Source: Paramacrobiotus metropolitanus
Taxonomy: Eukaryota; Tardigrada; Eutardigrada; Parachela; Macrobiotidae
Direction: 5' to 3'
Assembly: GCF_019649055.1 (NCBI RefSeq)
Contig: NW_026570284.1
Location: 434,001 to 498,000 of the forward strand
DNA: 64,000 nt
Below the pieces are notes generated by a model. That model was not told the origin of the DNA. It ran no database searches and saw only the letters and a program-made list of their open reading frames with translations. Shown here piece after piece: positions 1 to 64,000 of the stretch. Numbering within the stretch: position 1 is the stretch's first letter; each line of letters starts with the position of its first letter. A program made the translations under genes and the position numbers.

Positions 1-2073
1 TAAAATATGAACGCTAAGTTAGCGAGTTTCCAAAATTTTACTTCTTGGCACATACATAATAATTTTACTTCTTGGCACATTGCATTCTACGAGTAGCAAC
101 TTTAAATATAAATAACCAATGATTTACGTTAGAGTTAAGAGTGTACAATACAATACACAGTACAATGCATGCCATTTGCACTTTTGCAGTAACCCAGAGG
201 AAGCGGTACTCTATAATACTGTATAAATTATTGTAAGTAATTATACCAAACAATACGAAATTTACAGACTAGAATAGCTTGCTAAATAAGACGAAACGAA
301 AAAGCGCCTCAACGTCTGCCCATCTCTGTGTAACGGAAGTGAGAAAATTATAATTAACTGTAAAAAGGTACTTTATTGTTTAGCCCTATCGACAGAAGAT
401 TACTACATCCAATACATTGTACGATGCAACAACACATTCATAAGAATAAGTCGTTTCCCTTAGGACACAGATGATGTATTCTTCAAGTTAAAAGAAATCG
501 CTTCGGTTGCAGGAAGTCAACATGTTCTTTCGCCATTTTTCAGCATGACCGGAAGTATTCAATTTTTTTTGCTTTCATAAGAGCTGCATGCTGTTAAGGA
601 CCTGAAGCATATAGTGTAGTAACTAGTAAGTATTGTAGAAATGTTCGAAGCTTCGCTAAATCCTCGAAATTAACGTGAAGTACTAGACCGTTATCATTAC
701 GCTTGGGATAACAGTTATCCCGATGCTCGCGAAGGCCGCAGGCGGAAGCGCCACATACACGCTGGACGTGTACCGGCGCTTGCTGCTGTATCTCGTATAA
801 CGTACGGTGGCGCGCTTGCTCGCCGCTCACGGTGCTACTGCTCCGTGAGTGCGTGCAATTGATTCGCTCGGATGATTCTGCGTATGGCGTTCGTAGGCTC
901 ATTTGCATCGCGTCATAGTTCATAGGCAGTTTAGCAGCCCAGGAAGTTTTAGCCTGATCGATTGATTTTCCTTCCACCACCGCAAACCAGAGAAACGCGA
1001 AGACGTGTGTGTGTGACTGTGTGTACGTAGTGTAATACGGGCTGTAATAACGCAAGGGCCGCGTTGTATCCCGTTTGGCCGCATTTGATCCACCCCGCGA
1101 GATTTCGGTCCATGCCAGCAGCTGCCTGAGTATGTTGGACTGATCCATACCGCTGCATCAGGGAGATGGGGATTCGCATGCGACACAATCTGTTGTAACC
1201 AGAGAATAACCAGCGACAACCCAAGGAATCGGCACATTGGTGAATTGCTCAGCCCCACTCACGGCATTTTGCGCTTTACAACCTGTTCTGCGAAACTTCA
1301 CTGCCCCGCGTTGACACTCGCGGAACAGAACGTCCCTTCGCCAGAATCTCTCCTGCATCCTCATCGGTCGGGAATTATTGGGGGTTCCAGTGCAGGGATC
1401 AACGCCGCACATTCCTGATTGCGGATTCGGATCGCCGTGCGATTTGTCTCCCTGCGCCCAGTCTGCAACGTGCATTGTGAAACGGTTTGACAGCATTTTA
1501 TCCCCCAATGTTCCTGTATATTCTCAGCAATAATCAGCCAACCGACCGGATTGTTGTTTCTGTGCCGGGAAAATAGAGAGACAGAATTTTCCTTCATTTA
1601 ATTTTATTCGCATCGTCATTGTTGCATAAAACGATTTGGCAGGCATGGCGGAAAACCTGTGTGGGGGGTAGGAAAATTTGACTTGCAATTGTGTGTGCGA
1701 CAAGTCGTCGGACAGACTATCACGTGGATGTTTCACAGCATTTGGCCATTGTTGCTGTACACATCCTTATTCTGACTTTTGACGCATATCTGTTTATTGT
1801 GAATGCTCAATTAGACGTGCCGATTTACTGTCATAATTGATAATTCATGGTATCCGTGCACTGTGTAGTGCTTTCTATTTGAGAATCATTTTTCCGTGGC
1901 TCCAAAACGATGGCTGGCCGATCGACAGAATAATTATAATGGTGTACGTGGAATAAATCCGCGCGACACTCTCGGTGTGCCGTTTAATCTCCGGGAAATT
2001 ACGTTTTGATTTTCTTCACGTGTCGGTGTGTGTCTGCGGATATACATTTATTATCTCCTTTACGTCGGATCTC
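1..2073. other. Region upstream of NCS-1, no gene recognised
   Basis: No coding exon with recognisable family motifs was found on either strand. The longest open frame (594-1148, minus) has no recognisable domain. The stretch presumably holds the promoter and 5' untranslated sequence of the calcium sensor gene that starts at 2074, but I see no clear TATA box. A 17-bp perfect odd palindrome, GGGATAACAGTTATCCC, sits at 705-721, and a short TG-rich tract lies near 1003-1025. Confidence 0.5.
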
Positions 2074-5000
2074 ATGGGGAAACGCAATAGCAAGCTCAAA
2101 ACGGAAAGTATCCAGGAATTAGCCGAGAAGACGCACTGTAAGTGAAGCAACACATAATAGGCGTATTTGACAGAAAGAATGACAGGGGAGATTTGTTTAG
2201 AAGAAATTGTCCCCGTATTCTCTAATGTTACACAATACGGGAATAGACTTGATTGTGATGATTGCCGACATTTATGGATAGCGCGCGGGCAGGACGGGAT
2301 GCAGTTGCTGCTGCTATATTATTGATGAGCGTTTTTCACCTGGTTAAATGTTGAACACCACGGGATCGACCGCGCGGGACGCGCTGCCGTTTTTTTACGA
2401 TGAATGCCGATGAATCGTGTGATAGTCATAAATTGTGGTAACTCATTCATGGCGGTGCGTTTGTGGAGGATTAGTCAGGAGCAGCTTAGGTTTTTAATGA
2501 TTTTCTCGACTGTAAACCAAACAGCATAAACCGTAAAAATAAATTATCAACAAAATTTGCTTTCGGCATTGGACCAGGTTGATTTCTGCAAGTAAACAAG
2601 CAATTCTGCAACAGTTTCGGGAACTCGGTGTGAAAATTTGTGAATTATTTAATTTTGATTTTCTTCGTCCGCATTTTCACCGGTTAAAATTATGTTCTTG
2701 TTCACTTGTAGATGATGTTAGTCTAGGCATAATTTGGCGTTTTTAATGAGTTGAAAAAATAGGTACGCCCCCGTTTTTGCAGGACCGATGTGGTTGTTTT
2801 TAGCATAAATCTGCAGGACCTGGAAATACATTTGCAGCTTGCAGATTCCCTGGGCGGCGCGTAATAAGGAGTCTGATAAAGACAAATTATTGCCAGAGAG
2901 AGTAATCGTGTTTCTCAGATTGTTGCGCTCACAGCACGTTGTAAACTTGTTTCGTATCCCTTCCCGGCATCGAATGGGAAAATATATTCCTGATATTATT
3001 AATGAAGTGCTCAGGCTTAATTCTCGCCTTGAAAACATACAAGGCGATGATGTCATTAATCACGGCAAATTTTCTGCATGTCGTCTTGATCTTTATGCCC
3101 CAGTAAGAAGTGGTGAAACTTTAACGTCGCCTCTTGGCATTTTGGGCTATTGATGGTTTTATCACGAACTCTGCGCCGCGGAATAAGCGTCGTGCTGTTC
3201 TTCGGAGTTTAGCCAGAGAGTGTTTCACTTAAAGCAGCCGCAATTGCATTCCTCTTGTGCAATGGAGAAAAAACATGTTCGCATCTTAGCGGGGAAAAAA
3301 GTGCTGTTAATATGTTCTCTTTGGCTCGTGTCTTCTTATGTATGCTGGCACTAACGGAATGTGTGTATATATTGCAGTTACGGAAAAGGAGCTACGGCAA
3401 TGGTAAGTGACACGGAGGTGCCGGATGTATTCCTCATTTTTTTGACCCCGGACTACAGCAGCAAAATAGTTAATAGAGAATGCGGAAAAATGCCAAGTAA
3501 ATGAAGTAATGCCTGCAATCCGATCGATGTCATTTAATCGGTTGTTCGGACTGTAAGATGGATGACATTCGCGTTGCGGTGTATATACGCGCATATTCTA
3601 TGCGGCGGGATAGGAGTGGCACTGGCACCCACTGCAGTGCTCTGATCAATTTTATCAGCGGTTCATCTACAAGGGAAAAAATTCCGGATGCTGTTAAATG
3701 TCGCGATTTTGCTAGCCAATTGGACGACAACTTCAGGAAATGATTTATTTGGTTTTGCTTGAGAGAGACGTATTATAAACGAATGTTTTCATTTAGCCGG
3801 TTGATTTTGTCCTTTTTGATTTTAATTCTGCGATACTGAAATGTGTCTTGTAAAGATTTAGGTGAAACTTAAAACAGAAGTTTTATTTGAACTTTGTAAT
3901 CGTTATATAGCAGCGGTCATTTTTTTAATATATGAATTAAATCATAGCTATATATTTTTGAATTGCTTAATTTTTCGATATCCTTTTTCAGATTGTTTGC
4001 AAAGTACCATTGTCATCTTTGGTTAATAGTGGATAAATAACGGTTGTAACTTGCGTAACAACATTCGATTTGATGTGCGTAATTGGACATTTTATAAGAC
4101 TAATTTACCAAGCTAGAAAAGTTGAAAAAGATTTTCTGGTTTCCGTGGATCTTCCGTTACGTTGAGTCTGAAGTGTCAAATTTATACAAGTACGCACACA
4201 CATACAGTAGCCGCACAAGTTATGTAATGTAATAACAGCCGGTTGTTAACGCTCTTTGAGATGCACAATCTCTCGCCTGGTAAGAGGTGACGGTTTGTTA
4301 ATAAAAGTGCAGGTTCAACCGGAAGAAATTAGTATCATTATTGGTACGAAATCCTGTGCGTGGTATGGTGTCAGTGGGTGTTTTTGTGCTAGTTGTAAAT
4401 GTGATGTGTCTGTCCGTGATTGAATCGGATTGCAACGTGAGCAGCATGCTTGTACAGCCGGGGTTGCCGGTTCCTGCGCCCGGCGAACGCGCGCACTTGC
4501 ATATACGGTTTCTTCCCAGAGACGGGCGCAGGGCGACGGATAGCGAGGCATGCTCGTGGATAGCGCAGTACTCTAATCCTGTCGAGCGTGCTAGACAACT
4601 CAAAGCGCCGATAGCGGATTGTATGGCAGCCGCAGCGTGTACGGAAGCGTTCCGTTAGGAATTTCGGGTGTTAATTTAGCTGCACATACCGTAGTCATAA
4701 TGTCAATTCATTTTTGAATGCTTGGCATCCAGCTTCCAGTCAAGGTCTCGAGAAAGTGTATTAATAGACAAAAGTCCGATCTCTCAACGCGCACTGGCGA
4801 TTCGGACACGACGTCATTAGAATTTAAAACAGCTCGAAAATGTGTTGGAAAATTGTGACTAATATAATCAGCGGTGTTTGATCAGGTTACCAACCTTAAC
4901 CGCCTGCTGACATGAAACGATAAAATATTTTTTTGATCATATTTATGGTGGGATAAATTGTATCATGCTGCAAAATCATAGTTATCAGTAAAACAATTAT

Positions 5001-8000
5001 TTGAAAATTAATCATGGGTCACAGTACGCATTAAGAATTCGTTATTTTTTCTCTTAAAATTTAAAACCATTGAAGTAAGCCGCACGTAGAAAAACTTTTT
5101 TTTGAAACTTCGTCATTAAGGCAGTTCTCCAGCTTTTTCCTCTTTTGAACTGATTTTATTCACACCGCACGCTTGTAAAATGAGTAATACTGCACCCAGT
5201 GCCACACCGCTGCGGTTTGACTCTGGGGTGTAATGAAAATTTAAAATCGTGGGGGTGATTAAGTGCCACCGGAAGTCAGGAACCGAGTGAATTTGAACAA
5301 ATATACAACAAAAGGACTGCCACACCCGTGTGCCCACAGCACCTGAATTCGGTGGCTTAATTAAATATTTCCCGATCAATGCTGCCCAATCAACCAGTTT
5401 TGAATGCCGTGTTAATGACCCTCACCATTTTAAATGACGTTGGATGTGCTGAATATTTCATTGGAAATTCTTATCTTATTGAACGTTTACATATTCTTCG
5501 ATACGTTTGGCCGTACTTAATCCATAAGTGAATTTTTTTATGCTGCTTGTAGTTTGATCGTTTTGAAGTTTCGTGGTACCTAGAAATTTTTTCTTCACTC
5601 ACTATAAAATATGGTTTATTACGATTTGGTTATTACAGAATGCGATCGTTGTATAATGAAATTGCCTTTTTTCAGGCACAAATGCTTCATAAAGGATTGT
5701 CCAGAAGGAGCGTTATCGAAAGAGGTGAGCGAAAAATTGTGAAAGCTTTTCCATGCACCCCTCATAAAATGATGTTCCTGCAATCGTTTCTTTAAAATGT
5801 GTGGTAGTAAGTATGTAGCTAATGTTATCTTTTTTAATAAATTGCTGGAGAAGTTGTAATATTTTTTAATAACCGGCAAGTTGTAAAAATTGATAGTTGA
5901 TAACCTTTATTTTCTGTCTTCAAGAATTTATGGACATTATGGACATTCGTTGTTTTCTGCAGCTTTAAAATGGGTGTTTTGCATCCTGGTATACCATTTG
6001 TGTGTTTCGAATCTTTGCCAAACAGTTGAAGTATTTGATTATTTTAGAGATTTTAGTAGTTTTTCGGTATCGGGAAAAGAATTTCCTTTTCTTATACGGT
6101 ATCGATTATGCAGCGGAGCGATGAGTGACTTTCGTGCAGATTTAACTGTTTACCAGAAAACATCAAGTCGACCATGTCCTGTGTGCATGCACAGCCATGA
6201 CGATTGGGTGTGCGTAGTGTGCGTATGTGCGTAGATACGGCGCTGCAGCAGTTTTTCCAGCTGTATTCTTTCGCATCAGTCCCTCTTCTTTGGGATATCA
6301 AATATTGATTTTAATTGACATTTAGAATTGCTAGTCTATTTCTCTGCTAAGCAATTTCTCCAGCGGCGACATTGAAAAATTTGTTCTCATACTTGTGTCA
6401 CGCCGATTTTCGAGCTATTGAATAGTTATTGCAGTACGCCGGTCTGCATTTGAGGAGAATAGTGGTTGGGAGCGGGGCCCGCTCACACGAGCCCGATTGG
6501 GCCCGGGAAACCTATTAGGACTTAAGGCGCCGATCGATGCGGAATCCCTCAATCATTATGTAACAGTTTTGTACCGATGGTTAGACCCGAATCTTCCCAT
6601 GTGAGAAGGGATAAAATATTTTATATGTCAGAACAGATAATAGTTATCGTCCTGATGATGCCTCGGATTATGATAATCATTTTTAAAAATTGAAAAGAAG
6701 TATTTGAAAAAACTCCAATTTGAAAATTTGAAAGACAGTTTTGGATACGCGTGGTTGTGGAAAAAATGCTGTATAGTATAATTTATTGGGCGTGTCGATT
6801 TAATTTGGCCATATATACAGATTAGGTATCTGAATGTAATACGTACAGGAGTCTAGATGAAGAATAACAGAGCGCAGAAGTATGGAACTAAATATAGAAT
6901 TTGAAAATTAAACTGGGATGAAAAACTACCGCTAGGAAAACAGAGGAGGGGAAAATTTGGAAATGTAAATACTCGTATTACCACCGGCACATGTGCGGTT
7001 AAGTAGAGCAATATTTCCAGTTGAATCGATGCATTTTTGATAGCGTAGTACCATGCTGTTGACGTCAATGTTCTGGCATTAACTCGGGTCTAACGAAATT
7101 TGATGAGGGGTGGGTTAGAAGAGTCTGGGATGCGACTGCAGGCTCGCGCAAGTGCGAGCTAGCGTAAATTATACTAGTAGCGTAAATCCCGGAGATAAAA
7201 ATGATTTGATTTGATTAAGCAAACGTGTTTCTGCTTGTCAAATGTTATAAATGCCTTGAAGGATCAGCTGTATCTATGCAGCTAAATACATAGGCCGGGT
7301 TTTTTCTCCCTTCTAAATACAGTACGAGTGCATATGTATAACGGGAATCAATGCGGATTCTGTCCGGTGATGCTTGTCGTAGGCGAAAAAAACTACACAC
7401 GAACATCAGCTTTAAGAACATGTTTTGTCTCCATTTCGTCACGCACAACATGATTGATGGATGGTTACGATCGTGAGTTGTTGGGTAGTAAAATTAGCCA
7501 ATCCTTGGTTGCACTCCCTATTTCCTGGTGGCTTAAAAGGGGAAAATTAGGTTTAATGCATTCATGAAGCCATCAACCGAAGGAACAAAAACGCCAACTG
7601 TAAACGAAGTACATTATGCAGAAACGACTTGGCATTGTTCATTATTGTATTCTACCAATTTGTCTACTGTCGCTGGAGGAGAAAATCAAATAGTCGCCAG
7701 ACATTCGCATTGTATTGTCGCGTAATAAAGACGGCTGTGGGTTCTAACTTGAATCCATTAAACTTATGTCGGGTCATTGGCACAGAGTTTTGTAAATTTA
7801 TTCACTGTTTTTATGAAATTTAACAAGTAAAATACAAATAGCGTATATGATTAATTTGCCTGTGTGATTTATAAATGATAGTTATCAGATCCTGTTTTGA
7901 CGTATTTTTTAACGTATTATGTGTTCCAGGCATTTCTAAGGATTTACGGCGAGTTTTTCCCGAACGGTGGAGATCCAACGAAATTCGGGAATTTCCTTTT

Positions 8001-11000
8001 TAAAGTTTTTGACCAGAATAAGGTTGGTGGTTGCGCATGTACCAGTGTGGTATTTTTAGCAGTTTTTGCACTCACTCTCGACCTTTCCTATATGATCGAG
8101 AGAAGGAAAATATTTTTGAATCTCTTGTCTTTATCCTGCCGTGGATAAGTTCTTTTAAAAATTGCAGAATTATTCGCATTCAGCACTCGTTCTGAATGTA
8201 TGGTTAAATTATTCCGTAATAATGTGGATTTTTCGTAGGATGGCCTGATCCAGTTCCACGAGTTCATCCAAGCCCTTTCCATTACCTCCAGAGGGAATCT
8301 GGATGAGAAACTTAATTGTAAGTTGGTCGTTGGGGAGTCGTGAGAGTGCAAAGCGAAAAGCGAGCAGCAGTGTTTTACACTGGGAGTAATTATCGCTTTT
8401 GCGCTATTTATGGAACCGGATGTTATTTTTACTGCCGTGTGTGTCTCGTTCAGGGTTAATGCTTTCCCGAAACGCATCATATATGAATAATAGTATTATT
8501 GTTAAGAAAAAACCAAGAATGTAACTTGATACGGATTTTTTTATTCATTGTGAAAATGTGTTGATTAATGGAGGAAAAAAGTGACGATTGTACTAGACCA
8601 CAGGAGACCACTAAAAGAACCGTTAATTTCCCATTAATTACTGTTCCGTTCCACGGTTGATTGTCGGTTGGCTACAATAAAACTGGTGACTCATTGCGAG
8701 GGAAAATGTTAAATAGCGTGAAGCGGTTGAAAAAGCATTCGAGCTTGTTCCCGTTCGTTGATTATTTTTTTCGCTTGAATCGGCATACGTCTGAAGTGTA
8801 CGTTAGCGTGAGAAGAGGAGATGACTGTGTGTGTATGTGTATTTGCAGGGGCCTTTCGATTATACGATATTGATGATGATGGTTACATAACGCGGGATGA
8901 GATGCTGCACATTATAGCGGCAATCTACGGGATGGTGGGCAAGACCGAGGATTCCGAAGGGCGCAGTCCGGAGCGGCGGGTCGATCGAATATTTCAGATT
9001 ATGGATAAGGTTAGTGTTGCAGCGACGCTCCGTTAAGGTTGTCAGCATTTTGCCGTGGCATTAATAGTGCAACGATATTGAGCTTTTAATGTAAGTGATT
9101 TTGTTCGATTATCTATTTTTAATAATTTGTAAGGACTCTTCGCGCGTTCGCATCTTATTGAACGCGTTTATAAAAGGCGGGTATTAGATCGACATAAGAA
9201 CTGGGATCAGTTACAGGTGCCAAAAAAAGATTAACAGCTTCGATAAGAATAGACACTAAGGTTCTGAACTGCCCCATTAAATACGCTGAAGTTTTAAATT
9301 CATGTATTAATGGAGGAAATATTGCCTTTATTTTCTGAATTAGCTTTTTTCGGTTTTATGTGGTATTGTTCATAAAGCTGCGTAGAGGTGACGCTTTTAC
9401 ATTGGGAGTTTTCAGGGATTAATTTTCAATGGGGTGAATCGTTTTTTCCGGTTTTTGGAATCGGTTATCTTTAAGCCATATCTGAAGCGCATCTGTTAGA
9501 CAGAGTGTCATTAAAGTGCAGCTTGTGGATAAGACGGATAAGTGGAATTGGCAGAAATTGAAGTTCTGTTGTCTTAGCCCGATCGATGACAATTTCTCTG
9601 TGGATATAAGGGCAACAGTGCATAAGAAAGGCGCGCGCGCGCGGGGGAGAGAAGGTTCTTTTTGCGTTAATATGTGTGTTCACTCTGTCGCCGTTCTCTG
9701 GCGCTGGCGCGCTCGTTCCCTCCAAACTACTGCATATAATCGGCATACAACTGGGCTCCCGCGACCGCGTTTGCATACCCGCTCTGGCACCGGAAGTGCC
9801 TGGTCGGTATTGTCTTTCTGGAGCGGATTAGGGAATAGTACCGGGAAAGCAATCACGAGTTGATGATCGATATGATTGGGATTTGTGGTTGCTTAATGAT
9901 TTGCTGTGCGCTCGGTGCTGAGGAAGCCACGTGATACCCATTAACGAAGCTGTGTTCGACTGAAATAACGGAAGAGTGACCTAGGAATTTCTCGAATGGG
10001 TTTTTTTTTTGTTTCCGAGGTGCTTTTCATTAAAATTTCTTTTGGTTTTCCAAAAGTTTTTTCTTTTGAAAATTTTTTTTAAATTTTAGTGTTTTCAGAT
10101 CATACCGCAAAAGATTATGAGTTTACTCAGCTTTACTGAAAAGTATAAAGTAAGGTTCGTAGGTTGTTACAGTTTTTTTCTTTTTCGAAACTTCGAATCT
10201 CATGAGAAGTTTCGACGTAGTGATGTGAAGGATCCCGGTTGAAGTGCTGTAAGGATTTTTAGATTAGATTATTTTTAGTAATGCTTGTCCACATTATAAA
10301 CCCGTTTGTTCCGCTTAATTTGTGAGGATTATGATGTAGCTGCATGTGTGTTTTCTCCCTGGAATCACACCAGCTCCTCTAGCAGTGTGCAACCACGCCG
10401 GCTGTTGGCCTTGATGAGTACTATGCGCAGGAAGTGGAAAGCAGTGCGTTGGTGGAGAGACATTTTAATCAGAAATATCAGCAGTGTCCCGCGTGCTGCT
10501 ACTGCTATACTGCACAACATGGTAGACACCGAGTGGTAGAAAGTAGAAACGTTATGCAATCAGTGTGGGGTGCCCGCGCGCGCACTCGGGATTGGATGAC
10601 AGTATGTTTCTCGGGTTGCCAAGTTAGCTGCGAGACATGCTGGAAACGGAATATGCGCGCCGGCGCTCTCGCTCTCTCTGTCCCGGGAAAAACGCGGTCT
10701 GGAGGAAAATACGCGTAAGCAGTTGAAAGCCTAAAAATAGCCCGGTGCACATTCTAACCGAATTGCCAGTGAGATGCCCTGCTGAGAGAGTACATTTGCA
10801 ATGCCGAGTGTCGCGCGGGTGTACGTGTGTGTGTGTGTGTGTGGTGCATACTTGGGAAAACAGAGTACAATCGATGGGCCTGTGTGGCTTCCCTGTTGTG
10901 CGCGGCGATTAGGTTAAGTGGAGTCCGAGCACGCGCGCGCACCGGCAGGGAAAAGGCGCCTTGGTGTGGCGAATGCCCCGGCGTGTATATGCTAACTGCT

Positions 11001-11754
11001 AGGCAGACAAATTACCCGTAATTCTCTATGCGCAGCTGGGTCTCTCCGCTGGGATTGCCCCGGCTTGATTTTTCGATTGCGGCTCTTGTTTTTCGCGCCT
11101 CACTCGTTAGCAGTGCCGGGCCCGAACCCGGCTTTTGTACGGTATGGGATGGGCACGTGGGAGAGAATGGTCGGGGCCGAATGGCGGCATAATCCATATT
11201 TAAAGCTGGCCGGAGACATTATGATGATCGCTGCGCCGATGAGCGGGCATTTGGCGTCCGCTGAGAATGGTCGAGAGATGATTAATACCGTAAACCCAGG
11301 GCGCTGCGTACAGCGATCGATGGGTGTTAATAATGTTGTGAGCGATAGGGTTTTTGAAAGGTTTATCATTGTTCTAATGACGTAAAATCGTTCGAGTGCA
11401 GCTCGTAATTATATACAGTGCAAATAACAGTGTTCCTATTTTTACCGGTTGTCACTTTGTCGCAATAAATTTACATGACGGAGTAGTTATCGGTATGCGA
11501 TAGCACAAGTACACCGACCCTTATTGTGTCCACCGAATTGATATGTTTTTATCGTAAAGGTCACCGCAGGTTATGCGCATAGAATGTGCCAAGTATATAC
11601 TTCGAATAAATCCATATAATTATGCAAACTAAAAAATGTATTTCTTTTTCCATAGAATCACGATGATAAATTAAGTATGGAAGAGTTTCGAGAAGGAACG
11701 AAATCGGATCCCGCCATATTATCAGCCTTATCCTTTTACGATGGCATTGTTTGA
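2074..11754 (+). CDS. NCS1: Neuronal calcium sensor 1 / frequenin, 7 exons, 189 aa
   Basis: EF-hand Ca2+ sensor that regulates presynaptic release and PI4-kinase in this family. Exons: 2074-2137, 3378-3402, 5676-5724, 7930-8022, 8239-8317, 8849-9009, 11656-11754 (570 nt); every junction is GT-AG and in phase. The protein starts MGKRNSKLK, the family's N-myristoylation start. EF1 is degenerate with the typical Cys-Pro (KDCPEGALS). EF2 is [12 protein letters not shown] and EF3 is [12 protein letters not shown], both canonical. EF4 reads [12 protein letters not shown], with Asp where loop position 6 is normally Gly. The C-terminus (LSFYDGIV) matches the family end. Length is usual (187-190 aa). 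The six introns take up most of the 9.7 kb. Two exons are tiny (25 and 49 nt), so gene predictors may miss them. Homology and structure are seen directly; function is from the family. Confidence 0.96.
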
Positions 11755-13524
11755 CCGGTTTTTGGGGTTGATGATGTGCCGTGCGGATACAACGCCGCCA
11801 TGTTCCCGCACACAGTCCTCACTATCCCAAAAATGATTTGCCGCTGTCCAGACAGAGTGAAGTAGAAAGAGAAAGACAGAGACCGAAAAATGATGATTTT
11901 TTCCTAATGTGCTACGTCGACAACCACTCCCGAGTCCCAAACTGCCATTTCTCCGCGCTGCTTTTTTGATTGTCTTTGTAATCCCTGAGAAAAATTTCCC
12001 CTCGGTCCAAATACTGGGCACGTCATGCCACGGGATATGATGATGATTAAAAATTTGGGGTTTTTTTTCGTCTTCGACTGATGGACGGAAGCCAGAGATT
12101 TCCTCCAGTTAATCGATGACGGAACTCTCGCACGGGAAATGAATAACCGATACTGTTGCATGCATTGCGCAGTATTTTGCAATGTGATTGGGACGCTGCT
12201 GGGTGTTTTGCGACCGTTGGTACTACCCCGCCAGTGCAAGTCTGGTCCTTGTGATTTGTAGCCAATAGTTATTAATTTTTGTTTTTCTCGGAACAGAATA
12301 ACCCGTAACCCAGAAAAATACCGGGGAAGATTTTGTTTTTGGGGGGAAAATGAATCCCGTTAATTTTGCTGTTTTGATTTCGCTGGGTGCTGGTTTTGTG
12401 TTTTTCCCGGGTGGGCGATCGGGGATGGGATAGTAGTTCTGCCTATAGATTTTACCGCTTTATTAAATCTTTCTCACACCCGTTTTGTTCCCTCTTCGAT
12501 TTGTTTTTTCTCTCTCTCTCTGAAAAAATCGTGCTCGTATTTTCGTTTCAGTTTTTGGAAGAAATCCCTTGTTTCCTGATTTTGTTTTACTCTCCTTTTT
12601 TGAATCTGTTTTGAATAACGTGGAGTCTCTCTGTGTATGTTTGGAATCTGGAAAGCCAGTCTTGCTAATAGCGAAGCAGAGAATGGAGCCTTTCGTGAGT
12701 GGGGACGCGGGTGTTTCCAAAGAGAAGATGGAAGGGGGCGAAATTGAGTTGCATGTGAAATGTTTCTGTTTTGAGTGCGGATAATGAGTGTTCCTTCTTT
12801 TTTTTTACCTCAGTGCTTTCTCAAATGAATAATTATTAACGGGGGAAAAATAACTGTATGTTTATGGACCATTTCTTTCTCCTTATAGGCAGGAAGATGT
12901 GGCCCAATTTATCGAATCTCTCTTTCGATGTAATATTTTTGGTTTCGCTGATAATTATTTGACTTTGGCTTCTGTGTTCTCCTCTTAAACTGCAATTACT
13001 GTAGTATCGATAAGTGAGATTAAGAAAAGATATAACTGGATCGTTCTGCGTATTTCCGTTTAGACACAACGCTGCGGTATGGAAAAATTGTAAATCGTTT
13101 TCGTTTCCGTATGCTGTAGTACCGCGATGCGATTTATTGCACACATCAACTTCCAGTTTTCCACAGACCAACACAGTAGAACATATTGACAGCAAAAACC
13201 AGCACGACAAAGTTCCATTTAAAAACGTTAAAATAATTAAAAGTTATGAGATCAATGGCATTTTAGGGATTTCTACTAAAACTAACAGCAGTTCTGTATT
13301 TCCTGATGTCGTTCAACCAATCAAGCAAACAGCCAATTACGAGTTATTTATCCCCGGTAGAATATTTTGCATAATTAAAAGCGGTAGTTGAGCAAACGTA
13401 ATTACATCATAATTAAAGGTCAAACGATTGTTATAAGCTGTGCAGGCCAAATTGAAGCGGATTGTTAACACTGGCCCTCGAACATGTACCATGCCTTTGG
13501 CTTTTCCCGAATTCCGGAACTTTG
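11755..13524. other. Intergenic / 3' UTR stretch between NCS-1 and EndoG
   Basis: The two genes converge here, so the stretch should contain both 3' untranslated regions. It is pyrimidine-rich near 12450-12620. Open frames at 12387-12614 and 13014-13391 (plus) have no recognisable motif, and I do not call them genes. Confidence 0.5.
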
Positions 13525-15873
13525 TCATGTTTTCTTTCCGTTAACTGTTTTCACCGCGGTCCGAGGTAAACCCTCGAACAAAAGGAAACCGGCCGATCTC
13601 TCAATCGTGTCAGGCGGCACCTGGAAAGCCTGCAAAAATAATGATCGTAAGAAAATAAAAATGCTCGGTTATTTTCATAATAGCAATAATAGAATTCATC
13701 CTGTAATTCCAGATGTCACTGCTGTTACATTATTTTCAGTATGCTCACTTGGAGGGGAATCTTGTCGTCAATGGCCTTATTTGGCATAACGTACGTTTCC
13801 AAGTGGTATTCACCGGACGGTGACTGACACAGAAGCGCCTGTGAAATGATCGACTTTATTAGCGGCTAATTATCAGCCAAACACAAGACGAAAAACATCA
13901 GAAACCAAGAACATATATAATAAAATTTAAAATAAAAAACATAACAAATGAAACAAACACAAACAATTCTGAGCATTAGTTTGAATCGACAAAGCAATTG
14001 CACTGGTTTTCGAAGTTTTTGGATGCAGTTCTAATGTGACACCACACTGCACTATACTGGTTGCAAAATTTTGTATTGTCACCTGTGTAAGTAATTATGA
14101 CGTGTATCTGTACTTGGCATCATAATTAACCCCATACCTCGAACGACAAACAGACTTATTCTAATGTGATCGAGAAAGAACTACGTATGTACACTAATAA
14201 TTAACTGAAGCGTTTGAGTAATTTATAGTCAACTTTATTGTGGGTAGGGACTTTTAAAACAAAGCTAGCCATGTATATGCTAATACTTACTTGCATAACC
14301 GAATTTAATTTCTGAGCAGAAGTTTTTGGTACCTTGAAAAAATGTGTAGGAACAGCGACGTTACTCATTCCGATAACTTGATATTTTACGTAAGTCTTCC
14401 CATCTTCCAGCATACTGGGCAAATACAGTGGTCCAGTGAGGACGTAGACATTGCTGCAACTCTTCGTCTTGAAACGAGCATACTGTTCCAGTTTGTTCCA
14501 AGCGTCTACAATACATGCACAACATCAACAAAAATCCAGACATGCATTAAACGAATTACTATCAAATTGAACTTCAGTGAAACTGAACATGAATAGAACC
14601 TACCGCGATTAAATCCAACTCCAACCTGAAACATAGAAGAAAAAAGGTTACGCAGAGTTAACGAAACTCACTCGCGATAATATACGCGAAATGAAACCTC
14701 TAAAATCAAATTTTACCTGTGGAGATATATTGCTTAAATAAAACGTTTCATCCATAGATTCCTGATTTATCCAATGATTGCCGGCAGCAGCCAAGTGTCC
14801 GCGGTCAAAACCACTGCGAAAGTAATCCTCGTTCGTCGAACGAAAATACGGATGTATGCTCCTGAAAACATTTATTACAATCAAGATCAAATAAAAACAA
14901 CAGCAACTTCAATAATCCAGAATTTTGTATGTAACAAAAACACAGCTAATATAAATGTTGGTCGATCAACAAAAAATGCATACATTATCGAAAACAATAA
15001 ATTTCCCAATATAAACGACTGTAATACGTTATACTGTAAAGAGTAAAACTATTCAAAACCCAATCACAACGTACGGATCATCTTTAAAATCGCATCCACT
15101 TCGCGACACTTTAGTGCGATCCTTCAGGCGTTCTGCAGTGAGATGCTCAGCCACCCACAATGCTGTCCGATTTTTCCTACAACAGTTTTTCATATATCGT
15201 TAGAGAAGTCCGGGGATAAGATCATAAGTATAAGAAAAATTAAGAAACAAGTAAGAAATGAAAATAATAAAAATATTTAAAAACAATTAAAGAAATATGC
15301 ATAAAAAATAAAAAGCAATTAAATATACATTTTAAACATACTAAAAAAGGTATATTAAAAATGAAAGTACTTAAGCGATAGCTGAGTGTAAATAGTTGCA
15401 TTCGAGCAATGATCAAAATTTGCGGATATTTCCATAAAAAGTAAGACACAATACACGTTGCAGCGTGAGTGCGAAGACCACAATTTTCTCAAACACCCTG
15501 CATGGGTCAAACAAAATTAATCACACCTGTCATAAGCCAGAACATAATCACTGCGCGATCGCACTGTATCCGTTGTAGGAAATCCATGTTTCATGATTTC
15601 CCCCACACGATGCGGACCGACCGAAAGATCAGGAGCAACTCCACCAGGCATGGGAGCAACAGTTTTGTTCTGGGGATTATATGGCGCTAAGGCTGTCTGC
15701 GTTGCGGCGGGTTGCAGGCCGTCTTTCTGATCCGCATGGACAACAAAAGGAGTATGGGATGCTGAGCGTCGTGGATCACTTGTTGAGCGTCCTAAGACGA
15801 AGCCTCCAAGACCACCAACTGCCACTGCAGAAATCCCAGCTGCCAGTATCTTCGCTGTGCCTGTGGGTGGCAT
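13525..15873 (-). CDS. EndoG: Endonuclease G, mitochondrial, 7 exons, 327 aa
   Basis: DNA/RNA non-specific beta-beta-alpha-metal nuclease of the mitochondrial intermembrane space, released to the nucleus in apoptosis. Exons in transcript order: 15873-15527, 15176-15075, 14861-14717, 14625-14604 (22 nt), 14505-14333, 13838-13749, 13629-13525 (984 nt, phase kept). The N-terminus has a Gly/Ala hydrophobic stretch (GGLGGFVLGR) after MPPTGTAK, consistent with the mitochondrial anchor. Then come YVLAYDR, ALWVAEHLT, the catalytic SGFDRGHLAAAGNHW (the DRGH histidine is the general base), DETFYLSNISPQ, VGVGFNRDAWNKLE, KTYVKYQVIG, VAVPTHFFK and YVMPNKAIDDKIPL. I chose the Met at 15873; an in-frame Met lies 14 codons upstream. 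It is divergent from STOML2, with about 540 bp between start codons. Confidence 0.95.
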
Positions 15874-16413
15874 CTTTAAGCCAAATTGAATAATTACGAC
15901 TGCTAAACTGTTCAATCAATAAATAACACTTAACAGCATGCAAATAACAGATTAAAGCAAGAATCAAGATAATAAAAATATCAACACTTTGAAACCAACA
16001 AACTGTTACAAACAACAAATTTTATGCTGCAGCTGCATTTATTTAGCCTGAAGCAAAATGACAGTCGAACGTCACCTCCATTGGGGCGTCAATCGTCTGT
16101 GCATTTCAAATCTTCCGGTTCCGCCAACCAGTTGATGAAATCAAAACCTTAATTTCAGCACCCAGCCGTCATTTCCCAGATTTCGGGATGCTTTTCGCAC
16201 TTTTCGTTTTCCTTTATTTTTCTTACAGTTCGATGACTGATTGCTTAACATACGATTTTTTAACTTTTTAAAACAGTCTTATCTCTCTGCACGGGTTTAC
16301 GACAGACAAATCCTATCTCGAGTGCGGTAGTGTCGTTGAATTTTTGTCCTTTTCTGGTGAAATCAGAAACCCAAACTGCAAACATCCTCGCACATTCGCG
16401 ATATTTGTCAGCC
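15874..16413. promoter_or_regulatory. Presumed bidirectional promoter, EndoG / STOML2
   Basis: The 540 bp separating the start codons of the divergently transcribed EndoG (minus) and STOML2 (plus) must contain both 5' untranslated regions and, by position, both promoters. I see no convincing TATA box or other named element. Shared regulation of the two mitochondrial genes is inference. Confidence 0.5.
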
Positions 16414-18252
16414 ATGGCCGCAGCCATCGGTACACTGTTACGCCACGGTCGCGCGGCCGGATCACTCTTCTCCCAGCGTTCTCACCTTCACCGCAGCGCT
16501 TTCCTCTCGCACTGGACACCTGCTCCCGTCGCAGCATCTAACGCACTGCAGCATGACTCAGCACGCGCGCCACTGCACTACGTTCCGCAGCGGTACACCA
16601 GCAGCACTCCCGTCAACACCGTCATCAAATTCGTCCCGCAGCAGGAAGCCTGGATTGTGGAGCGTATGGGGAAATTCCACCGCGTCCTCGAACCGGGCTT
16701 GAACATTCTGGCGCCGTTGATCGACAGTATTCGCTACGTGCAGACCCTGAAGGAGATCGCCATCGAAGTCCCGAAACAGCACGCCATCACCAACGACAGT
16801 GTACCGTTGACGCTGGACGGCGTGCTGTTTGTGAAGATTGTGGATCCGTTGAAAGCATCGTACGGTGTGGAGGATCCGGAGTTCGCCATTACGCAGCTGG
16901 CGCAGACGACGATGCGCTCGGAACTGGGCAAAATCAGTCTGGATCAGGTGTTCCGTGAGCGCGAGTCGTTGAATGCGCATATTGTGATTGCCATTAATAA
17001 TGCCAGTGCGGCCTGGGGGATCTCGTGTATGCGCTATGAAATTCGGGACATTCATCTGCCGTCGAATGTCCAGGAAGCCATGCAGCTGCAGGTGGCGGCT
17101 GAGCGGAAGAAACGCGCCGCGATCTTGGAATCCGAAGGTACGTGGTGGATTATATTATTACAATATTGTAGCGAAATTCTGGGCGCCGCATTTACAGCCA
17201 CATTTCTGAAATGAAATCAGTCCGGGTCTTGCATCACTTTTTTTCTAAATTTTTTAAAAATCTTCATCTTTTCCTACCTCAGACGTGTTTTGTTTTGCGT
17301 TACATGATTACTTAAGTATCCCGGTTAAAAATATGCCACCGTTTACCAAATTTATGAAAAAGATGTTTGTATACGAGTAGCATCCGTGATAAGCTGTTGG
17401 TCAATCACTTTTTATTTTATCATTAATTTGATTTATTGATGATTTTAGCAATGAAATAATCTTACGGTGATTGCCGCTCTTTTTATACCTGTGGAGTGTG
17501 GACAATGTTTGGTGTGGCTGTTTTTCTATTTCAAAGTGATTTACACTTTCCTAAAATCTCTGCTTATATTTTATTTAAAATTTAATTAAAAATTTAATTA
17601 CTTTTGAGAACAAAATTTTTAAGTTCTGTAGTTTTGCTCATTGAAGTCGTTCTGATTAAATGTCAATGGCTCTCTTAATGGTCTTGCGCTGCGCTAAACT
17701 GGACACAGTAGTCAAACTGTGCTTACTTGTTGTGAGCAGTTATAATTTTTACTAACTACATTTGCTCGTATTTCGCTAGGTAAACGAGATTCTGAGATCA
17801 ATATAGCCGAGGGTAAGAAGCGCTCGCAGATTCTAGCGTCGGAGGCCGTCAAGCAGAGACCATCAATCACGCCGAAGGTGAAGCCCTGGCCATCGTAGCC
17901 AAAGCTCGTGCGACGGGATTAGCTAATGTGGCGGAAGCTCTCCAGGATTCCCAGGGACCGGAAGCGGCCGCGTTGTCCGTGGCGGAGCAGTACGTGGCGG
18001 CCTTTCTCTAATCTGGCCAAGGAGACCAACACGGTGGTGATTCCCAGCAGCTCCAATGATGTCGCTTCCGCGGTCAGCCAGGCGATGGCCATTTACAAGG
18101 GTTTCTCCACGACGGCTGTGAACGCCGATGCCCAAAAGGCAAAGAAAGCGGCGGATGCTCAGAATCTGGCGGATGCTGTCCATACTAGTCAACCGCTGCC
18201 GGAGACGGGAAGTGTTAAGATGAAACTGAAGAAGGGCGAACGGATGGTGTAG
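16414..18252 (+). CDS. STOML2: Stomatin-like protein 2, mitochondrial (2 exons, two 1-bp frame breaks)
   Basis: SPFH/prohibitin-domain scaffold of the inner mitochondrial membrane that organises cardiolipin-rich domains. Exons are 16414-17137 and 17780-18252. The start at 16414 has a strong context (GCCATGG); an upstream in-frame Met at 16330 is possible. A basic Ala/Ser-rich presequence is followed by the SPFH domain from about residue 67 (VPQQEAWIVERMGKFHR, LEPGLNILAPLID) and the coiled coil (AAERKKRAAILESEG / KRDSEINIAEGKKRSQIL). Exon 2 changes frame twice. One base appears missing near 17857 (CAGAGACC where CAGGAGACC would keep frame), and one T is extra at 18003-18005 (GCCTTTCTC against GCCTTCTC). 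Between the breaks the other frame still reads as family sequence (TINHAEGEALAIVAKA, LSVAEQYVAA), then FSNLAKETNTVVIPS. The two breaks compensate, giving about 398 aa. Sequence error is likelier than a pseudogene. Confidence 0.9.
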
Positions 18253-18735
18253 TGTTGCCTGGCTCTGCTGAGAATTTCCAGTTTTTATGATGTGGTTTTT
18301 TATGCATCGTTGCTTGGAGGATGTATTTCGTAAACGGTAAATCTGATGGTTACTGCTTCATTCGGTTCGGCTGACGAAAGAAGGTTTTTTATAATTATTC
18401 CGTAACTATTCAAATTGTTTCTTTCTGATTTGGACGTTGCATTTCACGTATAGTTCCGTATAGTAATGTGTCACGTATAGTTCCGTTGGCACTAGTTTGA
18501 CGACTGAAATTGTGTTGCTTGACAACTCAATTAAGTTTGTTAACTCCTAAAAATAAAGAAAGGATAAATACTGTAGTGCCACGTAAATGTAAATGTAAGT
18601 ACAGTACTTACTTTTTTTTGTGTTCAGTTATTTGGGTTTTATCGATATGAATTGTGGCAATCTTTAACCAAATTTATTAACTATTGATCTGTATTACTAC
18701 GATGTGATTAAAATTAAAATTACTTGTATTAAACG
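18253..18735. other. Intergenic, STOML2 to LRR gene
   Basis: No gene seen. A candidate polyadenylation signal AATAAA at 18552-18557 lies about 300 bp after the STOML2 stop. A short direct repeat (CACGTATAGTTCCGT) occurs twice near 18446-18486. Confidence 0.5.
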
Positions 18736-20167
18736 ATGATATCAAAGCGGCATAACTGCCCGAATATCATATTCAATGTGACGTTTTTGCAAAGAAACTT
18801 ATTTTCGAGCACGTTTATAAAGTCTACGAAGATTCTTGACATCAGAGACAAGCATCTGTTTCCTCCGAATGATGTAGAAATACCAGCGTTATGCGACTAT
18901 TTATCAAATATCCAACATATCATTGCCGGGGATAACAGACTGAATTTATCCGTGTTTTTGTGTTTAGAATCGTTACAAAATTTAGAAATTCAAAATAACC
19001 GAATAGGCTCTGTAATTCCTTTAACAGCTGAAAATTTTGCTAGTTTAACGCGTCTGGATCTCAGTGCGAACAATATACAGAAAACAATTGATTTCACCAA
19101 CTTGAGCAATCTAAAATCGTTGCAGTACTTAAATTTAAATTTTAACGGAATTGATCGATTTGGTTTTGAAAATCCCAATGGTTTTTTACATCTGACGGAG
19201 CTTCATTTGAGAGGAAATAGTTTAAAGCAATTTGGATCGTGTTTCGATATTCCGCAATTACGCGAGCTGAATTTGGCTGAAAATTTCTTCGACGACCTTT
19301 CGATACAGAACATCCGCCACCCAAACTTTGTTTGCTCTGATTTATTCTCGATTAATTTATCGAGTAATGTTTTAAAGCATTGCAACAGCGCAAATATTAT
19401 TTCGTTATGTTTCCCGTCATTGCGACTGCTTAATGTAGTAAAAAATCAGTTTTCCCGAGATGTCATTCCGCGTGCAAAAGACGCATACCGAAATCCCGTT
19501 TGCACTGTAATTTTTGCGGCAAAAGATCTGGATTCTGCAAACGCTTTTTTGGCAAGAATAAACAATAAATTTGGTGTCGGAAACCATGAAAAACAAATTA
19601 AAGATCATGCAAACGAAATCGTTTGCAGCCTGGTGGATACTGCTCATGCAAAAGGTCACTGCAATATTACCGAGCAATTTTTATCTATTTACCAGCGGCC
19701 TGAAATAGTATGTTTTTCACCTTATAGAAAGCGATGCTAACTTTACTTCAGAGCTGAAGGAAGAAAACTACGAAATCGCCGAACAGGAAATGGCCGAGTT
19801 GACTTCCGGATGGGAAAATTTACCACGACCGAAAAATCTCCGGCAGTGTTATCAACTCTTGACGGATCTGGTTAATCAGCCGAAAATTACAGTGAATGCT
19901 TTACTCCCGAAATTTGTCCCCAAAAAATTTCCGCGACGAGATACGCGAAAATCTACGCTATTCTGGAATGCCATTGATCGGCATCGGACATCGCTGCAGA
20001 AAAACGCCATACGGATTGACCGGCCAGCTGCTGGCGCTGATGATATGTTTAACAAATCAAAAGAAAATAACATCCAGCAGCGCAGCCTGAACAAAGCCAT
20101 GCAGAGCATAAAAAAATTAGACAACGCCGTTTTCGATCAGGTTTTATCGTATCGCCAGAAAAAATAA
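18736..20167 (+). CDS. Leucine-rich-repeat protein, about 476 aa, one 1-bp frame break
   Basis: At least six tandem leucine-rich repeats run from about residue 55 to 240. Visible units include LESLQNLEIQNNRI, LTRLDLSANNIQ, LQYLNLNFNGI, LTELHLRGNSLK, LRELNLAENFF and LFSINLSSNVL. A basic C-terminal region follows with no recognised domain (WENLPRPKNLRQCYQLLTD, KFVPKKFPRRDTRK). The first frame ends at 19740, while a second frame is open from upstream of 19790 to 20167. A 20-bp GT...AG stretch at 19708-19727 is too short for an intron and would not restore phase. Removing one T from the T-run at 19713-19717 joins the two frames exactly (…CFHLIESDANFTSELKEEN…). An XRRA1-type LRR protein is one possibility, held with low confidence. 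No signal peptide or membrane segment is evident. The FASTK-family gene converges on it 475 bp downstream. Confidence 0.75.
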
Positions 20168-20219
20168 TAAAATAATAGTAAAACTGGAACTCTTCCGATC
20201 AATAAACTGATTTTGGAAG

Positions 20220-20395
20220 TCGTGAGAATATAAACAATAATATATGAATATAAACATATAGAATATAAACAATATAGAATATAAACACTATTAATAAACA
20301 AATAAAACAAATTAATAAACAAATAAACAAATTAATAAACAAATTAATAAACAAATAAACACTAATATAGAATATAAACACTATTAAATGTTACA
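20220..20395. repeat. AT-rich tandem repeat (AAATTAATAAACAAATAAAC-like)
   Basis: A block of imperfect tandem copies of roughly 8-12 bp units built on AATAAAC and AAATTAATAAAC, flanked by two copies of TAGAATATAAACACTATTAA (20275 and 20368 regions). It lies in the 475-bp gap between the convergent LRR and FASTK-family genes, probably in their 3' untranslated regions. It contains several AATAAA-like words that could act as polyadenylation signals on the plus strand. Confidence 0.8.
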
Positions 20396-20642
20396 AGAAA
20401 AATGCTGCGTTTTTCGAAGTTATGTCATTATTTGCGTTCTTTAAATGTAAGATAGATACGAGTGTTTTATAAAAATTTTGCAAAAAGAAAACGATTTCAT
20501 CTTCGGAAATACTTTCAACTTACAATTAATTACAAGACAGTAGTACGAATACCTAAATTAAATAAATATTAAAATCACAATAATGCAGTTTCATCATGCG
20601 TTTTGTTTGCATTAATACAGGAAAATGAGCAAGAAAATCACA

Positions 20643-22366
20643 TTATTTAGACGACAACAATTTCTCGATTTTCTCCAAATCTGTACAATCTCGCCCGTCA
20701 ATAAACGTAACCGGGATGCCCATGACCCCCAACAAACGCTGCTTCATCACCACATCTCCCAACCACTGCGAACAATTCACACACTGCACCGACTCATCCA
20801 CAATCTCCACCGCGAATTTTTGCATGGACACCTGCATATCGCCGGTGTCCCTCTGCTAACCATCTCCACAATATCCCCGCCGAGAATACTGACCACAAAC
20901 CCCGCCAACTCCACCTGCGGTACCGCGCGGCCCCACCACACCGCTTCCTTCCCGTACAGTTTTTTCAACACTTCTCCCACATTGTACAATTTCTTCTCCT
21001 CCCGCTTGGATAATTCCAGCCCGGCTTTCTCAAAATCCCGCGGTAAACCCGCTGCCAATCGCGCCTCACTGATCCCGACGGCGGTCACACCACTCGGGAA
21101 TTCCAGTTGGCAATTTTTGTATAAACAGTATAACCAGCGTCGCGCGTCTTTCCATCCTTCCCGAGCCAATTTCCGCGAGACACCGGGTGAAAAAATTATT
21201 TTTAATAAATCGGTGTTGTATTGTGCCTGCATCGATAGCGCATACAACGCCTGCACCAATAAATATGGGAAGCGCTCGAATTCCGTCAAACGACGGGATA
21301 ATTCGGCAAAAACAAAATTTACATCGCGAATGGGATGATTAACGTGCGCCAGCGCGTATAAATAATTCGCCATATCTTTCGGACGGAATCGCTCCGACGG
21401 ATGCAGTTTAGTCAGCGCATCAGGCGACAAAGTGTCGTATAAACCGAGTTGCTGCTGCATCGTGTCTAAAATACTGCTCTGCAGTAGCTCGTACAAATGC
21501 GCATCGTAAAATCTCGCCGCGGAAAAAGACTGCAAAAAATGACAGCATTCCACGGATTTTAATTCATCATGCTGGAGTTTTATTAATCGATCGGCGAGAC
21601 GCTCCAGAAAATTCCTGTCGATGAAGGAATTCTGCCGGAAGAATTTCAGAATCGTCACAATGGAGGAAAAATCCATATTACTGGATGATATGACATCCGC
21701 GAGATGTTGCAAAAAATCAGGATGCGCGCTGAAGGTGATTTTCAGGATGTACGCCGAAAATGCTAACACTTCAATATCTTTGGGACGCAGTTCACTGGCT
21801 TTCGCCACGATAACACGGCGCAGCGAATCCTCCAGTCGTTCAGAGATTTTTCGATAATTCGCGCAGTACAAGAGAGATTGCAGGGCTTCGTGCACGGTGA
21901 TGCCAGTATCAAGGTTCTCCAGTTTTTGTAAAAATATTCTGTGAAATGCTGGCGTGCGCAGATCTATCTCTGCCGCGCGAAGGTAGGCTTCGGCAATGGC
22001 CAACCAATCGTTTAAGCGGTGGCTAAAAAGACTGCTGCCGAGGAGGTTCGGATCAGCGAAATCGCTGTGATCCGATGCGGCCTTCGAAGCGTCCCCGACA
22101 CTCTGCGTTAACTGCGTGGAAAATTTCGGATCACTGTTGATGTAATCAAATAATCGTTGTCGATAGCGAAACTGCGGTCCCAAGGGTTCTGTTACGGTGG
22201 AGGCAGATGGCCGTCGGGGTTGTTGGGGATTTCGCAACACCTTCAGCTGTTTGGTCGTGGTGTTGTTGAGCTTCTCCGAGCAGCTGTGGAAACATCGTCC
22301 GTTAGTGACAAACGCCGAGAAACAGAACAGTGCGGGGATTTTAACGCGCATGATGGCTGCGAACAA
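20643..22366 (-). CDS. FAST kinase-like protein with RAP domain, single exon, one 1-bp frame break
   Basis: FASTK-family proteins act in mitochondrial RNA processing, stability and translation. The single open frame begins at 22366 with a hydrophobic/basic presequence (MRVKIPALFCFSAF), fitting mitochondrial import. Helical-repeat sequence follows, then a FAST-type segment (PKDMANYLYALAHVNHPIRD, LLVQALYALSMQAQYN) near residues 310-380. The C-terminus carries a RAP domain (KFAVEIVDESVQC, LGDVVMKQRLLGVMGIPVTF) ending at 20643. The RAP domain lies in another frame from the rest. The break maps to the CCC at 20849-20851 (GGG on the coding strand); one extra G there would join both parts into about 574 aa. 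Which FASTK paralogue this is I cannot tell. The RAP domain is a predicted endonuclease-like fold in the literature. Confidence 0.85.
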
Positions 22367-23083
22367 GTGATCACGAGCAACACAAGACCATTAACGCAGT
22401 AAGTAATCACGAAAGATGGTAAAATTTAAAAACACCACAACAAAATATGTAAGCAAATGCTAATCACGAATTTAAAACTAATGGCAACAGACAACAGTCA
22501 CAACACTCTTGATTCTTCGCTGTTCTTTTTCCTCTGTACGTATTAAATGGGAAAAAAACGATGTAAATTTATTCGGAATACCAGTGATCTCCATTCGGTG
22601 GCGGTTGTGCAGAGGCAACTGGACGCTGGACTGTAGTAAGTGCAGTACAGTATGTACGTTGTACAGTACCTGAATTTGGCAAGTTGTGCATTCTGTAATC
22701 TGTACCCTTGTCAAGTTGTGGTATTTAACTTATTTCTTTAAAGTAGGAATTTAAACCTTTTAATTAGGTAACGACACAGGATCTGGAAACTGCATCACCA
22801 GCACTACTTTTGTCTCCATGCCTACTTTTCAGTCGCGCACACTGCCACTCGAACAAATGCATCGGAGTACAGACCATAAAAATTAATCTGGTTAGCAATC
22901 AACTGCAGCGACGTTCCAGGTTTATTGTACAATTGTACATATGTTACAGCATACTTCTAGAAACTCCTTGATCATAGAGCGCAGTTTCATCTGTTTTGTT
23001 TATGAGATATTATTGTCCAGAATTCTGTCCTTGACTCGAACATGCCAAGAGCATCAATCAGAAACTAATAATTTTTTTTTCAA
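22367..23083. other. Divergent intergenic region, FASTK-like / bHLH-like genes
   Basis: Divergent start regions of two genes, 717 bp apart. No further coding exon is recognised and no clear core-promoter element is seen. The start of the plus-strand gene could lie further upstream, in a non-coding or small coding exon within this stretch. Confidence 0.45.
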
Positions 23084-24180
23084 ATGAACGCCACTGTGGG
23101 CGACCTTATGCACGACAGAGAGAAGCATAAAAGCCAGTGCACTGAACGTGGTCACGACCGAAATCCCAAAACCCTGGATAAAGCTGAAAGGTCAGTAATA
23201 CATAGAAACTGATTACCGTCTTAATTCCAAATGTTTTGCTTGTTGTTTAGAAATTTGAAAACAACCAGGAGAAACATAAAAGTTTTGTAGTAAAAATACA
23301 CTTATTAATTCATCTGGGATTTGTTGTTGTTGACTATATACAAATATGACCATGTGGAGAAAAAAATCTAGTTATACCCGAAGTATATATAATAAAAAAT
23401 ATATATAATTATGAATTAAGTAAAATTATACAGAGTAATGCTGAGTTTATAAGTTACCGATTAACTTATAACATTAATTGTTAGAAATCGTCTGATGGGT
23501 CGAGGAATATCCGAAATTGCCGGATCTATTCCGTTATCAAACCCGAAACAAGACAAAGCGACGTAAGTTCTGATTTTCTTGTGATAGAAATTAATGAATT
23601 GCGTTTATATTTGTGCTAATTTTTGGTGTTAGAATACTGGAAAATGCCGTTTTATATTTGGAATATATGAATCGGAATGTGACCAATGTGTCAGTTTTCA
23701 ATGCGGAATTTATAGAATGCATCAAGGGAGGTAACATTCCCGAGCCGGAATTTCCACCGACACCGGTATCAAAAAAGTCCAAAAAGAAAATTCATAAAAA
23801 ATGTAAACAGCCCAAAGCTCCGCTGAAGTTGTCCAAATCGCGACCCACAATAATACGCATCCGGTCCCAGAAACACCCGCCCAAAGGTACGCACGGCCTC
23901 AAGATGAACCACAAATTTTAATTATTATAATTTTTGGAAGTAAATCTCCATTTTGCGGAACTCAAGTAAACAACTCGTAGATGCACCAAAGACAGAGGCA
24001 GATATTACAGTCAAAGAGGATCCGCAATTTCCAGCCGGCAACCAAACAAATCTTGAAGTACAAAAGCCGCCCCTGCAGAATGCTCAAGAATCTACCAGTT
24101 TGCGGGATATTACAATTAATGCAAATCTGGTGTCTTTGAACGATGCTACTGAGGATGAACAAAATACAGAGAGAGGCTAG
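23084..24180 (+). CDS. bHLH-like protein, 5 exons, 224 aa
   Basis: Exons: 23084-23190, 23251-23286, 23485-23562, 23633-23886, 23981-24180 (675 nt, phases match). Residues about 35-85 read ERNLKTTRRNIKVL, then LNRLMGRGISEIAGSIP, a loop (LSNPKQ) and DKATILENAVLYLEYM. That is the helix-loop-helix pattern, with helix 2 very close to the DKATILE-AV-YL consensus. The basic region is odd: the Glu of the ER-RR motif that reads E-box DNA aligns with Thr, so classic E-box binding is doubtful. A Lys-rich tract (KKSKKKIHKKCK), possibly a nuclear localisation signal, follows, and the C-terminus is acidic (NDATEDEQNTERG). The donor of exon 2 (GTAGTA at 23287) was chosen because it keeps phase and restores the basic helix. 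The start codon is uncertain. Family membership is from motif reading only. Confidence 0.7.
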
Positions 24181-26714
24181 TTGTAGTCGTACTGGCAGCG
24201 GTCATTTCTATGTATTAAACCAAGCGAAACAATCAACGCAAAAATTCAACACAAGATTAAATAATTATATCAATCCTAATTTGTTACTTAACACAATACA
24301 TAGAATTGTGATATGCTGCAGAGGAGTAAATAAGAACTGCGTTTGTGCAGCTGCGCGGTTTGTAGTTGTACCCTTCCAAAATTTCAGTTAAAATCAACAA
24401 GATTGGCCAGCTACTATACATCCGTCTGTACTATCAGATGCTCCAAGTTGACCAACACAAATAGTTTATATATATACGACTATGTATTACGTACGAGTAT
24501 ATAGTATGTCATTTGCTGCAGTAATTTGTAATACGAGACATTGTAAAAGCACTAACTACTGCTCTACTACCTATAAGTTATAACTGTATTCCATACCTAC
24601 ACATGCACTGTAAACGCATAATAGTAGGTCGCAGAATCATGACGGTTTGGTAGATTTGGTTTATTTTTCAAAGTCTGCATTGTTTTTTTTTCTTCTAGTG
24701 CCCGAGTACAGTTGTAAAAGGGCAAATGATGCGTTGCATGCGTATAGTACCGAACTCATTTGCCCTCCAATACGCTTTGACTTCCTTGCACTTTAAGATT
24801 AATTTCTTCCGGTATGGTAGAGTGTAAATATATTATAAAGTATTCGTGCAACAGAAAGTAGTCCAGTACAGTAGTGTAGAATACAGTCATGTTCTTCAGT
24901 TAAAAATCTGTTTAGACGGCATATCTGAAACAAACTGCGTACGGATCAACGGTTTGATAATTTATGCTAAAGGTTAACATACGTTTTTATGCGCCAAATT
25001 CATTTTATTTCCGTTCACTTTGTAACGTCGGTGAAATTCACGTATATAACTGTAAAGTCCATTCTTAAATCCACGCAAACTAAAAAAAACTGCAATGCAA
25101 ACTTGTTTTACGTTCGCAGATCCTGTTGATTTGCTTGAACGAAATATAAAATTAAAGGAGAGAGAAAGAGAGCAAGAAAGAGAATCAAACTGATGCGGGC
25201 TACAGTAGTAAAAGTATGGATTTCACCTCCCACCCGCAGTGTCTGATGGTACAAGTTAATTATAATAAAAAGCAGAATTATAAATTACTTTGTCTAATAC
25301 AGCAGCTATTATGTATAGCTTATAAGTAGTTTTATACTACCTTTTTTAGCGTATTACAGTATTACGGAATACATTAGCAATATATACTACGATTCAATGT
25401 ATATGTCAGACCTCGTAAAAATGCATTCACTTCTCTACCCTAGAAAAACAAAATTTTACGATCGCGTCCGCTAAAAAGCAACAATGCAGTAATATTGAGA
25501 AATATAACATATTGTTAATAAATCAAATAAATGTCGTATAATGCCGGTCGCGCGCGCATGATTAACAACGGTTGTTTTAGTTTAACTGCCTAATTCATTA
25601 GTATTAATTCAGCTGAAGTAGAAATGCTACACCTCAAGCTTGGCTCCGCATTAACCCAATAAAAATGTCATTCAGTACATAAATTACAATCACGATGATG
25701 CAACTTTACGGTTTGTAAATCAAAATTTCGTACACTACAGACGTTTATCTCGGTCTCCTGCTGGTATTTGTTTTTTTGTTGTACCTATACTTCTATACGT
25801 CCGCTCATACAGTAGACTTTAATAATCAGTATAATAAGCGGCTGGATATATGCGCACTTGATCCAAAACACTTCAGTATTGCGAAACCATATTTTGAAAG
25901 TAGAGTCACTACAGATTAAAACATTAATTTTGAGGAAAGCTGGGCCAGGAAGCCTGCCTGGACGTAATTAAGATGATAACTTCGACGTTAACGTGTTACA
26001 GGCATCATTATATAAATTACACGGTTAAGAGAAGCCCGTACTGTTTTCTAGAGGGTGTAAGGCTCTTAATTATTTTTCATAACCTTTCAACAACGAAAAA
26101 CATTTTTTGTTGTGTAAACAACATACCGAGCTTTTAACAGCATGCAGTTGTCAGTTTTCACGGCGATTAAATGTTAATGGGAGTTCACAACAGACCGGCA
26201 AATTTCAAGCGTTGCTGTATCGTACACAACCAGACATCGCTGATACTGGGTAGGCGGCACATCAGATTGTATTACACAGGGATCCCATTTATTGCACTCT
26301 GGCTGAGCGGACAAAATGTAAAATGCTCCAGCGAAAAAAAACAACTGCCCATAGTTTTTAGTGATATGGGCATGTTATGCCACATCCGTCAATCAGTGTG
26401 GACCATTAATACGCAGCGAAATCGACGTCGTAGTTGCAAAGAACCTGTTAATGTTCTCTTACCACGACCATTGCTTATTTATTGACCGACCACCATGAAT
26501 CTTTGAATCTGCTCACCGCGGTTTACCGCTTAGACTAAGATTCTTCCCATTCGGCTGCGCTGCGGCTCCCCTTCCCAGGGAATATTTTTTGTATTGAATA
26601 AACTTGTATTCGTAATGGTTATGGTGTCGTAGATGCTTGCTACCGCTGTTTTTTTATATTTCTGACATCCATTATCGTAAGTAATGTGCTGATGGAATAT
26701 CCACTCGCAGCTAC
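24181..26714. other. AT-rich intergenic region
   Basis: About 2.5 kb between the bHLH-like gene and the GPCR gene. No coding exon is recognised. It contains short simple tracts (GA-rich at 25159-25189, TA-rich at 24464-24510). The open frame at 26171-26485 has no recognisable motif. It may hold the GPCR promoter or a non-coding first exon, since a plausible AG acceptor sits just before the GPCR start. Confidence 0.5.
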
Positions 26715-29700
26715 ATGGTTTCGGCAATGAGTATCATTCTGCCAACCACGATAGCTTTTTGGGATAACGAAACCACCACGAGTAATGGGAGTTTCGACCG
26801 TACCGCTTGGACACTGAAAAATTTAGGATATCAAACAAACCCCCACGCCGTGACCTATACCGTAAGTCACAAGAATAATACGAAACTTTGTAAACCAGAC
26901 AAACTCTGCACAGTTATTCGCATTTAAGTTTAATGACTTGAAAACCAAGCATTTCTGCAAAGTATCTTGTGATCCGAAGTTGATATTTAGTTTATTTACT
27001 GTTGATTGCTTTTTCGCGAGCTTATTTGAAATTTATTATTAGAATCATAATCAATTATTGGCAACCCGACTTTTATGTGCGAGTAGCAAAATCTAGATGG
27101 GCAATCGTTGCAAAATATTGTGTATGATATACGATTACGGCATTTTATCCATTTTAGTTGAACTAGAATGCGGTTATGTTATAACATTATTGAGAAGATT
27201 ATGCAGCAATATTTGTAACATTACACATTTCGCTTTATGTGAGAGATAGAGTGTTGTCAGTTTGTCAACCATGCAAACTTATTGTGCTGTTTAAATACAC
27301 TGCTGGTAGTAAAACGGAAAAGGTCAGTTGATTTCTCTCGAACAAAATAGGATAACAGATGGTTTTTGCATTGTTTGCCGCGTACTGTGCTGATTCCGCT
27401 AATGCAATTTTACAGGTTTTGTATACGGTTTTATTTTTCCTGGGATTATTTGGCAACCTCACCACGATTGTTGTAGTATGGCTAGCCAAATCTAAACGAG
27501 GATGGAGCGGCATCGATGCTTATCTAATTAAGTAACTTGGCATCATTAAGCACTATTTGTTTAAGTTTACTCTAGATATTTGATATATACCCTCATAAAT
27601 CCAGCATTTAACAAAACAATAATATGCTGTAATTTGGTAATTTATGCCGCCAGATATTTATTCACATATCTCGGTTAAACTTAATTGCACAGCTATGGCG
27701 TATAATGTGGCAACAATTTACAGGCATGCCAAAGAACCAATAATAAAGCGTTACTGCCGTTGCATATATCCTTTTGCATAATTCATGACCTGTATACGAC
27801 CAAAGTCTGGAATAAGGAAAAGCGTAGAAGTATATATGACGGCACGCAACGTAGAGCGGTGTCAACGGGCAGTGTTGTCCCATTAATCATGTAATATTCC
27901 GGCAGTCTCCTGCATTGCAGACAGCAATTTATCAGTGATGGAAGATTTAATAATCTGCCCATGCACTTCCGCTGAACAAAAAATTTCCATTTGTTTTGGT
28001 TTTCTTGGTTTACGCAATAGTCTGGGATTCCGACACGTGCGCCTAGGATATACGTAATATACCTACATACGTGTGGTTATTTAAATGACTGGAAACGCTG
28101 AGGATAAAACGTATACAGATTGCGGTTCATATTATGCCGTTTCCAGTAGACGATTTTCAAAACCATAGTCACATGAAAAATTAATTGCAGTTAAAATAAA
28201 ATACGTAAATAAATGTGAAAAACTGCGCCCAGTTTTTGCAGTAAAGTTCGTTTTCACGGGAAGATTAATTTTGCTACGTCACAAATACCTGCTAACTTCC
28301 TCTAAAAAATAAAATTAATTTAAATAATTTAATAAGCAATAGGCTACAGAAAGCAAAGCGCAGTTGGGGCAAGTAAAAAATAAAATAATTATAACAATTT
28401 AAAAATCATGGAATCATGTCTACAAATTTTTTTTTCTAGTTTTGGATAATTACCAGTGGAAGTCAACATTGCATATCACAATGATCTTACGCCAAGTTGC
28501 ATTTTAAAATTACGTCACTGCATGTGACATAAATGTTTATTTTGATATCGAGTGTAGTCACACTTGAGTGTTAAGGGCGATTATAACAATATAAACCTTG
28601 AATTGTCGGCTGTGAATCGATATTACGAGTGTCATGACTTAATTAAGTCTCAGTTTTGTTGACAGCTTTTGCTATGGATATTTCTAGAATAATCGAATTA
28701 GTAATTAATTGGATTTTGTGGTTAACAGCAACGTGGAAATGTGTTGCAATGGTCTTTTTTTCGCTTCACCAAACGCACAGTTATCAAGTACATTAAGGTC
28801 TAAGGCTGTCTACAGTAATCGTATTATTACATTAACCACGCAAATAACTATGCAATAATAATATGCGATATGCAGATCTATCTTGTTTTTACAGTTTGGC
28901 CTTTTCGGATATCCTTTTGTCAACAACAGGTAAAATTCGCCGGGCTGTTAAATCAAACATAAACATGGCTTATTTGAAATGAAATACTGAAGTGTTTTTC
29001 GTTGTTTTATGGTCTACAGCCTACAAAGTATGTACACTGCCTGTAGTTTTGTTGGTTCCATTATTCCATATATGATGCAGTGTTTTTATCTGTCGTTGTC
29101 CGTCGTCCGTTGTTTTTGTTCGCTTTCCGGATGGTGATTCGATCTTGAAATTTCAGGAGTACCACTGGAAATTTATGGATACTGGCAGCAGGTAAAGCAA
29201 TCAGCCTGATAACATATTGCGTGCCTTGATGCAGCTACAGATACAGTGTATACATTCAATATTTATTTACACCACAAAGTAGCAATAATCCATTCCCAGT
29301 TGTTATAGCAGTTCCTTATTTACTGCTCCAGGTGGTTATATCTTGTCCCAAACAGAAATTAGAAATAAACGTGGTTTTATTACATTTAAACAATCCACTC
29401 TAGTGGTTCAGTATACGCTAGTAAAGTAATAATACTGCTGCGCTATACAGATTAATTGGTGAGGTAATGCTAAATAAAAATTAGATTCAATCATGCAACG
29501 AACTTTACCGTGAAAAAACGCAGAAAATCTTCTAATGAAATAAACCTAATACTCACAAACGAGATTTTTCTGACTATTCTGAAACAGGAAGTAATTGCAT
29601 TTTAGTATCCTTGGATTTTCGGCCGCGTGGTCTGCTCCATATCGGCGTTTCTTCCGGAAACATGCTTATATTCCTCGATTCTAACAATTGGTAACTAAAG

Positions 29701-32342
29701 GTCACCTTCCCACGGATAATATTTCAAATGGGTTGATTGCAGTCTGCATTTTACAGTGGTATTTACGTACGAGCGGTATCGAGCGGTTACGGATCCCATC
29801 GCAACATTTCGCTCATTTAGCGTGAGGCGTATCGCTAAGGTCATCCTGGCTGTTTGGCTGCTGGCTATGATTAATGCCGCTCCGTTTGCTTATTTCAGTA
29901 AGTCGTTAGCAGCAATTTCGATGGCGTATGCAAAATCGGCTGCCAAACTGACACCAACTCCGATTGCGATCATTAAAAAAATTTTGTACAATTTTCCACA
30001 GAAACGGTCAATCATCTGTACGATCAGAATGGATTAATTATGGAGGAGACTGCTTGGTGTGAAATACCATTTACCATCAACGCCCAGCTTCGACCGCTCT
30101 TCATTTGTATGGGTTCATCGAGTCGCTAACACCATTTTCTAATTTGTTCACAAATATATGGTGATGATGTATGGTATCACTTGAGCAGTGCATATAATAA
30201 ACAAACTGGCCCACTGAAAAATTAATGATTTTATCGAGAGAAATCAACCAATTTTCCATTGTAAAATTTCCCCACATTATAATATTGTAGCTATATAATT
30301 TCCCAATTGCAACCTAAGCAGTTTCTGGGTACACTTGAGTTTTTTTTGGTTTATTTTAAAGAATTTCCAATCTAGGCGAAAAAGCAACAATTATTTAAAG
30401 ATGCCGCTGCAAGCTTCTTCTGCCCTTCAAAGTTTCTCCTTGCGAAACGATTACAGCATTAAGTGGGAACGATTTGCATTTTGGCCTGAAGACAGAACTG
30501 TATTCTTAAATGAATGTGTTGTGCACCACGAAAACCCAAGGAATTAAACGCTGTCGCTTGTCTAATTACATTTTGTAAAATTTTCTTCAATTTTGAATGA
30601 CTTCCGGTTGGTTTAAGGCCTGGATATGCTAATATCTGCATTAAGCTAAGTGATGTATCTGTACGTATACGGACAAATGTTATTAACACTTAACATACAG
30701 TATAAAGGATACCGTGCGACTGTGCGGAGTCGATTCGAACCGGTTTCGTCAAAATACGCACATGTTTTTGACGATTTTTACCTTTTTTTGGTGCGGACTG
30801 TGATTCTGCTGCACAGAAGTTTTTATGATCCTGCAAGACATAATTTTATGACAGTCACAATGCTCCGTTTTTTGAAATACTGTAATCATGTCGCATATAC
30901 AGATGAAACAAAGATTTTAACTATTTGCAGATTCTGCGATATGTTTCTACATTCTTCCAATGTTTTTATTGGCGGTATTATACGTCCGCATTGGATTATT
31001 CCTACACCGCAATTCATCCACCGAGAAGTGCGATCTGGCCAGCAAGTGTGATATTCCGCTTTCCAGAAAAGCTACGTTGCGAGTAACCGCCAGCCGGCAC
31101 GAAAGCACTGATGCCGCTGAGAACCGGAAGCGAACGGTGAAAGTCCTCTGTACGCATTTAAAACTGGTTCTACCGTATAATGTGATATCGATTCTGTTTG
31201 CGGCGGTTTTATTATCGGTCACGTTTCCATTTTTAAAACTTTTAGTGGCGATTGTTGTCAACTTTTTCGTCTGCTATGGATTTTTTCACGGTAAGCAATA
31301 ATATCTCAAATAAGCATAAAATTTTTGCACTGTATAGTGCGTTAAGGCAGACGGAAACTCGATTTATTTATTCAGCGCATGTCGCGCATATTAAAATTAT
31401 TGTATGTTGTCGTGTCGATGACCACATAATTATTAATAGCTGAAACGCATAGGGATGCATGTGGAGTACGTAATATATATCAAAAAAATTATTCGGTATT
31501 CGGTTCCACTCGTTTGATATTGTATACGTGAAACGTTTATTATTCGGTTACGTACTCGGCATGGCTAAGTCTTACAAATTATACTTACAAATTTGTACCT
31601 ATATAGATAAGAGGGATCAAAGAATCCGAAAAAGGCAGGCTATTGATAATAATTCTTGTTGAAGTTGTCAAATTTTTGAATTCCTTTACGATTTAAAAGA
31701 TAATTTTAGTTAGTTAGGCGTTATTCAAGGGTCAGTTTCACAGGATATTGCATATTGCAGTGCAAAGGCTGATATTCGTGTTTGTCGATGACTGGTACTC
31801 AAATCGCGAAGTTTTGGATTGGAACACCATATTATTTCCGATTAGCGGTAACTTTACTGCAGCAGCATGAAACCGATAAATACTGTTGTATAGATATAAC
31901 GAATAAAATGTTTATGTAGCAGATCTAGATGTTCATTACAGTACACTGCATAGCAGACGTTAATGAGCATCTATCTATATATATGTATGTAAAAAACTTC
32001 AGGTAACTACAGTTAGTTCTAAGTGATATTAGTATTCTCATGGCAGGTTTCTTATACCATGTTAATCCCGTTCTGGATATGATTTTCTATTCCTGTATGA
32101 GCCGGCGTTTCCAGTCGTTTTACCGGCGGCTACTGTGCTGTCGTTGCCGGGATTTCAGTCGTCGATACACCGGTGACCAGGCATACATGATCGGAATATC
32201 ACGGGCATCCAATTCCCTAACGAAACAAATGAGCCTCACAACGACATCTTTTAAACGGGAATCCGTGCTGTATAACAAGATGCCCACATCCGAGACAGCG
32301 GGGCCGGCTGGCCCTCTTCCCCAGTGGACGGTCACAGGTTAA
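26715..32342 (+). CDS. Neuromedin-U / pyrokinin / CAPA-type class A GPCR, 11 exons, 438 aa
   Basis: Seven-helix neuropeptide receptor. Exons: 26715-26861, 27416-27531, 28895-28929, 29157-29191, 29606-29690, 29757-29897, 30002-30112, 30931-31149, 31246-31290, 31761-31847, 32047-32342 (1317 nt, all phases match). The extracellular N-terminus has N-glycosylation sites (NETT, NGSF). TM1 has GN (Asn63). TM2 is LINLAFSDILL (Asp93). The TM2-TM3 link GVPLEIYGYWQQYPWIFG is the hallmark of the NMU/PRXamide receptor group. Cys121 and Cys206 would form the usual disulfide. The DRY motif is ERY (145-147). TM6-ECL3 is CYGFFHVQRLIFVFVDDW, and TM7 is ISGFLYHVNPVLD. Two class A switches are altered: Phe309 replaces the TM6 proline, and NPxxY ends in Asp. 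The tail is long, Ser/Thr-rich, with a CC pair. The ligand is unknown. Confidence 0.92.
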
Positions 32343-33191
32343 ATGCCGCCAGCGGCAGAATGGACCGCAAGCAGTGATGATGTACATTGTCATAGTGGTC
32401 AGCAACCGGAAGTGATGTCCTTGCCGATTAATGTAAATTTTACTGATCATCCTTAATGTGATACTACGTTATAAACAGAAATCTTCGAATGTACAATACA
32501 TTTGATACAGTACACTTACGAAATGCTTGGCGTATTATTTAGTGCATGTTTAAGTATTGTAAATAGCATTACTATTTGCTTGATTTCGTACATATTTCTT
32601 AAACAATCTGCTATGTATTAATCGTGCGCTTTTTGTTTTGTTTGTATGAACTTCTATAATTTAGAAAACTAATAATTAGTATTAGATAACAGCTAATATG
32701 GCACTACTAATACTGTACGTCTGCCGGCGTTGATTCTTGTATCTTACGTAATTTTGCATATGAAAACTTAAACATTTAGCTGCGCGTATAAGATATTTGA
32801 CAACTGTGTCACTTCAAAAAGATTGACTCAAGGGATGTTCTTTTGATTTTACAAAGGTCGGTTGGTGCTTCGTACGGTTTCCAAGACGTCCGCTATGAGT
32901 CTTGGATCGATCGAAGTGATTGTACGAGTACTTTGTGGACGCTTCACATAATTTCCCACTGATCATGGCGTTATTGTTGCTTAAGAATTCCCGGCGATTT
33001 ATCGCTGACAGCGCTTTTCTCTTTCTCTTGCAGCTAACAGCTGACAAGTTACAAAAGGGTTCCCAAGGATGAGTGACCGAGTGTCAGTCTGCCAGATTCG
33101 AATATTCAGAATATAAAATAAAAAACTCCTCTCGATCAAGCGGAAAACCAATTCGGATTCTCTGTCAAGATAGTTTCGGGTGACTTTCTCT
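32343..33191. other. Intergenic, GPCR to p53-family gene
   Basis: Convergent 3' flanks of two genes. No additional gene was recognised. The open frame at 32814-33047 (minus) has no motif. Confidence 0.45.
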
Positions 33192-33239
33192 TTATTTATT
33201 CATCAGCTCCTTCAGACGCAACACTTGTTGTTCAGCTTT
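33192..33239 (-). other. Possible alternative 3'-terminal exon of the p53-family gene
   Basis: On the minus strand an AG acceptor is followed by a 15-codon frame (KAEQQVLRLKELMNK) ending in TAA at 33192, overlapped by an AATAAA-like polyadenylation word. It is in phase 0 and could be reached from a GTGTGG donor inside the last SAM exon, which would truncate the SAM domain. p63 and p73 genes are known for alternative C-termini, but here it is only a phase-compatible possibility. It could equally be part of an unseen gene or chance. Confidence 0.25.
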
Positions 33240-33586
33240 CTGAACGTAAAACAAGCAGACAAATTAATAATGCACGCAAAAACATGGCGCAGATTCACTT
33301 ATAAAACAGCATCATATTATCGGTAAAAATGCAATACGACGGCGAAAAACCAAAGTAAAATCATAACATCACGCTTTAAAATCAACCGCGCGATCTATAA
33401 CGACACTCCCGAAATCTTCTACACATTAACAATTCCCAGCAGTCATACCTGGCAAAACGTGCAGTGATAACAGTGACGAAAAAAACTGTACAAATCACTG
33501 TGCAAAAAAACAAGAGTAAAATAACAACCTTTGGAACAACTCCCGCACAAGGAAAAACGAGATTCCACTAGACTCAGCGTCACTTT

Positions 33587-36500
33587 TCACGACTGCGACT
33601 GCGAAAAGGGAATCGAAAGCTGCGATCCACCGGAAAAAGGCCGCAATGGACGTTCCTTGCGCTGGATGCAGTCCCACACCTTCTCCACCACTTCGTCACG
33701 ATATTCTCCCAACAAGTTATCCAGACTCTACAAAACATCTTGTTTCAGTTTTTTGGCATGCATCCAGATCCCAGCATTATGAGAAAATGGACACAAGAAG
33801 AACGATGTCGACGGGCTGACAATTTGCAAACATACGCAGGACCCGATGTCTGAGTCAATTATGAAAACAACGTTAATTTATTAGTTATCATAATGATATC
33901 ATATAATAACGATATTTTATTATTAAATATTAATTAATTATTCAATGTGCCTTAGCAAAAATAACCCAACAGCAAATCACTCAAGTCCGCAACTACATAG
34001 CAAACCTTTCGACTCAAGGCAAATATATCGTCCAGCGATTCAATATTATGTCCATCCTGGAAGAAAGACTTCGCAGACAAGTTCTTCATGTTCAAAACAG
34101 TAGAGATCCAACTGAAAACAGTAAAGGCATGCATTAGATACTGTTGCGCAACGAAATCATAGACGTAACACTCCATCAATATTCACACACTGCCCGCTGG
34201 TACCTACCTATTAATTTCCATAAGATTCTCTCGTGATGGGCCCTTTTTAGCGAAGGCAACGGCAGTTGTGCGAAATCCCGAACCAGGATTCGTGATAGTT
34301 TCACTGCAAGTACTTTTGCTTAGCAAACAATCAGCTAATCTGCAGATTTAAAAAAAGGAACGGTGCACGAATATTCTTACACGGGAACACAAGCACCCGG
34401 CATAAGTGGGCAACGACTCAGACCGTCCAACGTATGGAACAGGATGTCCATATGGGAACTAATCAGACTAAGGTACGCAACGGGAGAATCGACCTCCATG
34501 GAAATCTTCACCCGGTCACCCTCCCTTTCCACATGGCGCTTCTTTTCAATTGTTTGTAAAGCTTTTGTTGGAGTCAGTGTGTTGCCATTGATACCATTAC
34601 TCAATCCCTCTAAAAAAGTAAAAAAGCAACTCAGTGTTAAAACTGCAGAATAATCGAAACAACGGCGCGCGTAGTGAAAATCAACAAGACATCTGCAAAT
34701 CGGCAACTGAAACACAATATAAACAAATACCCGTTGAGCTTTTTTCGGTATAAGTATGTACTCCTTTCTCACACAATTTTCATTCTGTTTCCCATAAATA
34801 TATCTTTTCTACAAAATGATTAATGAAATAACAATAAAATAACAATTACTGCAACCGCTACTCGTAGGCGGAACTCCGTGGTGAAATTTCGTCTAGCGAC
34901 TACAGTAACAAATCACAATAATTATCGTGATTACTGCGTTTACTGAAGAAAATAGCTGACATGAGTGTTCTGGACATTATACCGTCTCGCGTAAATTGGC
35001 ACTGAAATAATTTTTTTTACGCCGGTATCTTTGAGAGTTGCTTGCCTGCACAGCTACTGAATAATTCAATAAAGCTATATCTTTTACATCACAGGTATTC
35101 TACAACTTAATCTCAAATTTTACCTTCTTTTTTTATGAAAACATCCTCTGAGTCAGCGTCGCTCGCTTTTCGCTTGCGCCCTCTTCGGCCTTTAACGGCT
35201 TCCACCACGGTACCATTGCTCCGATCTTCGATATCACTGTCACGCTTGGGACCTATAAACCACAGATCACACTGGGAATCCTGATTTCTATAACCCTTTT
35301 CCACGTACAAGCACAACTGCGAATATTTAAAGTCTTGCGGCCTTCAACTTTCCCCCTACAAAATAAATGAACAATCAATTATCCGAAATAAAACAAAAAT
35401 CAGCGGTAGAGTATTGTAACGTACTGCACATGCAGCTCGAAAACGATGCAAATGTTGCATTTGGCCTTGTGGCAGCTGTTATTGCAGGTGCAAAGATACC
35501 GTCCCATCACCGAATGACCTAAACAATAAAAGCTCGCTTTATTACTAACGAAATCTCACAACCTTCAAACCAACATCAAGTATTAAAGTACTTTTTCCTG
35601 TTTTCTTCCCGGGATAAGTCAGAATAACCCGATTGTTCTCGTGTTTGGCACCCTTTTCCTCGGTGTATAAGAACTGCTTGTCTGAGAGAAAAAGAGAACA
35701 ATATTAAATAACGAGAGAACTCCCATATTAATAACGACAGAATTCCCATTTTAGTTGTCAGCTGATTTTGTAAAAAATTACAGTCGCAGGTGAACAATAA
35801 CGTCGGAACTTACACAACTGGCAAACTTCCACATGTTTGACACACGGTAGGACGTTCTGGCCAAAAGCGCCTTTATCATTGAAGATTGGCAAAGCGTGGA
35901 TGGAAAATTCGGAGCTGGGGCACGTTTGCATAGTAAACTGCACTACCCACTGCTTAACTCGCTCGAGGAAGAGTTTTTTGGTTTCCGGCTTGTATATCCA
36001 CTCTTTTCCCTGAGCTTTCTGTGGAAAACAGATATCGAATCCATACTGTCCTGAGAAATCCCTGCAAAGTTTGGGAGCATCATATCGATATCTTATTTCC
36101 ACGGCAAAAAGCAAAAGAAGGCACCACAATGATAGCATAAAATATAAACAAAAGCTCTTAAACACGTATTAAACTACCACGGATAATCCGAATTATTTTG
36201 TAATTTTAATCGAAAAATGTGCAAAATTTTACTACAGAACAATCGCAATATCTAGCAGTGTTAAACCCAGCACAGAAAGCAAGGCACAAAATCAGAAAGG
36301 CACAAAATCGTCACAGTAGGATAAATGTAAAATACAAGCAACAATGTGTAAATGCAAATCCAACTGCAATGGAAACTTCCACGCACCTTTCCCAATTACA
36401 TAGCAATTTTAATCGAAAAAATATTCAAATACCGGTTCACTGCTGAGCGGACGCGATAAAAGCCGGTTAACTGCTGAGCAGCCGCGATATCTACACGTAT

Positions 36501-37470
36501 CAAATCCAAGAAAGATAACCTTACGAATTTTTCCCTTACCGAGGTCCTCCGTCGCTCGCCAGCTCCTGCGAATCCGCGCTCTGTACGGTCGCCCCCGCGG
36601 ACGTGCTGGGAGCATCCTGCGACAGCGGGAAACCGTCCCTATCCCACCGGACATAGTACTCCTGTTTGCCAGCGCTAACAGCAGGCATCTCTTGGCTGCT
36701 GGGCAGAATCAGATCGTTCATCCCCAAGTCCGTCATATTGTTGGCCAGCCAGGAATATGAATATCCGCTCTCCACGACCGGCGCTTTCCCGCCACGATCC
36801 ACCAGCTGTACCACCTGCATCCCGTTCATCGTACCATAATCATTATTAGCCGTGGACTGGCTTAGAGGAAACAGGTTCTGGCTGGACGGTGGAGTTATCA
36901 AAAACTGGCCCAGGATCTGCGAAACTCACAGACTCATCTTTCATCCATAAAAATGACTTCTGAATAATATTCCAGATTATTCTGTATCGTTAAACAGGTC
37001 CGTAAATACGGGGCTTGAAGGTTATTCGTAATAAACAAATTTTTTTCTAATTTTTGAAAATATTTGCCTACTGCTGTTTTTGGAGAAATCTGATTTTGGA
37101 CCAAAACCCACGATATCAAAGACTCATCCATTATAATGGTTTAGTTTTTTGATTATTAGTTAGAATAAGTTCATACATACAGCCCATTTAAGTGCTATTC
37201 ATGATGACAATTTATTCTTATTTTTGAAGGTACCTGGCTAGTGCTTACAGGATCATTGCTCTGAGAACTGCGGAACAGTTGATCCATCTCGTATGGATCG
37301 TTGAAGGCGTTCAGGTTCTGTAAGCTCTTTTCGATGCTCTTTTCATTCCCGAACAGCTTCAACAGGAACGAGTTCCCCTCCTGATCTAGTGGTCTGATTT
37401 CCTTAATCTCTGCGGCTTTACCGGCCAGCTGCTGCTCAAGGCCTGGGTTTCCGTTGGGAATGGGATTCAT
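33587..37470 (-). CDS. p53: p53/p63/p73-family transcription factor with SAM domain, 11 exons, 597 aa
   Basis: Sequence-specific transcription factor of stress response and germline quality control. Exons in transcript order: 37470-37234, 36916-36540, 36061-35814, 35681-35592, 35518-35425, 35355-35309, 35252-35124, 34609-34381, 34303-34208, 34111-34006, 33727-33587 (1794 nt, phase kept). The DNA-binding domain starts near residue 206 (DFSGQYGFDICF, WIYKPETKKLFL). Zinc ligands are Cys278/His281 (PCVKH) and Cys329/Cys333 (CTCNNSC). The helix-2 region is NIRSCACPKRD, with Arg361, Cys365 and Arg368 matching human Arg273, Cys277 and Arg280. The L3 loop is shorter and has no Arg at the Arg248 position. 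A basic stretch follows (KGRRGRKRK). Residues about 516-580 (WISTVLNMKNLSAKSFF, SLDNLLGEYRDEVVEKVWD) form a SAM domain as in p63/p73. I see no clear tetramerisation motif. The true first exon may lie upstream. Confidence 0.93.
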
Positions 37471-39299
37471 GATACCGTAGTAAGACTGCACGAGGCAGGC
37501 TGGTTCTAACAGTTGTCAAGCGAGAGCACGCAGCACGAAGATTCACGTAGAGACGGGAAACAGCATAACCAGTCCGCACTATGAAACTGTTAAACTTAAG
37601 AAACCCAAGAAAGCTCCTATGAAAACAAAGAATGCGGAAAAGGAGAGGAAAATAGGACCAGGACGGTAAAGAGAAAAAAAAACTCAGGAAAATCGTCATG
37701 CAGCAGCCAGAGATGTACAGTACTTATGCACGCACTACGCTGGTACAATGAGTGCAGTTTAATGCACTCGTACAATACCTACCACAGCTGCCAACCACAG
37801 CAGCTGGTCCATAGGTGACAGGACCGCCCGATCATGATTCATTCATGGCCGCTAAAGCGCTGGTAGCCTGGTACGTATGTAGAAGCTGCTTTGTCACTTT
37901 TGTGTATACGTTGCCACCGCCCTCGGGAATCTGTTAAACCGAATGTTAAACCGGACATGACAACACCGCTAGCGCTAAGTCGCTAACACTGCAGTCCACT
38001 CTTCACCACAGAGTCGTAGACCGATCACGACCGCTTTTGATTTTTATTTTTCATTTTACTTTTTTATTGGTTTGAGTCGTTTGACGTTAAACTAGTATAG
38101 GTCTCAGCAGCCCTAAGGGCAAGCAAGCGAGCGACATATAGACATTTTTTGCAAAAACAAAGATAGCATCAAGGATGGCTCCCATATTGCAGCTGTATGT
38201 AGGCGTAGGAGTGCAAGCCCTTAGTATTTTTGGGTTTAATTCGGCAAATAAACAAAGAAATGGCGCACGAAGCAACGTGCAAAATGATTAGTATGTTAAC
38301 TTTAAACCCAATAACACTGTATGATGATTCCTACCGACATTTTAGTGTATGTTTTTAGTGTTAATGCAAGTAATGACTTGTCTCAAAATTATTTTCTTAA
38401 AGAGTAATGTTTCCCGTGGTACATAATAATATTATTACAACATTTAATACGACTGTAAGCCTCAGTTACTTTGTGCAAAATTATAATATTGCACCGATAT
38501 GTCGGAGATATACCGACAGCCTTAAATTCTTTGTTTTATTCGAAAACTAACTGCTATCGATAAACATGATTATTTAATGTTTCTCGACAAAAACAAATCA
38601 GCAGAACATATTACGGATGATTAAGAATCAAGATGCCACCCCCAATGTGGGGAAGTGCTGAAAGTGGGGCAAAGATTTGTAAAATTATTGTACATAATGT
38701 AGAATGTGGAATAACGCAAATATCATCATTATCATTTCATCAAACAACCTTAATTACTACCAAGACGTCAAGGTTGCGATGCCGGCTAACGTAAGATATA
38801 CCTCAACGATATATGCATCTGGGAAGCACTGTATCTGTACTGTCGAGTCAACTTGGCATTTTTTTCATTCGGCGAGTTGCATCCGATTTAAATAGGATAT
38901 AACTCACTGTACAAAACGGTGCTGCCAAGTGAGTCGACAAGAAAATGCCTGAAAATCTTTCTCAAATTCCTCGAAAGAAGGGTTTGCATCCTTCTGGTGT
39001 TCGATATTCTCTAGAGATGGGAATACTATATCAGTGATAACGACTTCTGAATCAGAAGTTTCGATTGCCCCTTCCATTAAACATTATTCTTAACACTGAC
39101 CTTTTGCACATGGTAAGCTTTTAAGTTCATAACAATTTAACAACAGTATAAAACAATGATGATTTAAAGTCGGAATATGCAAATAGTATTACGTTCACAT
39201 AATATTGGACATAATAATTATTAATTCAGAACGGGTGCCTAAAATAAACACTCTGCGAAATGGGGTGCCTATAATAAACAAGGATTTTAGGGGTTGCCT
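37471..39299. other. Intergenic region upstream of the p53-family gene
   Basis: No gene recognised. An acceptor-like CTCGTGCAG just upstream of the assigned p53 start (minus strand, near 37487) suggests that a further 5' exon, coding or not, may lie in this stretch; I could not identify it. A polypurine tract (plus strand) occupies about 37630-37685. Confidence 0.45.
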
Positions 39300-39905
39300 A
39301 TAACGGTTTCCTTAAAAATATTCGGAAATATTAAGAAATAAATTGAGAAATATTCAGAAATATTTAGAAATATCTAGAAATATAATCAGAAATACTTACA
39401 AATATTTAGAAATATATTCAGAAATATGTAGAAGAAATTAGCAATGTTTAAAAACATGTGGAAATTGTTGGAAGTATTTTTCAAAAAGTTTAAAATTATT
39501 TCTAGAAACATTTAGAAATATAAATAGAAATATTTGGCATCTTTAGAAATATATTTAGAAACAATTAAAAACATTCAAAAGAATTTAGCGTTTTCCAGAA
39601 ATATTTAGAAATAGGTAAAAAGTTATTTTAAAATATTTAGAAGCATTTAAAAATATTTAAGAATATTTAGGAGAATTTAGCGATATTCAAAAGTATGTAG
39701 AAAAGTTTTTAGAAATATTCATAGAATATCTTTAGAAATATTTTTAGTAACACTTAGAAATACATATGAAAATATCAGAAATCTTTGAGAATATTTTTAG
39801 AAATTTTTAGAGCAATTTAAATGAATTTAGCAATATTTAGAGTTATTTTTACTAACATTTGTTAATTATATTTGGAAATATTCTTAGAAATGTTTAAAAA
39901 TACTA
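39300..39905. repeat. Degenerate AT-rich minisatellite (TTTAGAAATA-like)
   Basis: Dozens of diverged copies of a roughly 10-12 bp word based on TTTAGAAATA or TTCAGAAATA run head to tail (for example 39349-39425). The copies are too diverged to be a recent array. There is no open frame across it. Confidence 0.8.
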
Positions 39906-40389
39906 ATTTAATTCAAACGCTCGTTCAGAACTTTATCCTTGGACTTCGAAATCTTTATTAAAAAGTTTATTCAAAACTTCAAAATGATGTTGCACAATAT
40001 CTACACATAGCATTGTTCACCCTTTTTGGAGAAGGTACAGTTAACACTTCTTTTTTCAGTCCAGAGGGGTTTGCGCTGCCCCTTTGATGATTTGTCAATA
40101 GTACTTAAACTGGGCCCGTACAAGTTGTTCAGTTAAACGTCACAACGTATGATGCGGTGCATTGTCCATATATAAACCAAAGCATAGCGTAGAATTTGTT
40201 GTAAAATTGTGTTTTGGCCACGACAATTGACCACAGCAAATGAGACATTCTTTTTCGTTTAGTCTAACATTCATCTGTCTTTCAAAAGATCAAAATTTTT
40301 TGAATTAACATCCGGTGACGGGACCCTCGTTAGAAACAATGAATTTGTTTTTAAGATTAACAAATTATTTAAATTTATTTAACTTTTTA

Positions 40390-40620
40390 GATATGTAGTA
40401 TTTTTAAAAATATTTGAAAATATTTTTTAATATTTAGAAACATTTCAGAAATATTTAGAAATATATAAGGAACTACTGGAAATCTTTTGCAGAAAAGGTT
40501 GAAATATTTAGATAAATTTAGCAGTTTTAAAAATATTCAACCATTTTAGAAACATCTTAGTAATATTTAGAAATTTATTTTAAAGAAATTCTAAAAAATA
40601 CTTTGAGTAATATCTTAAGA
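40390..40620. repeat. Second block of the TTTAGAAATA-like minisatellite
   Basis: The same word family as at 39300-39905 resumes after about 485 bp of ordinary AT-rich sequence (39906-40389, nothing recognised). The similarity of the words suggests one original array split or eroded in the middle. Confidence 0.7.
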
Positions 40621-40724
40621 TAATTGCATGCATAAGCTACATACAACTTCTGCAAAAGCAGCATAATAAAATCCTAGATTATCCTTTTCGTACATCAAAA
40701 GTCATTTACAAACCAACCCGGATA

Positions 40725-41090
40725 CTTCGGTTGGACTCGCCACATTAAACTGTACCAGAAAAGTGCAAATCCCGGTGGCGACCTCGGGGAACCCGAGACC
40801 TCGAACCCGGGGACTGGGTTAGACTTGCCACATTAAACTGTGCCAGAAAAGTGCAAAATCCCGGTGGCGACCTCGGGGAACCCGAGACCTCGACCCCGGG
40901 TACTTCGGTTAGACTCGCCACATTAAACTGTACCAGAAAAGTGCAAAATCCCGGTGGCGACCTCGGGGACCCAGCGACCTCGAACCCGGGTTCTTGGTTC
41001 TTCGATGCCATTCGACTCAGCGTGTCGAGTTGTGCAGGTTAGCAGCAAAAAGTCAGCGGCGAACCCAGGAACCCGGGTTCGAGGTCTCCG
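40725..41090. repeat. GC-rich tandem repeat, about three 88-90 bp units, with an inverted end copy
   Basis: The word CATTAAACTG recurs at 40743, 40831 and 40921, giving periods of 88 and 90 bp. Units share CCAGAAAAGTGCAAA, TCCCGGTGGCGACCTCGGGG and a CCCGAGACCTCGAACCCGGG-like end. The 16-mer AGACCTCGAACCCGGG (40796-40811) reappears as its exact reverse complement at 41072-41087. The block is much more GC-rich than its surroundings. The open frames across it do not stay in one frame over all three units, so I do not call it coding. It could be part of a mobile element or satellite family. Confidence 0.85.
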
Positions 41091-41268
41091 TGTCACAGAA
41101 AACTCAAATCTCATCTATAATAACGCAAGCTCGCTTCGCTCGCTTGCTTGATAAGTAGTTGTGAAAACAGGGAAATTATTCTCATTCTTCCAGATATCGT
41201 TTTGTGCTAAACTTCGGCCTCGTATTCTTGTGTTCACTCCCAACTCCGATAATTCACACAGTATTACG

Positions 41269-43254
41269 ATGTCCGAAAAATCTAGCCTAGAGGTCCAGAA
41301 GGACTGGCGCTCGAGTAAACACATTTCCAAGCGAGCTCGTTATCTCCTGGATCATCCTGATGAAGAAATTCCCAGCGATGTCACCTTTCTTGTGGGAAAT
41401 GGAGAAGGCCAACCAGGAAAGATCTTCTAGTGCCATAAGTAAAGTGTCATGACAGCAAAAACCAATGTCTTCAATTTGCTGGGCTGATTTCTTCCAATCC
41501 GTGTAGCACCTAGTTACAGAAATATTATACTAAAATTACTACTGTTTAGGTTCGTGCTTTCGCTGGTGAGCGCTGTGTTCCCAGCCATGTTTTATGGTCC
41601 ATTAAGCCAGTCCACGGAACTGGAAGAAACAATTGAACTTCCTGATATTTCACCGACCGCGTTTCGCCTGATGCTCCAGTGAGTTTTGAAATTTTGTTTT
41701 TTGGAAAAATTAGTGCCGACCGCCCAGCGAGCTAATATTTGTATCTTCGGTAACAATGATAAGTACGCCGCAATGTTTTACTGCACTTTTACCAGTATTC
41801 GTTATGTCCAACCAGATTTGCCTACGCTGACGATACGGATTTCGAGATCGAAAATGGGTGTCCGTCGACGGCAGATCTCCTGAACTTGCTGTATTGCTCG
41901 AAGAAATATCTTATCTCCAAGCTGACAAGGGAATGTCGAGATCGCATCCAGTCATTCATAGATCCCGAAAATGCGTGCTTGATTTTTCAGCAGGTTAGCC
42001 ACTAGTATGATATAGATATACAGAGTACGTAGCCACTATGTATAACTGTACTCGTATAGTTTAATGGAGACTGCTCCATTAAATCAAATCTGCTCCATTG
42101 AATGGTCAAATCTGAATCTTGTTATGCTTATAGGATTTATAAACAATCTTATTACCGTTCTATAAATTTTATTTCTATTAATTAGGCTCGCTGTTTGGAG
42201 GAGGAGATCCTTGCCAAAATAGCACTCGCAGAAATCTCGCGTTACGCAGCGGATGCGATGGACAGTGCAGGCTTTTATTCTCTTTCCCTTCCTTGTGTGA
42301 AAGAAATTTTGGATCAGCCGGACTTGTTCGTAATCGAAAGTTATATATATGAGTTTGTTCGCGCGTAAGTTATTCGGATTTGAGCTTTAAGCTTACTGTA
42401 ATTTTTATTTGGGAACCTTATAATTCTAAAAAAACATTCTAATCGTGCCATCTTGACCTTCATTGCGGTATTCTTATAATGATCTTTTCTTTTTGGGTGT
42501 CAGGTGGGTGAATCACAACGTGGCCGCCGCCGCTGATAATCTACGCGAAGCCTTTGGACCGCTGTTGTATTCCATTCGCTTTCCAGTATTTTCCGCTGAT
42601 GAACTGTTTAAAGGACCTGTGAAAGTAACGATCATACCCGCATACATTGAGCATATCATTCCATATATGCCAAGAATTTTTGCTTTGCAGGATGGTGTTC
42701 TTACCGATCGCGAAGTGCGGGACATTTTTCAGCATATACATGCAACAGAAAAGCCGATTTTGCCCTTCCTTACCATGTTTCGAACATCTCCGCGGAATCG
42801 GTGCATTTGGGAATTTACTTTTACGAACACCGTGTTGAAAAGAACTCCATGGTCATGCTTTAGCGTTCGGATTACAATGTACCCAAACTTCGCTCCGGAA
42901 TGTTGTCGTTTTCTCCGGCAGATTATCGAAGGACAATGCCGCATTCTGTTTGAGGGCTACACAAATCGGTTTCTGCGTTGCGAAGTGCCCGGGACAGCAA
43001 TTATGGAAGAGGCTACGGTGCTATCACATTCCGAGATGGGGGCTTGCTGGTTGGAATGGGATGTAGATGAAGTGGGCGCTATTTCCGGTCTTCGTATAGC
43101 TGCCTGGAGAAAACCGGCTGCCAATCACAGTGCGGTATTTGGCAAGTTGGAGGATACCGATAGTGACTTTCAAGAAATGTTCCGCAACTTTTCCTTTCTG
43201 CCAAGAACGAGTACTTCTATTACACACATTCGAATCTTTGAAGAAGCTAAGTAG
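41269..43254 (+). CDS. BTB-BACK domain protein, 5 exons, interrupted by an in-frame TAG
   Basis: BTBD3/BTBD6-type protein; relatives act as Cullin-3 substrate adaptors. Exons: 41269-41438, 41550-41678, 41816-41993, 42186-42364, 42504-43254 (1407 nt, phases match). The N-terminus KDWRSSKHISKRARYLLD leads into BTB (SDVTFLVGNGEGQPGKIF, CHKFVLSLVSAVFPAMFYG, ELPDISPTAFRLMLQFAY). BACK follows (NACLIFQQARCLEEEILAK, LPCVKEILDQPDLFVIES, EFVRAWVNH). The last 200 residues have no recognised domain; a PHR domain is not evident. Codon 54 (41428-41430) is TAG, between GKIF and CHKFVL, exactly where the family has a continuous strand-helix. No alternative splice site avoids it. Everything downstream is intact, so this is a sequence error, a very young pseudogene or stop read-through. 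Confidence 0.85.
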
Positions 43255-44461
43255 GGGATATGTGAAAAATTTTGATATTGCCGGATACTTTATCTGGGCA
43301 TGATTGTGTTTTCTGTTTTAATAGAGATCCGGTACGTTATTTAAGTTTTTAAAAATTGGTTTTTGTAGTACCTTTGTAATTTCGTGCTTTCACGCATCAA
43401 CGTTGTGATATTCCGTGAAGTTGGACAACAATCTGATAAGTTTATTTGTGGCGCGATGCCCGATGCAGTGTGCATAAATCCGCTAATTCCACAGAATCCT
43501 GTACATCTGTAATAAACTTCGTGTAGCACTGTACTCGTAGTATGCGGAATAATATACAAAAAGCAAAATTAATAACACCTTGGACAGCTACAATGTTCAT
43601 CTGTTGACCGCTGAAGAGTATGCCGGCCTAGTTCTGTCAGTCCCGAAAGGAATCATCACATAAGTATTCGCATTTCAAACCAATTATTTCCATGGGTGAT
43701 ATATTCTACATTGTAACTGAAAAGACTGCCGTGTCGACTGTTTATATGCTTCCATAGAGGGATGGAACTGCTATCTACCTCGCGTGCAGGTTGCAGCAAT
43801 ACTTTTCTCTACGTGTTTAATTGTTTTTCTTGTGGTACATCCTCTGTACATGACTGCTTACTACTGTGCGCAGATTAAAAAAGTACCCGATCCACAATTT
43901 CAGCGGTTCCGTTAATTATTACTGATCTTTCACACTCGTGTTCATATATTCCGAAAGCTCCGATTTTTGACACTGAAGTCAATTGAGACAGTTTAGACAA
44001 CTTAAATAATTATATGCATGCAGCGAAAAAGTGTGCATTACGACCAATTTATCGTTAAATAAATATAAGCGAAGCTTTCCAGCTATGAATTTGCTGTAAT
44101 TATACATTTTGTACATACAAAATGTAAACGAGCGAGACTGATAAATTTTCAATAACTAATAATAAGGTATACGACTAACATGAAAAATCCTATCGCCTCC
44201 GTTCAGTAACTTCAATTGTAGCAAAACAAAACTTACAACGATGTTGCATTTTATGTACCTACTCAATTTAAATACATTATTAAACTGCACGTGTACGTAT
44301 GTAAAGCAATAATTAGAACGTTATTTCACAGGTTTGGGTAAAACAAGCGTAAAGCATCATCATGCACTGGCCGATCTTGTGAAGCTGGGGAATTTTTCGA
44401 CGCTAAAAAGGCAGCAGATTCATATAATTTTGCAGTCACTGTCAGCACCGGCATTCCACTC
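43255..44461. other. Intergenic, BTB gene to orcokinin gene
   Basis: Convergent 3' flanks. No exon recognised on either strand. AT-rich. Confidence 0.5.
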
Positions 44462-45646
44462 TCATCGCCGGGAGAATGACCCGAAGCCAGGTCGGTCCAA
44501 CGTGTCAAAGTTCCGTTTGCCCATAGACCGCTTGCTCAGCTCTCCGAAGCCGGGTCGGTCCAATTGGTCGAAGTTACGCTTGGAGAATCCGCCGAATCCG
44601 CTCGCCGAATCGATGGGATCAAATCCACGTTTGGATACTTCCGTGGCCGGGATGCTGTACGGACGCTGCATGGCCGCCCACGGTGGATACTGGTAGAGGA
44701 TGTAGTCGTTGTCAAAGCTCCGCCCCAGACCGAAGCCTGTCAGGGAATCCATCCGTGAGCGCTGATTAAGCTGGGATTTACGCAGTGTATGACTAAGGTC
44801 ACGTCCCAGACCGCCGCCGATTAAGGAATCAAAGCCGCGCTCTTCGCGCAGATTTTCATCCTATTAAAGAAAAAACCGCTAAGATTTGTATTTAACATGA
44901 CGGTCACGTCCAAAGTCAATTGACTTGATTGTACAAAGTATGCACTTGTTGACCCTTCCAAGATGTACATCGTATAAGTAGTAGACGTGGAAATATTTTT
45001 TCCGATAACATTATACGGTAAATCCTGTTTTTGTACGTATGCGCTTGTGGTCTTGTATGCACATGCACTTGACAATCATCTTTAGCATAGAAGTTCAGTC
45101 ATAATCTATGGATTGACCAGAATCAGTACGTTTCGAATGATAATGCTGTACCATGAACAAAACACATCTACGCAAATGTATCGAATTTTGCCTAAATTTA
45201 GCTGATTCAAATTTCCGTTTACGTCATACTTATATTGATTAGGCAGATTTTTTATTCGAAGGCCAGTTAATCTTTCTACGAGCATGTCTTAACTAACTTC
45301 CGGCTAAGTACTTATGTACTTCTAGAACAACCACACCTTATTTTAGAATGTTACTATCGCAAACTGCATGAGCGGAGTACAAGCGAATAGTTTGTTCTAA
45401 CCGGAAAAATGTTAAAGCGTTTATATTGCAGTCGTTTTACTTAAGACACTAACTGCTTCAGAGTACTTTCTCCTAAGCAATACACATAAATATGCAAGCT
45501 ACATTTTTTTATCGGCTATTGTACCAATTTATTGTACCGGAAATGGGTAAAGGTCACCAATCACTTACAATAAGGGCGTGACATATGGCAACGGAGACAA
45601 GCGCGATCACAACATTGTAGCCGAATCCCGTTATCCACGACGGCAT
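44462..45646 (-). CDS. Orcokinin: Orcokinin neuropeptide precursor, 2 coding exons, 158 aa
   Basis: Secreted neuropeptide precursor. Exons: 45646-45569 (signal peptide) and 44860-44462, joined in phase 0. MPSWITGFGYNVVIALVSVAICHA is a signal peptide with a hydrophobic core and likely cleavage after CHA. The second exon encodes dibasic-flanked peptides: GFDPIDSASGFGGFS-KR, NFDQLDRPGFGELS-KR, SMG-KR and NFDTLDRPGFGSFS-RR. These carry the NFDxxDxxGFG core of orcokinins. Two related N-terminal segments (GFDSLIGGGLGRDL and MDSLTGFGLGRSFD) lack clean dibasic ends; they may be orcokinin-B-like or spacer. No C-terminal amidation signal is present, as expected for orcokinins. The stop follows the last RR directly. 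The 708-bp intron could hide another exon; I saw none. Peptide boundaries are predictions. Confidence 0.94.
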
Positions 45647-48138
45647 CTTGATTGCTGTTGACGAAAGGCGTTGTAGAATAAGTATCTAGTGGAGAGCTGT
45701 ATAAAGAAAAACAGGAGTAAACGTTCGAAAAGCTTTACGCAGAGGATTTCCGGCCTTGGAGTTGCTTGGATCATTACGCTACATGACCACTTCCGCCGTT
45801 CAGTGTTTTTGCTCTATGAACTACGTAATTTTGCTGAGAGATTTTAATGTCCATACTTCCCTACAAAGATCCTGTATGTTTATGGCGAATTTCGTAAGTA
45901 GAACACTTCATGTAAAGATAAAGTTTTTATACTACTTTATAGTAAAAGATAAAAATTAAAAAGCTTTGTCCAAATCGCTTATGGCACCACCCGTGATTAC
46001 TAATGATTGGGAGTATTCACTCGTTGGTGCCTCGATATATTCCCACTATTGGACGCTGAAAACGTTGTGGATTTTTTTCCAGCTGTGCAAACACATAGGT
46101 GTCGCGATACGAAACTAATTAGTCACGCGCATGTCGAAAGTAATCCATAACCTGCACAGTAACCAATTCTTCTACGAAGTTCTTTACCTCATAGGGATTC
46201 TAAGGTCATGTAAAAATTACGGTTTTATTTTTTATAGTATTAAATTATAAAGGTAAATATAGATTGATATTTTCATATGCGCCAATTTTTACCGATGGAA
46301 AGCTCACCGGAGAAAAATTTGTACCTCCTCTGCGTTACTGTTTTTCGCAGTGTAACCCGCCCGAATGCCAGATGGGATTATTAAAATCCTTTTAACTGCA
46401 CACCTCGATAAATGTTTATTGTTAATAAAGCATCATAAATGCATCATCTACGCATTTCCTGTTTTGAAAGTGTTCACGCTCGCAAATATGGTAAATTATG
46501 CAATTTATCGGCTTCTCAGTTGCTTTAAAAACGCGGATTTACACACGCCTGTTTAAAATCACTACTTTTGGCTATTGCAATTCCCAAAATTAATATATTA
46601 GTTATATTAAAAAAGGGAGCACAATGGAAGTATTGACAACAACAACTGATGTGCTACTGTGTGCATATTAATTATTGCTGTAAATAATTATATTCATTCT
46701 AATTAAAATTTTCATCGGAAAACGTTAGCATCTGTGGCGGTAATTACGAGAAATCATTGACCTTTATGCTTTAGGTGCAAACGATGCAGCCTTAGTATAA
46801 CCAGCTCCCAGGTTACAATTTTACGATGCCACTCAAATTCAACAAAGCAGTAGCTATTGCGAAAATGCTTCCGAAGATGTTTTTAAAAATCCTTCTGCAA
46901 AAAAAACATTCCAGCAGAACGAAAACGGAAGCATCTGAATAGTGATTCATAAGGTGCAACTACAACACCGCAATTTCAAATTTTTGGCACGAAATAAGAA
47001 AAGTCTTTCACGTACCTTTGAACCCGCAAAGCTGCTCACTCCCAAAAGGTGTTTATGGATGACCACTCAAACCGTTTAAGTCGCAAACCAAGTGGATAGG
47101 TCACCAGGTCTCACCGCTCCAGACAATCCCGATTAATATGGTCAAAAGAAGGCGCTTACACAGTCACAACTCCGCAGCCATATTCCTGCTGGGCTTTATA
47201 TACCGGCAGCAATTTGTGTTTTACAACATCAACACCACGTCACTGGCGGCGGATACATTTGGGCGGTTCCCTATGGCACGCACGGGATTTCACGCCGGAA
47301 GCGGACACGCGCTGTTATAGTACACAGTGTCCGCTAAGGCGGGAACTCCTTTAAGGCATATAATTATGTCCCAAGACAAATATGACTCATTGACTTTTTT
47401 CTAACCGCAATCTGTATTGTACATGTGGACCTGTTCCCGCGCTTCTAATCGAAGGATAATTAAAGCCTGTCAAGCTTAACAGGAGCGCAGGGTTATTTAA
47501 CGAGATAGCAACGCTTGGTTGGCTGCCGGCTTATACAGCCAATCGCCGGTTAGTCCCAATGACGTTTAAGTGCCAATACGTGTGTGCACAGAACATGATG
47601 TTCTCTCTCTCCATGGATTGCCCGGCTATACAATTTTATTGACCATAAAAGTTTAACTATAATTTCCTGGAAGAAACAACAGCTGAATTATTAAAATCCA
47701 TGGACCAGCCCTGGTAATACAAAGTTCAACATGGCCATCCCGCTCTCCTTGTGTCAATCATTGTTGACAATTAAATTCGGGAAACCACCGTGTGGTTAGT
47801 GTGCGTACGCTGGAACATGGCTTTTATGAGCGTGTGGTTAGTTACTTTTTGACATGTTGACGTAATTTGTTGTTACAACTTACAGCTGGCATTAACATCG
47901 ATCGGATTAACACACAGAAAGCGAACAAAATCATTTACTAACAATAACTGGAACAATTTTAGTTCTCTGGTTCTGTATAAAAATCATGTAAAGCACTGAC
48001 TATTCTGTATCACGCGCACAATCACTGAATCACACAATCGAAAGGAAGAAATAAGGTGGATATTACACGAAGACCCAAATGTAACCATTCATAAAAATGT
48101 GCAACAGAATTTGACTGTTCAGTTTTATAGAAATCAAG
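45647..48138. other. Intergenic, upstream of the orcokinin gene
   Basis: About 2.5 kb with no recognised coding exon. On the minus strand a TATATAAAG word (47194-47202) could be a core promoter element for the orcokinin gene, but it is 1.5 kb from the start codon and I found no convincing first exon beside it. Confidence 0.4.
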
Positions 48139-50727
48139 TTAAAAAGCAATCTTTCCTCTTCTTTTGAAAAATCCCAACTGCAACAAGAAAACATTAAAAA
48201 TTCTTTACTTGTTGATTATAATTTTCGAAATCTGTTTCAAAATATACCTGGGCTTTATTGTAGATATGAGAAAGAATTCCCGCATAATTCTCGATCATAA
48301 TGCCGGTTTCTTCATAACTCAGAGCACCGGAATGTGCGTCCACTTCCTGCCGACAGGCCGTAATAAAGGGTTGCAGGAAGCCCTGCAGGAGATAACCGGT
48401 AATGCCGCTGCCAGCGATGATCGTCTCGCTGAGATCTGCCGCAGCGGAGTGGTCAATAAAGGTCACGTATGGAACTTCCGAGAAGGGATTCCAGTTAACC
48501 GATTGTGGCACCTAATGCCAACCAGAGACACTTTATTAAAAAAGTCATGCATTAACCTTTTAAAAATTACGCATTAACCTATTTGAAAAGCACGCACTAT
48601 GCATTATTGACAAGCCGCTTTGGGTTTTGTATACCTTTACTGTTGACATAAAACATTTCTTTTTTGACATTCTGTCGGGAACTGCTTTGCGGTAATTTTA
48701 CAAAGATTATTCACTCAAAACACAGAGGTACTTACAGTCTAAACATATATTTCAGTAAGCAAGTACCGCAACATTTTAAAATTCGTTTCGACATAATTTC
48801 TTGCATGTACTTATTGTTGGGTAAAGAAATTTTTGACCTAGCTCGCTTCAGTTAAACACTGCCTCACTTCTGCTTCATTTTGCCAGCTAATCCGCAGGCC
48901 GGTTTGATTACGGTCCCTGCAAAATCCAAGGTCACTTAACGTTAACGACAGGCCGAATTAACTTGATATGAAATCCCGGCAAATGTTCTTGTGCACGCAC
49001 TCAAAGATGGAGCCAGGCGGATAGCGCAGTGATCCATACACGCATCGGTTAATCAACTGCAATATCACCAGACATATCGTCACCTTTTCCCACTTGTCAC
49101 TAAAAACAACAACGCCAAAGAACTAAATAACCTCGGCCACTTACCCGCAATGGAATCCGTCGATATTCTATTAGGGTTAACTGGATGAGGTCATACTTGA
49201 CGATGATCACTGTATGAATTTACACAATACCGGAAGCCGCGTTATAGCATACGTTCTACATCTGTATATCAGTCTGGTGATTAAAGATTTCGGGCCGAAC
49301 TGCTTACTGTTGCGCTCCGTCAGGAATACTAATCGCTCATGCTCCACATCCCAATGGGATATTCTGTCGGAAGTAAAAATGAGCCGGTTAAAGGGAGAAA
49401 CGGTGTTAGAAATGTCAGCCCTTAAGTGGAATGCCAGGGTACGGTATACGAGCCCATAGCGATTACTCTGTCAGTAGCCATATTCCGATAAGTTTCCCCT
49501 CGCGATTGCTCGTGTCCGTAATCACCGGAAGGCTACAAAATGCATATGCTGTAAGAAATGGATGTAATACGCTGCAAGATCAAGTCTCCCGCGGTAGCAA
49601 AGGGGAAGGCCGCATGTCGTAATCTAACACCCATAAAGTAAGGTGCATGTTAGAGGGCACCGTTGGTAGAACGTACCATTCTTTTATGGCATTAGCGATG
49701 GTGTGTCCGCCATCCTGGGAAAACATGAAAAGTATGGTTTCAGAAAATTGTTGCTCAAAGAGTTCTATGATTATTATGCCTTGCAATAATTCTGTTGTTT
49801 ACTGCCAAAGTTTTATTAGGCGATAAGAAAATTAATTATTGCTGACTTCGACATCCGCAGTCAAGCTTTCGTTCTCTGCTGATGATGCATTAATTCTGTC
49901 ATATTTTAAACTACTGTGCTAGGCTAACAAAATATTATTGAATAGTTTTTCAGTACACAGTATAACCTACATTACAAAACGTAAATTACGATTATTACAC
50001 GTACTTAATAAATCATATACGGCCACACCAACAAAATAATTTTAGAAGTAAAAATATTTTTCGTAAATTTTTTTGGTAGCATCGTTACGCCATTGACCGG
50101 CCCAAGTGCTGGACCTTTTAGGCTTTTTTATCTACTTCTAGTTTTGGGTTTAGTCTGCATACTGTACATATGTACGAGTACATTGCAAATGGAAAGCCCG
50201 CATGGGAGACGGATGTCGCTGCGCATATTTTTGCTTTACTCTACCACGCTGCGCACTTCTACAGCAGCACAACGCTGCCGTCTAGTTAACATCTTCACAC
50301 TGACCCGGAAAGCAAAGTAGGTTTTTAACGAACGCTCCGCTTCCTTCTGGGCAACTTGACGGCTGGCCTCCTCCACCGCCGCGCCACCGAGGCTGCCTCC
50401 CGTCGGTATTGGCCCGGAAGCGCCGCTAATACTCCCTCGGGTGGCGCCATTCGCTGCGGCCGCCGTGCTGGCCGCGGATCCTGACGACGACAACTGGCTG
50501 ATGCTTTCTGACAAACGGCGCAGTGTGGAGAATAAGGTGGAGCTGATACTGGATTCCTCCGGTACGGTGTTGGTCTCACTGGTAGGGGAAGGGTGCTGCA
50601 GGGGGGATGTGGGAGCGGAGACCGTGCTGCTGGGTGATACGGTCGTTTCGTCTGTGAAACGGATACGGGCGGTTTTGAAATCAATGGCTGTTAGCCCGTC
50701 GTCCGTCACATCCTCGTTCTTCTCCAT
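48139..50727 (-). CDS. TPRG1L: TPRG1L / Mover-like hSac2-domain protein, 9 exons, 351 aa
   Basis: Homologue of tumor protein p63-regulated 1-like; vertebrate TPRG1L (Mover) is a synaptic-vesicle-attached presynaptic protein. Exons in transcript order: 50727-50305, 49714-49677, 49532-49467, 49363-49308, 49209-49145, 49056-49001, 48916-48868, 48511-48248, 48177-48139 (1056 nt, all phases match). The first exon encodes an acidic, Ser/Thr/Ala-rich N-terminus of about 130 residues, longer than in human, ending KTYFAFR. Family motifs follow in order: IGIWLLTEISHWDVEHERLV, NMIIVKYDLIQLTLI, YGSLRYPPGSIFEDRNQTG, LRISWQNEAE, NWNPFSEVPYVTFIDH, GIMIENYAGILSHIYNKAQ and the diagnostic end LGFFKRRGKIAF. Small exons with GTGCGT and GTGAGG donors make it easy to mis-predict. 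No catalytic phosphatase motif is visible. It lies upstream of the p53-family gene on the same strand. Confidence 0.93.
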
Positions 50728-51864
50728 TGCAAATCACTACATATGACCAGAATCCGAATAATCAGGCTGATTATGCTACAGAATCGAAAACGTGGATTTC
50801 GCTGAGAAGTACTTGGATTAGAGACTGGTCTTCGACAAATAGGAACGCGAGTGTAAATTCATAACTGCAACAGAGATAACAGACAGCAGTGTTTTTCCTA
50901 CGTGTGGCATGATGAGCGCACACAAGTGCCTTTATCGCTATGATATCGATTTTGGAATTTCACATCTGCTTGACTCGTACACATAGTACTTGTACTGTTG
51001 TACATATCTGTTTATGCGGTTTCACTAAATTTCACGGAATAGGATTAGTAAGGGAAGCCAAGTTTATGGCGTTGTGTACTTATTTAAAACAGCGAAACCA
51101 TTAATTTTTGGTAATGTACTCGAAAATAATACTCATGCGTTGTTTTTGTTAAATAGCTATATACTAGTCTAGAAGTAGTGTTCAATGTGTATTGGCACTT
51201 GTCAAATGCCACAGCTATTACAGTATGTACAAATTGTACAGGACTTACAATAATTACAAGTTAATAATAATAAATTATTGTCTTCCTCTTATGTTGTGCG
51301 AGTGGTAAACGCAGTACGAGTACCTGACATGTACAGTACAGAGAAGACAAGTTGGAATTTCAAATTAAACAGGCGGTTAGCGTAAAATTAAATAATAGTT
51401 TTGACTTTTGTGGAACATTTCAACAAATTTCAAGACTTGGTGATATTCGTTCGTGCATTTCTAGCGTTTTTGGCCCCAAAAAGCTAACGTAATCGAATAA
51501 GCATGTCTGAAAAATTCCCAACACGATTTTATTGTAATAGAGGTGTACTTACATACTTCAAGGCCGCCCTACACTGGGCCTACAGACCATAGCACGCCGG
51601 TGCCGACAGAACACTAAATTTTGAGATGACCATAGAAAGGAGATTCTGGCGATATTACGTACGAGTAGTTTGCACAGTGCAAAGTGCTTTTGGAAATTCA
51701 CCGATCAGGTAAATACACTTTACATGCAATACCGCAGTATATAAACAAACAAACAGTGTCTAAAATGTATATGTACTTGTATAGTTGGTAACTTGGTATA
51801 TCGTCTTATTTTATAAGTACAGCATGTGTACTTGTATAGGTTCGTTAGGTGTATTCGCTACCAG
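50728..51864. other. Intergenic region
   Basis: AT-rich, no exon recognised. It should hold the 5' flank of the TPRG1L-like gene. Words such as GTACGAGTA and TACTCGTA recur here and elsewhere in the window. Confidence 0.45.
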
Positions 51865-51980
51865 TGCCTTCCACCGGCATCCAGCCATAATCGTTAACGT
51901 TACATGGTTCCCGCGCTCATTCTTCAAGATCTACGGTCCGAAGGGAGAGGATATCAAGGCGCTTGTCGATGAATGTGGGA
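51865..51980 (+). pseudogene. KH-domain-like fragment
   Basis: The frame reads AFHRHPAIIVNVTWFP, then RSFFKIYGPKGEDIKALVDE, then CGKV and a TAG at 51985. The GPKGEDIKALVDECG pattern resembles the GxxG loop and helix of a vigilin-like KH domain. After the stop the same frame continues RPDNNDRKKFSAAIVHTD, which also looks KH-like, before running into the palindromes at 52027. No flanking KH repeats or convincing neighbouring exons were found, so this looks like a decayed fragment. A single real exon with a GTATAG donor at 51981 cannot be excluded. The KH call is by eye. Confidence 0.4.
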
Positions 51981-52026
51981 AAGTATAGCCGCTGCGACCG
52001 GACAACAACGATCGAAAGAAATTTTC

Positions 52027-52096
52027 GGCAGCCATTGTCCATACCGATTGAAAATGGAAATATTTCCATTTTCAATCGGTATGGACAATGGCTGCC
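52027..52096. repeat. Perfect 70-bp palindrome
   Basis: The 35-bp left arm starting GGCAGCCATTGTCC is followed with no spacer by its exact reverse complement ending GGACAATGGCTGCC; the centre is between 52061 and 52062. Flanking bases do not pair. I checked the arms base by base. Confidence 0.97.
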
Positions 52097-52097
52097 A

Positions 52098-52135
52098 ATA
52101 TTACGCAGGTGGTATTAATACCACCTGCGTAATAT
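52098..52135. repeat. Perfect 38-bp palindrome next to the 70-bp one
   Basis: ATATTACGCAGGTGGTATT is followed directly by its exact reverse complement; the centre is between 52116 and 52117. Only one base (52097) separates it from the larger palindrome. Confidence 0.97.
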
Positions 52136-53936
52136 ATGGAAATGCTTCCCGACCAGGGACCAAAAGAAAAGATCTTCCTGTTTTAGCGAACTTTGCTGTC
52201 CACTTGTCATTGCTTCCGGTTTCGGTGCTTTACTTAATAATCTTAAACATTAGCAAGGCAAGCTACGTACTCGTACTCGTTGCCAGTTGCTTGCATTGTT
52301 GCCGGCTACTTCTGGGACATATGTCGCAAGTGACATATGATTATATCGTTCCTTTATGCCGCATCGCCCACCGGCTCTCACATTTAATCACTTTCCTTCC
52401 GAACCGATTTTCTTCCGGTGTTTTTGTGTTCTCTCAACTGAACAGAGCATGCTTTTTATTTTTATATCTTAAAATACCTTTTTATAAGTTAATACGGAAC
52501 TGCTTTCTTAACTGCAAATGCGTCGGGTAGAAACTGGCGAAAAGCTCCGAAAGCAGTTATTAAAAACGCAGTGCAGTTCAGTCCGCACACCGCCAGTGGC
52601 GAAAGTAAAAGAGATATTTTCAAAGGAAGAAGCGTTGGATGGTTTACGTAAAACGGAAGAATTTTCGAAGAATTTTTGTTACTGTTAGAATTATTATAGA
52701 CACAAAAAATTTAGCAAACTTCTTTCATTACATAAGAAAGTAGTTATACAAATACGCTTGTGGACGAAAACACTAAATAATATTTGTACAACGTACACTT
52801 TTCACTGCGCCATCACTTAAAGTTGCACAAGCAATCTGTATTGTACGTGTATCACGTACAATACTACTTTATAAAAGATACTGCAGCAGACAGACAATGT
52901 AACATTTAAGAGTGTGGAATTTTGTAATATATTGTTATGCTTCGGCTCATGTTTTTTTCGTATTTCTCTGGTAGACATTTGATAGAGGATTACGTTCTAC
53001 AACCCTTAAGCAGAGATTTTTGTCACTATGCACAAACGATGTTATTTGCATTTCTAAATGTTTTTTCACAAGAATTTTACGTTGCACTTAATAAAAATTA
53101 ATGTCAATAAAAATCAACTTGCGAAGTAATTTCCCAACCAAATATCGCACGAAAATTTCGTTTTCACACCAAATATGAATGATCTGCCTACTTCAGAGGT
53201 CCCACACAATGCAAAAGTGAACTACAGATACTGGAAAATAGTACCAAGAAATATGTCTGAAATCTGAATGTAAACACCTTTACATTAGCCTTACCTTGTC
53301 GCTTCGCTTAAAATCAATGTGTAGACATGCGTACAGATTTGATAAACAGCACGCTGTAATTAAAAGTTGCTGAGTTCGTAAACAGAACCTGAACGAAGAC
53401 GTTATACTCGTATGAAATGCAGTCGGATATCGAAACGACTGCTTAGGTGTTCGCCACTGTATTTATTATTGACAGTCAAAGTGGTAACCTCCAGTGCGTC
53501 GTTGCGTCTACAACGTGGATACTTTTAATTACGTATTGATTTATTTAATTTAACAGCAACATGGACAACACCTGATCTAGCGCAAACACAGGTAAAAACC
53601 AATCAGAATTATAGCCAGTGGTCGTTAATCCGGTCTACCACCAGATTAACGAGCAGCGAAATACTCTGACCGAAAACGACAATCGTACGTGCATACGGTT
53701 ATGTCGAAACTGAATTAAAACTACGGAGATCACCTGGCAAAATACATAGAGTATATATGCATGCAGCGGCTTCATATATCTCTTCAATGGAAAATTACAT
53801 ACAACGCACATATGCGAAAATTAGCAAACGTAAGAACACTGAAGATCGAAAGGTCATCCCCGGGTCGGTATGCCAGTAAGAGTTGGTAATTAGCATGGTT
53901 GGTGGAGCGATACATCGTTGGATGAAATTTGTCTTT
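52136..53936. other. Intergenic, downstream of SNAP-25
   Basis: No confident gene. An open frame at 52518-52688 (plus, 56 codons, MRRVETGEKLRKQLLK...) is charged and could be an exon or small protein, but it has no family motif or splice context. A 9-bp inverted repeat (TCGTTAATC / GATTAACGA) lies near 53624-53655. Confidence 0.4.
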
Positions 53937-56900
53937 CTAAGCTTTCTTAAGCAGTTTGTCGGCTCGTTTGTTGGCTTCGGTGATGCGCGTCTGGTTGGAT
54001 TCGGTTTTCAAGTTTATTCGGTCCAGCTGCCGGTTTTGGGTCTCAATTTCACCGCTCATATCCACGGCCATATTACGCAGATTGCTGATCATCGTTGACA
54101 CCTGGCCGAGATTCTCTTCCATTTCATCCTCCCTGGCATCGTTTGTAATACTGAAATATTAAAACATGATCAGTAATTATGTGCTCAAAAGTAGATATAT
54201 ATAGATATATACAGTAAGTAGTACATCATCAAGTCCTACTCGGAGTTAGAAAGTCAGATATACACCTATCTGATCCTAACGTAAAGTGCAAAGAACAGGT
54301 CTTAGAACCTTATAAGCGTGTACTTTGAAAACATTTTTGAAATAAATAACGTTTTTGGAATAGTGATGATCTGTTTTAAAGTGTACGGCTTCAACACATT
54401 TACAATACGTGCGTACGGTAAATTGTTTAAAAAGTCCCAAAAACATTCTACTGAAATGCGCCATTTCAAAACTTTCTGATAAATAGTACCAACATTCAGC
54501 ACTATGTACATTAGGAAAAAAAATTAACATTGCAGCGCAGTGTACTCGTACAGTCATGACTAAGGGTATGATTTCTTGTCGGAAATCGTTAAAATACAAA
54601 CAGAGTAACGGATAACTAATCTGTACATCGTTAAAGTGATCAATATGATCTCGTACTAACAAATACCGTGTCAACATGTGACCGCTCATCAAGGGACCAC
54701 CTCCGTCTGGCACAGTCACCCTGGGTCCACCGGCACTTTTTCCATCATCATTTCCTTTCCATGTTTTATCGTAGTCGGCTCCTTTTTCAAAATTCTTCCC
54801 CCTGATTTTAATAGAATCACAATAAATTACTCGACGTCCGATGATCAAATGCTAAAAATATGCGACTACTGAATTTCCTTTTTGTTTGATAAACAGCGTA
54901 GTTGGACAACTGCATACCAGTATCAACAAAGTTATAAGAAAAGCCTTACTGCACCAGTTCATAATACGCATGTGGTAAATCCGTCGTGCACGTAGTGCAC
55001 GATCGCAGGCTTACTTATTCCATGGGCAAACACATAATCCACAACATTTGTCCAAGCCGGTTAGATTTTTTTCAGCTTCTTTCATGTCCTGGTTAATTTG
55101 GTCCATGCCCTCTTCTATTCTGTCCAGTTGTTCTGCAATAGCATAAAAATGGATTATGATAGATAAAACGCGTTAACGTCAACTAACTGAAATACTGTTA
55201 TCACTAAACTTAGTATGTGTGGTGATAGTAAGTAATTTACAGTTTTTTTCTCGCGCCGGATGCAAATATGGTGTATCAGGGTACAAAATATGCAAGCGAG
55301 CCATGCAGTAGAAGTGTTCTGTACACTACTGCAGCTGCAAAGATTGATTTAAAAAAATATAAAAACACTAACACCATCCGAAACATTTCCTATGTAAAAT
55401 TTATAATTTCCAAGAATCTATTTCCAGCTTGTCATATGAAGACGACGCGCACTTGTTTTACATGACGCGTTTTTATGACTGTACGTCTGTACCTACCTCC
55501 TTGTTCGTCCAACATAACCAGAGTTCGGATGCCGGCATCTTTACTCTACAACAAGATTAATTATTGCACTTGTCACCTCTTGTGAGAAAAACGCAAATTT
55601 CTCATTACTTCCGATCATTTATCAAACAAGACAAAGCAGCTCAGATCAAGCATGCGTTTATACTCAACATTTTCACCATCAGGTTTTTTCTGCAGTATGC
55701 TTATCTGCTCACAATTTATCGCAAATAATTTTAGATTCGCCTTTAACCGTAACACGACAGTTGTCCAACCAAGCGTAAATGAGAGCGTCAAAATTTAAAA
55801 GAACTGGGATTTCAAAACGCTATTTATTCATCGCAAGCAAGCAAGCGCACAGTGCCAATACGCGTACACGCAATTTAGAAACTTCTGAGCTTTGATTTAT
55901 GCCATGATTTAAGCGCTAACCTATGTCGATGAACTTTTGAACCAAAACATATAAGAGCATTTTTTAAAAGAAAGCCTAATTTATTAGTAAATAAAATAAG
56001 TTTATGCCAGAATTGCAAATTATATAGATTTTAAAGAACAGAGGCTGATTTTGTGAATTCATCATGTACCGATCTCTGCATTTTCGCGTTTATCGGCAAG
56101 TTCATGAATCGAAAACGGAATCTAGACTCTAGAGAAGTGGATGAGTACGCATGGCATAAATGTTTACTGCGCATATACAGAGTATAGTATCCAGAGAAAA
56201 AAATATGGTAAGCAGTGCCCATGTCTGTTTAGCTTAATCCTTTGGTTTACTCATTGACTAGCTCCCCGTTCGGAGTTTGGACGATATATGTTTTGCAGGC
56301 ATGGTTATGGTCAGGGATTTAGTAGCCTCCTGGGAGATAAATGAAATTGACAGGAAGGGTAACTGGTGAGACACCAGTAACGTCATGTCGCCGGGCCCAG
56401 TATGCTCATCAAAATCGCTCAAGGCAATTGGTTCAAGTTAAGCGAACGGAAATATGAAATTTTATCTGATTTCAGCGCAAGCGAAGAGAATCTACCATAT
56501 ACGGTAGGATAATATTCCGGCTTAACATGGGTCTTCTAAAATAAATCGAAAACATGGTGGTCCTACGTACACAAAATTTACAGTCAGTCGTGTAATCTTC
56601 TGTTAATCGACCACGGAAAAAGAGCTTGAAAATGCGGTAAGAGTCGGTAAATTCCATTTTTTTTGTACATAAATTTCGCCTACCTCATATTTGTGCCTCG
56701 CATAAGCTTTTGTGGGAGAAGAATTATTTCTTAGCTGCTGTGTAAGAAGTGGAAGATTTATTTGCGTATAAAATTCGCACCACATCATCGCATTATTACG
56801 CACAAATTTAATTACAGCCGAAAAAGCTTTAGGTGCGGCAAATGTTGATTGGGTAACTGAGTGGGCAGGCTTTCTATTTTGTTTACTTGGATCCATTTTT

Positions 56901-59900
56901 CTTGATCTCATTTTATCTCGGTTATATTGGATTTACCAGACTGAAAAAATATACCCGTATGGACTTTATTTATTAAAGATATACTTGAAAAATCGACAAT
57001 GTAGTTGTAAAACTGAAACAGCAGATGCCATAAAAAGAGAACCGTCGTTCTCAAGATTTAATGCATGTTACATAATAATGATTATGATCGTATTCTGATC
57101 ATGGTTTTTCCGTAAACTGATTGCGATAATAAATTACGTCATGGGTGAAAATACATCGTATTAATAACCAGTATTTAAGCCCGTTACGATGCATGGGAAT
57201 TATTAATCGACTAGCCAGATGGAGTTACCGGTGTGCGAGTTTACTGAGTGGAAGTGCAGTGGGTATTTTTTCCCTGTGATAAAGTACAGTATTTCCCTCA
57301 GCTCCACACGCACACGCATAGCCTGGAGAATTGCTAACATGCACTAGCACTCGCAGCAGCGATAAATTTTCAATTTGACTCAAATGCCTAATTACCTCTT
57401 CCAGCATCTGCACCATCCGGCGCGTGGAATCCAAGGTCTACAAATGAAAGGAAACATCAATTCAACAGCAAACCACATATAACACACCATACACAAGCAA
57501 CAATCAATAGTCCAGTTCCGCTGATCAAGCGTAATGTGCTGCCGAACACCTTCTCTCTTTGTACCGGCTGCTCATTATACATCAATTTCCTTAATTAAAA
57601 ACTTGGCATTTTCACGAATACGCCGGTGCATTAAGCGCCGAAATATCCTGGTAAACATTAACAGTAATACATGAATTTCTTGTGACCTTTATATTTATGT
57701 AAAGTTTCCAAGTGCGAAAGTTTACCGATTTCATGCAAGGAGGCAGTCACTTGCAAATATCGCTAAAAGCGAAACTATTCATTCGAAAACTTGCACAGCA
57801 TCCGACTAAATACGGCTTTCATGTCAACAAAAAATAATTAAGTATTTCCCTTAAAACCATTACGCGGTCCGATAATTCCAGACTTACGTTACATCTTTTA
57901 TTATAGGTATTAATATGTTCAAATATACGAGAGTGATAATAAAGCTGAAACTACCGAAGGATATAGGTTACCTCGTACATGGAATCATCAATCTGCACTT
58001 CTAAACTACTTTTTCGCGGTGGCTCAGGCTCAGTTTCGTTATCACCCCTTAAGTTCAAATCAAGAGTTTTAAGATCAATGGGTTCGGCAGCGTCTTTCCC
58101 GGTCTTCCGCGGCGCTCGGCCAGCCGCACTTCCGGTATTGCTTTTGGTTGTGGCCATTTTTATCTTCTATATACCAATAATTATCTCCCCGCACACACAC
58201 AGTACGCTTTATCACAGCTTTGTCATGAAAGGCAACCGCTCTCTCTATACGGAAAACGCGGGATTCAGAATAAGCGGATTAATCGACAGCGATTATTCCC
58301 GCGTAGAAAAAAACCACCACCCTAATGACACATGCGCGAGCAACATTGCCGGATCGGATTGGATGTGTGACCACTGAAACGACACCGCATACATATATAT
58401 GCCGTGTCACGAAGTGTAAATCCAGTGGAAATATATTTCGCCGCACACGTAGTTTGGAGAATCATGTAAATCGAAAGTGACGCGAAGAGGGAAAAAGGTC
58501 CTCCCGGATAAATTTAATAATACATATCGTCAAATCGTCAACGTTATAAACGGATGCCGGAGAATACAATTCGGACCGATATATGACCAAGTGTTCAGGC
58601 GGACGACAAGGGCCCAGAAGGGATTAGCCGGCCACCCAGGAGGAACATCGCCGCGAAATAACAGGTTAACGACATGCCCACCAAACACAAATGCACACTC
58701 CACTATACAATCCCATGCAGACATTCGGGCGCGGTCTTTTCCTATGTATATCTGCTTATTGTGGGTTGACTTTTTAATTTAATCCAACAAAGCTCGGTAA
58801 GTAACAGGCAGCGCACATGGTCCGAGTGGCAGTGGTGGGTTTTTTCTCCACAGCCAGCTGAAAGCGGCAGCAGTGCAGCATTCGCACAATTTTCAAGTGG
58901 TTGACATGCAATGGAGAGAAATTTACTCAAGATGGAGACACAAAATGGCTCTTTATTGAACCAACATACTTTGTGCGGCAATTACGCATTTATGTAGAGT
59001 TGGGAATTCTATACACCGGGATGCTGGCCAACTTTTGGTGGGGATAGGGAAAATGGTGCAGATTGCGTTATGGGTGACCAGAGCGAAATACATAGATATT
59101 GTATATATGACTGAATATACAAGAGGTCATATAATACCCGGAGTAAACTGATGACGGGATAAAAATACAGGCTCAATACATAAACGTACGACCAACCGCC
59201 GCGTGTACAGCATATTGTCATATATATGATCCTGGAGAAGGAAAAATGCATAGCCGGCCTCTCTTCCCGTTGACACGGGCAACACGCATTCGGGAACGCA
59301 CCTATACAGTCGGGGCGCTGGGATGTATATATCACAGAGGAGCAGAGTGTATGCGAAATAAAGTCAGTACTTAACATCGATCGTTGGACCGGGGGAAACG
59401 AGGAGAATTGTAAAAAGCCACAGATGAACTATCATTTACGATCCGCGCTATATCACTCGACACTAGTTGCTTTTCTATTCCTCCCCTCGTCTGCCGTATG
59501 CAGATATACAAAGTATATACGCGGCTGCACAAACCAAAAATCGAAACTTTTCTCCCCATTTTATGTCCTGCTAGAAAACATATTACGGCCGTGTCCGGAT
59601 CGAGCAAGTGCGTATATATACTGTCTGATTATGTGTTGTGGTTGTATTGCATGACAGGAATGGTTTGTCGTATACCCTGCCATCTTCCAATGCGATGCAG
59701 CTGGCTGAACACAATAGCGTCCAAAAAATTGTTGCCGCGGTCAACGTCTCGATCGCGTTTCAAGGAAAGAAAATCCCGATCGTTGTAGGATCGTTTGATA
59801 TATGTATAACTGTAAATCAATGTCTTCAATGGAACTGAACAAGCAAGATGGGCTGTTTATATAGTCGTAAAATGTCTTATAGACATGTCGGTAAAAGGCG

Positions 59901-61937
59901 TAAACTGTGGTAAAGGTCGACAAGAAAGCTAACTGCAAGCGAACTGCTTGAGATTCCCATGGCCAGTGTCCCACCAGATTGTGCAGCTTCGATTGTATTT
60001 ACGCTTCAAACCAACTGAAATGAACTGTTGGATTAGACGAATTCGGAAAAAATAAACCAACGTAAGCACAATTCTTCATCAGATTTTCGTTTTCATTTAT
60101 CATACACGATAACTTTCTAGAAAAATCAAAACGTCACCAATTAACAATCGAATTGCTATTTCATTCTGCAATTATATTTTAGACTCTAGTGCAAAGTATG
60201 CTAATGAAATTTTTTTTTCGCTCGAAAGGATACGAGTGAAATGGAGTTGGCACTAGGACTGCACAAGAAACTTTAAAAGCATGTTGTGCTTATTGTTTAT
60301 AGTTGAATTTCTGTGGTGGTGCCAACTTTTGATTTTTTGTTCGCTTTATCGTTTCAGGAACCGCAAAATCATTTGCAACTCGATCACGATAAGGGAGACA
60401 AAATCACACACACAGCTCAAAATTGTTTGTTCTTCAGTTCCTCAGTACGAACCTACAGTTTCTAATAAACGAAATAGTTGCGTTGATTACAGATAACGGC
60501 ATTTTCTAAACTCGACCGTAGTTTAGAGCACAATCTGAATTCTTAAATACGATTCGTATAAACTGTAAAACCATTGTAAATAAAAAACTTGCAAAAGTCG
60601 GCGAAAAATATAACAAGCGAATGCAGTCTCAAAGTTCCACCTTGTGAAGCGGAAGAGCAGCCCTGACATAATATACGATAGAGATATCGGCAGATTGCAC
60701 TATGCAGGACTTAATTCCTATCCACACGAAAAGTCAGTCGATTTTACAGCTGAAACCCTTCGCTTACGGCTTCGATCCACCACACCAGCATGTTCAGGAT
60801 GTACAGATCATAAGGCACATGGAGTCATCGCATCAGCAATTCCATCAACATTAACGCAGTCTCCCCGGGAAGTCTGCCGGACCCAAATTTCATATGTGTA
60901 GTATACTTGTACGCCCATATGGTTTTTATCTGTACATGCACTCGGTGCAGTCGGGGCGAACTTCCGGCGACTGCGCTGGATGAGTTACACAGGACTGGCG
61001 ATGATGTTCCATGAACGCGCATATACGCTTAATATGTATATTGACCGGTTCCAGTCATCACAATCCAACATGGCGCTTATGGACTGCGGGAGGAAGCGAT
61101 TTTATTTGTGACGTAACACCTATTTGGTGGAGACGACTAGATGGTACATGTACACTGAACTGATTCGGAGCAGCCGCTGGATCAAGTACCACATACCACA
61201 AAAAACGAATGTCACAAAGCCGCGACTCCAGGTTTAGGGTAGAAAACGTCGATCTTCCAGTACAGCAGTTATTTATTTAGTGGTGTAATGAAAAAACGAT
61301 GTAATTAAACCCTAAACCATTAATATCAATGCAGTTCCCTTGCAAGTTGCAAGTAACTATTTTTTTCTGGAGCGCATTCGATGTACAGTGCAGACACAAG
61401 TATACACCAACCTCCTCATGTTATAATTATACCATGTACCCTCTACGCGGTGTTTAATATTGCTTCTTTAAAATCTTCAGTCAAATGAAACATGACAATC
61501 AAACCAAAAACAACAGACGCCGACAGCTTGTAAACGCTAACGCTGTGACTTTCTCACACAATATCTAGGACAGCAAATTATGCATTTCTGTAACCTTACA
61601 CTACTATGTCTGACAATATTAATGCATTTTAAAACTTTAGTATGATAAGCAAATAATGTGGAAAGGAAGATGAATACAGGAAATACTTCGTATAGTAAAT
61701 GCATGTGGTACAGTTAATAGTTTTAGAAGGACGTGTTCGGCAGCAACCTATATGCCTGCATGTTTGAACTGAAATCCTAAATTAGTCTAATAATTGTGCT
61801 ATCTTTACCTCGTCTGATTGTTGACCGATCTGCAGCTGGATTTCCTCCAGTTCGGTGCGGGGAACCGGTGGTGCCGCGGGATCCGCCACGTCGCCGTTGG
61901 CAGCGGCTGGGGCGCCGGTGCCTTTTGCCGGTGCCAT
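53937..61937 (-). CDS. Snap25: SNAP-25, synaptosomal-associated protein (t-SNARE), 6 exons, 228 aa
   Basis: Q-SNARE that pairs with syntaxin and synaptobrevin in synaptic vesicle fusion. Exons in transcript order: 61937-61809, 57437-57396, 55545-55497, 55132-55015, 54801-54667, 54150-53937 (687 nt, phases match). The Ala/Pro-rich N-terminus of about 25 residues is followed by the Qb helix ([15 protein letters not shown] / [14 protein letters not shown] / [17 protein letters not shown] / [16 protein letters not shown]). Next come the palmitoylated linker [12 protein letters not shown] with four cysteines, a linker with the arthropod-like [10 protein letters not shown], and the Qc helix from [18 protein letters not shown] to [12 protein letters not shown]. 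Zero-layer glutamines are present in both helices (DEQGEQ, ETQNRQ). An alternative first exon is listed separately. The first intron is 4.4 kb. Confidence 0.97.
57972..58157 (-). CDS. Snap25: Alternative first coding exon of SNAP-25
   Basis: A 62-codon exon starts with Met at 58157 ([18 protein letters not shown]) and ends [13 protein letters not shown] before a GTAACC donor in phase 0. That is the same phase as the other first exon, and it would splice to the common [10 protein letters not shown] exon at 57437. The result would be a 247-aa isoform with a basic N-terminus and a different start to the Qb helix. An alternative promoter is implied, 3.7 kb downstream of exon 1. It is inferred from phase, position and helix-like sequence ([11 protein letters not shown] in place of [13 protein letters not shown]); transcripts were not available. 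Confidence 0.72.
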
Positions 61938-63689
61938 GATTGATGATGATTCTGTTTGGGTTGTGCTTAGTAAATTAACCACGGGAACAATCGGGGAGTG
62001 GAGTGAGTCTCAATCTACAAAATGGCATTCCGGTCAGACGGATAAATTGGAAACGATGTAATTGCTATCATTAGGCTTCAATGTGTATATGTCGCGTATG
62101 CACAACGTCACTTCCCAAAATGGCAAATTACGGTGTCCGGCACTGATTAGTGATGCCGTTCATGCGTTAACCACACCCGTGCTCTGCGGTCGAGTAAACA
62201 ATTAATTGTAGGGACACCGGAAATTACATAACACAACAACGATAGCAATATCACTCTGAATTCAATTAAAATTAACATCGAATCCACGGATGGGTCGGAA
62301 ACGCCACTTGTAATTATTTTGCTGTGAATTTTGTTACTGATGATGATCTATTGTTTAAATAATTCCTCAGATTGTTGAAGTATATATGTAATTAAAAACT
62401 GCAATTTTCAGTTAATACTAGACGTGTTAATGACGCAGTCAGCTTAAATTACTTTGAACTGCTCTGAATTAAATATGTCACTGCAATTAGCAACGTTAAT
62501 GAATTTACAAGTAGTATCATATTTTTGGTTAACAAAAGCTAGCCATGTTTTATGCAGCATTACAACCTTATGCTTATCAACCCGAGTCCCGAACGTTAAC
62601 GACATTTTAAACTACATAACTCACAAAAAACTTAAAGAAAAATTTTAGACAAATTTTAAGCGTTCATGAACCATGATTTCTACCTATAACGCAACGAGCA
62701 GAAAAATCAAACCATGTAGGTCATGGGGTACAGAACTGCAACAAAAATTTTGCTGTAACGTCCTGTATACTTTTACCTCTTTTGGCGCTTTGATACTAAC
62801 CGGTAAAGCGAAAGGAATGCAGCATCTTAATTATTATTGTATAACTAGTTATTATTCGTAATGATAAACAAACATTACTGACTATCGTCTATACTCATGA
62901 CTGATGAACCAAAGGAGCTTCCTGTTTCTACGTAAGGCACACAATATACACATGATTTATATATCTTAGTATTTATAAAAAGGGTAGCGGGCAAGCAACA
63001 GAACGTGGCGAAAACAAATTAAACGCTTGAGTTTTGCTTCGCTTTCTTAGCCATTAGAAACAGTAATACTGCGGATAAGATATAGGTAAATATTATTAAA
63101 AAACTTCGAATGGACGCAGAAATGACTTGCTCTTCGTAAACACGTGCGATATGCAGAGTACTTTTGAGGTTACCAGAAAATTCTAATAAGCAGTAATCTA
63201 CTCGTAGCTAATGGCTGCTGCTGTGTTGCGAATTCAGTACAATTGCGTTGCAGATTCAATACGACTGATTATTAGGTATTTAGTGCCTAAAAAAACCAAG
63301 TAAAACCGGTTAAACTTACTTGTAAACAAAAGTACATTCGCAGCAACTGCAAGGTAGCTCTGACACGGAGTAGAATAATAATTTTGTAAACATATATACA
63401 GAGTGCCTGCCGCCTGGTATCCCAAATTGCTCTGCAGGTACTCCTGCTCATACATCCACTGTATAATATGACATACAACACACAATTTTCAGAGCATGGA
63501 ATAAGTTTTTGGACAAAGTCTTTTGTTCTAACCGTATTTATAAACAAAATTAGTAAGTGGCGTATCAAAGTCCATAAAAAAAATGAACCGGTCCGGAAAG
63601 GCAGATTTATTCATTTGAATATTGTAGTACAAAGTACCAATGCGTATATTTCCTAGCAAATGCATTCACGCGACCACGAACTATACGCT

Positions 63690-63792
63690 TTAAAGCATAT
63701 CGCATAGCATATGAAGCATTTTATCTTCTTATTTCGTCAAACACAGCAAGCGATATGCTTTAATATATCATATGCTATGCGATATGCTTTAA
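63690..63792. repeat. 25-bp perfect inverted repeat with 53-bp spacer
   Basis: The left arm 63690-63714 (TTAAAGCATATCGCATAGCA...) is the exact reverse complement of 63768-63792. A third partial copy (CGATATGCTTTAA) lies in the spacer at 63751-63763. The form resembles the ends of a small non-autonomous element or a large hairpin; no target-site duplication was evident to me. Confidence 0.85.
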
Positions 63793-63851
63793 TTCTCAGC
63801 GATGCCCTACAATGCCCAGAATCTGCATTTACGCAATCCAAGCAAGGAATA

Positions 63852-63896
63852 TACGAGAATGTGGTAGCATTAGAGGTATGCTTTCACATTCTCGCA
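63852..63896. repeat. Stem-loop, 10-bp stem
   Basis: CGAGAATGTG near 63854 pairs with CACATTCTCG near 63886 across a loop of about 22 bases. It is 60 bp from the larger inverted repeat at 63690-63792 and shares its TATGCTTT word. Confidence 0.6.
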
Positions 63897-64000
63897 ATGT
63901 GTCTTTTTTTGAAAAAATGGAGATTCAAGTAAAGAATATATGAAGACTCGAAAACAAACTGAAATGGCTAAAGATAACAGCACACAGAATGATCTTACCC

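Follow-up and report, generated by a model that had tools for sequence, protein, structure and literature searches.

A p53-family gene and a TPRG1L (Mover)-family gene are linked in a tardigrade genome in the order and orientation of human TPRG1L and TP73

Two minus-strand genes of the window

The window analysed here is a 64-kb stretch of the genome of the tardigrade Paramacrobiotus metropolitanus (C64:434001-498000), and all genome searches were run on the assembly to which it belongs (169.8 Mb, 533 contigs). The first of the two genes (33587..37470, minus strand) was described by a sequence-only gene model of 11 exons encoding 597 aa, with exons 1-6 at 37470-37234, 36916-36540, 36061-35814, 35681-35592, 35518-35425 and 35355-35309, and exons 7-11 at 35252-35124, 34609-34381, 34303-34208, 34111-34006 and 33727-33587. 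In this model, GT-AG junctions yield a predicted open frame of 1,794 nt from an ATG at 37470 to a stop that ends at 33587. The Pfam P53 model (PF00870) matched residues 206-375 of the protein (E=2.4e-22; 80.2 bits, cut-off 27), and a PDB search returned 102 sequences at E up to 1, headed by Tumor protein 63 (8.7e-11). Among the best 60 of these 102 sequences, p63 ranks first, followed mostly by p73 and then by p53. The membership in the p53/p63/p73 family put forward in the original prediction is borne out by both searches.

In three p63 alignments, the tardigrade protein has counterparts of the C-x2-H and C-x3-C pairs and of the two arginines in the last motif (IRSCACPKRD); we take the aligned Cys and His to be the zinc-binding residues and the arginines to be DNA-contact residues of the P53 domain. 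The loop that carries the residues MNRR in p63 is two residues shorter in the tardigrade protein in the same alignments, so that an equivalent of R248 is not evident. No SAM or tetramerisation domain was detected: two fragments, one of 120 residues from the C-terminus and one of 81 residues from the middle, had no Pfam match of any kind when E was allowed to reach 10, and the five PDB matches of the C-terminal fragment were all at chance level. Diverged domains can escape sequence methods. Since the DNA-binding domain alone was detected, these results support the name "p53 family" and make the label "p63/p73-like", which had been attached to this gene, too specific. A caution against naming invertebrate genes by the presence of a SAM domain has been expressed (PMC5543598; articles with PMC numbers are cited here from excerpts).

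The P53 model had a single match in the 169.8-Mb genome, and all 11 matches obtained with the p53-family protein itself are exons of the window locus. Likewise, the excerpt of PMC6652013 describes one p53 homologue in each of three eutardigrades, without a p63/p73-like gene; the species there are three others, and the excerpt gives no genomic neighbourhood. A p53 homologue is also expressed in parachelan eutardigrades, and heterotardigrades seem to be without one (PMC13389832).

The second gene (48139..50727, minus strand), likewise modelled from the letters of the window, comprises 9 exons and encodes 351 aa. Exons 1-5 lie at 50727-50305, 49714-49677, 49532-49467, 49363-49308 and 49209-49145, and exons 6-9 at 49056-49001, 48916-48868, 48511-48248 and 48177-48139; the predicted reading frame of 1,056 nt begins with an ATG at 50727 and its stop ends at 48139. 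The protein matched Pfam hSac2 (PF12456) at residues 145-247 (E=2.5e-16; 59.7 bits, cut-off 26), a match that spans positions 8-115 of the 115 positions of the model and leaves a tail of 104 residues after the domain. The SAC phosphatase domain is the mark of Sac2/INPP5F; it is absent from the 351-aa model, where hSac2 is the sole Pfam match at E up to 1. When the genome was searched with the hSac2 model, one match was obtained, on contig C6, where a SAC domain is encoded as well (Syja_N 4.3e-42, hSac2 5.5e-9). The SAC domain beside hSac2 identifies the C6 gene as a separate gene of Sac2/INPP5F type, and we therefore rejected this identity for the window gene. From the predicted protein, with its hSac2 match and no SAC domain, we place the gene in all likelihood in the TPRG1/TPRG1L family, as had been proposed.

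A PDB search with the TPRG1L-family protein found no structure related by sequence, its one match being at chance level (E=0.7). Compared with rat Mover, in which the Mover domain occupies residues 53-163 of 266 (PMC6856015), the hSac2 domain is followed by a tail of similar length, 104 residues in the tardigrade against 103, whereas the N-terminal part is about 90 residues longer in the tardigrade protein. As to the calmodulin-binding stretch F206-K219 of Mover, F206 would correspond to residue 290 by distance from hSac2, and residues 271-312 around this distance-matched place contain no lysine and one arginine.

All 7 matches of the TPRG1L-family protein in the genome are exons of the window locus, and Pfam-model and exon-by-exon protein searches of the assembly found no further copy of either gene. 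It should be noted that the hSac2 model, run against the genome, missed the window gene, where the domain is split over short exons; such searches are therefore non-exhaustive for split domains, and a diverged extra copy could escape them.

The interval and its neighbourhood

The exon-by-exon models reach precisely the ends originally given for the two genes, and the spacing of about 10.7 kb, the shared strand and the upstream position of the TPRG1L-family gene were likewise recovered: 10,668 bp (37471..48138) separate the two coding spans, both on the minus strand. The 64-kb window contains zero N, hence no assembly gap between the two genes, and a gap join as the origin of the pair was rejected on this ground. 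Two tandem repeats lie in the interval, one with a period of about 10 (39312-39841) and one with a period of 90 (40715-40999).

The p53-family and TPRG1L-family genes are not strictly adjacent, as two genes lie between them. The first is a copy of a BTB-family gene (41269..43254, plus strand), described from open reading frames and with the family named by eye; the first exon of its model contains an in-frame TAG at 41428. Its last exon, searched alone, gave no Pfam match; against the genome it gave 50 matches, a total that counts the exon itself and, for the same genes, second exons too; several matches are on the same contig. This copy may be a late arrival. The second is an orcokinin-like neuropeptide precursor (44462..45646, minus strand) with a signal exon at 45646-45569 and a peptide exon at 44860-44462, whose product contains basic cleavage sites and the units NFDQLDRPGFG and NFDTLDRPGFG. 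The peptide exon gave no Pfam match, and we presume from these units that the gene belongs to the orcokinin family. A tRNA scan of the window found none, an NCBIfam scan of four proteins produced one match (E=0.17), and a viral-contig scan returned 144 pattern matches and no relative.

Beyond the pair, we looked at three families of the corresponding vertebrate regions, RER1, SKI/SNO and Dishevelled. RER1 matched on C20, two SKI/SNO-domain matches were found on C34 and C26, and Dishevelled matched on C12. With all three marker families on other contigs, a wider conserved block on the contig of the pair was rejected. Contigs are shorter than chromosomes, so other contigs need not mean other chromosomes.

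Comparison with vertebrates and origin of the linkage

In human, we assume that WRAP73 lies between TPRG1L and TP73, and that TPRG1 and TP63 have the order and strand of the tardigrade pair at a distance of hundreds of kb. The coordinates given in PMC3893467 for 1p36.32 are 3,531,416-3,536,555 for TPRG1L and 3,558,989-3,639,716 for TP73, and neither gene carries the minus-strand sign explained in the footnote of that source; human TPRG1L thus lies upstream of TP73 with both on the plus strand, and the upstream position and shared strand are those that the original prediction had given for 1p36. TPRG1L is therefore upstream and on the same strand in both species, with a spacing of 22.4 kb in human (PMC3893467) and 10,668 bp in the tardigrade. 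The neighbourhood of TPRG1 and TP63 at 3q28, also given there, agrees with an excerpt that names these two as the genes nearest to a locus in 3q28 (PMC4960294). For three fishes, zebrafish, medaka and fugu, the neighbours are listed in the sequence prdm16, tprg1l, wrap73, tp73 and rer1 (PMC7014666), with WRAP73 between the pair, whereas the BTB-family and orcokinin-like genes are in this place in the tardigrade. As a whole, the earlier interpretation is supported for both family identities, the linkage, the order, the strand and the match to human TPRG1L-TP73, and goes too far in the label "p63/p73-like".

Among the matches listed from the open-licence literature, outside which most subscription papers fall, no paper deals with this linkage outside vertebrates, in line with the earlier statement that no such description was known. 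A word search for tprg found none in PMC12828049, PMC5543598 and PMC8851819.

Could the two genes have been joined independently in the tardigrade lineage, so that their likeness to the vertebrate pair is accidental? The pair was selected post hoc, any window offers many gene pairs that could be set beside human neighbourhoods, the vertebrate pair has a different gene in between, and 3/3 of the other vertebrate-region families tested matched on other contigs. Random placement of two genes, however, would give a gap this small with a probability of about 1.3e-4, or about 3.1e-5 when order and strand are included, and on one chromosome, assumed to hold a fifth of the genome, these values become 6.3e-4 and 1.6e-4; all four figures are uncorrected for the post hoc choice of the pair. 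Furthermore, neither gene turned up in a second copy, which leaves no choice among paralogues. We regard an independent origin as rather unlikely.

The likeliest reading, and in our view a probable one, is that the linkage is ancestral, common descent being inferred here on the basis of one invertebrate genome. Observed, and speaking for it, are the family identity of both genes, the lack of a second copy in our searches, their spacing, order and strand, and the fact that human TPRG1L and TP73 are arranged alike. The single invertebrate genome, the post hoc pair, the two genes in between and the location of RER1, SKI/SNO and Dishevelled on other contigs speak against it. Under ancestral linkage, the TPRG1L and p53-family genes would already have been neighbours, in the same order and orientation, in the ancestor shared with vertebrates, and TPRG1L-TP73 and TPRG1-TP63 would be the copies of this pair that the vertebrate genome duplications produced. 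The tardigrade lineage would have kept the one copy of each that was found, with a BTB-family copy and a neuropeptide gene now between them. Slow loss of tight linkage, without any function, would suffice for its persistence.

Regulation of the pair and significance for the Mover family

The ancestral linkage might alternatively have been kept by shared regulation, with enhancers of the p53-family gene located in or beyond the TPRG1L gene, or with the p53-family protein controlling TPRG1L. This is a special case of ancestral linkage, so that the probabilities of the two overlap, and we consider it unlikely. The order and strand equal to human speak for it. In addition, the title of Antonini et al. 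2008 reportedly calls Tprg a direct target of p63, and Tprg is reportedly under p63 control in skin. We scanned the 64-kb window for p53-type double sites, accepting only those in which both half sites keep their C and G, and compared it with 30 Markov-simulated sequences. The window has no double site with fewer than two mismatches, and its only three sites with two mismatches lie at 36.9, 41.6 and 45.3 kb, in or between both genes, a location in favour of regulation. The simulated sequences contained on average 0, 0.6 and 5.5 sites with at most 0, 1 and 2 mismatches, respectively, so that the three sites fall below the simulated mean of 5.5 (range 0-11) and represent no excess; two of the three fall within exons modelled for other parts, and TPRG1L has none inside it or immediately upstream. 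Direct control of TPRG1L by the p53-family protein through consensus sites is thus unsupported. Against shared regulation also stands a deletion of a TP73 intragenic enhancer in human cells, after which the expression of TPRG1L and WRAP73 remained stable (PMC12866144). Regulation as the cause of persistence is possible but unsupported. The broadest form of the idea, in which the TPRG-p53-family pair would be a microsyntenic unit of the bilaterian ancestor, held for more than half a billion years under coupled regulation, and in which Mover would predate the vertebrates as an old partner or target of the p53 family, seems doubtful to us.

Mover, also called TPRGL or SVAP30, is a vertebrate synaptic vesicle protein. 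It has been termed vertebrate-specific (PMC3665746, PMC6053503) and is described as absent from Drosophila and C. elegans (PMC9569738) and as strongly deviating from its invertebrate ancestors, with no functionally characterised invertebrate homologue (PMC6856015). TPRG1L in invertebrates is not mentioned among the matches listed from the open-licence literature; a TPRG1L transcript is named in a hydrozoan transcriptome, with inconsistent labels, in the excerpt of PMC8480191, so that some record of the family in non-vertebrates exists. The predicted gene of the window is evidence that the TPRG1L (Mover) family occurs in an ecdysozoan. It thereby bears on the "vertebrate-specific" label and opens the presynaptic role of Mover to study in non-vertebrates.

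Taken together, the match between the tardigrade pair and the arrangement of human TPRG1L and TP73 gives a hint that the neighbourhood could predate the vertebrates. If the linkage is ancestral, the tardigrade would provide outgroup evidence that the TPRG-p63/p73 neighbourhood existed before the vertebrate duplications, the neighbourhood would serve as a sequence-independent marker for tracing p53-family genes in phyla with diverged proteins, and the proposed role of TPRG as a p63-linked target would become testable in small genomes.

Content of the interval between the two genes

A tandem repeat with a 90-bp unit (40715-40999; 3.2 copies, 89% matches) lies between the p53-family and TPRG1L (Mover)-family genes. 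The same interval holds, on the minus strand at 44462-45646, a neuropeptide precursor that we take to be orcokinin-like, with a signal-peptide exon and peptide units beside basic sites; NFDQLDRPGFG and NFDTLDRPGFG are among these units in the predicted sequence. A BTB-family gene copy, interrupted by an in-frame TAG at 41428, is found at 41269-43254 on the plus strand. A genome search identified relatives of this copy both elsewhere on its own contig, as at C64:514451-515017 (66% identity), and on contig C87 (58% identity), which suggests that it is part of a lineage-specific expansion.

SNARE-like exons and a Sac2/INPP5F-type gene

Exons resembling, by eye, a SNAP-25-type SNARE (53937-62009, minus strand) are located directly upstream of the Mover-family gene; a Pfam search of the 53937-54158 stretch gave no SNARE match. 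If these exons are of the SNAP-25 type, two presynaptic-type genes would be neighbours. Elsewhere in the genome, at locus L003 (G000:C6:1956000-1965500), lies a gene of the Sac2/INPP5F type, which encodes both a SAC and an hSac2 domain.

A shorter loop in the p53-family protein

In alignments with p63, whose loop holds MNRR, the counterpart loop of the p53-family protein, past residue 327 (35518-35425, minus strand), is two residues shorter. Because of this difference in length, DNA contact may differ.
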